The translations under genes were made by a program, and so were the position numbers. Shown here piece by piece: positions 1-64,000 of a stretch of DNA of 64,000 nt. The notes below the pieces were generated by a model. It had not been told where the DNA came from. It searched no databases and saw only the letters and a program-made list of their open reading frames with translations. Numbering within the stretch: the first letter of the stretch is position 1; each line of letters begins with the position of its first letter. The stretch comes from Microbacterium murale. GTDB lineage: Bacteria > Actinomycetota > Actinomycetes > Actinomycetales > Microbacteriaceae. The stretch covers positions 124,001 through 188,000 of the forward strand of contig NZ_BMCM01000002.1 of the NCBI RefSeq assembly GCF_014635185.1, in the 5' to 3' direction.

Positions 1-1631
1 TAGTGAGCGTAGCTGGACATGACCACAAGGTCAGGCGGGTCCGCGAGCAAGTGCTCTACGACTCGCTCCTTCCAGCGATCGCAGGAGGCATACGGCACAC
101 CTTTGACGAGCACAGTGACGGAGACGGCAGAACAGGATGTTTTCGTGTAGGTATGGATCGCCGTTTCAGGATGCTCAGCGGCGAAATCCTCGATCGCCGG
201 GAACCACTGCGCCGTATGCGAATCACCGAACATCGCCACGTCGAGATCGCCCTGCGGATTTCCATATGTGCAGTTCTGCACGTCTTCGGTATTCACATCG
301 TGCTGACACCCGTCGGTAAACAACGGAGCAAGATCTGCGGCCACTTCATCCAGCGCCGGTGACATGTTCCGCGGCACGAACTCAGTCGCTCTCGGGGGCG
401 ATTCCGGAAAGTCCGGCGCGACCGCCACTACCTCGCCCGTGCCGACGTCGCGCGCTGAGGCCCATTGCACAGCGGCCAGTGATGTTCCGGCCAGCACGAG
501 GGTAAGGCCGAGGGCCGTGAGAAGGGTAACTCGAGGTGGCCGGTCGACCAGTGCCCTTGGCGAACGAAACGGCGTCTCTATGAAGCGGAACAGCAGCCAC
601 GCGAGTGGAATCGCAAGGGCGATTCCCACCACCACTTTCACTGATATCCCTAGTGGATTCTGCTCGCCGACCGCAGCCTGAGTTATAACGAGCAACGGCC
701 AATGCACAAGATAGAGCGAGTAGGAGATCAGCCCCACAAACTGGATCGGTCGTATCGACAGAACCCGGCTTGGGCTTCCCTTGGCCGTTGTCGCGCCGAA
801 ATAGAGCACCAACGCTGTCCCAAAGGTTGGAAGCAACGCGACGATCCCGGGGAACGCGGTGTCATCGTCGAACCACAGCGCACTCGCAAACACCATGGCG
901 ATGCCGAGCCAGCCCCCGGCGGCGGCAAGCCAGCCGGGGATACGAGGCGATTCGTGGAGCAATACCGCTCCGACAAGCGCTCCGATGAGAAGCTCCCAGG
1001 CACGCGTCGGCAGCAGGAAGAACGCGGATGGTTGATCAACTTGCGTGAGAATCGCGCCAGCGACGAAGCTAACAGCCCCGACTGCGGTGATCGCCGCGAT
1101 CACCAGAACAGAGCGGCCGCGTAGCACGATGAAGATCAAGAGGAGCAGAAGCGGCCACAGCAGGTAGAACTGCTCTTCCACGCCGAGCGACCAGTAGTGC
1201 TGGAAGGGTGAAGCCGAATGGTCCGCCAGGTAGTCGGTGTCCTGAATCGCGAACCAGACATTCGGCACGTACAGAAGCGTCGCCAGCCCGTCTCTGAGCA
1301 CCCGTTCGAGGGCGAGGGGCGGGTAGAACACAATCGCCGCCGCCGCGGTGAGGATCGCGACCGTCAAGGATGCGGGCAAGATCCTTCGGATGCGACGAGC
1401 GTAGAAGTCAGCGAATCGGATCCGTCCGTCACGCTGGAGGGTTTCCAGTAGGTGACTCGAAATCAGAAACCCGGAGATGACGAAGAAGACATCGACGCCC
1501 ACATAACCGCCAGTGACGATGGGCACCCCGGCGTGATAGACGAGGACCAAGCCGACTGCGATCGCCCGCAGGCCTTGGACGTCAGCGCGGAACCCTCTGC
1601 GGACCGGTTCCGTGATCGCCGGTTCTGTCAC
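1..1631 (-). CDS. Acyltransferase-3 / SGNH-domain membrane O-acyltransferase (OafA-like), 3' end cut by window edge
   Basis: The reading frame is open from a GTG at 1631 to the left edge (543 codons, no stop seen), so the C-terminus is missing. The N-terminal part is an acyltransferase-3 domain: QGLRAIAVGLVLVYHAG carries the conserved Arg22 and His33, followed by GGYVGVDVFFVISGFLIS and many hydrophobic segments, including YSLYLVHWPLLV near residue 300. A periplasmic SGNH-hydrolase-like domain follows, with the GDSH nucleophile motif at residues 469-472. Such proteins move acetyl or other acyl groups across the membrane onto surface polysaccharide. The start overlaps the stop of the upstream epimerase gene by GTGA, so the two are translationally coupled and the acceptor is probably the glycan built by this locus. 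The family is sure; donor and acceptor are unknown. Confidence 0.9.
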   Translation of the reverse strand, partial: MTEPAITEPVRRGFRADVQGLRAIAVGLVLVYHAGVPIVTGGYVGVDVFFVISGFLISSHLLETLQRDGRIRFADFYARRIRRILPASLTVAILTAAAAIVFYPPLALERVLRDGLATLLYVPNVWFAIQDTDYLADHSASPFQHYWSLGVEEQFYLLWPLLLLLIFIVLRGRSVLVIAAITAVGAVSFVAGAILTQVDQPSAFFLLPTRAWELLIGALVGAVLLHESPRIPGWLAAAGGWLGIAMVFASALWFDDDTAFPGIVALLPTFGTALVLYFGATTAKGSPSRVLSIRPIQFVGLISYSLYLVHWPLLVITQAAVGEQNPLGISVKVVVGIALAIPLAWLLFRFIETPFRSPRALVDRPPRVTLLTALGLTLVLAGTSLAAVQWASARDVGTGEVVAVAPDFPESPPRATEFVPRNMSPALDEVAADLAPLFTDGCQHDVNTEDVQNCTYGNPQGDLDVAMFGDSHTAQWFPAIEDFAAEHPETAIHTYTKTSCSAVSVTVLVKGVPYASCDRWKERVVEHLLADPPDLVVMSSYAH

Positions 1632-2710
1632 GCGCCGCCAGCACCACCAGCACCGATGATCAACTCTGCGACGACCCGCTGTGCGGCCTTGCCGTCGCCG
1701 TACGGCGATTCGTCCGTCTCCACGGGACGTGGACGTGTCACTGCCGCCGCGATCTCCGTTGCGGTATTCGCGAGTACGTTCCAACCGAGCTCGATCGTCT
1801 CGACCCACTCGGTCTCGGTACGCACAGTTGTACAGGGCACCCCGAGCAGGAACGCCTCCTTCTGCAAGCCGCCGGAATCCGTCACCACACCAGCGCTGGA
1901 CAGGGCCGCAGCAATGAGGTCCTTGTACGCCAGTGGAGCGTGTGCGATCAACGCTCCTTGCGTGAGGGAGATGCCGTGGGAAGCGGCCTTCGCAACCACG
2001 CGCGGGTGCGCGAGGAGGATGACCGGCTTGTCGAGGCTCGCCAACGCGGCTGCCACGTCACCTAGGCGCACCGGGTCATCCGTGTTCTCGGCACGATGGA
2101 TCGTGGCGACGTAGTAGCCGTCGGGAGTCAGACCGAGCTCATCCAGAAGCGCAGACGGCGCACCCGCGAGTTCGTCGCGAACTTCGAAGAGCACGTCTGT
2201 CATGACGTCGCCGACGAGGACTGTGCGCGCTGCGAGCCCCTCAGTCGCGAGGTGATCGACGGCCACCTGAGTGGGTGCGAGCAGCAAGTCCGCCGCGTGG
2301 TCGGTCATCACACGGTTATGCTCCTCCGGCATGCGGCGGTTGAAGCTGCGAAGGCCCGCTTCCAGGTGCGCCACTGGGATGTGCATCTTGACCGCGCTCA
2401 ACGCCGCAGCGACGGTGGAATTCGTGTCGCCGTACACCAGGACCCAGTCCGGGTGGTGTTCGTCGAAGACAGCATCCAAGGCCGCGAGCATGGCACCCGT
2501 CTGCACGCCGTGCGAGCCGCTGCCCACGCCGAGGTGCACGTCGGGTGCGCCGATGCCAAGGTCTTCAAAGAAGACGTCGGAGAGCATCGGATCGTAGTGT
2601 TGCCCAGTGTGGACGATGACGTGTTCAACCCCGGCAGCTTTGGCCGCCGCGTGGATAGGCGCAAGCTTCACGAACTGAGGGCGGGCGCCAACGACGCTGA
2701 TGATCTTCAC
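1628..2710 (-). CDS. wecB: UDP-N-acetylglucosamine 2-epimerase (non-hydrolysing)
   Basis: This 360-residue protein has the family N-terminus MKIISVVGARPQFVKLAPIH, the HTGQHYD segment, the YGDTNST motif, HLEAGLRS and the active-site region ATIHRAENTD. It should interconvert UDP-GlcNAc and UDP-ManNAc, or act on a 2,3-diacetamido analogue in the manner of WbpI, in the cytoplasm. The start is a GTG at 2710 with no Shine-Dalgarno sequence; a TAGAAT hexamer lies 8 bases upstream. The end overlaps the acyltransferase start by 4 bases. No UDP-ManNAc dehydrogenase (wecC) is present in the window, so a uronic acid product is not supported. The epimerase assignment is firm; the exact substrate is inferred from the neighbouring Wlb-type genes. 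Confidence 0.92.
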   Translation of the reverse strand: MKIISVVGARPQFVKLAPIHAAAKAAGVEHVIVHTGQHYDPMLSDVFFEDLGIGAPDVHLGVGSGSHGVQTGAMLAALDAVFDEHHPDWVLVYGDTNSTVAAALSAVKMHIPVAHLEAGLRSFNRRMPEEHNRVMTDHAADLLLAPTQVAVDHLATEGLAARTVLVGDVMTDVLFEVRDELAGAPSALLDELGLTPDGYYVATIHRAENTDDPVRLGDVAAALASLDKPVILLAHPRVVAKAASHGISLTQGALIAHAPLAYKDLIAAALSSAGVVTDSGGLQKEAFLLGVPCTTVRTETEWVETIELGWNVLANTATEIAAAVTRPRPVETDESPYGDGKAAQRVVAELIIGAGGAGGA

Positions 2711-2718
2711 GGGAGACG

Positions 2719-2724
2719 ATTCTA
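2719..2724 (-). promoter_or_regulatory. Putative -10 (TAGAAT) of the wecB operon
   Basis: On the minus strand TAGAAT ends 8 bases before the GTG of wecB, and there is no Shine-Dalgarno-like purine run between them. This suggests a leaderless or nearly leaderless mRNA. No convincing -35 is visible. Confidence 0.5.
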
Positions 2725-2751
2725 TGCTGAGCTCCCTCTGAATCCGATTGA

Positions 2752-2757
2752 TACCGT
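2752..2757 (+). promoter_or_regulatory. Putative leaderless -10 (TACCGT) of the GT gene at 2764
   Basis: TACCGT is followed by exactly 6 bases and then the GTG start at 2764, the spacing at which transcription would begin on the first base of the start codon. Together with the opposite-strand TAGAAT it makes the 53-base intergenic region a compact divergent promoter. Confidence 0.5.
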
Positions 2758-2763
2758 AGGTGC

Positions 2764-3870
2764 GTGCGCATTCTTTTCGTTACCCCGTGGTTTCCGACAC
2801 TCGCCTCGCCGGTATCCGGGGTGTTCGTCCGGCGCGATGCGGAACTACTCAGCGAACATCACGAAATCGAGATCGTTCATCTTGTCGACCCAAGCCTGCT
2901 CAGCGACGACGATATCGCAGCGGATAGTAGTTCGACCATGCGAGTGCACCGGATCCCCATGGCGCGCAATGATCCACTCGCCCCGTTTCGAGCCTGGAAG
3001 CGAGTCCGACCGATGATCGAAAGCGTCGATCTCATCCACTCGCACGCCTTCCAAGCTCTCTTGCCGTTCGCCTGGCACCGCGTCAAGCGTCCATGGGTGC
3101 ACTCGGAGCACTGGTCGGGGGTCGCGAACTCCGAGTCTTTCAACGCACAGGGCAGATTCATCTTCGCGCTGACGTCGCGTCTGTTACGACGACCGGATGT
3201 GGTCACAGCAGTGAGCACATTCCTGCTCGAACGCGTGCGCGAACATCGAAGCGGCACCACGATGATCGTGCCCTCCGTCGTATTGCCTGCCTTTCCAAAG
3301 CCGGTGCGACACACCTCGGACGAGCTGCGACTCGTCACAGTCGCGAACCTCGTGGAAGGCAAAGATCCCATGCTCGCGATCGAGACGATCGAGGAGCTTC
3401 GCAGCCGAGGCATCCCCGCGACGCTTCGCTGGGTCGGAGACGGTCCTATGCGCGAGGAGGTCGAGAAACGAATCCAGGGCGGTGCGAACGTCACGCTGTT
3501 GGGCGTACTGGACCACAGCGGTGTGGCGGCCGAACTCGCAGCCGCTGAAATCTTCCTGCTGCCGACACGAAGTGAGACACTCTGCCTGAGCGCCATCGAG
3601 GCGATCTCGCACGGCCGCCCCGTGGTGATGGGAGCCCGAGGCGGCCAGCGTGACTACGTGAATACGGACAACGGCGTCCTCGTGGCTGATAGATCCGCGC
3701 AGGCGTATGCGGACGCCGTGCAGGAAGTCGTTGATGCTTTCGGCCGTCTCGATCCGACTCATGTCGCGGCTACTGTGAGCGGCCGATTCACACCCGACCG
3801 AGTTCTCGAACTGTACGAGGTCGCGTACGCCGCCGCATCAGTTCTCCACGAAGCGAAGGTCGCACCATGA
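2764..3870 (+). CDS. Glycosyltransferase, family 4 (GT-B)
   Basis: This 368-residue GT-B enzyme begins MRILFVTPWFPTLASPVSGVFVRR, the typical opening of GT4 transferases. It has a donor-domain loop at VEGKDPMLAIETIEEL and the retaining-GT4 E-x7-E region in RSETLCLSAIEAISHGRPVV. It should add one sugar from a nucleotide donor to a lipid-linked glycan at the inner membrane face. The GTG start at 2764 is preceded only by a -10-like hexamer. The stop overlaps the next glycosyltransferase by ATGA, so the two form an operon transcribed divergently from wecB. Donor and linkage cannot be read from sequence. Confidence 0.88.
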   Translation: MRILFVTPWFPTLASPVSGVFVRRDAELLSEHHEIEIVHLVDPSLLSDDDIAADSSSTMRVHRIPMARNDPLAPFRAWKRVRPMIESVDLIHSHAFQALLPFAWHRVKRPWVHSEHWSGVANSESFNAQGRFIFALTSRLLRRPDVVTAVSTFLLERVREHRSGTTMIVPSVVLPAFPKPVRHTSDELRLVTVANLVEGKDPMLAIETIEELRSRGIPATLRWVGDGPMREEVEKRIQGGANVTLLGVLDHSGVAAELAAAEIFLLPTRSETLCLSAIEAISHGRPVVMGARGGQRDYVNTDNGVLVADRSAQAYADAVQEVVDAFGRLDPTHVAATVSGRFTPDRVLELYEVAYAAASVLHEAKVAP

Positions 3871-5039
3871 TGCCCAGCTCCGAAGCCGCCGTCTCTTCGG
3901 ACACTAAGCCGCCGCTGCTCATCATCTCGTATTCGCCCATCGCCAGGGATGCTCGTGTACTGCGACAGATCGAGCTGTTCCAGGGGCGTTATGACCTCAC
4001 GACCGTCGGCTTCGGGCCGGCCGCGCCCGGGGTTGGCCAACATCACGAAATCCACGTACACGTCGGGCTCTCCCGGCGGATCCGCGGCTATGCGGAGGCG
4101 GCGCTGCTGCGTCTCAAGCTGTATCGGCTGATGTATTGGTCGGACCCGCTGGTGCGAGCCACGCGGCGCGCGCTTCGACTGTACCGTCCTGAACGCATTC
4201 TCGCGAACGACATTTACACTGTGCCGCTTGCGTTGCATCTAGCCCCTGACACGACTCATACCGACCTGCATGAGTACTACCCGGGTCTGCACGACGACAG
4301 CGCCCAGTGGCGCCGTCTACGCCAGCCATATCTGACTTGGCTGGTCGAGAAATATGCCCCACGGGCCGCCTCCGCTACGACGGTCGGTGAAGAGATCGCC
4401 GATCGTTACCACCAGCACGGAGTGCACGCCGCAGTCGTCGTGAACGCGCCGGAACGGAAGGGCTTCACCCCCGGCGCGGTCAGCTCGCCGATACGACTTG
4501 TGCACGCGGGCGCGGCGCTGCCCACGAGAAAGATCGAGAAAATGATGCGGGCGGTCGCGGAGAGCACCGCGGACATCGAGCTCTCGGTACTCCTCACGCC
4601 GAACACGCCGGCGTATGTGTCCAAACTCGAGGCGCTCGCCCTCGAACTCGGACCGCGCGTGCGGATGATTCCGCCTGTGGCGCATGAGAACCTTCTGCAG
4701 ACCCTGAACTCCTTCGACGTCGGCATCCATGTCTTGCCGCCGACGGTCACGAACCAGGCGCTCGCGCTGCCGAACAAATTTTTCGACTTCGTGCAAGCGC
4801 GGCTCGGGATCATCATCGGACCGACCCCAGGCATGGCACGCCTCATCAACGAGCACGACCTCGGCACGGTGACCTCCGGTTTCGAGGTGGAGGACATCCG
4901 AGCAACCCTTGATGCGTTGACCGCAGCGAGAGTCTCGGAATGGAAGAGAGCCGCGGATCGAGCCTCAGAGGTTCTTTCCTCCGCCACCCAGCTCCCTGTG
5001 TGGGCGAAGGCGATCGACGCGCTCAGCGCGCCGCATTGA
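3867..5039 (+). CDS. Glycosyltransferase (GT-B), paralogue of the one at 7952-9208
   Basis: This 390-residue protein contains SYSPIARDARVLRQIELF at the N-terminus, a DLHEYYPG segment and a C-terminal donor-binding region ALPNKFFDFVQARLGI. The same three blocks occur in the glycosyltransferase at 7952-9208, so the two are paralogues in this locus. It is probably a capsule or teichuronic-type transferase acting in the cytoplasm on a polyprenyl-linked intermediate. The ATG at 3867 overlaps the previous stop (ATGA). Its 3' end overlaps the convergent GT2 gene by 17 bases, so antisense read-through is likely to be tightly limited here. Donor unknown. Confidence 0.82.
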   Translation: MMPSSEAAVSSDTKPPLLIISYSPIARDARVLRQIELFQGRYDLTTVGFGPAAPGVGQHHEIHVHVGLSRRIRGYAEAALLRLKLYRLMYWSDPLVRATRRALRLYRPERILANDIYTVPLALHLAPDTTHTDLHEYYPGLHDDSAQWRRLRQPYLTWLVEKYAPRAASATTVGEEIADRYHQHGVHAAVVVNAPERKGFTPGAVSSPIRLVHAGAALPTRKIEKMMRAVAESTADIELSVLLTPNTPAYVSKLEALALELGPRVRMIPPVAHENLLQTLNSFDVGIHVLPPTVTNQALALPNKFFDFVQARLGIIIGPTPGMARLINEHDLGTVTSGFEVEDIRATLDALTAARVSEWKRAADRASEVLSSATQLPVWAKAIDALSAPH

Positions 5040-6105
5040 CTCTCTGCGCGACACCCCTACCGCTCAGCAGCGAACGGAAAGGTGCGTGTCGGTGCAATAT
5101 ACGGAGTGGATTGGACGTCACCAGCACTTCGAACGCGAGGTAGCGGCTGCGGTCGCCCAGAGCTGCCCTCAGCGTGGCCTCGGTCGCGGCGGGCCGCACG
5201 GCCTCGTTGAGAATCCGGATGTCACGAATCGCCAGGATCCCATTTACTCCGGGCGCCCATCGCCGGAGCCGCTCCCAGATTGCGACGAACGTCGCACGAT
5301 CCGATGGCAGGAGCCCCCCGTCGTTGATGTGTGTGGAGATGGAACCGATCAAGTGCACGCGGATGATCTTGGCCGCAACCGCCCTTTTCGCGCTCGGTGA
5401 CATTCGGGAGAAGACCGAATCAGATTCGATGGCGTCAAGGTATGCAAGGTCATCCGCCGCGGGTCCACCACCCTTCGTCACCCGATCCTTCTGGTCGTCG
5501 TGCTCAAGGTAGGGCGGCGAACCAGGATCGAACGCGATCGACGCGCCGCTGAACCAGAGATGCAGACCGAATGCCTGGTCGACGCCCCGAGGCAGCCCCT
5601 CGGTGAAGCGGAGGCTCTCGAATCGCGTGCGTCGCCAGAGACCCAGAGGCGCACTGCGTTCGAACAGTCGATCGCGGTCCCCATCCAGATCGTGGGTTCG
5701 ATATGGCCGAACACGCGGCGACGGGACCGCACCGGACTCGATCCGGCGTATCGGAGCGATGACAACGTCGGCCGCGTGTTGTTCTGCAAGACCGAGCCAG
5801 GCGTCGAGTGCACCGGGCGCGAGTTCGTCGTCCGACCCCAGAAGCCCTACGAACTCGGCCTCCGCGCGCTCCAGGCCGAAGTTGAATGCGTTCGCAGGCG
5901 ACCGTACACCGTCCCGGAGAGAGAGTACGCGGACCCGATCATCTACGGCGAGAGTGCCGAGCCGCGAGATGACCAGCTCGACGTCGATATTGTGCGCGAT
6001 CACGGTCACGCGTATGTCTCGCTGATTCGACAGAAGGGAAGACACCGCGCGATCCACCGGGCGTGTCGAGTTGTGGACGCCGATGATGATCTCTGCGTCA
6101 GTCAT
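5023..6105 (-). CDS. Glycosyltransferase, family 2 (GT-A)
   Basis: This 360-residue protein starts MTDAEIIIGVHNSTRPVDRAV and carries the GT-A metal-binding motif LGSDDE with the preceding ANAFNFGLERAEAEFVG block, typical of GT2 inverting transferases. The C-terminal 150 residues are less conserved and show no membrane segments. It is the last gene of the leftward operon that begins at the acetyltransferase (11893); its ATG overlaps the ABC exporter stop by ATGA. It likely adds a sugar to the glycan built by that operon. The 3' end overlaps the convergent GT gene by 17 bases. Confidence 0.85.
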   Translation of the reverse strand: MTDAEIIIGVHNSTRPVDRAVSSLLSNQRDIRVTVIAHNIDVELVISRLGTLAVDDRVRVLSLRDGVRSPANAFNFGLERAEAEFVGLLGSDDELAPGALDAWLGLAEQHAADVVIAPIRRIESGAVPSPRVRPYRTHDLDGDRDRLFERSAPLGLWRRTRFESLRFTEGLPRGVDQAFGLHLWFSGASIAFDPGSPPYLEHDDQKDRVTKGGGPAADDLAYLDAIESDSVFSRMSPSAKRAVAAKIIRVHLIGSISTHINDGGLLPSDRATFVAIWERLRRWAPGVNGILAIRDIRILNEAVRPAATEATLRAALGDRSRYLAFEVLVTSNPLRILHRHAPFRSLLSGRGVAQRVNAAR

Positions 6106-7955
6106 TTTACGTCGTCCTCCTCGACAGGCAGGATCCGGGGTTCGTCGGGACTCGTCCGCTCAGCACTGTCCAGATCGACCAGTCCGGCGAGCGCGGCCTG
6201 CAACGCGAATTCTGACTCGGCCGCGACGACCTCTTCGAAGGTTCCAGAGGCGGCGACGTCTCCGTCTCGCATGAAGAAGATCCGGTCCGCGTTCCGGATA
6301 GTCGACAGCCGATGTGCCACGGTGATCGTCGTGACGCGGCCCCGCAGGCGTTCGATGGCATTCGTGACCGCCGCTTCCGTCGCGGTATCAAGCGCACTGG
6401 TGGCTTCATCCATCACGAGGACCCGAGGCTCGGTGTACAGAGCTCGTGCAATACCGAGGCGCTGACGCTGTCCACCCGAGAGCGCCAGGCCACGCTCACC
6501 GATGCGACCGTCGATGCCACCGTCGCGCGCGTCGATCAGAGTCAAGAGTTGCGCTTGGTCGAGCGCGGAGCGCACGCGATCGCGGTCGAAGTCCTTGCGC
6601 CAGCTGAGCGCCACGTTCTGGGCGACCGTCGAATCGAAGAGAGACACGTCCTGGGGAACGTATGAGATCTGCGAACGCCATGCGTTCACGACACCGTGCA
6701 GCGGCACATCGTCCACCGAGATCGCACCGCTCGTTGGCTCGATCAGACCGAGGAGAAGATCAACCATCGTCGACTTGCCGGCGCCAGACGCCCCGACAAA
6801 CGCCACCTGTGAACCGAATGGTATCTCCAGCGACACACCTCGCACGGCGTCGGGCGCCTCAGGTGAGTAACGAAAGCTCACGTCACGGAACCTGAGACTC
6901 TTAGGCGCTTCCGGCAGGACACTCGTGTCGCCAACACGAGCGGCCTCCATATAGCGGTCGGAGTTGCGAACTTCATCCAGCACAGCTCGCGCGTGGGGCG
7001 TCGAGACATTGAGTTGTTGCAGCACGCCTTGAAACCGCACAAGAGAGGGTGCAAGCCGGAATCCGGCCAGGCCGAAGAGCGCGATCGACGCGATCGCGCC
7101 CTGGACGTTACCGCCCGTGACGAAGCCCGCGCCCCCGACCAGCACGATGCCGCCGATCAGTGCCACGTCCATGATGTGCCGCGGGACCTGGGCGAGAAAC
7201 TGCGAGTTCGCACGGGCGCGGGTGGCGTGGGCACGATTCTCGCGAACGACGCCTGCGACATCTGCTGCGCTTCCTCGTAGAGTCACTTCTTTGAGCGCGC
7301 CGATCATCTCAGTGATGAGTCGGGAAGAGCGCAGCGAATAGCGGAGTGCGACGAGCCCGGCCTGCTTTGAACGACGAGAGATCTGCAACTGCAGCAGGAG
7401 CGCGATCACACCAAGATAGACGATTGTCACCAATCCGACGAACGGCTGCGCGATCGCGAGCACGAGGATGAGTGAGAAGAAGCTCATGAACTCGCCTATC
7501 AGCGAGGCGCCTGGGAGAAGGAACCCCGAGATCGTGGTGCTGACACTTGAGTCCGTGATGCGCACAAGGTCCGAAGAATTGCGACGCAGTCGTTCCACCC
7601 ACGGAGCTCGGATGTAACCATCGAAGACACGCACCCCGAGTTCAAGCTCGTAACGTGCGAAGCGCCGGGTCGCGAACCACTGCAATGTGAGTGTCAGTAT
7701 GCCTTTGAGCACGATGAGCCCGCACACGATGGATAGCGGCCAGAGGATCTGCGCTCCTTCGAGCCGTCCCACGATCGGCAGGACCAGCGGCGAATTGCTG
7801 ACCAGAGGGGCGATCACGACGGCAAGTAACCCAAGCGCAAGCCCGTCCATGAGCGCAAGAACGCCCATCACAGCGGCGTAGACAGAGAGAAACTGGCCTG
7901 CACTGCGAGGTAGCACGCGAAGCACTTCGCGGTACAGCGCCCAGTTTGCCTTCAT
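6102..7955 (-). CDS. ABC exporter, fused permease-ATPase half transporter
   Basis: This 617-residue protein has an N-terminal six-helix exporter domain (about residues 15-320) and a C-terminal nucleotide-binding domain with Walker A GASGAGKST, signature LSGGQRQRLGIARAL, Walker B VLVMDEATSALD and the H-loop VAHRLSTI. Homodimers of this type flip lipid-linked oligosaccharides (PglK-like) or export peptides and lipids. Position in the sugar operon favours a flippase role. The start ATG has a good GGGGGA ribosome site and overlaps the upstream GT stop (ATGA). The C-terminus extends about 30 residues past the ATPase core. The locus also has a separate ABC-2 exporter, so two substrates or two steps may be served. 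Confidence 0.88.
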   Translation of the reverse strand: MKANWALYREVLRVLPRSAGQFLSVYAAVMGVLALMDGLALGLLAVVIAPLVSNSPLVLPIVGRLEGAQILWPLSIVCGLIVLKGILTLTLQWFATRRFARYELELGVRVFDGYIRAPWVERLRRNSSDLVRITDSSVSTTISGFLLPGASLIGEFMSFFSLILVLAIAQPFVGLVTIVYLGVIALLLQLQISRRSKQAGLVALRYSLRSSRLITEMIGALKEVTLRGSAADVAGVVRENRAHATRARANSQFLAQVPRHIMDVALIGGIVLVGGAGFVTGGNVQGAIASIALFGLAGFRLAPSLVRFQGVLQQLNVSTPHARAVLDEVRNSDRYMEAARVGDTSVLPEAPKSLRFRDVSFRYSPEAPDAVRGVSLEIPFGSQVAFVGASGAGKSTMVDLLLGLIEPTSGAISVDDVPLHGVVNAWRSQISYVPQDVSLFDSTVAQNVALSWRKDFDRDRVRSALDQAQLLTLIDARDGGIDGRIGERGLALSGGQRQRLGIARALYTEPRVLVMDEATSALDTATEAAVTNAIERLRGRVTTITVAHRLSTIRNADRIFFMRDGDVAASGTFEEVVAAESEFALQAALAGLVDLDSAERTSPDEPRILPVEEDDVK

Positions 7956-9208
7956 CGCACATCCCCCGAGATTCTCGATCCATTGATGGCGGCGAGGAAC
8001 GCCCGGCCTTCAGCGGCGGAGTTGATGTCCGCAGCTACAGCCGCAGACTTGGCCTTCATCGCGCTCACCGAATCTGCGTCCAGCTCATCCAAGGTGTCGC
8101 GCAATGACTCCCACGTGAACTCAGGAACCACAAGTCCATGACCGTACTTCCGAACGATCGGCGCCATTGTCTCCGTCTCGCCCACCACCAGCGCAAGGCG
8201 ACCCTGCGCTGCCTCGAAGAACTTGTTAGGCATCGCGTACTGAAGATTGATTCCGGTCGGTTTATAGAAGACGATCTCGACGTCATACTCATTGATGCAC
8301 TCGGCGATCTCGCGCATCGGGGCAGGGGGTACGATCCGGATGCGTTCGCGGGCTGGATGTGTCTCCAGCTCCTTACGTAACATCGCGTGCACCGGCGGAT
8401 TCGACGTGAGCATGAACGTCATCGAGAACCGAGGCGGCAGCTCCCGCAAAGCGGCCAAGATCTCCTTGAACCCGCGCGACCAACTCGGCAGTCCGTGAAA
8501 CAGCAAGCGGATGTCGTCACCGTCGACAGCGCTCGGGACGAGATCGGGTTCGTGAGGAGGCGCATTGCGGACCTGGACCGGTGGGTCAATGCCGAATTCC
8601 GCGGCATACAGTCTTCCGATCGGTCCGTTCACCACAGACCTGCTGGTGAACCGATCCGAAGCGATGTGTGCCCGCCCCCATCGGTAGTGCGGTCCGGTGA
8701 CCTTCCCGCCGAAATTCTTTCGCCGAACATCGGGATTGTGGTACTCATGCAGATCGAGATGACGTAATCCACGCAAGGCGGCGATGGTAAAGTCTCGCTT
8801 CTCATCGATCCAGGGCGCGAATTCGAGCTCATTGAACACCACGAGATCGTACTGGCCCGCGCGCACTCTTCGCCGCAGTGCTACCGGTATACGGGACGAC
8901 ATGAGGACCTTGAAGCGCAAGCGATCAGGCAGAAGTGTGTGTATGAGAAGCATGCCCACGCGTCCGCGGGTCCATGAGACAGGCCTAGCGATCTCGAAAT
9001 GATCTCGTACAGCCGCTGCGGTGCGGTCGCCGATACCAAGCGTGTCGACCGACCACCCGTCCTCGACAAGCCAATCGATCTCGCGATGAACTCTTGGGTC
9101 CGAGACGATCTCAGAATAGGACAACACGAGAGCGCTGCGAGTCTTAGCGTCTGTCACTTCAGGAGTCACTCTCACCCGGTTTTGATCGGCGCCCATCGCT
9201 TGCGTCAA
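7952..9208 (-). CDS. Glycosyltransferase (GT-B), paralogue of the one at 3867-5039
   Basis: This 418-residue protein shares SYSEIVSDPRVHREIDWL, DLHEYHNPD and AMPNKFFEAAQGRLAL with the GT-B enzyme encoded at 3867-5039. A TTG at 9208 overlaps the oxidoreductase stop (TTGA) and fits the coupling pattern of the operon; an ATG four codons downstream (9196) is the alternative. Neither has a clear Shine-Dalgarno sequence. The stop overlaps the ABC exporter start by ATGA. It probably transfers a sugar to the growing repeat unit. Specificity unknown. Confidence 0.8.
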   Translation of the reverse strand: MTQAMGADQNRVRVTPEVTDAKTRSALVLSYSEIVSDPRVHREIDWLVEDGWSVDTLGIGDRTAAAVRDHFEIARPVSWTRGRVGMLLIHTLLPDRLRFKVLMSSRIPVALRRRVRAGQYDLVVFNELEFAPWIDEKRDFTIAALRGLRHLDLHEYHNPDVRRKNFGGKVTGPHYRWGRAHIASDRFTSRSVVNGPIGRLYAAEFGIDPPVQVRNAPPHEPDLVPSAVDGDDIRLLFHGLPSWSRGFKEILAALRELPPRFSMTFMLTSNPPVHAMLRKELETHPARERIRIVPPAPMREIAECINEYDVEIVFYKPTGINLQYAMPNKFFEAAQGRLALVVGETETMAPIVRKYGHGLVVPEFTWESLRDTLDELDADSVSAMKAKSAAVAADINSAAEGRAFLAAINGSRISGDVR

Positions 9209-10188
9209 AGCTTGATCGAATCGCCGGTGCGCGCGGAGTCGAGTGCGGCTTCGACGACGACGAGGGTGCGTTGGCCTTGTTCCATGGTGACGACGTCCGT
9301 CTGCTGGCCAAGGACGGCGTCACGGAATGCTTCGTGCTCGACGCGCAGCGGCTCACGTTTCGCGAACGAGTAGCGGGTCACGTCTCCTTCGGAGACCCCG
9401 CGGAAGGATGACACGGATTCCCATTCCAGGGGAATGGTGCCGTTCGCGTAGAAAGTGAGGTCGCCGGTCGCGGTATCCGCGACGAACGCACCCTTCTCCC
9501 CCGTGACGACTGTGACGCGCTCCTTCATCGGGGAGAGCCAGTTCACGATGTTGTTCACGATGACACCCGACTTCGTGCGCCCCGTGATCGTGATCATGTC
9601 CTCATACTCACGACCGGACTTGAATGCCGTCTGTGCGAACACCCGTTCGTAGTCGGACTGCACGACCCACGCCGTGAGATCCACATCATGCGATGCCAGA
9701 TCCTTCGCGACCCCGACATCCGCGATCCGCGCCGGGAATGTGCCCTGCCGGCGCGTCGCGACCTGATAGACCGCGCCGAGTTCGCCCGCCTCGATCCGAC
9801 GACGGGCTTCCTGCAGCGCCGGGTTGAACCGCTCGATATGACCCACCGCACCCACGAGCCCGGCATCACGGAATGCATCGACCATCCGCTGCCCGGCTTC
9901 GAGGGTGTGAGCGATCGGCTTCTCCACCAGCGTGTGAACGCCGGCGGCAGCGAGCTTCAACGCGGCGTCCTCATGGAAGCGTGTCGGAACCGCGACGACG
10001 GCGATGTCGATGCCGGCGCCGATCAGCGCCTCGATGTCCGGAAGAACCTTCAGGTCACCGGCCACGCCGTGCGGGTCACCGCCCGGGTCCGCGATGGCGA
10101 CCAGTTCGACGCCGTCGAGTTCGCGCAGCACACGAGCGTGATGACGCCCCATCATGCCTACGCCTAGAAGCCCCGCGCGCAGCACCAT
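9205..10188 (-). CDS. Gfo/Idh/MocA-family UDP-sugar 3-dehydrogenase (WlbA-like)
   Basis: This 327-residue oxidoreductase has the Rossmann motif GLLGVGMMGRHHARVL, the catalytic-type EKPIAHT motif and the GHIERFNPALQEARR segment seen in WlbA/WbpB proteins. It would oxidise C3 of UDP-GlcNAc (or its uronic acid). The neighbouring DegT aminotransferase and hexapeptide acetyltransferase supply the next two steps toward a 2,3-diacetamido sugar. The ATG overlaps the aminotransferase stop by one base (TGATG). No UDP-GlcNAc 6-dehydrogenase is visible in the window, so the substrate may be the neutral sugar. Family firm, substrate inferred. Confidence 0.85.
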   Translation of the reverse strand: MVLRAGLLGVGMMGRHHARVLRELDGVELVAIADPGGDPHGVAGDLKVLPDIEALIGAGIDIAVVAVPTRFHEDAALKLAAAGVHTLVEKPIAHTLEAGQRMVDAFRDAGLVGAVGHIERFNPALQEARRRIEAGELGAVYQVATRRQGTFPARIADVGVAKDLASHDVDLTAWVVQSDYERVFAQTAFKSGREYEDMITITGRTKSGVIVNNIVNWLSPMKERVTVVTGEKGAFVADTATGDLTFYANGTIPLEWESVSSFRGVSEGDVTRYSFAKREPLRVEHEAFRDAVLGQQTDVVTMEQGQRTLVVVEAALDSARTGDSIKL

Positions 10189-11285
10189 CAGGCGCCTGCC
10201 TTGGTAACGGTGTTGACGGCGGCGACGATGCGTTCGAGGTCGTCCTGCGACAGCGACGGGTGCACGGGCAACGATGCGACCTCGCGGGCGGCTCGTTCCG
10301 TCTCGGGAAGGTCCAGGCCCGGCGCATACGGCGCCAGGGATGGCAGGCGGTGGTTCGGGATCGGGTAATACACGCCCGCACCGACATTGTGCTCGGCCTT
10401 CAACGCCGCGACGAACCCGTCCCGGTCCTCGGGAACACGGATCGTGTACTGGTGATACACATGCACCGCACCCTCAACGACCGGCGGCGTGACCACACCG
10501 TGCAGGTTCGCATCCAAGAACGCCGCATTGGCCTGACGCTGCGCCGTCCACGCGTCGACCTTCGTCAACTGCACCCGGCCGATCGCGGCGTGAATGTCGG
10601 TCATGCGGGCGTTGAACCCGATGATCTCGTTCTCGTACTGCCGCTCCATGCCCTGGTTGCGCAGCAACCGCAACCGGCGAGCGATCTCCTCGTTCGCGGC
10701 GGTGACCATCCCGCCCTCACCACTGGTCATGTTCTTCGTCGGATACAGGCTGAACATCGCGAACTCACCGAACGAACCGACCGGACGCCCATCCAACGAC
10801 GCCCCATGCGCCTGCGCCGCATCCTCATACAACGCCACACCCCGCGCCGCCGCGAGAGCCTCCAACTCCCGCATCCGGGCCGGGTGCCCATACAGATGCA
10901 CCGGGAGGATGCCCTTCGTCTTCGTCGTGATCGCCGCGGCGACCGCCTCCGGATCCAAGCTGAACGTGTCGGGCTCGATGTCCACGAACACCGGCGTCGC
11001 CCCCGTCAGCGCAACAGAGTTCCCCGTCGCGGCGAACGTGAACGACGGGACGATGACCTCATCGCCCGCACCCACACCCGCCGCCAGCAAGCCGAGATGC
11101 AGCCCCGCGGTTCCCGAGTTCACAGCGACCGACGGTCGGCCAGGCACGAAGTGCTCTGAGAACTCCGACTCGAACGCCGCGACCTCCGGCCCCTGAGCGA
11201 CCATGCCACTGCGCAGCACACGGTCAACCGCCTCCCGCTCCTCGTCACCAATGATCGGCTTCGCCGGGGGAATGAACTCGCTCAC
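10188..11285 (-). CDS. DegT/DnrJ/EryC1 PLP-dependent sugar aminotransferase (WlbC-like)
   Basis: This 365-residue protein has the DegT fold signature: PAKPIIGDEEREAVDRVLRSG at the N-terminus, VNSGTAGLHLGLLAAGVGAGDEVIVPSFTFAATGN, the PLP-contact EDAAQAHGA, and the Schiff-base lysine in SLYPTKNMTSGEGGM. It should aminate a 3-keto UDP-sugar made by the adjacent dehydrogenase. The GTG start at 11285 overlaps the upstream acetyltransferase stop (GTGA); the end overlaps the dehydrogenase start. This middle position between acetyltransferase and dehydrogenase is the usual Wlb/Wbp grouping. Confidence 0.87.
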   Translation of the reverse strand: MSEFIPPAKPIIGDEEREAVDRVLRSGMVAQGPEVAAFESEFSEHFVPGRPSVAVNSGTAGLHLGLLAAGVGAGDEVIVPSFTFAATGNSVALTGATPVFVDIEPDTFSLDPEAVAAAITTKTKGILPVHLYGHPARMRELEALAAARGVALYEDAAQAHGASLDGRPVGSFGEFAMFSLYPTKNMTSGEGGMVTAANEEIARRLRLLRNQGMERQYENEIIGFNARMTDIHAAIGRVQLTKVDAWTAQRQANAAFLDANLHGVVTPPVVEGAVHVYHQYTIRVPEDRDGFVAALKAEHNVGAGVYYPIPNHRLPSLAPYAPGLDLPETERAAREVASLPVHPSLSQDDLERIVAAVNTVTKAGA

Positions 11286-11893
11286 ACAGACTCCTTGGTC
11301 AAAATTTCATCAGTCTCGATGTAACGGGCCCCACTGGTCCGACACACCCACACTCCATCGGCGTCACCGGGCGTCAACGGAACGCCGGATTCGCCCACCC
11401 AGCCGATGCGCCGCGCCGGAACGCCGGCGACAAGCGCATATGCAGGGACATCTTTGACCACGACCGCGCCGGCCGCGACGGTCGCCCAGGCTCCGATCGT
11501 GACGGGGGCCACGCAAGTCGCCCGTGCACCGATGGAAGCACCGGTTTGGATCGTCACACCGACAGGCTCCCAGTCCTGCGCGCTCTTCTGAGATCCGTCT
11601 GCATTGATCGCGCGCGGATAGGTGTCATTGGTCAGCACGACGGCTGGTCCGATGAAAACGCCATCGGCAAGCTTCGCGGGCTCATACACTAAGGCGTAGT
11701 TCTGCACTTTGCAGTTGTCGCCCATGATCACGCCGGTGCCGATGTACGCGCCGCGCCCTACGATGCAGTTTTCCCCCAGACTGGCGCGCTCGCGTACTTG
11801 CGCGAGATGCCAGATGGAAGATCCATCGCCGACTGCGGCTTCGGGCGACACATCGGCTGAGGTAACGATGCGCACACGAGGAAATTTGCTCAA
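11282..11893 (-). CDS. Left-handed beta-helix sugar N-acetyltransferase (WlbB-like)
   Basis: This 203-residue protein consists mainly of hexapeptide repeats (VGDGSSIWHLAQVRERASLG, VGRGAYIGTGVIMGDN and similar blocks), followed by NDTYPRA and a short C-terminal domain. WlbB/WbpD enzymes acetylate the 3-amino group of UDP-GlcNAc3N. I place the start at TTG 11893, because AAGGAG lies six bases upstream; an in-frame ORF extends to 11962, but that extension looks non-coding. It is the first gene of the leftward operon ending at 5023. A TAGACT hexamer about 50 bases upstream is the likely promoter. Confidence 0.84.
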   Translation of the reverse strand: MSKFPRVRIVTSADVSPEAAVGDGSSIWHLAQVRERASLGENCIVGRGAYIGTGVIMGDNCKVQNYALVYEPAKLADGVFIGPAVVLTNDTYPRAINADGSQKSAQDWEPVGVTIQTGASIGARATCVAPVTIGAWATVAAGAVVVKDVPAYALVAGVPARRIGWVGESGVPLTPGDADGVWVCRTSGARYIETDEILTKESV

Positions 11894-11945
11894 TGGATGC
11901 TCCTTGGGCCGGTGTCCGCACGCCACGGCCACCCGACAGTCAGCA

Positions 11946-11951
11946 AGTCTA
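11946..11951 (-). promoter_or_regulatory. Putative -10 (TAGACT) of the Wlb-type operon
   Basis: On the minus strand TAGACT lies about 52 bases before the TTG at 11893. That would give an mRNA with a leader of roughly 46 bases containing the AAGGAG ribosome site. The -35 region is not obvious. Confidence 0.4.
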
Positions 11952-11995
11952 TCGCGCGGCAACTGGATGCCTTCTCCGTGCGCCCGGCGTCTTCC

Positions 11996-13192
11996 CTAGC
12001 GTCCCCGCCTACTGCGCGCAGCGCTCAGAACCGCCGCAACGGCTCGTTCGGCAACGGCCTGAGCTGACACATTGTGATGCGCCCATCGCACCAGACTCGG
12101 GATTGGTTCGGCGTCATTGCGGTCGAGAAGAAGTCGGATCGCGTCAGCGAATTCGACGGCGTCGAACGGCGCCGCCTTTCCTAGTGCGTTGTCAGTGACG
12201 ACTTCCCGCAGAGCCTCTGGGCCTGCGTATGCAATTGGCGTACCTACAGCGATGGCGGCGTAGAGCTTCGTGGGCACCGCAAAGTCGTACCCGACGCTTG
12301 GCTTGAGCGTCGCGAGCGCAACGCGCGCAGATCTCGTCCATCGAGCCGCGTCTTCGGCTGGAACAGGGGGCAGGAAACGGATACGGTCCGCCAAGCCGTA
12401 CTCTTCGACGGTTTCTTGTAGCAGTTGCTTGTCAGTCCCTTGGCCGATGAATGTCGCGGTAACGGAAGGATCGTCCTGCATCACGATGGCGAGCGCCTCA
12501 ATGGCTATGCCTGCACCGTGCCACTCGCTCATCGTTCCGACGTAGACGATGTCAGATGGGTTGTCCACGCCCACTCCATGAGGCGAGAACAAGCTGGTGT
12601 CCACACCGTGTCCGACCACCACCGTCGGCGATCCATGAGCCAGCGCCTCGATACGCTGAACGACGCCGTCGGAGACGACGAGGTTCTCGGCCGCGCCGAG
12701 CAGCGCAAACCGCTCAACTGCTCGCACTGCCTTTATCACCCAGGCGGCAACTCCTGTCATCTGGGCTGCGTCAGACCAGATATCAGCCGCGTAGTAGATA
12801 TACGGGCGTCGACGGATCCAGGAGGCAACACGCATGATCGCGCCAGTCGTCGGCGGCGGTTCGACAATGTACGCATCTGGGCGTGACGAAAGAAGTACGC
12901 GAAAGAACAGCGGTACGTCATAGCTCAAGTACTGAAGGTAACCGCGAACGTAACCCGCGCTGTCGCGAAGGACGGGCCAACGACGAATCGTCTCTCCCGA
13001 CGTCTGCCCCAATGGGATGCTCTTGGGAGGCTTCGTTGTCAACACCGTCACGTCATGACCCTGGCGACCGAGTTCGGTTGCCAGTGCCTGCAACCTCATC
13101 GAGCCTGCAGACGGTTCAGGAGTGTAGATACGCGAGACGATCGTCAAGCGAAGCGCGCCAAGGACTTCAGATCTGCGTCGCTTCGTTCTCAT
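11996..13192 (-). CDS. Glycosyltransferase, family 4 (WbuB-like)
   Basis: This 398-residue GT-B enzyme has RLTIVSRIYTPEPSAGSMRL near the N-terminus, a GHDVTVLTTKPP block, a hydrophobic acceptor-side stretch around RRRPYIYYAADIW, a VGTMSEWHGAGIAIEAL donor loop and FDAVEFADAIRLL near the end. This layout is typical of WbuB-type fucosamine or GlcNAc transferases. It is the distal gene of the operon headed by the ABC-2 permease, and its ATG overlaps the DUF2304 stop by ATGA. It probably builds the glycan exported by the ABC-2 transporter. Donor not assignable. Confidence 0.85.
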   Translation of the reverse strand: MRTKRRRSEVLGALRLTIVSRIYTPEPSAGSMRLQALATELGRQGHDVTVLTTKPPKSIPLGQTSGETIRRWPVLRDSAGYVRGYLQYLSYDVPLFFRVLLSSRPDAYIVEPPPTTGAIMRVASWIRRRPYIYYAADIWSDAAQMTGVAAWVIKAVRAVERFALLGAAENLVVSDGVVQRIEALAHGSPTVVVGHGVDTSLFSPHGVGVDNPSDIVYVGTMSEWHGAGIAIEALAIVMQDDPSVTATFIGQGTDKQLLQETVEEYGLADRIRFLPPVPAEDAARWTRSARVALATLKPSVGYDFAVPTKLYAAIAVGTPIAYAGPEALREVVTDNALGKAAPFDAVEFADAIRLLLDRNDAEPIPSLVRWAHHNVSAQAVAERAVAAVLSAARSRRGR

Positions 13193-13593
13193 TGGTCGCC
13201 GGTCTCGCCCTCATCGGATGTTCGTTCAACTGCCTCCGAAGCGGCCTTCGACTCTAGTACGCGTAGGCGCTGCTCGGTGAACGCCGCGTGCTCACTGAGA
13301 TCGCGCATCCGTGACTCGATACGGGTCAACTCCGCCCCATATTGGAGCGTCACGACGAACAAAAGTCCGATCGCGACAAAGAACACGAGGTTTGTCGCAA
13401 CCGAGATTCCGAGCAACGTCGAGGCCCACGTGAGCACCTGCGGAAAGACAGCTATGACGAGTGCGAGGACACCGCCGAAGAACCACCACACCGCATGACG
13501 TTCACGGAGCGTGCCTTTGCGCATCAGTTCGACGATCGCGACGAGAACCAATAAGGCGGCTACGATGCCGAAAGCGTAAGTCACGCCGTTCAT
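13189..13593 (-). CDS. DUF2304 small membrane protein
   Basis: This 134-residue protein starts MNGVTYAFGIVAALLVLVAI and has three hydrophobic segments (about residues 4-22, 33-55 and 66-84) with RHAVWWFFGG between the first two, followed by a charged coiled-coil tail LTRIESRMRDLSEHAAFTEQRLR. DUF2304 genes usually accompany dolichyl-phosphate-mannose-synthase-like GT2 genes, as here. The start at 13593 is chosen because it overlaps the GT2 stop by ATGA and has AAAGGA upstream; a longer frame to 13650 exists. It may help anchor or regulate the polyprenyl-phosphate-sugar synthase. Function experimentally unknown. Confidence 0.78.
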   Translation of the reverse strand: MNGVTYAFGIVAALLVLVAIVELMRKGTLRERHAVWWFFGGVLALVIAVFPQVLTWASTLLGISVATNLVFFVAIGLLFVVTLQYGAELTRIESRMRDLSEHAAFTEQRLRVLESKAASEAVERTSDEGETGDQ

Positions 13594-14363
13594 AATGCGA
13601 TGTCCTTTCCGGACCGCGGGCGCATCATGGCCAACGCGAAGGCCGCGCACGCTCGCACCAGGTAGACGGCCGCCTTCACCGGGTGGTGTGACGGTTCCCC
13701 ACCCTGGCGAACGCGCATCTCGACGGGGATCTGCTGGATACGAAGGCCGGAACGGGCCGCAATCACCAAAGCTTCAACCGTGTCACCGAGATACTCCGCA
13801 GGAAGATTATCCGCGAAGACCTCAATAGACCGTGGTCCGGCCGCTTTGAATCCGCTCGTCACATCAGTGAGTCGAGTATTCGCGACACGACTCACCACCA
13901 CCGCCAACAAGCGCATCGCCCATCGCCTCGGTCCCTTGACGGAATAAGATCCGACACCAGCGAATCGAGCACCGATCACGAGGTCAGAGTCAGTTAGTCC
14001 GTCCAGAAGCGTCGGGATTGCAGATGCGTCATGTTGTCCGTCGGCGTCGACCTGCACGACGACGGAGAAGTCATGGTTTCGAGCGAAACGGAACCCCGCG
14101 CGCATTGCCCCGCCGACCCCGAGGTTGTACGGCAAGGTGAGCACGATTGCACCTGCTGCATGCGCGCGCAGGCCGGTCTGATCTGACGACCCGTCGTCGA
14201 CGACAAGACACTGTGCCAGCGGAATAGCACGATTGACGTCGCGGACCACGTCCGCGACGGAATCCTCTTCGTTCAGCGCCGGAATGACGACGAGAACGGA
14301 TCGATCGACCGGACGCATCGATTGAGATCCTATCGACCGGTCCGGCGAGGTTACTGAGCGCAC
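13590..14363 (-). CDS. Polyprenyl-phosphate sugar synthase, GT2 (dolichyl-phosphate-mannose-synthase-like)
   Basis: The core VLVVIPALNEEDSVADVVRD, the QCLVVDDGSSDQT block and the metal-binding VVQVDADGQHD define a DPM1-like GT2. FAGVGSYSVKGPRRWAMRLL and DVTSGFKAAG are further family hallmarks. It should make a polyprenyl-phosphate-linked sugar for use by a GT-C enzyme outside the membrane; the adjacent DUF6541 protein is a candidate. GTG 14363 overlaps the DUF6541 stop by 13 bases and gives 257 residues; ATG 14318 gives 242 residues and also has an AGGA-type site, so the start is uncertain. The end overlaps DUF2304 by ATGA. Confidence 0.85.
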   Translation of the reverse strand: MRSVTSPDRSIGSQSMRPVDRSVLVVIPALNEEDSVADVVRDVNRAIPLAQCLVVDDGSSDQTGLRAHAAGAIVLTLPYNLGVGGAMRAGFRFARNHDFSVVVQVDADGQHDASAIPTLLDGLTDSDLVIGARFAGVGSYSVKGPRRWAMRLLAVVVSRVANTRLTDVTSGFKAAGPRSIEVFADNLPAEYLGDTVEALVIAARSGLRIQQIPVEMRVRQGGEPSHHPVKAAVYLVRACAAFALAMMRPRSGKDIAL

Positions 14364-16285
14364 GCCGTGATCCGCCAGAGTGAGACCGTACCTTCTTGCA
14401 CGACCAACTCGAATCCGTCCTGTCCGGCGAAATCGGTCATGCCTGGCATTTGATACCGCCCAGGACCTTGCTCACCGATACCGAAGTCGAGTACGTACTC
14501 CGGGTCGTCGTACGCAGCGAGGGCTTCGCAGACCTGAGGTTCCTCAGCGACATCCCTGAGATCAGCTGCGAGGATGGTCCAGGCTCCGCTCGTCGGCGGT
14601 GACCACGTTCGGGGATAGACGTCGAGTCCGCTAAGGAAATAGCCGAACGCCGTGCCCGTCGACGGGTTGCCGATGATACGAGCATCAGCATCTACCAATT
14701 CATCCAAAGACTCGAGCAGGGCTCGCTCATCCGGATTCAGATAGGCGTCCGCCATGGCGAGATATCGCGACTCCCGGTCGTATGTGCCCTCGAGAACGGC
14801 GGGCATCGCCACAGGGCGTAGCAACACGAGAACGATCATGAAGACCGCCGTTCCCCCCAACGCCAGCAGACGCGCGGCCGACGTGCTCGGCGAGCGATGC
14901 ACCAAGCGCGCAATCGCGTGTGCGATCCCGTCGACGCCGATCGCCGCGAGTGGGATCACGACGATCGGCGCGAGCGCGGCGATGCGATAGGGATCTGCAT
15001 ACCAAGCGCCGAGGATCTCGGCGCGGATGAACGGGTTCCCGATCGCTGCGACCATGACGTACAACAACGAGATCCCGAGCCACGCGACAGCGAACCATCG
15101 CAGCCTGCCGTGACGCAGCGCAATCACGAGTCCGATGATCATCAGCACGCTGATCCCGAATGCGAAAGGGACGAGCACATGCCCGTTGAGGAGGACGTCG
15201 AAGGCGACTTCGAGCTTGCCGCGGAACGGTGGCCAGTGTGACCCGCTCGTGCCGTTGGCAAGGAAAAGCCACGTTGCGATGAGAGCAAGCCAAGCGATCA
15301 CGCCCAACGCGGCAGCCCGCGCGGGGCCGATCATCGCCGCCCTGTCAACAAGCCGGAAGGTCAGCCACGTCACGAGGATCGCCGCCCACGGGAGGATCGC
15401 CGCGGGCTGCGAAAGAAGCAGCGCCCCCATCGTCACGAGTATGAGAAGCGCACCACGAACTACCGCCTGCCAGGGCTTTGCACCGACGCTCCAGCGCGGC
15501 AACGACATGACCAGCGCGACACCTGCCGGGATGAGCGCGATGGACAGCGCATTCGGGAACAGCACGCCCCATTGGAACATCAGTAATGGAAACGTCTGCA
15601 GGGCGCTGGAAAGAACTGCAGCGTATCCGGCCACACTGTCTGACCCGGTAAGGGTTCGGGCGAGCCAGGCGATGCCAAGCGGCCAGATGAACGCGCCTAT
15701 CACGACAGACACGATGTTCGCAGTCACCGGAATCTCAGCCCCAGTGATCATCACGATCAACGACACCACGCCATGCCATGCAGCGGGATAGAAGCTCTGT
15801 CCTCCGATAACGGCGTTGACGTGCATCGAGGATGCGTCCGAGGTCTCGAGGATGAATCGGATCGCGTTCATGTGGAACACGGCGTCGTTCGTCTGAGAGA
15901 TTCCGGACGGGTCCGAGATATAGCCTGCGAGTCGCCAGATTGCGATCACGATGCCCAGGGCGAGGGCGACGGGGATAATCCATCGACGGCCGGTCGTTGC
16001 CGACGACGACCATGGAATCCTGTGGCCGAGTGCCCAACTGATCGCCCAGGAGACGGCGATGAGGAGGAGCACAGCGATTCCCCAGCTCAGCGGCGACCAT
16101 CCGATACCGACTGCGCCGAATGCCACCGCGATCACCGCTGTGGCGGCCACTGTGAACAGCGGTGCGGTCGCGAACAGCGCGAGCCCACGCAGCCCCGCGC
16201 CGAACATCGCGACGGTCCCAGGGACGAAGACGACGAGCAACGACGCCAGCAGAATCGGCGTCTGCCCCAGCCAATCCAGGATCAC
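14351..16285 (-). CDS. DUF6541-type polytopic membrane protein, candidate GT-C glycosyltransferase
   Basis: This 644-residue protein is almost entirely hydrophobic in its first 480 residues, with about 12-14 predicted membrane helices beginning WLGQTPILLASLLVVFVPGT. An extracellular-type C-terminal domain (about residues 500-644) contains NPDERALLESLDELVDADARIIGNPSTGTAFGY. DUF6541 proteins resemble GT-C membrane transferases; QTNDAVFHMNAIRFI in the first large loop contains an Asp that could play the catalytic role. It sits between the ABC ATPase (ATGA overlap) and the polyprenyl-phosphate-sugar synthase, which supports use of a lipid-linked sugar donor. The catalytic role is inference. Confidence 0.75.
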   Translation of the reverse strand: MILDWLGQTPILLASLLVVFVPGTVAMFGAGLRGLALFATAPLFTVAATAVIAVAFGAVGIGWSPLSWGIAVLLLIAVSWAISWALGHRIPWSSSATTGRRWIIPVALALGIVIAIWRLAGYISDPSGISQTNDAVFHMNAIRFILETSDASSMHVNAVIGGQSFYPAAWHGVVSLIVMITGAEIPVTANIVSVVIGAFIWPLGIAWLARTLTGSDSVAGYAAVLSSALQTFPLLMFQWGVLFPNALSIALIPAGVALVMSLPRWSVGAKPWQAVVRGALLILVTMGALLLSQPAAILPWAAILVTWLTFRLVDRAAMIGPARAAALGVIAWLALIATWLFLANGTSGSHWPPFRGKLEVAFDVLLNGHVLVPFAFGISVLMIIGLVIALRHGRLRWFAVAWLGISLLYVMVAAIGNPFIRAEILGAWYADPYRIAALAPIVVIPLAAIGVDGIAHAIARLVHRSPSTSAARLLALGGTAVFMIVLVLLRPVAMPAVLEGTYDRESRYLAMADAYLNPDERALLESLDELVDADARIIGNPSTGTAFGYFLSGLDVYPRTWSPPTSGAWTILAADLRDVAEEPQVCEALAAYDDPEYVLDFGIGEQGPGRYQMPGMTDFAGQDGFELVVQEGTVSLWRITACAQ

Positions 16286-17019
16286 TTGTCCACCAGAGCG
16301 ATCGCACCTTCGATCTCACCGTCGTAGATGACCTCGCCTTTGTTGATCACCACGCCCCTGGAGCACAGTTCCCGAACCATCTCCATGTCATGGCTCACGA
16401 CGACGAGCGTCTTGCCCCGTGCGATGAGTTCTTCGAACTTGAGGCGGCACTTCTCACGGAACGGCGCGTCGCCGACCGAAAGGATCTCGTCGACGAGCAG
16501 CACGTCAAGTTCAACGTGAATGGCCACCGAGAAGGCAAGACGCATGAACATACCCGACGAATAGTGCTTGACCTCTTGGTCGATGAACTGTTCGATCTCG
16601 CTGAACGCCACGATCTCGTCGTACCGCGCTTCGATCTCATGTCTCTTCATACCGAGTATCGCAGCATTGAGAAACACGTTCTCGCGGCCCGAGAGTTCGG
16701 GATGGAACCCGGCGCCGACTTCTATGAGTCCAGCGACACGTCCGCGAGTAAGGACCTCCCCCTCATCAGGTTCCATCACACCGGAGACGAGCTTGAGCAG
16801 CGTGGACTTGCCCGATCCGTTCAGGCCGAGGACCGCGACGGACTCCCCTTCGCCGATGACCAGATCCACACCTTTGAGTGCCTCGAACTGGCTCGTGAGC
16901 TGGCGCCGTTTGATCCAGGAGACGACGGTGTCCTTCAGCGAGAACGCGTGATTGAGTGTGAATCGCTTCTTCACACCGTCGATGATGATGCTCGGCTTGA
17001 TCGCCGCCTGATCGCTCAT
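16282..17019 (-). CDS. ABC-2 polysaccharide exporter ATPase (Wzt/TagH-like)
   Basis: This 245-residue ATPase has Walker A GLNGSGKST, the polysaccharide-exporter variant signature HYSSGMFMRLAFSVAI, Walker B VLLVDEILSVGD and VVSHDMEMV. RGRVAGLIEVGAGFHPELSGRENVFLNAAI is a block specific to O-antigen and teichoic-acid exporters. It ends soon after the ATPase core, so there is no C-terminal carbohydrate-binding module like that of O9a Wzt. The start at 17019 is set by the ATGA overlap with the permease stop; a longer frame to 17115 reads into the permease gene. With the permease it would export the finished or lipid-linked glycan. Confidence 0.9.
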   Translation of the reverse strand: MSDQAAIKPSIIIDGVKKRFTLNHAFSLKDTVVSWIKRRQLTSQFEALKGVDLVIGEGESVAVLGLNGSGKSTLLKLVSGVMEPDEGEVLTRGRVAGLIEVGAGFHPELSGRENVFLNAAILGMKRHEIEARYDEIVAFSEIEQFIDQEVKHYSSGMFMRLAFSVAIHVELDVLLVDEILSVGDAPFREKCRLKFEELIARGKTLVVVSHDMEMVRELCSRGVVINKGEVIYDGEIEGAIALVDK

Positions 17020-17966
17020 AGGTCTTGTGCGAACCTTCCTTCGAGGCGACGGAAAATCAACTGTCCCAGAAGCAGCGTGCCGAGTGCGATCAGGAACGTC
17101 CAGAGCGTGTTCCATGCCAGTCCCGGCGGGATTGCCATCATCTGATCGCCGCCGTAGCCAGCGGCGGACACCAGACCCTCAGTAGCGGGTCTCCAGAATG
17201 CATAGTGGAAGAGCTCGACACCGTGCGTGATCGGGTTCAGCAGATACACCTCGACCAGCCACTGGGGCCACTGCAGTCGGTCGACAACGGCTTCCTGCAC
17301 CATCGTCCAGGAGTAGAGCACGGGAGACGCCCATGTGGCGAGGAGCAACATCAGCTCGACGATGTTCTCCGCGTCGCGGTAACGAACGTTGATCGCCCCG
17401 AAGAACAACCCGACTCCGAGCGAGAAGAGCATCACGATCACCATCGCGGCGAAGATCGCCAGCACGCCGAAGATTGAGACGTGTGTGATCCATCCCATCA
17501 GCAGGCACACGAGCAGCAGCAGTCCGACCTGCGGCAGGAAGTGCACGAACGAGACGATGACCGCGGATACGGCGAACAGCTGCCTCGGCAGGAACACCTT
17601 TCGCACCAAGGGTGCATTGCCCACGATCGACGTCGTGGCGTTCTTGAATCCCTCGGAGAACAGATTGATGACGACGATGCCGGAGAAGAGGTACACCGCG
17701 TAGTTCGGAACGTCGCGGTCGAGGTTCATGAAGACGCCGAGAACGATCCAGAACACCAAGAACTGCGCCGCCGGCCGGACGTATGACCATGTCCACCCCA
17801 ACACGGAGTTGCGGTAGCGAGTCGTCACACCGGTGCGGACGAGCAGGTTCAGCAGATATCGCCAGCGCACGACATCAATCAGCCCGCGGCTCTTACCAGG
17901 GGTGTCGAAGTCAGAACGCGGGACAGTAGCGAAAAGATCTCGGGTGTCAGTCACGGGCCCACTCAC
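17016..17966 (-). CDS. ABC-2 polysaccharide exporter permease (Wzm/TagG-like)
   Basis: This 316-residue permease has six membrane helices. VVRWRYLLNLLVRTGVTTRYRNSVLGWTWSYVRP is the amphipathic gate-helix region of Wzm/TagG proteins, and LLATWASPVLYSW and LNPITHGVELFHYAFW are later family markers. The GTG start at 17966 heads the operon that runs to 11996; an in-frame GTG four codons later (17954) is an alternative. It partners the ATPase encoded just downstream. The polymer exported is not readable from sequence, but nearby genes offer legionaminic acid, rhamnose and a diacetamido sugar. Confidence 0.9.
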   Translation of the reverse strand: MSGPVTDTRDLFATVPRSDFDTPGKSRGLIDVVRWRYLLNLLVRTGVTTRYRNSVLGWTWSYVRPAAQFLVFWIVLGVFMNLDRDVPNYAVYLFSGIVVINLFSEGFKNATTSIVGNAPLVRKVFLPRQLFAVSAVIVSFVHFLPQVGLLLLVCLLMGWITHVSIFGVLAIFAAMVIVMLFSLGVGLFFGAINVRYRDAENIVELMLLLATWASPVLYSWTMVQEAVVDRLQWPQWLVEVYLLNPITHGVELFHYAFWRPATEGLVSAAGYGGDQMMAIPPGLAWNTLWTFLIALGTLLLGQLIFRRLEGRFAQDL

Positions 17967-18001
17967 TCGGCGACAGCGGCACAGGCCGCCTCGAATTCAG
18001 T

Positions 18002-18007
18002 AGTTTA
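18002..18007 (-). promoter_or_regulatory. Putative -10 (TAAACT) of the ABC-2 exporter operon
   Basis: On the minus strand TAAACT lies in the 90-base gap between the leg operon end and the permease start, about 35 bases before the GTG at 17966. It is the only good TANNNT match in the gap. No clear terminator for the leg operon was seen in the same gap, so some read-through is possible. Confidence 0.4.
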
Positions 18008-18056
18008 CGGTACGGATCCTGACGCCTGACTTCGCTGGCTGAAGCCGCCGCAGCGT

Positions 18057-19508
18057 TCACGAGGTTGACAGACTGAGACGGCCCGCCAGCCAGGCACGAT
18101 ATCCCTCGACCGCGTCAGGCCTCCAGATATACGGATCGGTGGCAGCGCTCGTCGACGATGAATGCTCTGTTCCAGCGATCCGTTCAGCAACTTCCGATGC
18201 CGTCTGGACACGAGGACCGAAGGTGTCGCCGATGATGCTTGCCGCGAATGCGTTCTCGCGCGCGACGACCTGGCACCCGAAGGCGACCGCCTCGAACAGT
18301 ACGGTGCTGGCCACGCCGACGACCACACGCGCCTCCGCGAGCGACTCGTACACGTCCGACGCACGGTCGATCGACACGCGGTCATCTTGAACGATGAGCG
18401 GATAACGACTTTCGACGGCCCCGCGTTCCGCGGGATGCGGTCGGAACACGATGTTCCAGTCAGCGTCGACGGCTGCGCGAAGATCCATCACGAAGGCGTC
18501 TGTCGCTTCGGGCTCAGCCCTTGAAGATATGACAAGGATCTGACGCGGCCTGTTCGCCGGAGCAGACCTCACGCGATTCTCGAGATGTGGTTTGCCGATC
18601 GCCGTCACGGGAACAGGCATACGCACCGATTCGGACCAGAAGTCACCGAATGTGAGGACCTCATCTGGGAGTCCCCTCAGCAACGACGGATGCTTGAACA
18701 CCCTTCCGTAGTTGTACGCCGCATGCGATGGACCGATCCATCCGTGCTGAGGTTCCGCGACATATGCTCCGGCATCCTTGAACACCCCGACGGTCTCGCC
18801 GTTGTAGGTGTACGAGGCGGTATCCATGATCACAACTCGAGGCTTGACCCGTCCCAGGACATGGCGGAGCTCGGCCAGTTCGTACGGTCGATGCGCTTCG
18901 GCGCGCATCACCCGCGACCTGATTCCGGCGATCTGATCGTCAGAGACTCCAAGCCGCTGGGCGAAAGCCTTCATCAGACGGTCGATGGCCTTCACCGTTT
19001 CCGGTGGCGTCGTGTACCCGCGCGCCCACAACCGGGATCGTGCGGTTCCCCCCTCCATGCTCAGTGTGGGTGTGAAGGCAGGGCGGCCTATCGGTGAAGG
19101 CAGCGGGCGCCGCTGGACGATGGTCGCATTGCCAGACGTTTCGGCGAAGTCGTCGACCAACCAGTTTCGCGCCCGACCGTCGCTCGTACTCAGGGTGCCC
19201 CCGCCGACGTAGAACATCACGTCATGCCGGCGTGCGAACTGCCGCGCGTCCCAACGGTTCGGCAGAAACGCCTTCGCGAGGCGCTTCGCCTCCTTCCAAC
19301 GCGTCCAGTCATCGGTCTTCACCGCCACACTCCCCGTCGTTTCCTCGGAAAGCGCCCAAGCTATCTGCATTCGAACCTGAGCCCAGAACGGCACCGTGGA
19401 TCCAGGCAGGACCTCAAGCAACTCGTCCGGGGCAGCATCCTCGAGATCAAGCAGCGACTGCATGGATCTGGTCGTCACCACCGACGGTTTCCATCGTGGT
19501 TCCGTCAC
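18057..19508 (-). CDS. Capsule-type GT-B transferase, candidate legionaminic acid transferase
   Basis: This protein of 483 residues shows no standard GT4 motif. The C-terminal half resembles the surface-polysaccharide transferases of the CDP-glycerol / polysialyltransferase type: the NIVFRPHPAER block contains the HP motif those families use for the nucleotide donor, and a second block reads ARVVVGVASTVLFEAVAFGCQVVA. It is the last gene of the leg operon, next to the CMP-sugar synthetase. That makes it the best candidate for transferring legionaminic acid from the CMP donor. GTG 19508 overlaps the synthetase stop (GTGA) with GGGCGGA upstream; ATG 19535 would add 9 residues. The role is inference from context. 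Confidence 0.7.
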   Translation of the reverse strand: MTEPRWKPSVVTTRSMQSLLDLEDAAPDELLEVLPGSTVPFWAQVRMQIAWALSEETTGSVAVKTDDWTRWKEAKRLAKAFLPNRWDARQFARRHDVMFYVGGGTLSTSDGRARNWLVDDFAETSGNATIVQRRPLPSPIGRPAFTPTLSMEGGTARSRLWARGYTTPPETVKAIDRLMKAFAQRLGVSDDQIAGIRSRVMRAEAHRPYELAELRHVLGRVKPRVVIMDTASYTYNGETVGVFKDAGAYVAEPQHGWIGPSHAAYNYGRVFKHPSLLRGLPDEVLTFGDFWSESVRMPVPVTAIGKPHLENRVRSAPANRPRQILVISSRAEPEATDAFVMDLRAAVDADWNIVFRPHPAERGAVESRYPLIVQDDRVSIDRASDVYESLAEARVVVGVASTVLFEAVAFGCQVVARENAFAASIIGDTFGPRVQTASEVAERIAGTEHSSSTSAATDPYIWRPDAVEGYRAWLAGRLSLSTS

Positions 19509-20203
19509 AGGTCCGCCCGCTGATTCATCAGCCATTCCACAACCCGGAAGTCGAACTCACTGTCGACATCGATCGACCGGTCTGCCGGCATCTCGTACAG
19601 AATCGTGGACGAGAAAAAGACCACTTGTTCTTCGAGCAACGCTTGACGTCGCCATACGTAGATCGAGCCATTCATGTCGAAGCAGCGTGGTGCATCTTGC
19701 CGTCGTAAGACGGCGTCGTCCGGTGCTTTACTCACCGCGACCGTGCCGTCTGGCTGTTCTTCAACGAGGTTGAAGTAGGGATTTCGGCGAGCCTCTGCTC
19801 CGGTGATGAGCGAGTCGACATCAGCGTCCTCGAACATGCGTACTGCAATCCGGATGTCGTCAACGGTGCGCAGCGGGCTCGTCGCATCGAGATCGACACA
19901 CACCTCGTACCGAGCACCGGTTCGTTCCTCGGTCGAACGTACGGCATGCGCGATCGCCGGTACCTTCCCCGCTGTGTCCGTCGCCATCTCTGGCGGACGC
20001 CGTACTACCCCGGTGGCACCGAACGAGGGTGCCAGAGCAAGGATGTCTTCGGAATCGCTTGACACGACGACTTCGTCGAATAGCCCCGACGCAACTGCCT
20101 GCGCCACCGAGTGACCGAACAGCGGCCGGCCTGCGACGACCCGCAGGTTCTTTCCCGGCACACCCTTCGAACCGGCTCGCACCGTGATCGTGCAGATCCT
20201 CAT
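19505..20203 (-). CDS. legF: CMP-nonulosonic acid (legionaminic acid) cytidylyltransferase
   Basis: This 232-residue protein has the CMP-sialate synthetase fold: MRICTITVRAGSKGVPGKNL (the P-loop-like RxGSKG motif), VVVSSDSEDILALA, DLDATSPLRTVDDI and DRSIDVDSEFDFRVVEWLM with the two metal-binding aspartates. It activates the nonulosonic acid with CTP. ATG 20203 overlaps the upstream nucleotidyltransferase stop (ATGA); a longer frame to 20269 is rejected because it lacks homology-like features. Legionaminic rather than sialic acid is inferred from the whole operon, especially the PtmE-like and LegB/LegC genes. Confidence 0.86.
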   Translation of the reverse strand: MRICTITVRAGSKGVPGKNLRVVAGRPLFGHSVAQAVASGLFDEVVVSSDSEDILALAPSFGATGVVRRPPEMATDTAGKVPAIAHAVRSTEERTGARYEVCVDLDATSPLRTVDDIRIAVRMFEDADVDSLITGAEARRNPYFNLVEEQPDGTVAVSKAPDDAVLRRQDAPRCFDMNGSIYVWRRQALLEEQVVFFSSTILYEMPADRSIDVDSEFDFRVVEWLMNQRADL

Positions 20204-21246
20204 CGCCGACTCCGTTCCCACGCCTGACGCGCGCGCTCGAGATCCTCCGGGCGTCCTACGTCGATCCACTCCTCGTGAATCTCGAACGCCCCCACCTTTC
20301 GGCCGTCATCCATGAGCCGCGCCAGCAGCGTCGGCATGTCGCAGTACTCGTCTGGCGCGAGCAGATCAAGCGCGCGCGGGTCCAGGACGTAGATGCCCGC
20401 GCTCACCAGCTCGCTGTGATACGGCTTCTCAGCGAGCGCAGTGACGATGTCACCCTCCCGCCGGATCACCCCGTACGGGATCTCGAATCCGTACTCCCGT
20501 GCACCGATGGTCGCGGACGCGGCGGCCTCTGTGTGGAACGCGAGCATTCTTCGAAGATCCACCATTGTGAGCAGATCCGAGTTCATCACCACGAAGGGTT
20601 CAGCGATCGCGTCAAGAAGCTGCGCCAGTGCACCGGCTGTACCCAGCGGTGCGGGCTCATGGAGGTACGTGATCTCCAGGCCGCGCGAGCTCCCGTCACC
20701 GAGGTGCTCCTCGATGAGGTGACCGAGGTGATTCACAGACACGTGGATCCGACGGAACCCCTGATCGTGCAGCCGGCCGAGAATGATATCGATCATCGGC
20801 ACGTCGCCGAGGGGCACAAGCGGCTTGGGGATGTCCTTGGTGATCGGATAGAGCCTCTGCCCTCGTCCTCCGGCCATCAGCACCACAGGAGTGTTCAGTG
20901 GGGTGGCAATGTGCGCCAGTTCGCCGACCACGTCGACCATTCGGCCGTCGCCGTCCACGACCGCGACCACGCGGATGCCGCGGAGCGCCTTCAGAGCATC
21001 CACATCCTCCTGGCTCGTTGTCGGAGAAACCGAAGCAGGGTGGCGATTCATCACCGTGTCCACGCGCGCATCCAAAGATGTTCCCGCCAACAATCCTCGC
21101 CGGATGTCGCCATCGCTGACAGCGCCCACGAGCCGCCCGTCCGCGTCCTCAACGAAGACCACCTGAACAGCACCGCGATCGAGTTGCATGAGCGCGGCGC
21201 GAATACTCGTCTCCGGCTCGACGACGAGAATGCCTCTGTCAATCAT
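20200..21246 (-). CDS. ptmE: CBS-domain sugar-1-phosphate nucleotidyltransferase (PtmE-like)
   Basis: This 348-residue protein has two CBS domains in its first 115 residues (GAVQVVFVEDADGRLVGAVSDGDIRRGL is the first) and then a nucleotidyltransferase domain opening with PVVLMAGGRGQRLYPITKDIPKPL. Further motifs are APLGTAGALAQL and FVVMNSDLLTMVD. The combination of a CBS pair and a sugar nucleotidyltransferase is the architecture of Campylobacter PtmE, which makes the GDP-glucosamine used for legionaminic acid. Its place in this operon supports the same role. It overlaps the acetyltransferase by 8 bases and LegF by 4. The GTP preference is inferred, not visible. Confidence 0.84.
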   Translation of the reverse strand: MIDRGILVVEPETSIRAALMQLDRGAVQVVFVEDADGRLVGAVSDGDIRRGLLAGTSLDARVDTVMNRHPASVSPTTSQEDVDALKALRGIRVVAVVDGDGRMVDVVGELAHIATPLNTPVVLMAGGRGQRLYPITKDIPKPLVPLGDVPMIDIILGRLHDQGFRRIHVSVNHLGHLIEEHLGDGSSRGLEITYLHEPAPLGTAGALAQLLDAIAEPFVVMNSDLLTMVDLRRMLAFHTEAAASATIGAREYGFEIPYGVIRREGDIVTALAEKPYHSELVSAGIYVLDPRALDLLAPDEYCDMPTLLARLMDDGRKVGAFEIHEEWIDVGRPEDLERARQAWERSRR

Positions 21247-21886
21247 GCTCTCTCGCCCTCAACTCCTGGAACGGCCGTGCGGGTACTCCCACGACGATGG
21301 CATCTGCGGGCACCGAGTGGGTGACGACCGCGCCCGCGCCGACGACACTCCCCGACCCTACCGTCAGTCCTTGGAGGACCATTGCTCCCATTCCGATGTG
21401 GGCGCTCGCCTCGATCACAACATCCCCGGCCAGGAGGGCGCCGGGAGCGACATGGGCGTGCTCGCCTATCACCGTGTCGTGTTCGACGATCGCGCCCGAA
21501 TTGATCAGCGCACCCGTTCCGATCTGCGCACCCGCGTTGATGACGGCGCCCGCCATCACCTGCACACCGGCAGGCACGGACACAGAAGGATCGACGAATG
21601 CACGCGGGTGCACGATCGTTACGACGGTGAACCCTCGTGAGGTCGCTGCCAAGTGCAGTCGACGGCGCGCCGCCGTGGATGAGACGGATCCCATGGCGTT
21701 GACGATGTCGACCTCGCGCGGGTCGAGTACGTCGAGAAACTCATCACCACCAAGATGAGCAAGCCCAGAGAGTCGCGCCGAAGGTTCGGGGGCGAGGTAA
21801 CCGTACGCGCTTCTGCCTGACATCGCGAGCGCCGCGAGCACCGAATGCGCGTGCCCTCCTGCGCCGAGAAGTACGAGATCAGCCAT
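21239..21886 (-). CDS. legH: NeuD/PglD-like sugar N-acetyltransferase (LegH role)
   Basis: This 215-residue protein has an N-terminal Rossmann-like PglD domain (MADLVLLGAGGHAHSVLAAL) and a C-terminal hexapeptide beta-helix: the catalytic-type His lies in GAIVEHDTVIGEHAHVAPGA. PglD-like enzymes acetylate a 4-amino sugar nucleotide with acetyl-CoA, the step between LegC and LegG. ATG 21886 is chosen because it overlaps the LegI stop by 8 bases; the frame to 22057 is unsupported. The protein could alternatively O-acetylate the finished nonulosonic acid as NeuD does, but this operon has no other 4-N-acetyltransferase. Confidence 0.8.
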   Translation of the reverse strand: MADLVLLGAGGHAHSVLAALAMSGRSAYGYLAPEPSARLSGLAHLGGDEFLDVLDPREVDIVNAMGSVSSTAARRRLHLAATSRGFTVVTIVHPRAFVDPSVSVPAGVQVMAGAVINAGAQIGTGALINSGAIVEHDTVIGEHAHVAPGALLAGDVVIEASAHIGMGAMVLQGLTVGSGSVVGAGAVVTHSVPADAIVVGVPARPFQELRAREHD

Positions 21887-22973
21887 CGATGAGCTCACCA
21901 CGCCGGTAGTCACGGGACGCAGGCGCACCCACCACATCCCAGTAGTCGAACGAGGTACGCCCACTTGCCGGGCGGAAGCACGCGACGTCGACGTCAGCGA
22001 CGATCGCACCCTCTTTGATATCGGTGGTCGCCACCAGGCTACGTCGGACAACCGCACGGTTGCCTTCCTCCACCGGCTGACATCTCTTCTCGGTTGACCC
22101 CAGCATCACCGGCACGCGACGGAGGTCGGCGACGTAGTCTCGCAAGCCGTCTGGGTCGAGGGACGCCGCATGATCGGGGCCCTCGGCCCGCACGTCGAAG
22201 GTGAAGTGCTTTTCGACGACCGTGGCACCGAGCCCGACGGCAAGCACCGACCCGAGCGACCCGAGCGAATGGTCGGAGTAGCCGACCTGATGCCCGAAGG
22301 TCGTGGCGATCGTCTGCATCGCGCGTAGGTTCAGATGCTCGTCGGCAGCGGGGTACTCGGTCGTGCAGTGAAGGATCGTGACATGCTGCGCGAACGCGAC
22401 TTCGTCATTGCGACGCTGCCATGCGTTCTCCAGAACGTCATCCGTGAGCCGTACGGCGTCAAGCTGCCCCCGCGATTGCAACAGCCCCGCAGCGATGAAG
22501 CGCAGCGCACGCTCAATCTCGGCCATCTCAGCCATCCCAGTGGACAAGATGACAGGCAGCCCGGTCCGACCGGCTGCGACCAGAAGCGGCGCGAAGGTCA
22601 GGTCGCCGGATGCAATCTTGACCTTGGGGATCCCCAGCTCTGTGACGAGGAAGTCGAGGCCCGCGATGTCGAATGCTGTCGAGAGGAACTCGATCCCGCG
22701 AGACTCACAGCGATCTCGAAGGCGTCGGAATTCTGCATGGCTCAGCTCGAGTTGGCGGAGCAGGTCATGCTGCGAACGACGATCATCATCGGACGTGCGC
22801 TGGTAGGCGGCCAGCTCGGCGCTCTCAAGCGCGAGGCCGTCTGCCGAGAACGTCTGAAACTTCACCGCATCGGCACCGGCGGACGCGGCGAGGTCTACGA
22901 GCTCCTCTGCCGTGGTGACGGAGCCGTTGTGATTCACTCCGGCTTCAGCGATCACGAAAACGTGTTCGGTCAT
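21879..22973 (-). CDS. legI: Nonulosonic acid synthase (legionaminic acid synthase, NeuB family)
   Basis: This 364-residue protein begins MTEHVFVIAEAGVNHNGSVT, the NeuB-family signature, followed by a TIM-barrel with AVKFQTFSADGL, FLSTAFDIAGLDFL, KIASGDLTFAPLL, VILSTGMAEMAEI and GYSDHSLGSL. A C-terminal SAF/antifreeze-like domain (about residues 300-364) contains RRSLVATTDIKEGAIV. It condenses phosphoenolpyruvate with the 6-deoxy-diacetamido-mannose released by LegG. The ATG overlaps the LegG stop (ATGA). The family is certain; the legionaminic product is inferred from operon content. Confidence 0.92.
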   Translation of the reverse strand: MTEHVFVIAEAGVNHNGSVTTAEELVDLAASAGADAVKFQTFSADGLALESAELAAYQRTSDDDRRSQHDLLRQLELSHAEFRRLRDRCESRGIEFLSTAFDIAGLDFLVTELGIPKVKIASGDLTFAPLLVAAGRTGLPVILSTGMAEMAEIERALRFIAAGLLQSRGQLDAVRLTDDVLENAWQRRNDEVAFAQHVTILHCTTEYPAADEHLNLRAMQTIATTFGHQVGYSDHSLGSLGSVLAVGLGATVVEKHFTFDVRAEGPDHAASLDPDGLRDYVADLRRVPVMLGSTEKRCQPVEEGNRAVVRRSLVATTDIKEGAIVADVDVACFRPASGRTSFDYWDVVGAPASRDYRRGELIDG

Positions 22974-24133
22974 GATCCCGATCCCTCCTCGAGGTCGTGG
23001 AATTTCTTGCGCGGCGGCGTAGGAATCGTCGCGTCGCGTAGCGTCGCAGCAGTGCGGGCAGCGAATCCGGGATGACCAAAGATGTCGATGTCCGACTGAT
23101 CCTGCACCCCCCGGATCGCATCTCTCAGGGCGGACGCGATGGCAGTGCGGTTTGCGTCCGGCGTGGCGACGCTGGACGCGAGCGGCCGCCCCTTCTGCCG
23201 ATCCCCGACCAGTACGGACGGAGTACCGAGTACTGGTGCCTCCAGCACGGTACTGGATGAGTTCCCGGCCACGACGGTCGCCGCTGACATGGCACTCAGA
23301 TACCCGAGCTGACCGAATGATTCGACGAAGTCCACACGGTCCGTGTTGGACTCTACGAACGCCGCGATGCGCTGACGGACATCCGCGGTGCCGATGTCGG
23401 AGTTCGATCCCGTGACTACCACATGCAGTCCGTCCACCTCGAGGAGAGCAACGAGGAGCTCTTCCAGCACGACCTCAGGAGCATCGACGTCCATCACAGC
23501 AGGGTGGAACGTCACGAGCGCGGTCGGCTGCGAAAGCCGGACGCCGAAGCGCCGCTCCACCTCCTCCCGAGGAAGAAGTTCAAGCGCGCTGAGCGCGTCG
23601 ACGATCGGTGCCCCGTGGAAATACACCCGGTCCGGCTGCTCCCCCATTTGGATCACGCGTCGACGATGGTCTTCGGTCGACGTGAAATGGAGGTACGCCA
23701 TCTTGGTGATCGAGTGGCGCAGCGCGTCATCCATCGCGCCCTCGGTGAGTTCTCCACCGTGGATGTGCGCCAGCGGAACCGAAACGACCGTCGCGGCAGC
23801 TGCCGCCGCGAATGCCTCGAGACGGTCACCCAGGACGACAAGGATGTCCGGCGCAAGGTCGGTCAGCACACGCGCGTAACGCGGCAGTGCGCTGCCGACG
23901 TCTTCGGCCGCGCCCAACCGGCTGTCGTCTGCTGACCAGATCGGCACGGATGCAGCGACCCTGAGTCCGTCATCTTCGATCTCCGACTCAGTGCGCCCGA
24001 AAGCGTCGCTGAGGTGTGTACCGGTGACGATGAGTTGCAGCTCGAGCGCTTCGTCCGCCTCGATCTCCTGCAGCAGCCCTCTCAGGAGGCCGTAGTCAGC
24101 GCGGGTACCGGTGAGAACAGCGATCTTCCTCAT
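22970..24133 (-). CDS. legG: Hydrolysing nucleotide-sugar 2-epimerase (NeuC/LegG)
   Basis: This 387-residue protein starts MRKIAVLTGTRADYGLLRGL, the NeuC/LegG opening, and has VVLGDRLEAFAAAAAATVVSVPLAHIHGGELTEGAMDD, VTFHPAVMD, VVVTGSNSDIG and VAGNSSSTVLEAPVLGTPSV. It inverts C2 and releases the free sugar from its nucleotide, giving the substrate of LegI. The start overlaps the LegC stop (ATGA); the frame to 24166 is not supported. In this operon its substrate is expected to be GDP- or UDP-linked 2,4-diacetamido-2,4,6-trideoxyglucose. Confidence 0.9.
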   Translation of the reverse strand: MRKIAVLTGTRADYGLLRGLLQEIEADEALELQLIVTGTHLSDAFGRTESEIEDDGLRVAASVPIWSADDSRLGAAEDVGSALPRYARVLTDLAPDILVVLGDRLEAFAAAAAATVVSVPLAHIHGGELTEGAMDDALRHSITKMAYLHFTSTEDHRRRVIQMGEQPDRVYFHGAPIVDALSALELLPREEVERRFGVRLSQPTALVTFHPAVMDVDAPEVVLEELLVALLEVDGLHVVVTGSNSDIGTADVRQRIAAFVESNTDRVDFVESFGQLGYLSAMSAATVVAGNSSSTVLEAPVLGTPSVLVGDRQKGRPLASSVATPDANRTAIASALRDAIRGVQDQSDIDIFGHPGFAARTAATLRDATIPTPPRKKFHDLEEGSGS

Positions 24134-25287
24134 GCCGCCGCCAGGGCCGGCGAGCTCGGAATGCACACCACGCTGGCTTGAAGAGCGTCAGCCACCGGAG
24201 TGGGGGCATGCGGCAGATGGCGATATGGCGCCTGCCGATGGAGAAGATTCCAGAACGGGCGACATTGCAGTCCCGCATCGTTCGTGGCCTCGAGCAGCTC
24301 ATCGCGCCTTTCGACTCCGCCGGTCACGCGCACTGCACAGAGCCAATAGTTGCTTTCGGTGCCGTCCGGCTCGGAGAGAAAATGCACCCCGGACAAGTCC
24401 TCAAAAGCATCCCGATAGCGATCGGCGAGCCGTCGCTTGGCTGCAAGGAACTCGGGAAGTCGTTTCAACTGCGCAACTCCGAGTGCGGCGTTGAGATTCG
24501 GCATTCGGTAGTTGTAGGCCACCTCATCATGCTCGAACTCCCACCGGTGCGGCAGCTTGGCTGTCGTGGTGACATGCCGCGCGCGGCGCGCGAGTTCTTC
24601 ATCGCTCGTGAGGATCATTCCCCCGCCACCGGTGGTGAGGATCTTGTTGCCGTTGAAGCTGAGAATTCCGAGCGTCCCGAACGTTCCTGTGTGCGAAGTG
24701 CCGGCACGGCTGCCGAGCGACTCGGCGGCATCCTCCACCACCGGAATTCCGTAGGCGTCGGCAAGCGCGACCAATTCGACAATGCGCATCGGGTGGCCCA
24801 GCGTGTGCATCGGGACGATTGCTCCGATTCGACGTCCGGTGACGCCGTTGACAAGGCCCTCCGGCGTAGATCGCGCGGCGGCGAGCACCGCCTCCACAGC
24901 CTCGACCGAGAGACCGAGGGTCTCCTCATCGCTGTCCACGAAATACGGTTGCGCACCGGCGTGCGACACCGCGTTCGCAGTGGCGACGAACGACAGCGTC
25001 GGCACGATCACGTCGTCGCCCGCTCCTACTCCGGCAAGTTCCAGTGCCACCTGGAGCGCTGAAGTCCCGTTGGACACGGCGACACCGTACCCGGCGCCGG
25101 TGAGCTCCGCGATCGATTGCTCGAACTCTCCGACGAAACTTCCCACGCTCGACACGAAGGTGGAATCGAGGCACTCCCGCACCTTCTGCTTCTCGACATC
25201 GGTGATATCTGGGATATGCAGGCCGACGAACGAGTCCTCGCCGACCACCCCACGGATCGTGCGGACGAAGTCCTTGGCGTCACTCAT
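24130..25287 (-). CDS. legC: PLP-dependent 4-aminotransferase (LegC)
   Basis: This 385-residue DegT-family aminotransferase has FVGLHIPDITDVEKQKVREC near the start, VSNGTSALQVALELAGVGAGDDVIVPTLSFVATANAV, the PLP-contact EDAAESLGSRAG and the Schiff-base lysine in SFNGNKILTTGGGGM. The LHIP and GNKILTTGGGGM blocks are characteristic of the LegC/PseC-side branch of the family. It should aminate the 4-keto sugar produced by LegB. ATG 25287 overlaps the LegB stop (ATGA). The C-terminus PSSPALAAA is followed directly by the LegG start. Confidence 0.9.
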   Translation of the reverse strand: MSDAKDFVRTIRGVVGEDSFVGLHIPDITDVEKQKVRECLDSTFVSSVGSFVGEFEQSIAELTGAGYGVAVSNGTSALQVALELAGVGAGDDVIVPTLSFVATANAVSHAGAQPYFVDSDEETLGLSVEAVEAVLAAARSTPEGLVNGVTGRRIGAIVPMHTLGHPMRIVELVALADAYGIPVVEDAAESLGSRAGTSHTGTFGTLGILSFNGNKILTTGGGGMILTSDEELARRARHVTTTAKLPHRWEFEHDEVAYNYRMPNLNAALGVAQLKRLPEFLAAKRRLADRYRDAFEDLSGVHFLSEPDGTESNYWLCAVRVTGGVERRDELLEATNDAGLQCRPFWNLLHRQAPYRHLPHAPTPVADALQASVVCIPSSPALAAA

Positions 25288-26279
25288 ACGATGTAGGCGT
25301 CGGTGCGGTAACGAGCCAAGTTCGCCGGGTCGGTGAACCACTCGGCGGTCGCACGCAAACCCTCGCGGAATCCGTCGACACCGTCGTACCGCGGGCTCCA
25401 GCCAAGAACTTCCTGCGCCTTCGTGTTGTCGGAGTACAGTCGTTCTACCTCAGAGTTGGCGGGGCGCAATCGGGCCGGGTCCTCAGTCGCGGTGGCGTCG
25501 ATGCCCATTGCTTCCGCGATGAGTTCGAACGTCTGACCGATCGAGACTTCGAACCCGACGCCGAGGTTGATGACTTCACCTACTCCTGCCGTGCTCGTGA
25601 GCGCGGCAGTGAACCCGGACACTGTGTCGGGCACGTAAGTGAAATCACGCGTGGGAGTGATCGCGCCGAGCTGAATCTCCCGCTTCCCGGCAGCGAGCTG
25701 GCTGATGATCGTCGGGATCACAGCGCGGGCGGACTGACGCGGCCCGAACGTGTTGAAGGGCCGAATCGTCACCGTGGGGAGCCCGAATGACGCATGATAC
25801 GAGTTGACCATCTGATCGGCGGCAATCTTCGAGGCGGAGTACGGCGACTGACCCTGGAGCGGGTGCCCCTCATCCATCGGAACGTAACGCGCCGTCCCAT
25901 ACACCTCGCTGGTGGAGGTGTGGATGAAGCGGCTGACGTCCGCGGCACGAGCGGCGTTGAGCAGGTTGAGCGTGCCCTGGATGTTCGTCTGCACGTATAG
26001 ATCCGGAGCGGCGTACGAATACGGAATCGCGATCAACGCTGCCAGATGGAGCACCGCATCGCGGTCTCGGACTGCCGACATCATGAGCGCCGGGTCCCGC
26101 ACGTCGCCCGGAACGAACTCGATCTGAGCCGCGACCTCCGGATCGACGCCGTCGAGCCACCCGCGCGAATCGAACGAGTTGTATAGGACGAGCGCTCGGA
26201 CTTCGTGTCCATCCCGGACGAGCTGCTCCGCGAGGTGTGATCCGATGAATCCGTCAGCTCCTGTGAGCAGTACCTTCAT
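25284..26279 (-). CDS. legB: NAD-dependent 4,6-dehydratase (LegB)
   Basis: This 331-residue extended SDR has MKVLLTGADGFIGSHLAEQL, LHLAALIAIPYSYAAPDLYV, the catalytic YSASK motif (SPYSASKIAADQMV) and TIRPFNTFGPRQSARAVIP, the LegB-type pattern. It converts the NDP-GlcNAc to the 4-keto-6-deoxy sugar in the first committed step. It is the first gene of the eight-gene leg operon. ATG 26279 is preceded by TAGACT at a 7-base distance and only a weak purine run, so the mRNA is probably leaderless. The frame upstream to 26369 is part of the neighbouring 3' region and is rejected. Confidence 0.9.
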   Translation of the reverse strand: MKVLLTGADGFIGSHLAEQLVRDGHEVRALVLYNSFDSRGWLDGVDPEVAAQIEFVPGDVRDPALMMSAVRDRDAVLHLAALIAIPYSYAAPDLYVQTNIQGTLNLLNAARAADVSRFIHTSTSEVYGTARYVPMDEGHPLQGQSPYSASKIAADQMVNSYHASFGLPTVTIRPFNTFGPRQSARAVIPTIISQLAAGKREIQLGAITPTRDFTYVPDTVSGFTAALTSTAGVGEVINLGVGFEVSIGQTFELIAEAMGIDATATEDPARLRPANSEVERLYSDNTKAQEVLGWSPRYDGVDGFREGLRATAEWFTDPANLARYRTDAYIV

Positions 26280-26286
26280 ACCCGCC

Positions 26287-26292
26287 AGTCTA
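26287..26292 (-). promoter_or_regulatory. Putative leaderless -10 (TAGACT) of the leg operon
   Basis: TAGACT on the minus strand ends 7 bases before the ATG of legB at 26279, the distance expected if transcription starts at or next to the start codon. The same hexamer and spacing occur before birA. It lies only 17 bases from the 3' end of the LGFP-repeat gene, which is transcribed in the same direction, so read-through from that gene is also possible. Confidence 0.5.
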
Positions 26293-26308
26293 TCCGAGCG
26301 TCCTTTCC

Positions 26309-28780
26309 CTATTTTTTGTACGAGAGCGTGCCATTCACGAACTTCTGAGAGCACGTACCGGCCTGGCAAGTTTCAGCGCTGGTCGGCCAACCCAACTCTC
26401 CTCGGATCCATCCGCGCGCGCTGTAGAGCGTCATCATCGAGGTCGACGAAGCGAATGTTCCGTACTTGGACGAGTGAATCCATCCGCCATCGAACGCCTG
26501 TCCGAAGCCGTCGCCGTTCGGATCTGTCACCGTCACTAGGGACGATGCCGCGTTCCCCAGCGGACCACCCGCGCCGCCGGCCGCGGTGTACACGTCGTAG
26601 ATTCGCCGATTCTCGTTTGTTAGATAAACCTTTATGCCGCCCGCCGCGCCTACTCGGATGGTGCCACCTGCGAACGCTTGGACACAATCACCGCTCGTGC
26701 ACTTCTCTACTCCAACCGGCCATCCGAGCGCACCGCGCAGCCAGCCGGCATCACTGTATGTCTCCATGATCGCCGTGGACGAGACGAATGTTCCCGTCGC
26801 CGATGAGTGAATCCACCCGCCGTCGAATCGCTGAGCATAACCGTTTCCGTTTGGATCGGTCACTGTCTGCAGTGCTGTTGCGGCGTGTCCGAGCGGACCA
26901 GCAGCGCCGCCAGCCTCGCTATAGACGCGCTGGATGGAAGCATTCTGGGAAGTCAGCATCACGACTGCCGGGGAGCCGACCTGGTATCGGATTGTTCCCC
27001 CCGAGAAGGCCTGCGCGCACTTCCCAGCGGAACATGTTTCAGCACCGACCGGCCAGCCAAGTGGTCCGCGCAACCAGCCTGCGGCACTGTAGGCCTTCAT
27101 GATCGCAGTCGACGAGGAGAACGTCCCCTGTTTCGATGAGTGAACCCAACCGCCGTCGAACTTCTGAGCGAGGCCGTTACCCTTCGGATCCGAGACTGCT
27201 GTCTCCGCGCCCGCCGGCCATCCGAGCGTCCCGCGGACCCAGCCTGCGGCGCTGTAGGCCGTCATGATCTGTGTCGAAGACGAGAAGGACCCCGACTCCG
27301 ACGAGTGGATCCACCCGCCATTGAACTTCTGGGCGACGCCGTTCCCATTCGGATCCGAGACGGCCGTCTCCGCACCCGTCGGCCATCCGAGCGTCCCGCG
27401 CAGCCAGCCCGCCGCGCTGTAGACGGACATGATGCGGCTGGACGAGGTGAAAGTGCCAGCCGCCGACGAGTGAATCCACCCACCGGCGAAGCTCTGCACA
27501 TCACCGTTCCCATTGGGGTCCACGATGTGCTGAACCGCGATCATCGCAGCACCCAGCCAACCTGTGACTCCGCCGGCATTCTGGTGCGTCGTGCGAATCG
27601 CCTGATTCAACTTCGTATTGTCCGACCCAGCAGTCGCAGTCGTGAGGGTGCCATTCGCAAACTTTTGCGTGCAGCCGAGGTCAGTGCACTTCTCTGCGGA
27701 CGTCGGCCATCCGAGGCGTCCACGCAGCCATCCAGCGGCGGAATACGCCGCCATAATCTGAGATGAGCTCGCGAAGGTACCGCGCGTGCTGGAGTGGATC
27801 CACCCACCAGTGAAGACTTGGATGTAGCCGTTTCCGTTCGGGTCAGTCACCCGCTGCGAATTGTGCAATGGGTAGCCCAACGGCCCTGAGGCACCGCCTG
27901 ACGCCTTGTAAGTAGCAAGAATCGCAGCGTTGGTGACAGTTGCCGCTGGTCCGGCCGCTCCACCCTTTTCGTACTGCAACACGCCATTCTCGAAGGGTTG
28001 CGAGCACGCGGTGCTGGTGCATTTCTCGGGGCCGGTAGGCCAGCCGAAGGCGCCGCGGACCCAGCCGACTTTGCTGTACGCCGTCATGATCGTATTCGAC
28101 GAAACGAAGGTACCGCGCGCCGAGGAGTGAATCCACCCCCCATCGAACTTCTGCGCGTATCCATCGCCGTTTGGATCGACGACGTTCGTGGTCGCGGTGA
28201 CGGCGTATCCGAGGAGTCCGGAGTTGCCGCCCTGGGCCGTGTACGCACTCTTGATCTTCGCGTTATCCACGGGTGGCACGACATACGCCTTCTGGCCCGT
28301 CTTATAACGGATTACCCCGCCTGCGAAGGTCTGCAGACACCCGAGCGTGTCGCACTTCTCCGCCCCCTTCGGCCATCCGAGCGTGCCTCGCAACCAGCCT
28401 GCACCGCTGTAGGCAGTCATGATCGTGCTGGAGGAAGCAAAGGCTCCCGCCGCGGACGAATGGATCCACCCCTTGTCGAACTTCTGGGTGATTCCGTTGC
28501 CGTTGGGGTCCGTCACGGCCTTCGGAGTGTCCGCCGGGTAACCGAGCTTGCCTGTAAGACCGCCCTGCGCCGCGTACTCCGTGTACACATCCCCGTAGAC
28601 AGTGACAGCGCCGAGAGCCCGCGTCCACGTGATCACGCCTTTCGCGTAGAACCATGTGCAGCGAGTCGTTGTAGCCGTGCATTTCGGTTCCGCTCCAGCT
28701 TTGCCGAGCACGCCGGACGCTCCGCCGAGTGCAACGTACTGCCGGTTGATCGTCCCGAGCGGGTCGATCGCCTGAGTCGA
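26309..28780 (-). repeat. DNA encoding tandem LGFP-type repeats
   Basis: The 3' three quarters of the gene is internally repetitive. Units of about 100 codons recur, each containing a DPNGNG-coding block, a GWIHSS-coding block and an LGWP-coding block. Eight copies of the first two motifs can be counted. One unit pair lacks the Cys-containing segment, giving two directly adjacent DPNGNG units (about 27150-27370). Such repeats can change copy number by recombination. Confidence 0.75.
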
Positions 28781-29653
28781 CCCGAACCAGTCCGTGAAGT
28801 AGTTGTAGAAGTTGCGGTTGCCGTAGCTCGAGCAGCTGTTGCCTTCGCCGTATCCGGCTTTCAGGGCAGCTGCGTTCGGCTGGTACGGCGTGTAGTAGTA
28901 GAGCGCCGCAGTCGCCTTGTTCGCGACATAGACGTTTCCTCGTCCGCACGAAGCGTTCGGGTGGTACAGAATGCCCCAGGTCTTACCCGGCGCGTACCAC
29001 TGGAACCACTTGCCCTCCATGTAGATCTGCATCTGGCGCGCTGCGCCGTAGATCTGGTGGAAGAAGCCGACGAAGTTCGGGTCGCACGGGGCAGTGTCCG
29101 GGCAGCCCTGCCCCAACGCGCTGTCGTAGCGCCACGAGCTCGGCCACGTGTGGCTGATGAGCCCCTGCTCCTTCTGGAGCATCACGATGAGCACCTGCGG
29201 ATTGATGTTGCACGACTGCGCCACCCGATAGATGATGCGCGCGGCGGACTCGTTCGCCGCGCCGGTGTACCCGCTGCAGTACGCATCGGCGGGACGATTC
29301 ACCGAGCTGATCTTGAAGTCTTTCAGACAGACATAACCCGATTGGCATCGCGAGACCTTGCCGTTGAAGAAGCTCTGGATCTGCGCCTCTGTCATGGTGC
29401 TCTTGTTGGTGAACACCGCATCGCTGATGATGTTTCCCGCGCTGAAGCCGGCGAGCGAAGTCTTGACGATTCCCGTCTGCGCGGGGTCGCCTGCGGTGCG
29501 CGCGAGGCTGGCGGTCGTGCTCTGCGAGGCGGATGCCGTGGCCACCGCCACCGGCGCGACAGTGCCGACCACGACAGCCGTCACAGCAACGAGGACGGTG
29601 AGGAATCGCGCGATGTTGAGCGCGTTTCGAGAGCGTGGGGCAGGTCGAGACAT
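26309..29653 (-). CDS. Secreted LGFP-repeat protein with N-terminal lysozyme-like domain
   Basis: This 1114-residue protein has a signal peptide (LTVLVAVTAVVVGTVAPVAV, cleavage near residue 42). Residues 60-290 form a domain with an acidic residue at Glu162 in VMLQKEQGLIS, the position of the catalytic Glu in several transglycosylase-like folds, plus paired cysteines. Residues 295-1114 are tandem LGFP-type repeats. Two kinds alternate: one with DPNGNG/DPNGDG and GWIHSS (eight copies), and one with LGWP followed by a C-x4-C pair (six canonical copies). No membrane anchor or sorting signal is present at the end (NGTLSYKK). The start is taken at ATG 29653 ahead of the signal peptide. It may bind or trim cell-wall glycan; enzymatic activity is unproven. 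Confidence 0.82.
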   Translation of the reverse strand: MSRPAPRSRNALNIARFLTVLVAVTAVVVGTVAPVAVATASASQSTTASLARTAGDPAQTGIVKTSLAGFSAGNIISDAVFTNKSTMTEAQIQSFFNGKVSRCQSGYVCLKDFKISSVNRPADAYCSGYTGAANESAARIIYRVAQSCNINPQVLIVMLQKEQGLISHTWPSSWRYDSALGQGCPDTAPCDPNFVGFFHQIYGAARQMQIYMEGKWFQWYAPGKTWGILYHPNASCGRGNVYVANKATAALYYYTPYQPNAAALKAGYGEGNSCSSYGNRNFYNYFTDWFGSTQAIDPLGTINRQYVALGGASGVLGKAGAEPKCTATTTRCTWFYAKGVITWTRALGAVTVYGDVYTEYAAQGGLTGKLGYPADTPKAVTDPNGNGITQKFDKGWIHSSAAGAFASSSTIMTAYSGAGWLRGTLGWPKGAEKCDTLGCLQTFAGGVIRYKTGQKAYVVPPVDNAKIKSAYTAQGGNSGLLGYAVTATTNVVDPNGDGYAQKFDGGWIHSSARGTFVSSNTIMTAYSKVGWVRGAFGWPTGPEKCTSTACSQPFENGVLQYEKGGAAGPAATVTNAAILATYKASGGASGPLGYPLHNSQRVTDPNGNGYIQVFTGGWIHSSTRGTFASSSQIMAAYSAAGWLRGRLGWPTSAEKCTDLGCTQKFANGTLTTATAGSDNTKLNQAIRTTHQNAGGVTGWLGAAMIAVQHIVDPNGNGDVQSFAGGWIHSSAAGTFTSSSRIMSVYSAAGWLRGTLGWPTGAETAVSDPNGNGVAQKFNGGWIHSSESGSFSSSTQIMTAYSAAGWVRGTLGWPAGAETAVSDPKGNGLAQKFDGGWVHSSKQGTFSSSTAIMKAYSAAGWLRGPLGWPVGAETCSAGKCAQAFSGGTIRYQVGSPAVVMLTSQNASIQRVYSEAGGAAGPLGHAATALQTVTDPNGNGYAQRFDGGWIHSSATGTFVSSTAIMETYSDAGWLRGALGWPVGVEKCTSGDCVQAFAGGTIRVGAAGGIKVYLTNENRRIYDVYTAAGGAGGPLGNAASSLVTVTDPNGDGFGQAFDGGWIHSSKYGTFASSTSMMTLYSARGWIRGELGWPTSAETCQAGTCSQKFVNGTLSYKK

Positions 29654-29788
29654 GTGACTAGTGTGGCGGAAGTTACGGGATGATGCCACTGCGACCAGAG
29701 AAACTGGAGAGAAACGCCGCGTGTCGCGCGGATTCACCGTCTCTCACCAGCTTCACGACTCGCGCGATCCATGTGCCACGATGGACTC

Positions 29789-33065
<3,277 letters not shown>

Positions 33066-33113
33066 TCGGTACAACGGGCATGGCACCGACATGACCCGAG
33101 CGAGCGACCTGCG

Positions 33114-34187
33114 TCAGAGATCCGCGTGCAGCGCCCAGACCCGCTCCGCCGCGCTCGCCCACGAGAAGGCCCGTGCCCTGTCCCCCGCGAGCACTCCGAG
33201 CCGCTTTCCGCCCGCACCGACGGCATCCGCCAGCGCATCGGAAAGCTCCTCGGGCGGGACCAGCGAGCCGCCCTCCGCGATGACGTCGCGGTGCACTCCG
33301 CTGTCGACCGCGATGAGTGGCACGCTCAGCGACATCGCCTCCATCGCCCGCCACGGCCATGCCGACAGAGCGCTGGTCGCGACGAACGCTGCGGCGCCGG
33401 CCAACACGGCGGCACGGTCTTCGGCAGGAAGTGTGCCGCGCACGTGCGCGCGACGCTCCGGCAGCCCGACGGCAGACGCGATCTCCACCAGTCGCGGCTC
33501 CGCACCATCCGCGGCATCCAGAACGACGGCGTCGACGTCAGCGGCAGCCGCAGCCCGGAAGCCGGATTCCAGGCTCTCGGCCGAACCGGTGAGCACGACG
33601 TAGCGCTCCGGGAGGGCCATCGCGGTCCGCCGCTGCGCTGCGTCGACCGGAACCCCGAACCCTTCCGGGGCCGCGCCAGAGATCACCCGCACCCGATCAC
33701 CGAGTTTCGCGAACGAGCCGATCCTCTCCGCCATGGAGTGAGAGGGAACGACCACGACGTCGGCGTGCCTGGACGCGCGACGCAGCATCCCGCGCTGCCA
33801 CGCGACAGCGCCTTTCGACTTCAGTTCCGGTGCTTCCCACGCCTGCAGGTCCCAGACCGTGACCGCGACCTGGTCGTCGTGGTGCAGACGATCGTGTTTG
33901 ACGAGCGGCGCCATGAGCGTCGGGGCGTGGATGAGCCCGCCCCCCACGCCCGGCACGATCCCGAGCTGCCAGGAGCCTGCGAGCTCGCGCCGCCCCAGCG
34001 GAAGCACACGCGTGCCTGCGAGTCCGACCAGATCGGCCGCTCCCCCGGCGGGCACGATGGCCTCCACCGTGCATCCCGACGGCGCCGTGGCGACCAGGCC
34101 CGCCGTAAGGTCCAGCGCGGCGGTCGCCTGATCCGGGTCGATGACCTGTGTGATCTGGTCGAGAACGACACGCAACTGGGCACCCAT
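33114..34187 (-). CDS. Glycosyltransferase, family 4 (mannosyltransferase-like)
   Basis: This 357-residue GT-B enzyme starts MGAQLRVVLDQITQVIDPDQ and has VPSHSMAERIGSFAKLGDRVRVISGAAPEGFGVP, ERYVVLTGSAESLESGFRAA and SAWPWRAMEAMSLSVPLIAVDSGVHRDVIAEGG, the last being the donor-binding E-x-n-E region of GT4. It is convergent with rmlCD and divergent from the DUF4012 gene, so it is transcribed alone. ATG 34187 follows TACTCT by 6 bases. A longer frame to 34904 would run antisense through the DUF4012 gene and is not real. Rhamnosyl or mannosyl transfer is possible; donor unknown. Confidence 0.84.
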   Translation of the reverse strand: MGAQLRVVLDQITQVIDPDQATAALDLTAGLVATAPSGCTVEAIVPAGGAADLVGLAGTRVLPLGRRELAGSWQLGIVPGVGGGLIHAPTLMAPLVKHDRLHHDDQVAVTVWDLQAWEAPELKSKGAVAWQRGMLRRASRHADVVVVPSHSMAERIGSFAKLGDRVRVISGAAPEGFGVPVDAAQRRTAMALPERYVVLTGSAESLESGFRAAAAADVDAVVLDAADGAEPRLVEIASAVGLPERRAHVRGTLPAEDRAAVLAGAAAFVATSALSAWPWRAMEAMSLSVPLIAVDSGVHRDVIAEGGSLVPPEELSDALADAVGAGGKRLGVLAGDRARAFSWASAAERVWALHADL

Positions 34188-34193
34188 AACCAC

Positions 34194-34199
34194 AGAGTA
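34194..34199 (-). promoter_or_regulatory. Putative leaderless -10 (TACTCT) of the GT4 gene at 33114
   Basis: TACTCT on the minus strand lies exactly 6 bases before ATG 34187, with no ribosome-binding sequence between. The same hexamer and spacing precede the transferase gene starting at 51020. Confidence 0.5.
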
Positions 34200-34254
34200 T
34201 CCGCGACGTCCAGGAAAACCCGCGAGTGACGCCGGTCCATGCTTGAATGCAGGG

Positions 34255-36015
34255 GTGAGTGACGGCCGACTTCCCGTGCAGCGCCGATGGATCCGATGGG
34301 TCATCGGCGCTGTTGTGACATTGCTCATTCTCGCGATCGGCTGGGTGGCCATCCGCGGTATCAGCGCTGTCAGTGAGATGCAGGCCGTCGCGAGCTCCGC
34401 CTCGCAGATGCGTGGCTTCATCGCCGACGGGGAGCTCGAGAGGGCGGAGCTGGTTGCGCCTCGCGTCGCGCAGCACGCCGCCACAGCACACGACCTCACC
34501 TCCGATCCGATCTGGCGTGGCTTCGAGTTCGTCCCGTGGCTGGGCGCCAACTTCACCGCCGTGCGCGAAGTCGCCGAGGTCGCCGACAGCGTCGCCTCGG
34601 ATGCTGTCGCGCCCGTGCTCGAGATCGCAGGAGGCATCGACCTCGCGAGCTTCGGGTTCACCGGATCCAAGATCGATCTCGCTCCCCTCGCCGAGGTCGA
34701 GGCGCCCCTCGCCGCTGCCAGCGCCACGCTCAGCGCTGCGGAGACGCAGGCCCAGCAGATCAATGCCGATGCCGCGCTGCCGCCGTTGGCGGATGCCGTC
34801 CGCGAGATGCGCGACGTCGTCACCGAGGCGGCCACTGTCGTCGGTGCGCTCCACGGCGCTTCCGTGCTGCTGCCGCCCATGCTCGGCGCCGACGGACCGC
34901 GCACTTATGTCGTTGCGATGCAGAACAACGCCGAGTTGCGGTCGGACGGCGGAATCGTCGGTTCGCTCGCATTGATGCGCGCTGAACGCGGAACGATCAG
35001 TGTCGTCCAACAGGCCTCCACCGCAGACTTTCCGCCGCTCACCGATCCCCTTCCGCTGAGCGAATCAACGGTCGCCCTGTTCGCAGAAGGCCCCGGGCTT
35101 TACGTGCAGAACATCACCAGCATCCCGGATTTCACCGAAGCCGGCGCGATGCTCGCCCTGCGCTGGGAAATGCAGTTCGGCCAGAAGGTCGACGGCGTCA
35201 TCGCGATCGATGCCGTCGTGGCCGCGCACCTGCTCGAAGCAACCGGTGACATCACCTTCGGACCGTTCACTGCGAACTCCGAGACGATCCTGTCGATCTT
35301 GCTGTCCGAGGTCTATGCGACATTCCCCGACCCCGTCGAGCAGGATGCCGTCTTCGCACAGGCCGCGAACGAGCTGTTCGCGGCTGCGCTGACCCGCGGT
35401 GACCCTCAGAAGCTCATCGCAGCGTTCGCGGTCGCGGCGGAAGAGAACCGCATCCGGATCTGGAGCGCACACCCCGAAGAGGAGACGCTGCTCGCCGCGT
35501 CCACCCTCGGCGGCACTCTTCCGGTCGACGGCCCGCGCGGACCATACGTGGGAGTGCTCCTCAACGACGCCACGGGCGCCAAAATGGACTACTACACCGA
35601 AGCGTCGATCAGCACCGCCGTTGGTGTCTGCCGAGGAGAGCCCACCACCCAGGTGCGCGTCACCTGGACCAACGGCGCTCCTGCCGATGCCGAGCAGACG
35701 CTCCCCCAGTACGTGACCGGAAACGGCATATACGGCGTGCACGCCGGTTCGGTGCGCACCATGATCGCCATCTACGGTCCAGAGGGCGCGAACGTGCGCG
35801 CGGTCGATCGCGACGGCGCCGAGGAGGGGGTGCAGACCACCACTCTCGGCACGCGCAGCGTGGTGCAGCACACCGTTCTCCTCGAACCAGGCGAGTCGAC
35901 CACGGTCACCGTCTCCTTCACAGGCACCGGCGCCGGCGACCGCCTCACCCGACTGCAGCACACCCCGACGATCGGAACACCGGACACGACACGCGCGGAA
36001 TTCACCTGCGAGTAG
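34255..36015 (+). CDS. DUF4012 membrane-anchored extracytoplasmic protein
   Basis: This 586-residue protein has a short cytoplasmic head (SDGRLPVQRRWIRW), one membrane helix (WVIGAVVTLLILAIGWVAI, about residues 16-34) and a large outside domain. The central block YVVAMQNNAELRSDGGIVGSLALM is the DUF4012 signature and resembles catalytic-site motifs of LCP-like proteins. GVIAIDAVVAAHLLEATGDI follows, again LCP-like. DUF4012 genes often occur in actinobacterial surface-glycan clusters and may attach polymers to the wall; that role is inferred. GTG 34255 is the start; upstream in-frame codons overlap the divergent GT gene. Confidence 0.8.
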   Translation: MSDGRLPVQRRWIRWVIGAVVTLLILAIGWVAIRGISAVSEMQAVASSASQMRGFIADGELERAELVAPRVAQHAATAHDLTSDPIWRGFEFVPWLGANFTAVREVAEVADSVASDAVAPVLEIAGGIDLASFGFTGSKIDLAPLAEVEAPLAAASATLSAAETQAQQINADAALPPLADAVREMRDVVTEAATVVGALHGASVLLPPMLGADGPRTYVVAMQNNAELRSDGGIVGSLALMRAERGTISVVQQASTADFPPLTDPLPLSESTVALFAEGPGLYVQNITSIPDFTEAGAMLALRWEMQFGQKVDGVIAIDAVVAAHLLEATGDITFGPFTANSETILSILLSEVYATFPDPVEQDAVFAQAANELFAAALTRGDPQKLIAAFAVAAEENRIRIWSAHPEEETLLAASTLGGTLPVDGPRGPYVGVLLNDATGAKMDYYTEASISTAVGVCRGEPTTQVRVTWTNGAPADAEQTLPQYVTGNGIYGVHAGSVRTMIAIYGPEGANVRAVDRDGAEEGVQTTTLGTRSVVQHTVLLEPGESTTVTVSFTGTGAGDRLTRLQHTPTIGTPDTTRAEFTCE

Positions 36016-36164
36016 TGACAACGGTGCCCCGGTCGGATATTGTCATCACCACTGGGGAATATCGGACTCAACCATCCTGCCGTGGGGGCAGGAGGAGTTC
36101 ACGCAGTCGAATGCAGGGGTGTGTTCGAGTGTGATTCCATGTGTGTCTCTCTGGGGGAGAAACC

Positions 36165-36686
36165 ATGTTGAAGAAACTGGTGGTCATATGCCTGACCGCT
36201 GGCGCGCTGGTGCTGTCCGCACCCGCTGTCGCCTCCGCCGAAACCGGCTCGTACGCCGATCCACCAGGCGTCACCGTCGAGGATCCCGTCGTCGACGTCT
36301 GCGAGTCCTCGGCCATCGTGTTCGGCGCCGGGTACTTCGCGCCGGGTGAGAGTGTCGAGGTGGGAGTATCGGGAGCGAACGCCGCAGGGGCGTCGTACTC
36401 CGGCGGAGTCGCGAACGACGACGGGAGCCTGGAACTCTCGTTCCTGCCGCCGGCCGACGGCAACGGCTCGTACGACGTCACTTTCAGCGGCTCGCGCTCC
36501 TACACCGCGACGATCACGGTATCCAGCGGACACGACGCCGCTGTGAGCTGCAATCACGACCCCGCGGTCGGACTTGCAACCACCGGCGGCGAAGTCTCGC
36601 CGTGGATCATCGGGGGCGGCATCACCGCTCTCGCTGCGGGCGGAGTGCTCGTCGCAGCAGGTATCGCACGGCGCAAGCGTGCATAG
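36165..36686 (+). CDS. Small secreted wall-anchored protein with LAxTG sorting signal
   Basis: This 173-residue protein has a signal peptide (MLKKLVVICLTAGALVLSAP, cleavage after about residue 28), an Ig-like or beta-rich middle with two cysteines, and a C-terminal sorting signal: LATTG at residues 137-141, a 22-residue hydrophobic helix and the tail RRKRA. LAxTG is the motif preferred by class E sortases of high-GC Gram-positives. The start has a strong GGGGGAG site five bases upstream. No sortase gene is in the window. Function of the exposed domain is unknown. Confidence 0.8.
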   Translation: MLKKLVVICLTAGALVLSAPAVASAETGSYADPPGVTVEDPVVDVCESSAIVFGAGYFAPGESVEVGVSGANAAGASYSGGVANDDGSLELSFLPPADGNGSYDVTFSGSRSYTATITVSSGHDAAVSCNHDPAVGLATTGGEVSPWIIGGGITALAAGGVLVAAGIARRKRA

Positions 36687-36690
36687 GTTT

Positions 36691-36816
36691 GGTCACCGCG
36701 TAACGCGATGACCACTCGCCGGGCGGCGACGGTCCCTCCCCCTCCGACTGTCGTCGTCCGGTGTCGGCCGGTGCAAACCGGAAGGCCTGCTGCTCATCGC
36801 CATAGGCGATGAGCAG
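36691..36816. terminator. Two hairpins between convergent genes
   Basis: The gap between the LAxTG gene and the LCP gene holds a near-perfect hairpin at 36691-36713 (GGTCA arms with an inner CGCGT/ACGCG, one mismatch) and a perfect 12-bp stem at 36790-36801 / 36805-36816 with a 3-base loop. Neither has a long T-tract. They probably end transcription from both sides. Confidence 0.55.
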
Positions 36817-36827
36817 TGGGCCCCCTG

Positions 36828-38279
36828 TCACGGAGTCGGGGTCGGCGTCTGCGTCGGTGGATGCAGCGTCTGCTGCGCGAGATCGCGGATGAAGGCGTAG
36901 TCGGGCTCGAACTCGTCGACGCCGTTCTCTGGCACGAGCTCGATCGACGTGACCGGCAGCTCCTTCGCCTTCACCATCAGATCGAAGAACTCCGAAAGCT
37001 TGTCCCTGGGCAGGTCGGTGTCCACCAGCACCGTGCCGGCGGACGCGATGTCGTTGAACCGGGTGAGCACGTTCTCGGGCGTGAACTGATCGAGGATCGC
37101 GACCTGCAGCTCACGCTGGCGCTGCATGCGATCCCAGTCGCTGGTCGTGTACCGCGAACGGGCGTACCACTGGGCGGTGTCGCCGTTCATGTGCTGCTGC
37201 CCCGGCTCGATCCAGCCGATCGCCCACTCGTTGACGTCGGTGCCGGTCCAGCCCTCCGGCGGGCCGCCCTTCGGCAGACGCTCCGTGACGTTGATGTCCA
37301 CGCCGCCGAGGGCATCGATCATGGCGGCGAAGCCGTTCATGTCGATGAAGATGTAGTACGGGATCTCGATCCCGAGGATTCCCTCCGCGGCATCCTTCGT
37401 CCCCTCGATGCCCGGCGCGGAACCGTGCGCGGCAGCATCCGGATACAGCTCGGCTCCCTCGTCATCGCGACAGACCTCGGCCGCGTAGCGGATGTGGTTC
37501 ATCCAGCCGTTCCAACCGCACGATGACGACGAGTGCCCCTCGAAACCGTCCGGGTACAGCGCCTGCATCGGGCTGTCCTCGCTGAACGGCGCGTTCGGCA
37601 GCTCGCGCGGTATTCCGAAGATCGTGGTCGCACCGGTGGTGGCGTTGACAGACACCACCGAGATGCTGTCGAAGCGCATCGAGTCGCGGCCATCGCCGCT
37701 GTCTGCGCCGAGGAGCAGGATGTTGTAGTAACCGTCGCTCGGCTCGACGCTCGGACCGCTCTGGCCGAAGATGTCGTCGATCGCTCCCTTGCTGGAGCCT
37801 GCGACGGTGGCCGCGTAGCCGGCTCCCCCGCCGAGGAGCCCCACGATGATCAGCGCCACGACCGGAATCGCCAGACGCGAGGCAGACGGCACCTTCACCA
37901 GGCGCACCAGCCGCAGAGTGTCGAAGGTCAGCACGATCCACAGCAGCGCGTACGCGACGAACAGCACCTGGAGCAGCGTCAGCACGAACCAGTTCGTGAC
38001 CACCGAGATGAGCACCGAACGCCAGAACAGTGCGGAGACGACCGCGAGCACCACGAGGAACCAGCTCAGCAGCGTGGCCACCAGGCCGAACCGGCCGAGT
38101 CGGCGGTTACCGCCGGCGAGGACCTGCGCGGATCCGGGAACCAGCACGTTCATCGCGACCAGCCACCACCCGCGACGCCCCATGAAAGCAGGATCGGCCG
38201 CATCGGGATTGCGCAGTGGACGGGTCTCGATCAGACGGCGCCCGCTCCGTATCGCCGCACTGGGAGCGGCAACTGTCAC
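36828..38279 (-). CDS. LCP-family (LytR-CpsA-Psr) cell-wall glycopolymer ligase
   Basis: This 483-residue protein has four or five N-terminal hydrophobic helices (about residues 38-165), more than the single helix usual for the family, followed by the LCP domain. Key blocks are [64 protein letters not shown] and the Arg-rich [25 protein letters not shown] enzymes transfer polyprenyl-linked glycopolymers onto peptidoglycan and so are the expected last step for the glycan made here. GTG 38279 overlaps the purE stop (GTGA), so it is co-expressed with purE. The proline/threonine tail TQTPTPTP is disordered. Confidence 0.9.
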
Positions 38280-38791
38280 AGGGAGCCCTTCAGTCGTTCG
38301 TTCTTCTCCGCGACCTGCGACTCGAGCGTGCGTGCGTACTCCTCGAGCAGGTCCGCGATCGCAGCATCCGATGCGCCGAGGATACGAGCCGCGAGAATGC
38401 CGGCGTTGCGAGCACCGCCGATCGACACTGTGGCGACCGGGATGCCGGCCGGCATCTGCACGATCGAGAGCAGCGAGTCCATCCCGTCGAGGTATGCGAG
38501 CGGCACCGGAACCCCGACGACCGGCAGCGGAGTCATCGACGCGAGCATGCCGGGCAGGTGCGCTGCTCCCCCGGCGCCGGCGATGATGACGCGGACGCCC
38601 CTGCCCCGCGCATCCCGCGCGTACTGCATCAGTTTGTCTGGCGTGCGGTGCGCCGAGACGACCTCGACCTCGTGCGCGATGCCGAATTCGGTGAGGGCCT
38701 GGGAGGCGTCGCTCATCACGCGCCAGTCGGAGTCGGATCCCATCACGACGCCGACGACGGGCGCAGCGGAGGAGTGCAGTGGCTCAGTCAC
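38276..38791 (-). CDS. purE: N5-carboxyaminoimidazole ribonucleotide mutase
   Basis: This 171-residue enzyme has the class I PurE motifs [34 protein letters not shown] and [29 protein letters not shown], plus [33 protein letters not shown]. It moves the carboxyl group of N5-CAIR to give CAIR in purine synthesis. GTG 38791 is chosen because TACCCT lies 6 bases upstream (leaderless pattern); an in-frame extension to 38908 would overlap upstream sequence without homology. Its usual partner purK is 7.6 kb away, separated by a giant surface-protein gene. Confidence 0.94.
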
Positions 38792-38797
38792 GTCCCC

Positions 38798-38803
38798 AGG
38801 GTA
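38798..38803 (-). promoter_or_regulatory. Putative leaderless -10 (TACCCT) of purE-LCP
   Basis: TACCCT on the minus strand is followed by 6 bases and the purE GTG. The 236-base gap from here to the giant gene also contains the latter's upstream region, where no clear -10 was found. Confidence 0.5.
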
Positions 38804-39027
38804 CTTTCTGCTGCCCGGGTTCTCCTGAACGGCGCGCGCTTTCTCAGCCGCTTCGCGAACCGCGCCGCCGTCCATCCGCTGTTCATCCCCGCGACCGATC
38901 CATGTCATCGCTGCGGCCCACGCCGGTCACCGGACGCCGGTCGACTGGGCACCGGCCCGGACCGGCAGTCATCTTCGGTGCCCTGGCTCCCCTGACCTCA
39001 ACAAAAGATCGGAAGGCGACTCTCCTG

Positions 39028-42000
39028 ATGTCCCTCAGCGAGCACCGCACGAGAAGAAGAGAACTCGGCTCCTTGGCGATGACGGCCGCCGTCATCGGCG
39101 CCCTCGTCGCCCCGATGATCCCGACCACCGCTTTCGCCGCGGCGCCGGTCGGCATCGACGGCGACGGATCGGCTTCCGCCCCGTACGAGATCGACACACC
39201 AGCCGAACTGCGATCGGTGACCGAATGGATCAATGAGGACCCTGGCACTCGTGGCGCGTCGCACATCGACCTCGTCGGCGACATCGACATGGCGGGCGAG
39301 GCGCCGCTTCACGGCCTCGACACGTTCAAGGGGGTGCTCGACGGACAGGGGCATTCGATCACCGGAATCGTCTACGGGGACAGGAGCGCTCAGGACGGCC
39401 GTCTCGGACTCATCCAGCGACTCGAAGGCGGAACGGTCACGAATCTGACGCTGGATTCGGTGACAGCCGACAACGGCACCAGCACCGGCTTCGTCGCGGG
39501 AATCGCGGTCATCTCGGTCGGGGGAACGATCACGGGGAACTCCGTCATCAACGCCGAACTCAGCGCGGCATCCGCCGAGAAGGTCGGCGGGCTCGTCGCC
39601 GAGGCGGACGGCGGAACGATCACCGACAACCGTGTCGATGCGTCGATCACGGCTGCGGAGATGCCGGCCGGCATCTCCGCCTACGTGAAGAACAGCACCG
39701 TCATCGCACGCAACCTCGTCTCGGCGGACATCACCATGACGATCGGGGGCGGCAGCGAGGGGCAGAAGGGCAACAACGCCGGCATGGTCGTCGGCTACCC
39801 GGGAACCCCGAACTCGAGCAGCTTCACCGAGAACGTCGCGCTGTCGGGATCGATCACCTATGAGGGCAAGATCGACGGCTTCGTCGGACGGATCGTCGGA
39901 TACACGGCCTACGACGGCTGGACCGCGTCGGGCAACCTCGCCAGCACCGACATCACGATCTCCGGCGCACGGGTCACCGGCCCCGGCACCAAGGAACAGC
40001 ACGGCACCGACGCAGCCCCGGCCGAACTGGCGACGCAGGCGAGCTACGAGGCTCTGGGCTGGGACTTCGCGAATCGCTGGGCCTTCGACCCGGTGCTCGG
40101 TCATCCGGTGCCCAAGTACGCGTACACGTTGAACGGCGCGGGAACCGCAGAGGCACCGTTCGAAGTCGCGACCGCATCAGATCTCGAGTTCCTCGCCGAG
40201 CAGATCAACGCAGGCAACGCCCGATACACCGAAGCGACCGACTTCGCCCTCGTCGCCGATCTCGATTTCGCCGACCGCGGGCCATTCGTCGGCATCGACG
40301 ACTTCACGGCGGTGCTCGAGGGCCAGGGCCACACCATCTCGAACATCACCTACGCGGCCAGCGCGGCATCGCCGCGGCTCGCACTGATCCGCGCGCTCAC
40401 CGGAGGCACTGTCCGCGATCTCGTCCTCGACGGCGTGACCGCGCACAGCGGCAGCGACTCCGAGGGCGACTGGATCGGCGGACTCGCCGTGGTCGCGACC
40501 GATGCCACCATCGAGCGCGTGAGCGTCATCGGCGCCGACCTGCAGGGCGAGAACGCCGAGAAGGTCGCGGGCATCGCTGCAGAGCTCCGCGGAGCGAGCC
40601 GTGTTCAGGACAGCTGGGTCGACGGATCGATCACCGCGAAGAAGATGCCGGCCGGTATCAGCTCATACGCCCACAACTCGAGCGTCGTCCGCCGCAACCT
40701 GGTGTCGGCCACCGTCGTATCCATCGCCGACGGCGGCACAGGAACCCGTGGCATCGATGCCGCCCTCGTCGTCGCCTACCCCGGCAGCGGCAACGCGATC
40801 GAGATCACCGACAATGTCGCCTTCTCCGGCGGCGTCGACTACCGCGGCACCGCTCCCGGCTTCGCAGGGCGCATCCTCGGGTTCTACCAGAGCGACGGCG
40901 CCTACCGGGTCGCCAAGCTCTCGGGCAACCTCGCCAACTCGCAGATCGCGGTGGCCGGCTCGCCCGTCGCAGGCACCGCGACCGACCAGCACGGTGCGGA
41001 CACCGACGCCGCCTCGCTCGGCGAACAGGCGACGTACGAAGAGCTCGGCTGGGATTTCGCGCAGAACTGGACCTTCGATGCGGATCTCGGCCATCCGGTG
41101 CCGAAGTTCGTGCACGCCGGCGATCTCCCCAACCGAATCACGACCACGTTCTTCGGCGACCCCACTGCGCAGCGCGCCTTCACCTGGTACGCCACGCTCG
41201 GCGAGACCGGCGCCGTGCAGCTGTCCACCTCGCGCGAGCTCACCGACCCCCTCGTCGTCGAGGCCGAGCGCAAGACCAGCCAGGACGGCGAGACCTTCTA
41301 CCAGGCCGCCGCGACGGACCTGACTCCGGGAACGCGCTACTTCTATCGTCTGGGTGACCCAGACTCGCAGAACTGGAGCAGCCTCGGCAGCTTCGTCACG
41401 AGCGACGGCGAGTCCGACTTCACCTTCATCGATCTCACCGATACGCAGTCGCAGAACCTCGCGGAGGCCGAACTGTCGGCGTCGACCATGAGCAAGGCGC
41501 TGGCGACAGTGCCGTCGGCGGAGTTCCTGATGCACAACGGCGACGTCGTGGAGAACGGCGACCGCGAACAGGACTGGATCGATCTGCTCGACTCCGCACG
41601 CTCGAGCCTGCTCGCAACGACGATCGCCCCGGTGTCCGGCAACCACGACCAGGCGACCAACGCATTCGTCGATCACTTCGCGTTGGACGCGGCGAACGGC
41701 CAGGACACGACCACCGGTGCGTACTACTCCTTCGACTACAACGACGCGCACTTCGCGATGTTGAACACCAACGAGGACGGCACGCAGTCAGTATCGGACG
41801 CGCAGATCGAATGGCTCCGTCAGGATGTGACCGAAGCGCGCGAGCGCGGCGCCAAGTGGATCATCGTCACGATGCACAAGGGTATGTACACGACGGCGAA
41901 TCACCTCGACGACGGCGACATCATCGCGATGCGCGACGCCCTCGTGCCGCTCATCGACGAGCTCGACATAGACCTCGTGCTGCAGGGCCACGACCACGTG

Positions 42001-45000
42001 ATGAGCCGCACCAAGCAACTCGTCTCCGACCCGAACGGCGTCGAGAACGCAGCGGTCGTCGAGACCGACGTCATCACCGAGATCGTCGCAGGAAAGCGCA
42101 CCGAGTACACCGTCGACGCTGAGGGCACGATCTACTTCCTGCCGAACACGGCCGGCGCCAAGCACTACACCCAGTCCACGACCGCCGGCAGCGGAATCGA
42201 TCTGGAGGCGTATCTGCAGCTGTTCGACCGCACCGGTGAGCAGAGCACGGAGAACTTCGTCTCCGTGAACGTCACCGAGGGCCGGCTGACCGTCGATGTG
42301 TACGACATCCGAGACAAGGGACAGCCTCGTCTGTTCGAGAGTTTCGGCATCGATCGCGAGATCAGCCCTGTCGACGCGCAGATCGAGGCGCTGCCGGGCG
42401 TGGACGTACTCAAGACGTCAGATGCGGATGCTGTCGCAGCCGTGCGCGCGAGCGTCGATGCGCTCACATCCGCACAGCAGGGCGGCCTCGCGAACCTCAC
42501 CGGTCTCGAGGAGCGGGAGGCCCGCATCCGTGAGCTGACCGGCGCCGTCGCCACCGACGGTTCGGAGATCGCCTGGTCGCAGACCGACGCGGAGCGCCGC
42601 CAGGCCATCACCGTGACCAACGGTGCGCGCACCGGCTTCACGGATGTACCGGTGCGGATCGAACTCACCGCGACCGGCGAATCGGATCCGAAGCGGATCG
42701 CTTTCACAACCACCGAGGGGCTGCCGGTTCCGTTCGAGGTGGAGTCGTGGAACCCCGACGGCACCTCGGTCGTCTGGGTTCGCCTGCCCGAAGTCGCCTC
42801 AGGCGCCACGACGTTCTGGGCCTACTACGGCACCGAGCAGCACGAGAACGACCCGACCGCCGTATGGGCAGAGGACTACTCGCTCGTCGAGCACTTCGCC
42901 TCCGCGCCCACCGCGGACGAATCGCTCATCGACTCCACCGGCACCCGCCACGGTCAACTCGTCGGCGACGCACCGACGGTGACGATCGACGCCGATGGCG
43001 ACGGCGTCGCGCAGCTCGGCGGCGGACGGCTGCAGTACGCGGGCGACGTCGGCGGCGACCAGGACCGCATCGCGATCAGCTCGGTCGTCTCCCTCACCGA
43101 AGAACAGCGCGCCGCGCTCACCGGGAACGCGCCGATCGTCGCGAAGGAGCCCAAGGGCACTGAGGGTGTGGCCACCCTGTGGCAGGGCATCATCGCCGAG
43201 TCCGGCAGGGTGGGTGCTCGTCTGGCCGGGAACAGCTTCGAGTTCGGCACCGTGGATCTCAACAACCAGTTCGACTTCCCTGCAGACGGCGAGAAGCACC
43301 TGGTCACCCAGACCTACGACGGGATGACCTACACGGTGTTCATCGACGGCGAGGAGGTGCACTCGCAGATGGTGGAGTACCGGTCGACCTACGGGGACAG
43401 CAGCGTGCTCACCACGATCGGCGACTACTTCACGGCTGACGACACGCTCTCCTCCCCCTTCACCGGGTCGGTGTCCGACGTGCAGATCGCCGGAGTCGCC
43501 TTCTCCCCCGACTTCGAACGGTTCCGCTACGAGAACCTCCTCGGCGACGTCGTCGCGTACAGCGACATCGTCTCGCACTCGGGCGAACCGGTGACGCTCG
43601 TCGTCGGCAGCCCGAGTGCCGGAAGCGCCATCGAGGCAGGTCTCGTCGACGTCACCGGCACGCTCTCGCAGCGCGCCGACATCGTCGCCGTGGTCGACGG
43701 TGAGGAGGTCTCGCGCACTCCGCAGGACGCCGGTGCCTTCACCATCACGGTGCCGGTCAACGCCATCGGCGCGCAGACCCTCGTACTGCGAGCTGAGCGC
43801 GCCGGCTCCTCTGCGGAGGTGAGCATCGATCTGGACGTCTCCGACACGTCCGCGCCGCTGAGCCCAGCGGTGAGCGATGACTCGTCTGCCGCCCGGGGCG
43901 ACGACGCGGAGATCACCTTGACGGTCGAGCCCGACTCAGACGACCGCGAGCGGCTCTCGACGACGTTCCACGCGAACGCCACCGTGCCGCTCACGGCCGA
44001 GAACACGACTGTGCGGACCGGGTCCACCGCCGACCGCACACCGGATGCGCTGCTGCCCGACAGCGGCGCCGTCACAGCGGATCTTCGCCCGACCACCGTC
44101 GGCGACGATGCGAACCCGTTCCAGATCTACGAGATCGCCCTCACCGAGGAGCAGGCCGCTCAGGAGCAGCTGCACTTCGCGTGGGCAGGTACCGGAGACG
44201 ACCGTCGGGTATCCGCTTATCTGTGGGACGCAGTGACCTCGACCTGGGCGCTCGAAGACAGCGGGTCGGCGGCGGACGGTGAGGAGTTCGCCCTCGACAT
44301 CACGGCGGATGCCGCGCAGAATGCGGTGTCATCCGAGCGGACGGTGTCGCTGCTGATCTGGCGAGGCCTCGACTCGTCGCCGTGGGCGGAGGGAACCGAC
44401 TACACGGTCGAGCCCGAGCGCGCCGACTACGACTGGGGCCTTGACCACGTGCCAGACACGCAGTTGTACGCGCAGGCGACGCCGGAACTCATGGTCGACC
44501 AGTTCGATTACGTCGCCAAGCGCGCGCAGGAGCGCAACACCCGCCTCGTGCTGCAGGCCGGCGATCTCGTCAACCGCGAGTATCTGTCGCAGGAGTACCA
44601 GTGGCGAAACGCCGAAGAGGCGGTCACGCTCATCGAGGACGCCGATCTGCCGTACATGATCTCGTGGGGAAATCACGATTACTCCGACCCTCGCAACAAC
44701 AGGGTGATGCTGCCGAAGTACTACCCGATGGAGAGGTTCGCGGCGAGCCTCGAAGGAAGTGAGTGGACGTTCGGCGAGAGCCAGAACATCGACAACTACT
44801 ACTACACGGGCCAGCTGGACGGCGCGAACCTGCTGATGCTGACGGTCGGCTTCTTCTCATCCGACAACGCAGGCGATGCGGGCCTCGCGTGGGCTGCGGA
44901 CGTGATCGCGGCCCACCCGGATCACACCGTGATCCTGGCGATGCACAACTCCGTGAACACCGGTGCGAACAACTGGTCGAACGGGAACATCACCGACCAG

Positions 45001-46278
45001 TTGATCGCGCCTTACTCCAACGTGAAGCTCGTGCTCGGCGGCCACATCACCGGTACCGGGGTGGCGTCGTACACGAGGGCGGACGGATCGATCGCGTACG
45101 GCATCCTCACCGACTACCAGGGACGCGTTTACGGCGGGCAGGAGTTCCTCCGTCACCTGTCGATCGATTCCGAGAACGGCCTCATCTACGCGAACACGTA
45201 CTCGCCCCTGCTTGACGCGACGACCTCGGACGGGCCGTGGCACCAGGTGATCGACGAGACGACCATTCCTGGATTCCACGGCGCCGAATCCGAGAACTTC
45301 GTGCTGGAACTCGACCTGGGCGGATCCACGACACGGACGGTGGCGACCTCGTCGCTGTCGCTCGCCGTCGGCGACCCTGTGCAGGTCGGAGCCTCGGTGG
45401 AGAGCGTCGGTGATGAGAAGGTGGAGATGGTGCTGAGCGGTGCCGTTCCCGGGGTCGAGTACGAGTGGTATGCCGACCTCAAGGACGCCGCGGGCAACGT
45501 CACTCGCAGCCCGGTATCGCTGTTCACCATCGCGGAGAACAACGCCGAGCGTCCGAGCGCACCCCAGGACGTCACTGCATCCGCGGTCGCCGCCGACACG
45601 GTGCGCGTGAACTGGACTCCTCCGCAGAACGATGGCGGATCGGCAGTACTCCGCTATGAGGTGACCGTCGGCGACCGGACGACGACCGTCGACGGCAGCA
45701 CACTCTCGGCGGATGTCAGCGGGCTCGCCGTCGGCACTCACGCGGTGACGGTGCGCGCGGAGAACGCCGCGGGCTGGTCGGAGAACTCCGAACCTGTCGA
45801 GATCGTGCTCATCGGCGATGAGATACCCTCGCCGAGCATCTCGGTGACCGGTTCGTTCGTCCCCGGCGGAACGATCGAGGTGAACGGCTCCGCCTTCGCG
45901 GCACAGAGCGAGTACGCGCTCGAGTTGCACTCCGACCCGGTGTCGCTCGGCGACGTGATGACGGACGGTGCCGGCGCGTTCAGCGCGACGGCGAGCATCC
46001 CTGCATCCGTCGCCGCCGGCGTGCACGAGGTCATCGTGATGCAGAACGGAACCGTCATCGCCTCCGCGCAGATCCTCATCAGCGCGGGAGCCGACGGCGG
46101 TGCAGGCGACGGGGGCGCAGGCGGAAACGTCGACCCGAACGAGGGCGTCGGCGGCCACCTGCCTGCGACCGGTGCCGACTACGCCTGGCTCGGCTGGGTC
46201 GCGGGAGGCGCGATGCTCGTGCTCGCCCTCGGCGCGGTGCTGATGATCCGACGCCGTCGGATGGCACTCACCGAGTGA
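39028..46278 (+). CDS. Giant LPATG-anchored surface protein with two metallophosphoesterase domains
   Basis: This 2416-residue protein has a signal peptide (residues 1-39, ending TTAFA-A). Two similar 320-residue modules follow (about 47-367 and 368-693) with GLUG-like beta-helix repeats (GVLDGQGHSITGI; AVLEGQGHTISNI). A purple-acid-phosphatase-type N-terminal domain (about 698-790) leads to phosphoesterase 1 with HNGDVVENG, GNHDQ and GHDHV. Then come DUF2341 (about 1182-1270), a LamG/ConA-like domain, a bacterial Ig domain, and phosphoesterase 2 (about 1801-2060) with GDLVN, WGNHDY and GGHITG. FnIII (about 2175-2265), another Ig-like domain and the sorting signal LPATG (2378-2382) plus helix and RRRRM tail complete it. 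ATG 39028 has GGAAGG upstream. Substrate unknown; nucleotides, phospholipids or phosphorylated glycans are possible. Confidence 0.88.
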   Translation: MSLSEHRTRRRELGSLAMTAAVIGALVAPMIPTTAFAAAPVGIDGDGSASAPYEIDTPAELRSVTEWINEDPGTRGASHIDLVGDIDMAGEAPLHGLDTFKGVLDGQGHSITGIVYGDRSAQDGRLGLIQRLEGGTVTNLTLDSVTADNGTSTGFVAGIAVISVGGTITGNSVINAELSAASAEKVGGLVAEADGGTITDNRVDASITAAEMPAGISAYVKNSTVIARNLVSADITMTIGGGSEGQKGNNAGMVVGYPGTPNSSSFTENVALSGSITYEGKIDGFVGRIVGYTAYDGWTASGNLASTDITISGARVTGPGTKEQHGTDAAPAELATQASYEALGWDFANRWAFDPVLGHPVPKYAYTLNGAGTAEAPFEVATASDLEFLAEQINAGNARYTEATDFALVADLDFADRGPFVGIDDFTAVLEGQGHTISNITYAASAASPRLALIRALTGGTVRDLVLDGVTAHSGSDSEGDWIGGLAVVATDATIERVSVIGADLQGENAEKVAGIAAELRGASRVQDSWVDGSITAKKMPAGISSYAHNSSVVRRNLVSATVVSIADGGTGTRGIDAALVVAYPGSGNAIEITDNVAFSGGVDYRGTAPGFAGRILGFYQSDGAYRVAKLSGNLANSQIAVAGSPVAGTATDQHGADTDAASLGEQATYEELGWDFAQNWTFDADLGHPVPKFVHAGDLPNRITTTFFGDPTAQRAFTWYATLGETGAVQLSTSRELTDPLVVEAERKTSQDGETFYQAAATDLTPGTRYFYRLGDPDSQNWSSLGSFVTSDGESDFTFIDLTDTQSQNLAEAELSASTMSKALATVPSAEFLMHNGDVVENGDREQDWIDLLDSARSSLLATTIAPVSGNHDQATNAFVDHFALDAANGQDTTTGAYYSFDYNDAHFAMLNTNEDGTQSVSDAQIEWLRQDVTEARERGAKWIIVTMHKGMYTTANHLDDGDIIAMRDALVPLIDELDIDLVLQGHDHVMSRTKQLVSDPNGVENAAVVETDVITEIVAGKRTEYTVDAEGTIYFLPNTAGAKHYTQSTTAGSGIDLEAYLQLFDRTGEQSTENFVSVNVTEGRLTVDVYDIRDKGQPRLFESFGIDREISPVDAQIEALPGVDVLKTSDADAVAAVRASVDALTSAQQGGLANLTGLEEREARIRELTGAVATDGSEIAWSQTDAERRQAITVTNGARTGFTDVPVRIELTATGESDPKRIAFTTTEGLPVPFEVESWNPDGTSVVWVRLPEVASGATTFWAYYGTEQHENDPTAVWAEDYSLVEHFASAPTADESLIDSTGTRHGQLVGDAPTVTIDADGDGVAQLGGGRLQYAGDVGGDQDRIAISSVVSLTEEQRAALTGNAPIVAKEPKGTEGVATLWQGIIAESGRVGARLAGNSFEFGTVDLNNQFDFPADGEKHLVTQTYDGMTYTVFIDGEEVHSQMVEYRSTYGDSSVLTTIGDYFTADDTLSSPFTGSVSDVQIAGVAFSPDFERFRYENLLGDVVAYSDIVSHSGEPVTLVVGSPSAGSAIEAGLVDVTGTLSQRADIVAVVDGEEVSRTPQDAGAFTITVPVNAIGAQTLVLRAERAGSSAEVSIDLDVSDTSAPLSPAVSDDSSAARGDDAEITLTVEPDSDDRERLSTTFHANATVPLTAENTTVRTGSTADRTPDALLPDSGAVTADLRPTTVGDDANPFQIYEIALTEEQAAQEQLHFAWAGTGDDRRVSAYLWDAVTSTWALEDSGSAADGEEFALDITADAAQNAVSSERTVSLLIWRGLDSSPWAEGTDYTVEPERADYDWGLDHVPDTQLYAQATPELMVDQFDYVAKRAQERNTRLVLQAGDLVNREYLSQEYQWRNAEEAVTLIEDADLPYMISWGNHDYSDPRNNRVMLPKYYPMERFAASLEGSEWTFGESQNIDNYYYTGQLDGANLLMLTVGFFSSDNAGDAGLAWAADVIAAHPDHTVILAMHNSVNTGANNWSNGNITDQLIAPYSNVKLVLGGHITGTGVASYTRADGSIAYGILTDYQGRVYGGQEFLRHLSIDSENGLIYANTYSPLLDATTSDGPWHQVIDETTIPGFHGAESENFVLELDLGGSTTRTVATSSLSLAVGDPVQVGASVESVGDEKVEMVLSGAVPGVEYEWYADLKDAAGNVTRSPVSLFTIAENNAERPSAPQDVTASAVAADTVRVNWTPPQNDGGSAVLRYEVTVGDRTTTVDGSTLSADVSGLAVGTHAVTVRAENAAGWSENSEPVEIVLIGDEIPSPSISVTGSFVPGGTIEVNGSAFAAQSEYALELHSDPVSLGDVMTDGAGAFSATASIPASVAAGVHEVIVMQNGTVIASAQILISAGADGGAGDGGAGGNVDPNEGVGGHLPATGADYAWLGWVAGGAMLVLALGAVLMIRRRRMALTE

Positions 46279-46295
46279 TCGGAACGGTCTGAGCG

Positions 46296-46343
46296 ACGCA
46301 GAACGCCTCCCTGCCCGTCGAAAGGCAGGGAGGCGTTCTGCGT
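46296..46343. terminator. Strong bidirectional hairpin terminator
   Basis: A perfect 20-bp inverted repeat (arms 46296-46315 and 46324-46343, 8-base loop) lies between the convergent giant surface-protein gene and purK. Its length and position make it a terminator for both, although it lacks a long T-run. Confidence 0.85.
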
Positions 46344-46363
46344 TGCTGAATGACCCGCCGAAC

Positions 46364-47506
46364 TCAGGCGAAGTGGGCGGCTGCGGCGCGCGCGGTGTAG
46401 ACGACGTCGTCGAGGTCGTCGCCCACGACGTTCACGTGACCGACCTTGCGCCCCGGGCGTGCGGCCTTGCCGTACGTGTGGATCTTCGCCGACGGATGCT
46501 CCGACATCGCGGCGTCGAAGCGGTCTTCGAATGCGCCCTCAGCAGGGCCACCGAGGATGTTCACCATCGCCGCCCATGCCGCACGGGGCGAGGCATCGCC
46601 CAGCGGAAGATCGGCGACCGCGCGCAGGTGCTGCTCGAACTGCCCGGTGACGGCTCCGTCCTGGCTCCAATGTCCGCTGTTGTGCGGGCGCATCGCGAGC
46701 TCGTTGACCAGGATGCGCTCATCGTCCGTCTCGAACAGCTCGACCGCCAGCATCCCGGTCACACCGAGTCCGTCTGCGATCTGCCGCCCGATCCCCTCGG
46801 CGACCTGCACCAGCCGCTCACTCGTCCCCGGTGCGGGTGCGAAGACCTCTGCACAGACCCCGTCACGCTGCACGGTCTCCACGACGGGGTACGCGACCAC
46901 CTGTCCGCTCGGCCGGCGCGCGACCTGCTGAGCGAGTTCGCGAGTGAACGACACGAGTTCTTCCACGAGCAGCGCATCGCCTGCGCCGGTCGTCTCGTCG
47001 GCTGCGAGGGCATCGAACCAGTCGGCGGCGTCCTCAGCGGCGCGCACGACACGCACGCCCTTGCCGTCGTACCCGCCACGCGGGGTCTTCACGACGGCCC
47101 TGCCGCCGTGGTCGTCGAGGAACGTCTGCAGCTCGGCGGCGTTGCGCACGGCGGCCCAATCCGGCTGCGGCACGCCGAGTTCGGCGAGGCGCGCACGCAT
47201 GACGAGCTTGTCCTGCGCGTACTGCAGGGCGTCCGGACCCGGATGCACGGCTACTCCTTCGGCGACAAGCGCGTGCAGAACGTCCTGGGGCACGTGCTCG
47301 TGATCGAACGTGACGACGTCGACGTCCTTGACGAACGCGCGCACCGTGTCGAGGTCGCGATAGTCCCCCACTGCGGTCGCCGCCAACTGCGCCGACATCC
47401 CTTCGGTCTCAGCCAGCACCCGGATGTCGAGCCCCAGCTCCACCGCCGGAGCGATCATCATCCTGGCCAGCTGTCCGCCGCCGATCACTCCTACACGCAA
47501 CGCCAT
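46364..47506 (-). CDS. purK: N5-carboxyaminoimidazole ribonucleotide synthase
   Basis: This 380-residue ATP-grasp enzyme begins MALRVGVIGGGQLARMMIAPAVELGLDIR and has DVVTFDHEHVPQDVLHAL, VVKTPRGGYDGKGVRVV, VEELVSFTRELAQQVARR and LVNELAMRPHNSGHWSQDGAVTGQFEQHLRAV, the standard PurK pattern. It carboxylates AIR with bicarbonate and ATP to give the PurE substrate. ATG 47506 has a GGAG site at 8 bases; a longer frame to 47800 crosses an intergenic repeat and is rejected. Orientation matches purE, from which it is separated by the giant gene. Confidence 0.94.
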   Translation of the reverse strand: MALRVGVIGGGQLARMMIAPAVELGLDIRVLAETEGMSAQLAATAVGDYRDLDTVRAFVKDVDVVTFDHEHVPQDVLHALVAEGVAVHPGPDALQYAQDKLVMRARLAELGVPQPDWAAVRNAAELQTFLDDHGGRAVVKTPRGGYDGKGVRVVRAAEDAADWFDALAADETTGAGDALLVEELVSFTRELAQQVARRPSGQVVAYPVVETVQRDGVCAEVFAPAPGTSERLVQVAEGIGRQIADGLGVTGMLAVELFETDDERILVNELAMRPHNSGHWSQDGAVTGQFEQHLRAVADLPLGDASPRAAWAAMVNILGGPAEGAFEDRFDAAMSEHPSAKIHTYGKAARPGRKVGHVNVVGDDLDDVVYTARAAAAHFA

Positions 47507-47551
47507 CGAGATCTCCGTTCGTCGCGTCCATTCTCTCGCATGGCGTGGGAC

Positions 47552-47610
47552 GTTTCGACTCGCTGGCGCTCGCTCAACGCGTTTCGTCTCGCTGCGCTCG
47601 CTCAACGACC
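47552..47610. repeat. Dispersed Microbacteriaceae-type intergenic repeat, two units
   Basis: Two adjacent direct units of about 29 bases share GTTTCG-A/T-CTCGCTG and GCGCTCGCTCAACG. A related pair occurs at 57824-57892. Units of this type are, from memory, scattered between genes in Microbacterium-like genomes. They may form small stem-loops in RNA. Confidence 0.65.
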
Positions 47611-47628
47611 CGCGAAGGAGGGGTGCGC

Positions 47629-48183
47629 TCAGTGGTCGGAGTCGGGATCGGACATCGACTGCGCGTCGCGGTGAGCGAGGATCTGGTTCACTTCGATCTG
47701 ATCCGCCAGAGCCTCGTGCACGAGTGTGACGTTGGGCACGTTCGCGAGCCGCAACGGGGTGTCGACCCCGTTGGAGAGTGTGATGGTTCCCGCACCCCAC
47801 ATGCGCTGCACGACACCCCGCCGCACGCCGATCGAGTACCCGCGCACGTGGGACATCTCACGACTCCGTCGCGCGCCCATCCCCTCGCGCACGACCACGC
47901 GCCGCGTGGTGACCACATAACTGCGCGATGCCCAGATGAGAAACGGAATCAGCACGCCGAACAGCACCAGGGCGGCAGCTGCGGCGATCAGCATCCAGTC
48001 CTCGAAACCGGCAGGAAGGTTGCCGTAGAAGAAGCCAGTGGCGCCAGCGACCGCGATGAGCAGCAAGGCCGACCAGAACAGCCCCCGCGCATGACCGCGG
48101 AACCGCGCGATGAGAAGCTCTTCGGCGGGTGCGCCTGGCGGCGGCATCATCGGCCGCCCTCCGAGTGTCACGGGCTGGGTCAC
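47629..48183 (-). CDS. PH-domain membrane protein
   Basis: This 184-residue protein has two membrane helices (WSALLLIAVAGATGFFYG and WMLIAAAAALVLFGVLIPFL) and a C-terminal bacterial PH-like domain: RSYVVTTRRVVVREGMGARRSREMSHVRGYSIGVRRG with later GTITLSNGVDTPLRLANVPN. The equivalent gene in mycobacteria lies between birA and purK, as here. Its role is unknown; membrane lipid or protein interaction is plausible. The second of two GTG codons (48183) lies 6 bases after CACAAT, fitting a leaderless start; the first (48186) adds one residue. Confidence 0.82.
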   Translation of the reverse strand: MTQPVTLGGRPMMPPPGAPAEELLIARFRGHARGLFWSALLLIAVAGATGFFYGNLPAGFEDWMLIAAAAALVLFGVLIPFLIWASRSYVVTTRRVVVREGMGARRSREMSHVRGYSIGVRRGVVQRMWGAGTITLSNGVDTPLRLANVPNVTLVHEALADQIEVNQILAHRDAQSMSDPDSDH

Positions 48184-48259
48184 CACTCCATTGTGCCTGG
48201 CACCACGGACATCGTCCGCCAGCGGTCGGCGTGTCCCGCGCGGGCGGTGGGATGTTCGC

Positions 48260-49024
48260 TCACCTGAGGCTCGCGTGCACGACGTCGCCCGCCGCGATCA
48301 GATGCTCGACGCCGTCACTGCTGACGCAGAGCCGCCCGTCCGGTTCCAGGCGCAGCGCGGTGCCGTGCAGGACCGTGCCGTCTGGCAGCGAGACGTCGAC
48401 CTCTCGTCCGAGGCTGGCGCAGCGCGCCGACACCGCGGCGTGCACGCCGCTGCGCACAGCATCCCCCCACATGACGAGCGACGCGACGAGATCGCCCAAC
48501 CGGCCGACATATGCGGCGACGAGCAGATCGGCGTCAGCGCTCTCGCCCAGGGCGGCGAACGACGTCGCCGTGGGAACCGGCAACTGCTGCCCGGTCATCG
48601 CAGTGTTGACGCCGGCGCCGACGATGACCGCGTCACCGGTCGATTCGGCCAGGATGCCGCAGATCTTGCCCCCGTCGACCAGGACGTCGTTCGGCCACTT
48701 GACGCCGACGTCGTGACCAGGGAGCTGTGCGGAGACGGCCTGCGCCATCGCCACTCCGGCGATGAGAGGGATCCATCCCATCGCTTCCGGCGAGGATGGC
48801 AGGTCTCGGAGGAGAACCGAGATCGCCAGCGCGGAGCCGGCCGGCGACACCCAGGAGCGGTCGAGCCTCCCCCTTCCGGCCGTCTGGTTGTCGGTGAGGA
48901 GCACCGACAGGTGCGGCCACGCCTCGGTGTCGGACGAGAGCACGCGCAATGCCGCGTTCGTCGATGCGGACTCGTCGATCACCTCGAAACGGGATGCGAC
49001 GGCTTCGGCCTCTGGGAACTGCAT
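48260..49024 (-). CDS. birA: Biotin--[acetyl-CoA-carboxylase] ligase
   Basis: This 254-residue enzyme has the biotin-ligase core: DESASTNAALRVL, LLTDNQTAGRGRLDRSWVSPAGSALAISVLL with the GRGR adenylate-binding motif, VGVKWPNDVLVDGGKICGILAES and a C-terminal BPL_C domain. It lacks the N-terminal DNA-binding domain, so it is a monofunctional class I ligase and not a repressor. It attaches biotin to carboxylase carrier domains. ATG 49024 is 7 bases after TAGACT, a leaderless arrangement. Confidence 0.94.
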   Translation of the reverse strand: MQFPEAEAVASRFEVIDESASTNAALRVLSSDTEAWPHLSVLLTDNQTAGRGRLDRSWVSPAGSALAISVLLRDLPSSPEAMGWIPLIAGVAMAQAVSAQLPGHDVGVKWPNDVLVDGGKICGILAESTGDAVIVGAGVNTAMTGQQLPVPTATSFAALGESADADLLVAAYVGRLGDLVASLVMWGDAVRSGVHAAVSARCASLGREVDVSLPDGTVLHGTALRLEPDGRLCVSSDGVEHLIAAGDVVHASLR

Positions 49025-49031
49025 GACCGTC

Positions 49032-49037
49032 AGTCTA
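49032..49037 (-). promoter_or_regulatory. Putative leaderless -10 (TAGACT) of birA
   Basis: TAGACT on the minus strand ends 7 bases before the birA ATG. It sits in the 33-base gap behind the VapC stop, so birA has its own promoter although it follows the toxin-antitoxin genes in the same direction. Confidence 0.5.
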
Positions 49038-49057
49038 CGGAGCGGGAGTGTCCGGCT

Positions 49058-49444
49058 TCAGAGTCGCGCATCGCTGATCCAGTCTTCGTCCAACGCAAGC
49101 AGCGTCGCGTCGCTGGTCAAGAACGTGAACCGTTCCTGCTTGGCCTGCGCGAGCAGAAGCCGATCGAACGGATCATGCCTGGCGAGAGATTCGAATCCCA
49201 GCAGGGTCCGGGCGTGTGAAGCAAGCAGCGGAAGCTCGGTCAGGCCCGACGATCGGAAGATCTCGGGGAACGTCTCACCCCCGGGCAGCGACATACGCCC
49301 CAGCATGTGTTTGATCGTGATCTCGGTGACGGATACTGACGAGTAGTGCACCTGAGTCGCGGCATCTATGCTCCTGCGGCTCGCCTGACCGAGTCGGGGG
49401 CTGTCGTGCACCAGCCAGATCAGCGCGTTCGTGTCGAGCAGCAT
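49058..49444 (-). CDS. vapC: PIN-domain toxin (VapC-like)
   Basis: This 128-residue protein is a complete PIN-domain ribonuclease: Asp4 in MLLDTNALIWL, Glu41 in SVTEITIKH, Asp91/Asp94 in RHDPFDRLLLAQA and Asp112 in FLTSDATLL make the acidic metal site. The usual target of VapC toxins is RNA, often tRNA. Its ATG overlaps the antitoxin stop by one base (TGATG), the normal arrangement for such pairs. All key residues are present, so it should be active. Confidence 0.9.
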   Translation of the reverse strand: MLLDTNALIWLVHDSPRLGQASRRSIDAATQVHYSSVSVTEITIKHMLGRMSLPGGETFPEIFRSSGLTELPLLASHARTLLGFESLARHDPFDRLLLAQAKQERFTFLTSDATLLALDEDWISDARL

Positions 49445-49680
49445 CAGCTGCGTCGCCCGTAGAACAGCTCGTTGATCTCGTCGTCCACGCCGTCGAACAA
49501 CGACGTATCGTGCTCGGGTTCGTCTGCCGCGAGACCGTAGACGACAGTGAGCTCACGGTGAGGGACGATGTCCACAAGCGGTCGGCCCGCACGCGCGATC
49601 GTGACCTTCTCGCCTTCGAGAACGCGTGCGATCAGCGAAGAGAGCTGACTCTTCGCTTCGTGCATGTTCATCTGGGTCAT
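49444..49680 (-). CDS. Phd/YefM-family antitoxin
   Basis: This 78-residue protein starts MTQMNMHEAKSQLSSLIARVLEGEKVTIARAGRPLVDIVPH, the Phd/YefM DNA-binding fold, with an acidic C-terminal tail (AADEPEHDTSLFDGVDDEINELF) that would wrap the toxin. It neutralises the PIN toxin encoded next to it and should repress its own promoter. ATG 49680 lies 6 bases after TAAGCT; AGGA in the spacer could also act as a weak ribosome site. Confidence 0.88.
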   Translation of the reverse strand: MTQMNMHEAKSQLSSLIARVLEGEKVTIARAGRPLVDIVPHRELTVVYGLAADEPEHDTSLFDGVDDEINELFYGRRS

Positions 49681-49686
49681 CGTCCT

Positions 49687-49698
49687 AGCTTAGCTAAG
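49687..49698 (-). promoter_or_regulatory. Antitoxin promoter with palindromic operator
   Basis: TAAGCT (49687-49692, minus strand) is a -10 six bases before the antitoxin ATG. A perfect 10-base palindrome CTTAGCTAAG (49689-49698) overlaps it, and TAGCT is repeated directly. This is what an autoregulatory Phd-type operator would look like. Confidence 0.55.
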
Positions 49699-49730
49699 TC
49701 GGGCCCGCTCTGAAAGAGGTTCCGGGGGGC

Positions 49731-51020
49731 TCAACCGTGGAGCTCTTCGTCTTTGTCCTCTTCGTCGTCGTCGTCCTCGTCGGACTTGATCGTGCCCATC
49801 TCGCGGATCTGCCACTCATCCCACTCGGCCATCAGCTGAGCGATCGCGGCGTGGAACTTCGTGGTGGCGACGCCCGGCGTCGTGTCGCCGAAATAACGCT
49901 GCACCCACATGCGCAGCTTCTTGATGGCGTCCTCGTCGCCACGGACGCGTTCGACTTCGCGCACGACGTCGGCCGCGGCATCCGCGCTCAGCCACTCGCA
50001 GTCGGAGAGGTACCCGCCGGTGTCGACTGACGCGCGCTCGTCGACCGGGCGGGTGATCATGAGGGGCTTGCCGGCCGCGAGACGGTCGTAGACCATCGCC
50101 GAGATGTCGACGATCGCGACGTCGGCGGAGGCGAGTTGCCAGCCGAGCTCTGGACCGTCGTCGTAGACGTGCTGTGCGCGGGGGTCCGCATTGTTCGCCG
50201 CAGCGATCGCCGCGATGATTCGTCGGTGTGCGGCACCGTACTCGTCGTCGACGACGCCGCTGCGCGGGTGAGGACGATAGACGACACGGTGCGTTCCGGT
50301 CGCCAGCAGTGCACCTACGAGAGTCTCGCCATGAGTGACGATCGATCCATAGTGCGCGCTGGGGCGATCGCCCTCCCACGTCGGGGCGTACAGCACGACG
50401 ACGCGCTCATCGGGCGAGTAGGGCAGCGTGCCCGAGAAGTGATCGGCCTGCGGACGCCCGATCTCGATCGTGCGGCGGTCGACGTCGTAGTCCCAGAGCG
50501 TACGGGACAGACGATCACGCGCGGCCTGGCCTGCGACCAGCGCGTAGTCGTAGGCCTTGTACTGGTTCGTCGTCATGTACATCTTGTCGGACTCGCCGTG
50601 GTTGATGAACACGTGCCAGCGCCGGCCGTAGCGGAACATCTGAAAATTGCGCGTGTTCTGGTTCACGTACAGCACGACGCGGATGTCCTGGTCGCGGATG
50701 AAGCGCTCAAGATCGCGCACCGTCGGCACGAACGCGACCGGCGGCGCATCCTCCGCGATGAGGTGCTCCGCCCCGATCGGGTTGCGCGCGAGCACGACCA
50801 CAGGCCAGAGCTTGTCGAGTTCGGCGAGCGGGCGGTACCACTGGCGCATCTGGTACATGTTCACCGCACCGTCTGCGAAGTACACCGCGACCCTGTAGTG
50901 CTGCTCCGGATGAGGAGGCATCGCCTCGAGGGTGCGTCTGACGCGCTGCACCGCCATGCGCGAGCGCACCGCCTTGCGCAGCAGGCGATACGCCTTCTTG
51001 ACATCTTTTACAGCACCCAC
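49731..51020 (-). CDS. CDP-glycerol-type glycerophosphotransferase / surface-glycan transferase with acidic tail
   Basis: This 429-residue protein has the TagF/TagB-like GT-B fold: VAVYFADGAVNMYQMRQWYRPLAEL, HVFINHGESDKMY (equivalent of the acceptor-side HG motif), VVVLYAPTWEGDRP, VVYRPHPRSG and VAIVDISAMVYDRLAAGKPLMI. The last block replaces the canonical TDYSS by VDISA, so it is a divergent member. The final 20 residues are almost all Asp/Glu/Lys. Start GTG 51020 follows TACTCT by 6 bases; a frame to 51119 would overlap the divergent GT2 promoter. Donor and polymer unknown, teichoic-acid-like synthesis likely. Confidence 0.8.
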   Translation of the reverse strand: MGAVKDVKKAYRLLRKAVRSRMAVQRVRRTLEAMPPHPEQHYRVAVYFADGAVNMYQMRQWYRPLAELDKLWPVVVLARNPIGAEHLIAEDAPPVAFVPTVRDLERFIRDQDIRVVLYVNQNTRNFQMFRYGRRWHVFINHGESDKMYMTTNQYKAYDYALVAGQAARDRLSRTLWDYDVDRRTIEIGRPQADHFSGTLPYSPDERVVVLYAPTWEGDRPSAHYGSIVTHGETLVGALLATGTHRVVYRPHPRSGVVDDEYGAAHRRIIAAIAAANNADPRAQHVYDDGPELGWQLASADVAIVDISAMVYDRLAAGKPLMITRPVDERASVDTGGYLSDCEWLSADAAADVVREVERVRGDEDAIKKLRMWVQRYFGDTTPGVATTKFHAAIAQLMAEWDEWQIREMGTIKSDEDDDDEEDKDEELHG

Positions 51021-51026
51021 ATGACA

Positions 51027-51032
51027 AGAGTA
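51027..51032 (-). promoter_or_regulatory. Putative leaderless -10 (TACTCT) of the transferase gene at 49731
   Basis: TACTCT is 6 bases before GTG 51020 on the minus strand. On the opposite strand CATGAT (51058-51063) is 6 bases before GTG 51070, so the 49-base gap holds a compact divergent promoter pair. Confidence 0.5.
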
Positions 51033-51069
51033 CGCAGGCGGCGCCACCTCGCCATGACATGATCGGGGG

Positions 51070-52143
51070 GTGGCAGAGAACGATTCGGCAACGCCTTCGA
51101 ACGGCGTGTCGTTCGTCATGCCCGTACTGAACGAACGCGCCTACCTCGAGCACGCCGTCGCCTCGGTGCTCGAGCAGGAGCTGGAAGGGCCCGCGGAGCT
51201 CGTCCTCGCACTCGGGCCTTCGACCGATGGGACGACCGAACTCGCGCAGCGCCTCGCCGCAGACGACGACCGCATCCGCCTGGTCGACAACCCCGACGCG
51301 CACATCCCCGTCGGCCTCAACGCCGCGATCCGCGCCAGCCGCTACCCGACGATCGTCAGGGTCGACGCGCACTCGGAGCTCTCCCCGGGATACGCGCATC
51401 GTGCGCTCGCGACCCTTCGCCGCACCGGTGCCGCGAACGTCGGCGGGGTGATGCGGGCCGACGGGCGCACGCCATTCCAGACCGCTGTCGCCCGCGCCTA
51501 CAACTCTCCCATCGGACTCGGCGGCGGTGCGTACCACGGCACCGCTCACGAGGGTGAGGCTGAATCCGCCTATCTGGGTGTCATGCGCCGCACCGTGCTC
51601 GAGCAGGTCGGACTCTTCGACGAATCGATCCGTCGAGGTGAGGACTGGGAGCTGAACCTGCGCATCAGGCAGGCCGGGCACAAGGTGTGGCTCGATCCGC
51701 AGCTGTCGGTGACCTACTGGCCGCGCGAGAGCTGGTGGCGTCTGGCGCGTCAGTTCCGGGCCACCGGCGCCTGGCGAGGCGAACTCGTGCGGCGCTACGG
51801 CCGCAGCAACGGCCTGCGATTCTTCGCGCCGCCGGCACTGGTGCTCAACGTCGTACTCGCCCTGATCGTGGCGGTACTCCAGGTGACGGGCATTCTGAGC
51901 GGCGCCTGGTCGATCGTGGCATCCGTCGTCTATCTGCCCCTGGTCGCCTACCTCCTGCTCGTGATCGCGATGGCACTGCGCACGGGAGGCGGCAGAACCC
52001 CGCGCGAGCGCATCTGGACACTCGCGGTGCTTCCGACCATGCATCTGGCGTGGGGGGCGGGCTTCCTCGTCGGTGTGCTCCGGGGCGCCCGCGGCACCGT
52101 CGACGCCTCGCGCCTCGGTACGCAGAACACGCCGCTGCCATAG
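51070..52143 (+). CDS. Glycosyltransferase, family 2, membrane-associated (ExoA-like)
   Basis: This 357-residue protein has a GT2 domain (VSFVMPVLNERAYLEHAVASVLEQ, IRASRYPTIVRVDAHSELSPGY with the DxH metal motif, and GEDWELNLRIRQAGHKVWL as the ED/RxxQ-type acceptor region). Two or three C-terminal membrane helices follow (LVLNVVLALIVAVLQVTGIL; LPLVAYLLLVIAMAL). The layout matches succinoglycan ExoA-type transferases. Start GTG 51070 has CATGAT at 6 bases. It sits between three CDP-glycerol-type transferase genes and may add sugars to the same polymer. Confidence 0.85.
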   Translation: MAENDSATPSNGVSFVMPVLNERAYLEHAVASVLEQELEGPAELVLALGPSTDGTTELAQRLAADDDRIRLVDNPDAHIPVGLNAAIRASRYPTIVRVDAHSELSPGYAHRALATLRRTGAANVGGVMRADGRTPFQTAVARAYNSPIGLGGGAYHGTAHEGEAESAYLGVMRRTVLEQVGLFDESIRRGEDWELNLRIRQAGHKVWLDPQLSVTYWPRESWWRLARQFRATGAWRGELVRRYGRSNGLRFFAPPALVLNVVLALIVAVLQVTGILSGAWSIVASVVYLPLVAYLLLVIAMALRTGGGRTPRERIWTLAVLPTMHLAWGAGFLVGVLRGARGTVDASRLGTQNTPLP

Positions 52144-52148
52144 GCGCG

Positions 52149-53585
52149 CTACGCGTCGACGAACCCGAGATCCAGCAGCCGGGAGACCACCCGCTCGGCC
52201 GCATGCCCGTCGTCGCGGGAGTTGAACTGCCTGCGCCACGCGGCGTATCGCTCGGCGAAGAACCCGGGCAGCGATTCGTCCATGAGGGCGTCGGCGAGCT
52301 CGTTCTGCGTCGTCACCAGCGGCCCCGGCGCGCGTTCCGCGAGATCGAAATAGAACCCGCGCAGTTCGCCGCGATAGTGGTCGAGGTCGGGAACCATGAA
52401 GTACATCGGCTTGCCCGTCACGCTGTAGTCGAACATCACCGAGGAGTAGTCCGTGATGAGTGCGTCGGCGACCAGCAGCAGCCGTGCCGTCTCCGGATAG
52501 CCGGTCACATCGATCACCCGCGCACCGGACTGGTCGCGCCCAGGACGCAGCGTGCGCGAGTGCCCGCGCACCAGCACCACGGCATCCGTCTGCTCTGCGA
52601 GCAGCTGCGGGTCGACGAAATCGACGATCTCGCTGCGGTCATCGCGCCATGTCGGCGCATACAGCAGCACCCGCTCATCGGGACCGATGCCCAGCGCCCT
52701 GCGCGTCGCCGACCCGTCATCGGTGGTGAGGATGTCGTTGCGCGGGTAGCCGTCGGTCCAGATTGGCCGGCCGAAGAACGCGTATGCCTTCTTCAGGATG
52801 CGCTCCGAGTACGTGTTCTGGGCGAGCAGTACGTCCCAGCGGCGCGACTCTTTCACGACCGCGGCCATGCGCCTCGGGTCGAATCCGCGCCGATGCAGAG
52901 CGAGGCGTTTCAGCGGCGTCCCGTGCCACGTCTGCAGCACCTTCTGTCCCGCCTTGCGTGCGAAGCGGCGCCGCATCCAGTCGTTCACGACGAGCAGCCG
53001 CGCTGCTCCCCGCGCGCGCCACCACTCAGGGCTCCCCTCGACCACCGCGATCGCGCCCTCCGGGACGGCGATCGACATGTCGACGACGCTCCAGTACCTG
53101 GTGACATTCGGGGCGCGTGCCGCGAGCTCCCGGTCGATCGCCCGCGGGTTGCAGCCGACGCTCTGCCCGTAGAAGCTCTCGAAGAACACGGCGTTCTCGT
53201 CACCGCCGGCCTGAGCGACGTAGCGCTCCTCCAGCGTCGACTGCCCCTCGCTCGTCTCGTGGATCAACGCGAGCGGAGCGGCGATCTCGACGTGGGCACC
53301 GTGCAGGGCTATCCGCATGCTCGCGAGCAGCGAAGGGTCGATCTCGACGTCGTCGAGATCGACGCCGTCGACGCCCAGCGCGTACGATCCCGATGGCAGC
53401 GGTAGCTCTTCACTCCCCCAGCGGATGCTGCGAAGCGGGATGACCGCCTTCCAGGTCTTGCCCCCACCGGTGATCCTGCCCAACGCGCGCGCCCGCGGTC
53501 CTTCGAGCGTCGCCGTGGTCGGCTTCGGCCCCGTGCCTGCGATGACCAGTGTCTCCGCCTGCTCATCGATCCGGGCAGTCGTCAT
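52149..53585 (-). CDS. CDP-glycerol:glycerophosphate glycerophosphotransferase (TagF/TagB-like)
   Basis: This 478-residue protein has an N-terminal beta-rich domain of about 130 residues (WKAVIPLRSIRWGSEELPLP) and then the Glyphos_transf domain: KVLQTWHGTPLKRLALHRRGFD, LLAQNTYSERILKKAYAF, ERVLLYAPTWRDD, AVVLVRGHS and LLVADALITDYSSVMFDYSVTGKPMYFM. These are the canonical WHGTP, H and TDYSS motifs. It should polymerise or prime glycerol- or ribitol-phosphate chains on the inner membrane face. ATG 53585 overlaps the upstream transferase stop (ATGA). Confidence 0.88.
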   Translation of the reverse strand: MTTARIDEQAETLVIAGTGPKPTTATLEGPRARALGRITGGGKTWKAVIPLRSIRWGSEELPLPSGSYALGVDGVDLDDVEIDPSLLASMRIALHGAHVEIAAPLALIHETSEGQSTLEERYVAQAGGDENAVFFESFYGQSVGCNPRAIDRELAARAPNVTRYWSVVDMSIAVPEGAIAVVEGSPEWWRARGAARLLVVNDWMRRRFARKAGQKVLQTWHGTPLKRLALHRRGFDPRRMAAVVKESRRWDVLLAQNTYSERILKKAYAFFGRPIWTDGYPRNDILTTDDGSATRRALGIGPDERVLLYAPTWRDDRSEIVDFVDPQLLAEQTDAVVLVRGHSRTLRPGRDQSGARVIDVTGYPETARLLLVADALITDYSSVMFDYSVTGKPMYFMVPDLDHYRGELRGFYFDLAERAPGPLVTTQNELADALMDESLPGFFAERYAAWRRQFNSRDDGHAAERVVSRLLDLGFVDA

Positions 53586-54835
53586 CGTGCTCCCTTCGGC
53601 GCGGGGATCCCCCGCAGGCGGATCGCCTGGTACACCCGACGGCTGTTGTGTCCGTCGCGGTATGCGTGCATCTGTGCGCTGAGCGTACTGGATCGCGAGG
53701 AACGCGCGGCGAACGCATCGCCGTCCGCGAGCAGCGCACCGAGCTGGGCGAGAAGATCGGTCCATTCGGTCGCCGCGTCGTCACCTGCGACGTCTTCGAA
53801 TCGTCCGTAGAACCCGCGCGTGCGGGCGTAGTCCGCGGCATCCGGCGCGAGATACAGCACCGGCATTCCCAGAAGCCCCACGTCGTATGCCAAAGACGAG
53901 TAGTCGGTGATGAGCGTGTCGAAACGCGGCAGCGCGGGAGTGATGTCGGGGACGACGTCGGATCCCAGCATCCGCACTCGGGCGCTGGGCAGCGGCGGCT
54001 GATAGGCCCCGGCCCCCAGCGGGTGCGAACGGATGAAGAGCACGGCATTCTGCTCCTCGAGCAGCGCGATGATGCGCACCCATTCCGCGGCGGTCGGCAC
54101 GGCGACGTCATCGCCGCCGTCGCGCCAGGTCGGTGCATACAGAAGTGCGCGAGCGTCCTCAGTGAGCGGACCGGACGCGGCATCGAGCAGGGCGGATGCC
54201 GTCTGCCGCCGCTCTTGGTCGGTGCCGGACGACAGCACGTCCACGCGCGGTTCCCCTGTGACGACGACGCGCGCATCGCCCAGTGCGAACGCGGACTCGA
54301 GCCGGCCCCGTGAGCGATCGGATGCCGCGGGCAGCACGCGGATGCGTTGTGCGGTGCGGCGGTACAGTAGAACCACCAGGCGCCGCAGCGGCCCCGCTCC
54401 TGGAACGTTCGGAACCTGCGTGGTCGCGGGTGAGTCGAGTCCGATGCGCTTGAGCGGGATGCCGTGCCACAGCTGCACGACGAATCCGCCCGAGACGGCA
54501 TAGCGGTTCACATCGCCGAGACCATGCGTCACGACGAGCACGCCGGCGCGTGCGGTGGCCCACCAGCCGCGCAGCGACGACTTCGAGATCGTCGGGATGC
54601 CGAGAGCCGCGGCATCCGCTCGCTCACGAGCAGAGGAAGTGAGCCAGACGGCGTCGTGTCCCTCGGCCGTTGCGATCTTCCACATCGCCAGCGCGCCGTC
54701 GCCGATTCCTGCGCCGCAGCCGAACACCCAACGCTGTGCACGAGGCACCAGGGCAGCGCCTATTCCGCCGACGGCATACAACGGGATGCGAAGAAGCTTG
54801 GCCGCATTGCCGGAGCCGAAAGAGAAGGACGCCAC
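53582..54835 (-). CDS. CDP-glycerol-type glycerophosphotransferase (TagB/TagF-like)
   Basis: This 417-residue protein shows VVQLWHGIPLKRIGLDSP, ARALLYAPTWRDGG, NAVLFIRSHPLG and FDTLITDYSSLAYDVGLLGMPVLYL, the full motif set of the family. It is coupled by ATGA to the gene at 52149, so the two probably act in sequence (primase and polymerase, or two linkages). GTG 54835 lies inside the arm of a large hairpin, and a TAGGCT hexamer sits in the hairpin loop 6 bases upstream. The N-terminus VASFSFGSGNAAKLLRIPLYA is therefore encoded partly by terminator sequence. Confidence 0.87.
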   Translation of the reverse strand: MASFSFGSGNAAKLLRIPLYAVGGIGAALVPRAQRWVFGCGAGIGDGALAMWKIATAEGHDAVWLTSSARERADAAALGIPTISKSSLRGWWATARAGVLVVTHGLGDVNRYAVSGGFVVQLWHGIPLKRIGLDSPATTQVPNVPGAGPLRRLVVLLYRRTAQRIRVLPAASDRSRGRLESAFALGDARVVVTGEPRVDVLSSGTDQERRQTASALLDAASGPLTEDARALLYAPTWRDGGDDVAVPTAAEWVRIIALLEEQNAVLFIRSHPLGAGAYQPPLPSARVRMLGSDVVPDITPALPRFDTLITDYSSLAYDVGLLGMPVLYLAPDAADYARTRGFYGRFEDVAGDDAATEWTDLLAQLGALLADGDAFAARSSRSSTLSAQMHAYRDGHNSRRVYQAIRLRGIPAPKGAR

Positions 54836-54869
54836 CCCGCGAGCCTATCGCGGGGTGGCGTCCTTCTCT
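54821..54869. terminator. 21-bp inverted repeat containing promoter loop and start codon
   Basis: A perfect 21-bp inverted repeat (arms 54821-54841 and 54849-54869) with a 7-base spacer lies 38 bases beyond the stop of the HtrA-like protease gene. It should terminate that gene's transcript. Its left arm holds the GTG start of the next gene and its spacer holds the TAGGCT -10 on the minus strand. Confidence 0.75.
54842..54847 (-). promoter_or_regulatory. Putative leaderless -10 (TAGGCT) inside a hairpin loop
   Basis: TAGGCT is 6 bases before GTG 54835 on the minus strand and occupies the spacer of the 21-bp inverted repeat. RNA starting here would contain only one arm and so stay open, whereas read-through RNA would fold the start codon into the stem. 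Confidence 0.5.
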
Positions 54870-54906
54870 GGGAAACCAGTGGCTGCAGACCACCGATTCG
54901 GCCATG

Positions 54907-56520
54907 TCAGAGGCTGAGCTCTCCCAGTGTCACGTCGATGTCGTACGACTTGCCGTCGCGGACGTAGGTGAGGCTCGCATCGCTGCCGGCCGCCGCTGCA
55001 CGCACCTGGGCGGTGAGGTCGGTGGCGCTCGCGATCGGTGCGCCGTTGAAGGCGGTCACGATGTCGCCCTTCCGCAGACCCGCGGTCTCGGCCGCACCGC
55101 CGCTCACAGGAGCGTCGGCGATGTACGCGCCGGCGACCTCGGATCCTTCCACAGATGATGCGTCGCTGACAGAGGCGCCGAGCAGACCGTGCGTCGCGGC
55201 GCCGTCCTCGATGATCTCCTCGGAGATGCGCTTGGCGACATCCGACGGGATCGCGAAACCCACGCCGATCGAGCCGGACTCCTCGGCACTGCCGGCGGTC
55301 GCGATGGCGACGTTGATGCCGATGAGCTTGCCCTCGCTGTCGACGAGCGCACCGCCCGAGTTTCCGGGGTTGATCGCGGCATCCGTCTGGATCACGGCGA
55401 TCGAGATCGACTCGGTCGCGTTCTGGGTCTCGGTGCCTGGAAGGTCGAACTGGAACGGACCGCCCTCCTGACCGGAGTCGCCGCCGTCATCCTCGCTGTC
55501 CTGATCTGCCGAGTCCGGAAGTGCGGACGACGCGATCTGGATGCTGCGGTTCAGCGCGCTGACGATGCCGGTGGTGACCGAGTTCGATAGGCCGAGCGGT
55601 GCGCCGACGGCGACCGCTGTGGAGCCGACGTTGAGCTCGGACGAGTCCGCGAACTCGATCGGTGTCAGGTCCTCAGCGCCCTCGAGCTTGATGACCGCGA
55701 GGTCGTAGATCGGGTCGGTGCCGACGATCGTCGCGTTGTAGATGTGGCCGTCGGAGCCGGTCACCCTGATCGTGGGATCAGCGGCCGCACCGCCGAGGGT
55801 CACGACGTGCGTGTTCGTGAGAACGTAGCCGTCCTTGTTGAGGACGACACCGGATCCGCTGCCGGACGCGTTCTCGCCGGCGACCTCGATCGTGACGACC
55901 GAGGGCAGCACTGTGGTCGCGATCGCGGTGGTCTCGTTCACGGAGCCGGGGTTGTTCACAGTGATGGTGTCGGTCCCCGTTGCGGTGGAGCCGACCGGCT
56001 GCGACCAGAGGTTGCTGCCGAGGTAGCTGCCACCGAGCCCGGCCGCGCCACCGACGAGCGAGGCGGCGACGATCAGCGCGGCCACCTTGCCTGCGCCGAA
56101 CGGCTTCTTGTCCTTGGTCTTCGTCGCGGTCTGCGTCGTCGTGCCGTCAGATGCGACCGAAGCGCTCGCAGCACCCGCGCCGTACTCGCCGAAGAGCGGC
56201 GTGGTCGGCTGAGTCTGGTGCGCCCTGGTGTGCTCGCCCTGCTCGGGATACGTCGGTGCGGGAATGCCGAACGCGGCGCCCTGTGCCTGATTTGACGGGG
56301 CCTGATCCGACGGGGCCTGGCTCGACGGGGCCTGGCTCGACGGGGCCTGGCTCGACGGGGCCTGGCTCGACGGGGCCTGGGCCGACGGGCCCTGAGCCGT
56401 CGGCGCGTGATGCGACGCGAACGACGCAGGCATGTCGTGACCGGCACCGCTGCCGCCCTGCTCCTGCGGCGCAGGCTGCTCGGGTGACGCGGACTCGTTG
56501 GTGTTCTTGTCTTCGTTCAT
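54907..56520 (-). CDS. Membrane-anchored HtrA/DegP-like serine protease with PDZ domain
   Basis: This 537-residue protein has a long disordered cytoplasmic head rich in Gln, Pro, Ala and Ser (including a QAPSS tandem repeat), one membrane helix (about residues 144-165) and a trypsin-like domain with catalytic His238 (LTNTHVV), Asp273 (PIYDLAVIKL) and Ser388 (NPGNSGGAL). A C-terminal PDZ domain (about 440-537) contains GLRKGDIVTAFNGAPI. It is an envelope quality-control protease. ATG 56520 has a clear AAGGAG site, unlike many genes here; the frame to 57162 is not used because it runs antisense to the aminotransferase. Confidence 0.92.
   Translation of the reverse strand: MNEDKNTNESASPEQPAPQEQGGSGAGHDMPASFASHHAPTAQGPSAQAPSSQAPSSQAPSSQAPSSQAPSDQAPSNQAQGAAFGIPAPTYPEQGEHTRAHQTQPTTPLFGEYGAGAASASVASDGTTTQTATKTKDKKPFGAGKVAALIVAASLVGGAAGLGGSYLGSNLWSQPVGSTATGTDTITVNNPGSVNETTAIATTVLPSVVTIEVAGENASGSGSGVVLNKDGYVLTNTHVVTLGGAAADPTIRVTGSDGHIYNATIVGTDPIYDLAVIKLEGAEDLTPIEFADSSELNVGSTAVAVGAPLGLSNSVTTGIVSALNRSIQIASSALPDSADQDSEDDGGDSGQEGGPFQFDLPGTETQNATESISIAVIQTDAAINPGNSGGALVDSEGKLIGINVAIATAGSAEESGSIGVGFAIPSDVAKRISEEIIEDGAATHGLLGASVSDASSVEGSEVAGAYIADAPVSGGAAETAGLRKGDIVTAFNGAPIASATDLTAQVRAAAAGSDASLTYVRDGKSYDIDVTLGELSL
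56294..56398 (-). repeat. 15-bp tandem repeat, seven units, in the HtrA-like gene
   Basis: Seven consecutive 15-base units (consensus on the plus strand GACGGGGCCTGGCTC) encode the pentapeptide QAPSS and variants. Four central units are identical and the outer ones diverge, as expected for a repeat that changes copy number by slippage without a frameshift. Confidence 0.85.
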
Positions 56521-56600
56521 GGTCTGCTCCTTCAACAAGTTCAGAGTGCCGCTCGTAGCTGTGCGTTCGTTATGGCCGAGGTGAGTGTCGGCTATGGCCT

Positions 56601-56606
56601 TAGCCT
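56601..56606 (+). promoter_or_regulatory. Putative leaderless -10 (TAGCCT) of the aminotransferase gene
   Basis: TAGCCT is followed by 7 bases and then ATG 56614, with no Shine-Dalgarno sequence. This sets the aminotransferase start in preference to the in-frame codon at 56572. Confidence 0.5.
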
Positions 56607-56613
56607 GGTTTGC

Positions 56614-57816
56614 ATGAGTGCTATTCCCGGCGCCTGGCGGCGCACCGCGGCAGGGGCCGGCCTGCTGTCTCCCGACGGCGTCGTCGCGCCCACCATCTTC
56701 GCAGAGATGTCTGCGGCTGCGATGAGAACGGGAGCGATCAATCTCGGGCAGGGCTTCCCCGATGAGGACGGACCTGCCGAGGTTCTCGAAGCCGCCCGCG
56801 CCGCTATCTCGCAGGGCGTGAACCAGTACCCGCCCGGGCGCGGATTCGCCGACCTGCTGGAGGCGATCAGCGAGCACCAGCGCCGGTTCTACGGGCTTTC
56901 GGTGGACCCTGCGACAGAGGTGATCGTGACCGCCGGCGCGACCGAGGCGCTGACAGCGACGCTGCTGGCGTTGATCGACTCCCCCGATGACGAGGTCGTC
57001 GTGTTCGAGCCGTACTACGACTCCTATGCGGCGGCGGTGGCACTGGCCGGTGCGCGACTGCGCACCGTTCCGCTGCGCCTGCCGGATTTCCAACCGGACC
57101 TTGAGGTGCTCGCAGCATCCGTCACCGATCGCACGCGGATCATCCTCGTGAACGATCCGCACAATCCGACCGGCGTGGTGTTCTCGTCAGAGGTGAAGGC
57201 CGAGATCATCCGCCTCGCCCACCTGCACGACGCGATCATCGTCACCGACGAGGTGTACGAGCACCTCACGTTCACGGCTCCGCACGTGCCGATCGCGACG
57301 CTGCCCGGGGCCGCAGAGCGCACGCTGACCATCTCGTCCGGGGGCAAGACGTTCTCGGCGACCGGATGGAAGATCGGCTGGATCCACGGACCCGCCGATC
57401 TGATCACCGCAGTACTGACCGTGAAGCAGTACCTCACGTACGTGAACGGATCGGCATTTCAGCCGGCGATCGCCGTCGGCCTGCGGCTGCCGGATGCGTT
57501 CTTCGCGGATGCCGCTGCCACCCTAGCCGGTAAACACGAGATCCTCGCGGCCGGGCTTCGCGATGCCGGGTTCGAGGTGATCGCGCCACAGGGCGGATAC
57601 TTCACGGTCGCGGATGCTTCGGGGCTCGGCGGAACGGATTCGATGGCCTTCTGCAGGGCGATGCCGGACAAGGCCGGGGTCGTTGCGATTCCTCTGGAGG
57701 CGTTCGTGAGCGCGGAGCACCGTGGCGATTACGCCGGGCTCGTACGGTTCGCCGCCTGCAAGCGCGTGGACGTGCTAGAGGAGGCTGCGCGGCGGTTGGG
57801 CGCCGCCTCGTTCTGA
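56614..57816 (+). CDS. Class I/II PLP-dependent aminotransferase (KAT/YbdL-like)
   Basis: This 400-residue aminotransferase has INLGQGFPDEDGPAEVLEAA, NQYPPGRGFADLLEAI, VTAGATEALTATLLALI, LVNDPHNPTGVVFSSEV and TDEVYEHLTF, and the Schiff-base lysine in SSGGKTFSATGWKIGW. These match the kynurenine/glutamine transaminase K and YbdL-type group, which transaminate methionine, glutamine or aromatic amino acids. A convergent omega-amidase-like gene lies downstream, a pairing that fits glutamine transamination followed by alpha-ketoglutaramate hydrolysis. Substrate is not certain. Confidence 0.88.
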   Translation: MSAIPGAWRRTAAGAGLLSPDGVVAPTIFAEMSAAAMRTGAINLGQGFPDEDGPAEVLEAARAAISQGVNQYPPGRGFADLLEAISEHQRRFYGLSVDPATEVIVTAGATEALTATLLALIDSPDDEVVVFEPYYDSYAAAVALAGARLRTVPLRLPDFQPDLEVLAASVTDRTRIILVNDPHNPTGVVFSSEVKAEIIRLAHLHDAIIVTDEVYEHLTFTAPHVPIATLPGAAERTLTISSGGKTFSATGWKIGWIHGPADLITAVLTVKQYLTYVNGSAFQPAIAVGLRLPDAFFADAAATLAGKHEILAAGLRDAGFEVIAPQGGYFTVADASGLGGTDSMAFCRAMPDKAGVVAIPLEAFVSAEHRGDYAGLVRFAACKRVDVLEEAARRLGAASF

Positions 57817-57823
57817 GTCCTCG

Positions 57824-57892
57824 GTTTCGACTCGCCTTCGGCTCGCTCAACCCGTTTCGTCGCGGTCGCTGCGCTCCCTTGCTCAACGCCCC
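57824..57892. repeat. Dispersed Microbacteriaceae-type intergenic repeat, second copy
   Basis: Two direct units share GTTTCG and GCTCGCTCAAC blocks with the pair at 47552-47610. The second unit carries small insertions. It lies between convergent genes and touches the stop of the downstream hydrolase gene (57883). Confidence 0.6.
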
Positions 57893-58704
57893 GCATGACC
57901 ACCCCGCGGCACGACGCCGTAGCGGCGCAGCCGCAGCACAGGGTTCACCTCGCGCACACGGGCGACGGCATCCGTCGTGAGCTCTGCCACGGCAATGCCC
58001 TCGGCGGTGCCCACTCCTGCGATCACCACGCCCTGCGGATCGATGATCTGAGAGTGCCCGACTCCGATCGGCGCCGGGTGATCGGCGGAGATGACGTAGA
58101 CCGTGTTCTCGATCGCACGCGCCGCGAGCAGCGTCGTCCAGTGATGCTCTTTGAGCGGCCCGCGCACCCATTCCGCCGGAACGACGATGACGTCGGCGCC
58201 GGCATCGACGAGCGTGCGGGCGACCTCGGGGAAACGCAGGTCGTAGCAGGTCATCATCGCGACGCGCAGCTCGCCGATGTCGAGCGTCTCGGGGGCGCCG
58301 AGTTCGCCGGGCTCGATCCAGTCCGACTCGGTCTGCCCGAACGCGTCGTACAGATGCTGCTTGCGATACGTCGCGCGCAGGCCGGCGGCATCCACCGCGA
58401 CGAGCGTGTTGCTCACCCGATCCCCCGCCGATTCCACCAGGCCGGCGATGATCGTCACTTCATGAGCGGATGCCGTCGCCTGCAGCGCCAGGACGAAATC
58501 TCCATCGAGAGACTCGGAGTTCTCGGCGAGCGTCGCGTCCATCGGATCGACGAAGTAGCTGGAGTACTCAGGGAACACCACCAGGCGCGCTCCCCTGGCT
58601 GCGGCATCCGCCGTCAACTCCGCGATGCGGGCGCGATTGTCGGCTCGTGAGGCCGTCGGGCTGAACTGGCAGACGGCGACGGTGAGTGCGGCGGTCTCGG
58701 ACAT
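57883..58704 (-). CDS. Carbon-nitrogen hydrolase (omega-amidase / Nit2-like)
   Basis: This 273-residue nitrilase-superfamily enzyme has the full catalytic triad: Glu46 in VVFPEYSS, Lys115 in YRKQHLYDAF and Cys153 in MTCYDLRFPE. RKQHLYDAF and CYDLRFPE are typical of the Nit/omega-amidase branch, which hydrolyses alpha-keto amides such as ketoglutaramate or deaminated glutathione. ATG 58704 has GGAGG and AGGA just upstream. The nearby aminotransferase could make its substrate. Confidence 0.88.
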   Translation of the reverse strand: MSETAALTVAVCQFSPTASRADNRARIAELTADAAARGARLVVFPEYSSYFVDPMDATLAENSESLDGDFVLALQATASAHEVTIIAGLVESAGDRVSNTLVAVDAAGLRATYRKQHLYDAFGQTESDWIEPGELGAPETLDIGELRVAMMTCYDLRFPEVARTLVDAGADVIVVPAEWVRGPLKEHHWTTLLAARAIENTVYVISADHPAPIGVGHSQIIDPQGVVIAGVGTAEGIAVAELTTDAVARVREVNPVLRLRRYGVVPRGGHAGR

Positions 58705-58733
58705 GCCTCCATCCTCGCGCAGTTCGCCCGTGG

Positions 58734-58762
58734 TTAACCAGCGCCGAAACCCGTGTTAGGCT
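58734..58762 (+). promoter_or_regulatory. Promoter of the initiator tRNA gene
   Basis: TTAACC (58734-58739) and TAGGCT (58757-58762) are separated by 17 bases, and the -10 lies 11 bases before the mature tRNA 5' end. This is the best -35/-10 pair seen in the window. Confidence 0.6.
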
Positions 58763-58773
58763 AGTAGACGTGC

Positions 58774-58847
58774 CGCGGGGTGGAGCAGTTCGGTAGCTCG
58801 CCGGGCTCATAACCCGGAGGTCGCAGGTTCAAATCCTGTCCCCGCAA
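58774..58847 (+). tRNA. Initiator tRNA-fMet (CAT)
   Basis: The sequence folds into a full cloverleaf with anticodon CAT. The initiator features are present: three consecutive G:C pairs in the anticodon stem (CCGGG / CCCGG), an unpaired first base (C1 opposite A72) and the GTTCAAATC T-loop. The CCA end is not encoded. It has its own promoter and a hairpin terminator 21 bases downstream. Confidence 0.95.
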
Positions 58848-58867
58848 CGAGAAGCGACACAAGAAAC

Positions 58868-58912
58868 GCCCCTGATCAGGAGAAATCCCGATCAGGGGCC
58901 TTTCGCTTTCCC
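58868..58912 (+). terminator. Terminator of the tRNA gene
   Basis: A perfect 10-bp stem (58868-58877 with 58890-58899) can extend inward by GGA/TCC, and is followed by CTTTCGCTTTCC. It is placed just after the initiator tRNA. Confidence 0.75.
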
Positions 58913-58944
58913 TCTCGGATTTCACCGAGACGCCAGTTTCAGCG

Positions 58945-59029
58945 TGAGACACCACGTGCACATTGGTGTCTCAGGCAGTCAATGACGCGTCACGCAACTG
59001 ATGATGTCTCAGCCTGCGATGACACCCCC
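58945..59029. other. Possible insertion-sequence end remnant
   Basis: A perfect 10-bp inverted repeat TGAGACACCA / TGGTGTCTCA (58945-58954, 58964-58973) is followed by a related direct repeat of TGATGTCTCAG near 59004-59015. Similar TGATGTCTCA blocks are, from memory, found at the ends of some actinobacterial IS481-type elements. No transposase is present, so this would be a relic. The rest of the 59-kb gap region shows nothing coding. Confidence 0.3.
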
Positions 59030-59035
59030 CTCACG

Positions 59036-59067
59036 AAAACGGGCGCCCCTCGCGGGACGCCCGTTTT
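59036..59067. terminator. Bidirectional terminator after the UPF0182 gene
   Basis: A 10-bp stem AAAACGGGCG / CGCCCGTTTT (59036-59045, 59058-59067) gives a T-run on both strands. It starts 14 bases beyond the stop of the leftward UPF0182 gene. Confidence 0.85.
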
Positions 59068-59080
59068 TGCTGTGTCAGAC

Positions 59081-62005
59081 CTACTCGGCGGCTTCCAGCG
59101 CCAGCAGATCGGTGATCGCGGCGGTGAGGCGCTTGTCCGCCTCGGCGAACGCCGTGAGGTCGCCGGCCTTCAGTGCCGCCTCGCGGTCGGTCAGCGCTGT
59201 CTGCGCGTCGGCCAGGGCCGCGGCGCGGGCATCCGAGTCGGTGGGCGGGACAGTCGTGCCATCATCCGGCGGCGTCGTTCCCTCGTCCGGCGGCGTCGTG
59301 CCGTCGCCAGGGTCGACCGGCTCGACCTCTTCATCTCCGCCACTCGCGCCTGAGTCTCCGCCGAAGATCACGTCGAGCGCCGCCGTGAGCGTGTCCTCGA
59401 ACGCGATGCTGTCGCCGAACGTGACCAGCACCTTCTGCAGCAGCGGCAGCTGAGTGCCCTCGGACGACTGCACGTACACCGGCTGCACATAGAGCAGACC
59501 GCCACCGACGGGCAGCGTCAGCAGGTTGCCGTACTTGACCTCGGACTTACCCAGCGTCAGCACGTTGAGCTTGTCGGCGATCGTCGTGTCGGAGTCGAAC
59601 GTGTTCTGCACCTGACCCGGACCGGGCACAGTGGTGTCCGCGTCTATCTCGAGCATTCGCAGCTGGCCGTAACCGTCTGCCTTCTCGCCGGCAGTCGCTC
59701 CGGCATCCGAATCGACCGCGAGATAGCCCATCAGGACGTTACGGCTCGTCGTCCCCTGAGAGGACGCAGGGATGAACGTCGAGAACATCGAGAACCGTGG
59801 CGCATCCTGGCCCGGCATCTGCATCGACAGGTAGTACGGCGGCTGCAGCTGGTTGTCGTTGCGCGGGTCGTTCGGGGTCTGCCAGCGGTTGTCCTGCTGG
59901 GCGAAGGATCCGGCGGTGTCGACGTGGTAGACGCCGAGGATCTCGCGCTGAACCTTGAACAGGTCGGTCGGGTAACGCACGTGGCTCATCAGGTCGGCGG
60001 ACATCTCGCTGATCGGCTCGACGGTCGCGGGGTAGACCTTCTCCCATGCCTTGAGGATCGGGTCTTCGGCATCCCACGCGTAGAGCGTCACCGATCCGTC
60101 GTAGGCGTCGACCGTGGCCTTGACCGAGTTGCGGATGTAGTTGATGTCGTCGATCGCGAAGTTCGGCGCTGCGGTGTTCGAATCGGCGATCGCGTCCTGC
60201 AGGCTCACGCTCGTCGAGTACGGGTACGTCGAGCTGGTCGTGTAGCCGTCGACGATCCAGACGACCTTGCCGTCGACGACGCTCGGGTACGGGTCACTGT
60301 CGAGTTCGAGGTACGGCGCGACCTTCTGCACGCGGCTGATCGGGTCGCGGTCGTAGAGGATCTGGGAATCATCGTTCACGAGGTCGGAGAACAGGATCTC
60401 GGCCTCCTGGAACTTCAGCGCGTACAGCAGCTTGTTCAGCGTGTTGCCGACGCTCGGGCCCCCGTCGCCCTCGAACGTGTTCTTCGTCTCGTTCGCGCCG
60501 TCCTGGCCGCGCGGGTAGTCGATCTCGACCGGATCGGTGCCCTCCGGCGCGCCCACGATCGAGTACAGCGGCGAGTCCTCACCGAAGTAGACGCGCGGCT
60601 CGTACTCCTCGCTTTCCGTCAGGAACCCGGAGGACGGGATGCCGCGCTCGAGGAACACCGGTTCGCCCTCGCTGGTGCGCTGGTTTCCGGCGGCGGCCAC
60701 GAGGCCGTAGCCGTGGGTGTAGACCGCGGTGCGGTTGTTCCAGCTGTTGCTGTCGCCGAGCTTGTCGACATTGAGCTCGCGCACGGCCACGACGGTGTCC
60801 TGCGTCTCGCCGTCGATGTTGTAGCGGTCGACGTCGAGCGTCTCCTGGAACTGGTAATAGTTGCGGAACTGCTCGAGCTGCTGCACCGTCGGGCTGATGA
60901 TGCTGGGGTCGAGGATGCGGATGGATGCCGTGGTCTCGGCGTCATTGCGCAGCTGCCCCGCCTCAGCAGTGGTCTCCGCCTTGAACGGTGTCACTTCCAG
61001 GTCAGCGATGTCGTAGGCGCTCTTGGTGCCGTCGATGTTGCGCTGATAGAACTCGGCCTGGAAGCTGTTCTGGTTCGGCTTCACCTGGAAGGTCTCGACC
61101 ACCCACGGGTAGCCGATACCGACGACGAGGGAGGCGACGATCAGCAGACCGGTCGCCACCAGCGGGAAGCGCCAGCGGCCGATGATGGCGGTGACGAAGA
61201 AGAGGATGGCGACGAGCGCGGCGAGGATCGCGAGGATCGCCATGCCGGGGATCGTGGCATTGACGCTGGTGTATGCCGCACCGGTGATGCGGTCTTCCTC
61301 GGTGACGAGCGTCTTGTAGCGGTCGAGCCAGAGGCTGGCTGCCTGCACCAGAAGGTAGAGCCCGGCGAGCACGGCGAGCTGGATACGGGCCGGCTTCGAA
61401 ATGCGCAGTTCACCCTGGCCGATGCGCACCGAACCGTACAGGTACGACACGAGTGCGGTGACGATCAGGGACAGCAGGATGACGGCAGAGACGAATGCCA
61501 GCAGGATCGAGTAGAACGGCATCGCGAACAGGTAGAACCCGGTGTCCATGCCGAACTGCGGGTCGACCTCACCGGTCGCACCGCCGGTGAACCACAGCCA
61601 GACGGTCTCCCAGTTGCCCGCGGCGGCGAAGCCGGCGAACAGACCGAAGAAGATCGGCATGCCCCACATGGCCAGGCGGCGCAGCGGCTCGATGACCTCC
61701 TGGTAGCGGTCGAGCTGCGAGCTCAGCCGCACGTAGACCGGACGCAGCCGGTACGCCAGCTGGATCACGATGAACAGCGGCACCGCCATCCCGAGGAAGC
61801 CCACCACGAACATCACCGCGGTGGCGAGCCACTGCGTGGTGAGGACGTTCGCGAACTGCAGCTGGTCGAACCAGAGGAAGTCCGTGTAGAGAGCGGCGAA
61901 GACGAAGAAGGCAGCGATTATCGCTGCGATGATCACCAGCGAGATCGTGATGATTCGTCGGGAGGTACGGGGCGTGGCCGGAGTCGGCGCCGAGGTCGTG
62001 GTCAC
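59081..62005 (-). CDS. UPF0182 family polytopic membrane protein
   Basis: This 974-residue protein has seven hydrophobic helices in its first 330 residues (ITISLVIIAAIIAAFFVFAALY is the first) and a large extracytoplasmic domain with GYPWVVETFQVKPNQNSFQAEFYQRNIDGTKSAYDI and NVLMGYLAVDSDAG. A Pro/Thr-rich linker precedes a helical C-terminus. The equivalent gene in M. tuberculosis (Rv3193c) also adjoins a PDZ/Lon gene. Function is unknown; transport or sensing is possible. GTG 62005 follows TAGGAT by 6 bases. Confidence 0.92.
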   Translation of the reverse strand: MTTTSAPTPATPRTSRRIITISLVIIAAIIAAFFVFAALYTDFLWFDQLQFANVLTTQWLATAVMFVVGFLGMAVPLFIVIQLAYRLRPVYVRLSSQLDRYQEVIEPLRRLAMWGMPIFFGLFAGFAAAGNWETVWLWFTGGATGEVDPQFGMDTGFYLFAMPFYSILLAFVSAVILLSLIVTALVSYLYGSVRIGQGELRISKPARIQLAVLAGLYLLVQAASLWLDRYKTLVTEEDRITGAAYTSVNATIPGMAILAILAALVAILFFVTAIIGRWRFPLVATGLLIVASLVVGIGYPWVVETFQVKPNQNSFQAEFYQRNIDGTKSAYDIADLEVTPFKAETTAEAGQLRNDAETTASIRILDPSIISPTVQQLEQFRNYYQFQETLDVDRYNIDGETQDTVVAVRELNVDKLGDSNSWNNRTAVYTHGYGLVAAAGNQRTSEGEPVFLERGIPSSGFLTESEEYEPRVYFGEDSPLYSIVGAPEGTDPVEIDYPRGQDGANETKNTFEGDGGPSVGNTLNKLLYALKFQEAEILFSDLVNDDSQILYDRDPISRVQKVAPYLELDSDPYPSVVDGKVVWIVDGYTTSSTYPYSTSVSLQDAIADSNTAAPNFAIDDINYIRNSVKATVDAYDGSVTLYAWDAEDPILKAWEKVYPATVEPISEMSADLMSHVRYPTDLFKVQREILGVYHVDTAGSFAQQDNRWQTPNDPRNDNQLQPPYYLSMQMPGQDAPRFSMFSTFIPASSQGTTSRNVLMGYLAVDSDAGATAGEKADGYGQLRMLEIDADTTVPGPGQVQNTFDSDTTIADKLNVLTLGKSEVKYGNLLTLPVGGGLLYVQPVYVQSSEGTQLPLLQKVLVTFGDSIAFEDTLTAALDVIFGGDSGASGGDEEVEPVDPGDGTTPPDEGTTPPDDGTTVPPTDSDARAAALADAQTALTDREAALKAGDLTAFAEADKRLTAAITDLLALEAAE

Positions 62006-62011
62006 CCGTCT

Positions 62012-62017
62012 ATCCTA
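62012..62017 (-). promoter_or_regulatory. Putative leaderless -10 (TAGGAT) of the UPF0182 gene
   Basis: TAGGAT on the minus strand is 6 bases before GTG 62005. The 81-base gap behind the PDZ/Lon gene holds no other -10 match at this distance. Confidence 0.5.
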
Positions 62018-62086
62018 GGCGCGGCATTTTGTGTGCGGGCTGTAACAACGGTGACGGAGAGGTCACAGTCCGCTCTCAGCGCAACG

Positions 62087-63181
62087 TCACGCCGCGGATG
62101 CCGTGCACGTGGGCAGCGCGTCGACGTCGCCGCCGTTCGCGATGACCTCGAGCGCGTCGAGCGACTCCTCGAGCGTCGAGGTACTGATCACCTGCAGCCC
62201 GTCGGGGACGTGCCCGACGACCTCGTCGCAGTTCGACGACGGGGCGAGGAAGTAGTCGGCACCGGCGTCGACGGCTCCGTAGAGCTTCTGGCGGATGCCG
62301 CCGATCGGGCCGACCGTGCCGGCGGCGTCGATCGTCCCTGTGCCGGCGATGTCGTTGCCGCCGGTCATCTCCCCCGGCGTGAGCTCATCCACGATGCCGA
62401 GCGCGAACATCATGCCGGCGCTGGGACCGCCCACGTTGTCGAGCTGGATCGTCACGTCGATCGGGAAGTCGTACTGCGTGGTCAGAGTGACGCCGATGAG
62501 CCAGGTGTCGACGCCGTCGGTGGTGTCGAGCTCCGGAGTGATCTCGACTCCGATCTGCTGATCTCCGTCACGGAGCACCGTGAGCTCGACCGCGTCGCCC
62601 TCGGCTGCCTGGATGGCGGCTCGCAGCTCGGCGGCGCTGGTCACCTTCGTGCCGTCGATCTCCGTGATGACGTCGTTCTCTTCGAGCTCGCCGGCTGCGG
62701 GCGAATCCTCGAGCGCTTCCACGACTGTGACCTCAGCGCCGGTGTCGTAGCCGAGTTCGTTCAGCGCGGCAGCCGTCGCCTCGTGCTGCGAGTCGACCAT
62801 CAGCGCGGCGTTGCGTTCGTCGCGGTCTTCGCTCGTCACGCCCTCGGGGAACACCGCGTCGATCGGGACGACCGCGCGCGACGAATCCATCCAGGCGAGC
62901 GCCAGCTCGAACCACGAGGGCGTGCGCTCCCGGTTTCCGACGACCTGCACGGTCAGCAGGTTGAGGCTGCCACCGGTCTCGAATGTCTCCGCGCCGTCGA
63001 TCGCGATGAGCGGCACGTCTTCGCCGTCTTCACCCGCGGCTGTGCCGAGCGTGTCGTAGACGGGACCTGGGCGCTGGATCACATACGGCGTCGGCAGGAA
63101 GGTGAGCACGACGAGCGCGATGAGCGCGACGATCAGCGCCCAGACGCCCAGGCCGACCCTGGGTGTGCGCGTGTGAGCCAA
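62087..63181 (-). CDS. Membrane-anchored PDZ / Lon-type (S16) protease
   Basis: This 364-residue protein has one N-terminal helix (VGLGVWALIVALIALVVLTFL), a PDZ domain (about residues 150-215, EENDVITEIDGTKVTSAAEL) and a C-terminal Lon proteolytic domain with the Ser254-Lys299 dyad (GGPSAGMMF; GIRQKLYGA) but no ATPase. It cleaves envelope substrates without ATP-driven unfolding. TTG 63181 is chosen because GGAGGAT lies 5-6 bases upstream; an earlier in-frame TTG (63253) lies before the predicted transcription start. Equivalent to Rv3194c in mycobacteria. Confidence 0.9.
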   Translation of the reverse strand: MAHTRTPRVGLGVWALIVALIALVVLTFLPTPYVIQRPGPVYDTLGTAAGEDGEDVPLIAIDGAETFETGGSLNLLTVQVVGNRERTPSWFELALAWMDSSRAVVPIDAVFPEGVTSEDRDERNAALMVDSQHEATAAALNELGYDTGAEVTVVEALEDSPAAGELEENDVITEIDGTKVTSAAELRAAIQAAEGDAVELTVLRDGDQQIGVEITPELDTTDGVDTWLIGVTLTTQYDFPIDVTIQLDNVGGPSAGMMFALGIVDELTPGEMTGGNDIAGTGTIDAAGTVGPIGGIRQKLYGAVDAGADYFLAPSSNCDEVVGHVPDGLQVISTSTLEESLDALEVIANGGDVDALPTCTASAA

Positions 63182-63254
63182 GTGGATCCTCCGTCGTTCG
63201 CGACCGGCGTACAGCGATCTGCCCGCGTCGGGGTCGCGTGCAGAATCCTGCAAC

Positions 63255-63261
63255 TAGCGTA
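63255..63261. promoter_or_regulatory. Overlapping divergent -10 elements
   Basis: TAGCGT on the plus strand (63255-63260) and TACGCT on the minus strand (63256-63261) share five base pairs. They would drive the DUF2342 gene to the right and the PDZ/Lon gene to the left, each with a leader of 30-70 bases that contains a Shine-Dalgarno sequence. Confidence 0.5.
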
Positions 63262-63298
63262 GATGTCACGGCTAGCGACGTGCTGAGAGGCGACCGAC

Positions 63299-64000
63299 AT
63301 GGCAGACAACGACCCCAACCCCGAGGACTTCCAGGAGTTCCTCCGGAAGATGATGTCCGGCGCGGGCGGCGGAGACTTCGACCTGAGCGCGCTTCAGAAC
63401 GCCCTCGGCGGCGCGGACGGTTTCGAGATCGATCCCGCGATGATGGCCGGGCTCATGCGACAGCTGCAGGGCGCGTTCGGCGGCGACCCGTGGGAGAACA
63501 CCCTGCGCCAGGCGCTGCACATCGCGAACCGCGAAGGGCAGGGCATCACCGACGGCTCGCGCCACTCCCTCGTGGATTCCTTCGCACTGGCGAATCTCTG
63601 GCTGGGCGAGGCGACGACGATCTCGGAGCTCGCCGAGAATCCGCAGGCGATGACGCGCGGCGAATGGGTCGAGAAGACCCTACCGGTGTGGAAGGAGATC
63701 GCCGGTCCCGTCTCCACCAGCATCGCGGACGCGCTCACCAGCGCGCTCGACACCCAGGTGCCCGACGACATGCGCGAGGCCATCCAGGGCGCCGGCCAGC
63801 TCATGCGCGGACTCGGCTCCTCGGTGTTCGCCGCGCAGTTCGGGCGGGTGCTCGGCAACCTCTCACTCGAGGTGGTCTCCGGAGGCGATGTCGGCATCCC
63901 GGTTCTCCCGGCCGGCACGGCCGCCCTGATCCCCCAGAACATCACCGCGTTCGGTGAGGGTCTGGAGATCCCCGAGGATCAGATCGCGCTGTACCTCGCG
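63299..64000 (+). CDS. DUF2342 zinc-dependent metalloprotease-like protein, 3' end cut by window edge
   Basis: The frame is open from ATG 63299 to the right edge (234 codons). It begins MADNDPNPEDFQEFLRKMM and contains GGDPWENTLRQALHIANREGQG, LVDSFALANLWLGEATTI, RGEWVEKTLPVWKEIAGPVS and FAAQFGRVLGNLSLEVVSGGDVGIPVLP, the N-terminal pattern of the family. The zinc motif lies downstream of the window and cannot be checked. The gene has AGAGG eight bases upstream. The mycobacterial counterpart (Rv3195) has the same neighbours. Activity unproven. Confidence 0.9.
   Translation, partial: MADNDPNPEDFQEFLRKMMSGAGGGDFDLSALQNALGGADGFEIDPAMMAGLMRQLQGAFGGDPWENTLRQALHIANREGQGITDGSRHSLVDSFALANLWLGEATTISELAENPQAMTRGEWVEKTLPVWKEIAGPVSTSIADALTSALDTQVPDDMREAIQGAGQLMRGLGSSVFAAQFGRVLGNLSLEVVSGGDVGIPVLPAGTAALIPQNITAFGEGLEIPEDQIALYLA

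Follow-up and report, generated by a model that had tools for sequence, protein, structure and literature searches.

Eight overlapping genes lie on the minus strand of the window (the whole 64,000-nucleotide stretch of Microbacterium murale DNA that was analyzed), running from position 26279 to position 18057, and all eight open frames are present (Table 1). Homologues of LegB, LegC, LegH, LegG, LegI, and LegF stand together in this one block, along with a PtmE-type nucleotidyltransferase and a glycosyltransferase (GT)-like protein. The overlaps measure 4 bp at legB/legC, legC/legG, legG/legI, and ptmE/legF, 8 bp at legI/legH and legH/ptmE, and 31 bp between legF and the GT gene. A sigma-70 scan of positions 16000-30200, using a consensus that may not suit this organism, found no promoter-like site, so a single transcript is assumed from the gene overlaps only. 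The block occupies a slot between an LGFP-repeat gene, which ends 29 bp before legB, and a Wzm/Wzt-type ABC exporter.

Table 1. Genes of the legionaminic acid (Leg)-type block and of its flanks, in window coordinates.
Feature	Position	Strand	Basis
LGFP-repeat protein, slot flank	26309..29737	-	PF08310 LGFP, 15 stretches
legB-like, NDP-GlcNAc 4,6-dehydratase	25284..26279	-	TIGR04180 465.5 bits, cut-off 475
legC, PLP aminotransferase	24130..25287	-	TIGR04181 494.5 bits, cut-off 420
legG, hydrolyzing 2-epimerase	22970..24133	-	TIGR03568 371.6 bits, cut-off 235.9
legI, nonulosonate synthase	21879..22973	-	TIGR03569 397.4 bits, cut-off 399.65; PF03102
legH, NeuD/PglD-type N-acetyltransferase	21239..21886	-	TIGR03570 201.1 bits, cut-off 160.8
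ptmE-type sugar-1-phosphate nucleotidyltransferase, N-terminal CBS domain	20200..21246	-	PF00571 + PF00483
legF, CMP-nonulosonate synthetase	19505..20203	-	PF02348
Candidate nonulosonate transferase, GT-B-like C-terminal half	18057..19535	-	
wzm, ABC exporter permease, slot flank	17016..17966	-	Best NCBIfam galactan Wzm/RfbD 52 bits, cut-off 380
wzt, ABC exporter ATPase	16282..17019	-	Best NCBIfam galactan Wzt 172.6 bits, cut-off 400; ORF opens at 17115, start 17019 chosen
DUF6541 protein, downstream of wzt	14351..16285	-	PF20176 481.9 bits
GT2 glycosyltransferase	13590..14363	-	PF00535 67.3 bits

Family assignments were scored against NCBIfam cut-offs, with Pfam as a second profile set. LegC, LegG, and LegH pass their models, which for the latter two are the hydrolyzing 2-epimerase family NeuC/NnaA and the NeuD/PglB/VioB acetyltransferase family. 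The best PDB match of LegG is 5zlr, a GDP/UDP-N,N'-diacetylbacillosamine 2-epimerase (E 3e-73), as against E 7e-37 for 4zht, a bifunctional UDP-GlcNAc 2-epimerase/ManNAc kinase. The dehydratase falls 2% short of the TIGR04180 cut-off (next family, 168.5 bits) and is named LegB-like for that reason; the LegB proteins of two other genus members score 464.1 and 460.7 bits against the same model. LegI lies 0.6% below the cut-off of the NeuB/NnaB synthase model and scores 231.3 bits against the PseI model. For LegF, the best NCBIfam model is PseF (TIGR03584; 124.6 bits, under the cut-off of 205.7), and the protein meets Pfam CTP_transf_3. The PtmE-type protein combines one Pfam CBS domain with an NTP_transferase domain.

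The block recurs, with the same gene order and location, in 13 further genomes of the genus, which rules out chance assembly and brings the total to 14 cassettes. Each of the 14 yields a ptmE match and a tblastn match to the GT gene. Two lack legH, and in the cassette of G589 legB, ptmE, and legF match partly or in two frames (broken frames, with ptmE split across two). The first-pass annotation had proposed a complete Leg operon in an actinobacterium, including a CBS-domain PtmE-type gene and a candidate transferase, and the frames, domain and family matches, and recurrence of the block bear this out. A fifteenth genus genome with a ptmE match, G494, carries a different, divergent Leg cluster. 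One LegB clade for the genus that includes G494 was rejected (p-AU 3.8e-5), and a single origin of LegB in Actinobacteria was not (p-AU 0.23).

A Microbacteriaceae MAG (L084; LegF match only 28%) has its Leg genes arranged in the same sequence, legB-C-G-I-H-ptmE-legF, as do Frigoribacterium (L085) and Rhizobium sp. WL3 apart from a single Gfo/Idh-type gene that separates ptmE from legF. Among 80 named PtmE loci representing many phyla, a LegG match lies nearby in 66 and a LegI match in 64. Across the phylum, LegG matches were found in 8 of 396 genomes. The LegG-positive genomes G000, G261, G314, and G321 have a PtmE match of the CBS-plus-nucleotidyltransferase type; G125 has a Leg-like cluster without PtmE; and G341 (on a 4.2-kb contig), G148, and G060 have LegG, LegI, and LegF matches, with neither LegC nor PtmE in the stretches examined. 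The association of PtmE with Leg genes spans many phyla and is not peculiar to Campylobacter.

Matches to wzm at E<=1e-110 defined 57 exporter loci in 56 of the 247 sampled genus genomes. The slot holds the Leg block at 14 of these loci, a pseudaminic-acid (Pse) block at 2, and nothing at 34; it is unclear at 7. In the two Pse cassettes (L184 in G001 and L192 in G591), PseB (489.2 and 488.7 bits; cut-off 407.75) and PseI (456.3 and 456.9; cut-off 340.25) score above their models' cut-offs, and PseC (419.2 and 406; cut-off 423.5) and PseG (153.3 and 133.6; cut-off 153.55) below. Given these counts, the exporter seems to be core, with the nonulosonic acid as a decoration that is optional and exchangeable. 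Neither Wzm nor Wzt reaches the cut-off of its galactan model (NF050109/NF050108). The sugar had been assigned to a surface polymer alongside rhamnose and a diacetamido sugar. The adjacency of Wzm/Wzt favors the surface polymer and is a better argument for it than the proximity of the rhamnose genes; the genes for the diacetamido sugar, at 9205-11962, fared less well, scoring below model cut-offs.

A polysaccharide-type exporter abuts the slot in all 14 Leg cassettes, which makes it quite improbable that the acid is attached to flagellin or some other protein instead of a polymer. PF01973, which we take to be the family that formerly held the flagellin Maf transferases, was unmatched in all six genomes searched, a weak argument because the family now bears the name MptE-like and the only controls to match were archaeal. 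On the side of a protein target, flagellin modification with nonulosonic acids is well characterized in Gram-negative bacteria and also occurs in clostridia (passages of PMC13317340).

The GT-like protein matches no Pfam family, and its structure model is of low confidence (mean pLDDT 51), with GT-B matches mainly from the C-terminal half and no donor class readable from it. An independent test of its neighborhood covers two actinobacterial loci, in G381 and G125, where distant relatives lie less than 6 kb from NeuB- and CMP-transferase-like genes; a third relative, in G418, sits on a 3.2-kb contig too short to be informative. In L084, two relatives directly follow legF. One of these relatives matches the polysialyltransferase family PF07388 weakly (E 0.003, 17.6 bits; cut-off 23.3). 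Weak GT-profile matches in L109 and L117 lie more than 6 kb from ptmE and were left out of the support, and the plasmid records searched gave no GT match. From the relatives in the two testable actinobacterial genomes, the eighth gene is a likely candidate for the transferase of the nonulosonate.

Gene content, family matches, gene order, and the slot in its three states were observed directly, and the homologies make CMP-N,N'-diacetyllegionaminic acid the likeliest product of the block. The PtmE-type enzyme would activate GlcNAc-1-phosphate, probably with GTP, after which LegB would carry out 4,6-dehydration, LegC C4 transamination, LegH N-acetylation, LegG C2 epimerization with removal of the nucleotide, LegI condensation with phosphoenolpyruvate, and LegF formation of the CMP sugar. 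The GT-B-like protein encoded at 18057-19535 would then move the nonulosonate from the CMP sugar onto a polymer for which the adjacent Wzm/Wzt would be the exporter; that this exporter carries the sugar we infer from the neighborhood, which is no proof. Taken as a whole, we consider it probable that the block is an optional module with a fixed location, that it makes CMP-N,N'-diacetyllegionaminic acid, and that the acid is attached to a wall- or capsule-like polymer ahead of export. It is rather unlikely that the product is another nonulosonic acid (a Leg epimer or one with another acyl group), or that the pathway ends in di-N-acetylbacillosamine beside a separate Neu branch, as the overlapping genes are consistent with a single Leg pathway, and so are the family matches of LegC, LegG, and LegH. 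Stereochemistry and acyl group are, for their part, not readable from sequence; the acyl group may differ in the two cassettes that lack legH, and 5-N-formyl-Leg is reported in Halorubrum (passages of PMC6137143).

Homology makes a GDP route in the block plausible. The PtmE motif LGTAG is shared with the mannose-1-phosphate guanylyltransferases compared, whereas three MurU (UTP) proteins have LET(A/G)GG; a dedicated nucleotidyltransferase would, moreover, be superfluous with UDP-GlcNAc at hand, which would count for this route. The PtmE residues compared are compatible with GTP but also allow UTP. Glutamate 197 (E197) is invariant in 102 of 102 PtmE rows, but E also occupies this position in 3 of 3 MurU rows and in the UTP enzyme 8x7s as aligned; 8x7s, the PDB entry whose sequence matches PtmE best, is named UTP-glucose-1-phosphate uridylyltransferase. 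Reading the nucleotide from a comparison of PtmE with MurU, RmlA, and PDB relatives was rejected: E197 does not discriminate, and we therefore make no sequence-based nucleotide claim. The earlier argument from the PtmE-like gene to a GDP route thus retains its homology and GTP-compatible residues without excluding UTP, and the linkage of PtmE with Leg genes is widely shared.

The same pathway could instead be UDP-linked, with LegB acting on housekeeping UDP-GlcNAc and the PtmE-type enzyme taking UTP or serving another task. UDP-route Leg synthesis is described in Legionella (passages of PMC6137143) and in B. subtilis, whose SpsM uses UDP-GlcNAc (passages of PMC7439481). In the spsM mutant of B. 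subtilis, C. jejuni legB restored Leg not at all or only partly (PMC7439481), which counts for a GDP route in the block. According to one genome survey, 93 of 96 C. jejuni genomes have the GDP route, and 10 others the UDP route (passages of PMC7725333). The match to 8x7s also favors a UDP route, which we nevertheless regard as unlikely in view of the LGTAG motif and of the PtmE-type genes that widely accompany LegC, LegG, and LegI matches in loci selected by PtmE. Among 90 loci in which dehydratase type was compared with PtmE, all three matches occur in 54 and PtmE in 53 of those 54; a LegB-type match is present in 39 of the 53 (4 of them also PseB-type), and none is in view in 14 (one of which has a PseB-type match). 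The sole PtmE-free cluster among those with all three matches, L172, has a dehydratase of the PseB/PglF/CapE kind that is only weakly LegB-like, another point against the UDP route. As 80 of the 90 loci were preselected by PtmE and only one of the 54 lacks it, these counts are no test of correlation between dehydratase and PtmE.

Matches to all seven enzyme kinds of the C. jejuni GDP-route pathway to CMP-legionaminic acid are present here in one unit. Compared with the C. jejuni record, LegB (against a gene annotated legB) is 50% and LegC 41% identical, and the PtmE-type protein is 41% identical to that of a Campylobacterales MAG (L097). Unlike that pathway, the block adjoins an ABC polymer exporter and has among its eight genes none of the PtmA/PtmF type, names that we take to denote the precursor genes in C. 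jejuni. The plasmid Leg cluster of Rhizobium sp. WL3 (NZ_CP042825.1) has nearly the order of the block and identities of 63% (LegB), 57% (LegF), and 51% (LegC), but it has extra Gfo/Idh and SDR genes, and the 19 kb examined gave no match to the GT. Gram-positive Leg synthesis is demonstrated by experiment for the B. subtilis Sps pathway of the spore crust, which differs from the block in its dehydratase SpsM, UDP precursors, and spore surface; neither "PtmE" nor "CBS" occurs in PMC7439481. The teichulosonic acids of Streptomyces are an actinobacterial case of a wall polymer with a nonulosonic acid, as proposed for the block, but they are Kdn polymers with no diacetamido pathway, and passages of PMC7831098 describe no cassette slot for them.

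What is new is the setting, an optional Leg block in the slot between LGFP gene and exporter; the pathway itself is of a known kind. Among the titles and abstract openings listed in a literature search, with subscription journals mostly outside its scope, none dealt with legionaminic acid or pseudaminic acid in either Microbacterium or Microbacteriaceae. Tentatively, the slot may be where a Gram-positive wall polymer is switched in a serotype-like way: by recombination in the flanking genes, species would swap Leg, Pse, or no nonulosonic acid on an exported polymer that is otherwise conserved. Such swaps would alter surface charge and how phages or hosts recognize the cell, and the LGFP-repeat protein would read or anchor the polymer. 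Work on nonulosonic acids has centered mostly on the flagella and capsules of Gram-negative bacteria. PtmE-type Leg clusters are spread over many phyla, and within a single genus of Actinobacteria they occupy an exchangeable slot at a polymer-export locus. Closely related exporters whose slot contains Leg genes, Pse genes, or nothing constitute a natural experiment on acidic sugars at a Gram-positive surface, and the slot variants provide material for deciding between GDP and UDP.

The eight open frames of the cassette lie where the first-pass annotation had placed them, all on the minus strand, with neighboring genes overlapping by 4 to 31 bp. Gene positions and family matches indicate that its reading of the operon as a legionaminic acid (Leg) pathway is correct; the pathway itself is of an already known kind. 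LegB and LegI miss their NCBI curated cut-offs by 2% and 0.6%, respectively, and for LegF the assignment goes no further than cytidylyltransferase, the nearest model being PseF. By sequence, the closest PDB relative of LegG is 5zlr, a GDP/UDP-diacetylbacillosamine 2-epimerase (E 3e-73), with 4zht, a UDP-GlcNAc 2-epimerase/ManNAc kinase, far behind (E 7e-37), and this much better match favors Leg over Neu. In both PDB alignments examined, the 364-aa LegI shows a break running from about residues 154–162 to 197–199, suggestive of an insertion.

Nonulosonate gene clusters of the window and of comparison loci
Feature	Position	Strand	Remark
legB	25284-26279	-	open frame
legC	24130-25287	-	open frame
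legG	22970-24133	-	open frame
legI	21879-22973	-	open frame
legH	21239-21886	-	open frame
ptmE-type	20200-21246	-	open frame
legF	19505-20203	-	open frame
GT (candidate nonulosonate transferase)	18057-19535	-	open frame
Divergent Leg cluster of G494 (window's genus)	L075:8033-15769		outside slot; near Bac_transf gene and DUF4012 gene
Pse cassette of G001	L184:5487-10932	mixed	Pse-family models
Pse cassette of G591	L192:9752-15203	mixed	Pse-family models

A GDP-linked precursor is favored because UDP-GlcNAc, being at hand, would make a dedicated nucleotidyltransferase redundant. Two further points count for GDP: the PtmE motif LGTAG is common to the mannose-1-phosphate guanylyltransferases among its PDB matches, and complementation of a B. 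subtilis spsM mutant with C. jejuni legB is reported to bring Leg back only in part or not at all (PMC7439481). The use of UDP instead would fit the best PDB sequence match of PtmE, which is a UTP enzyme, and its residue E197, which is also present in MurU. On these points together, we consider the GDP route probable.

PtmE matches occur in 24 of 396 genomes of the phylum sample (E ≤ 1e-40), nine of which, the window's included, have a match covering both the CBS and nucleotidyltransferase parts; LegG matches occur in eight (E ≤ 1e-35). At E ≤ 1e-30, PtmE is matched in 15 of the 247 genomes sampled from the genus. From a collection scan we took the best 80 named PtmE loci, drawn from many phyla, whose neighborhoods, some on short contigs, gave tblastn matches to legG in 66, legI in 64, legF in 61, legC in 57, legH in 50, and legB in 48 (bit-score thresholds 100, 100, 50, 150, 40, and 200, respectively). 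Because Leg genes lie near PtmE in most of these best 80 loci, PtmE-type Leg clusters are a common kind, of which the window holds one member. The order legB-C-G-I-H-ptmE-legF recurs in a Microbacteriaceae MAG locus, although LegF matches there at no more than 28%. A Frigoribacterium locus and Rhizobium sp. WL3 share this order except for a Gfo/Idh-type gene inserted between ptmE and legF.

A Streptomyces californicus plasmid (NZ_CP070247.1) carries a LegB-like gene (55%) beside a 237-aa sugar nucleotidyltransferase matched by only the non-CBS part of PtmE. Since the 21 kb examined holds no further Leg matches and a PelF-type gene is close by, this LegB-like protein may serve another sugar. 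A circular 2763-bp C. jejuni "plasmid" record (NZ_CP154830.1) with legB and a legC match may be an assembly product.

In the LegB tree, the window (from a 3.9-Mb genome in 18 contigs) and its genus group join Frigoribacterium and another Microbacteriaceae MAG (SH-aLRT 100). The organism is an actinobacterium: the LegB proteins of G314, a sampled genome of its phylum, and an Egibacteraceae MAG (L144) are identical. G494 proteins share 58% (LegB), 39% (PtmE), and 33–45% (other Leg genes) identity with the window's, and G494 LegB clusters with Nocardioides and Intrasporangium (support 91; 99 for a six-row actinobacterial set). A single clade of all genus LegB was rejected (p 3.8e-5); one of all actinobacterial LegB was not (p 0.23). 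Leg clusters would have two histories within this genus.

Two genus cassettes, in G022 (L063) and G488 (L064), lack legH, and legI directly overlaps ptmE by 4 and 8 bp; their closest LegH matches lie elsewhere in the genome (40% and 38% identity). In these strains, Leg may bear a different N substituent, or a distant acetyltransferase may stand in for LegH. In the otherwise complete cassette of G589 (L074), the legB, ptmE, and legF matches are partial or split over two frames, for which sequencing error and decay are indistinguishable.

Among the genes around the cassette, that for the LGFP-repeat protein (26309-29737) encodes 15 stretches matching the repeat. By raw frame length, it tends to be longer at nonulosonate-cassette loci than at empty ones. 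Beyond it lies a DUF4012 protein (34141-36015), a gene type also found near the G494 cluster. One open frame at 31632-33065 is a fusion with RmlC (80.5 of 155.75 bits) and RmlD (215.7 of 224.05 bits) matches, both under cut-off, immediately preceded by rmlA and rmlB, each above it. At 9205-11962, a dehydrogenase, an aminotransferase, and a hexapeptide acetyltransferase make up a set of the kind expected for a UDP-diacetamido uronic acid, each scoring under its NCBIfam cut-off.

All 14 genus cassettes (the window and L062-L074) occupy one slot, between the LGFP-repeat protein gene, whose frame is broken or shortened in some, and the wzm/wzt exporter. We inspected all 57 places found by an exporter permease (wzm) search, in 56 of 247 genomes (E ≤ 1e-110), and could assign a slot state to 50, all but L196, L197, L201, L215, L218, L223, and L224. 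Besides the 14 Leg slots, two hold a block of about 5.5 kb (G001 and G591) and 34 are empty. In 33 of the latter, the estimated wzm start lies 44–113 bp past the LGFP stop codon; L211, with a broken LGFP frame, was counted as the 34th because its LGFP matches extend to about 125 bp from wzm. Both 5.5-kb blocks are, by their family matches, predicted pseudaminic acid (Pse) cassettes: PseB and PseI exceed cut-off, PseC and PseG fall below it, and a GNAT protein and a cytidylyltransferase complete a layout shared by both. The pseG-like and GNAT genes are oriented oppositely to pseB, pseC, pseI, and the cytidylyltransferase gene. The window's GT has no match within either Pse cassette.

On a quick tree of joined exporter proteins, the 50 classified loci require at least 11 slot-state changes. 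Shuffled states gave a mean of 14.4 changes, and as few as observed in 6 of 200 shuffles; slot states are therefore only loosely clustered. Strongly supported branches require at most three changes for Leg or for empty slots. The exporters of G001 (Pse slot) and G616 (L065; Leg slot) share 93% identity. The simplest reading of these comparisons would be that the slot stays in place while species exchange the modules in it, perhaps by recombination in the flanking genes. The surprise is not the pathway itself but this exchangeable site for nonulosonate genes within the polymer-export locus of a Gram-positive bacterium, of which a limited literature search found no earlier trace.
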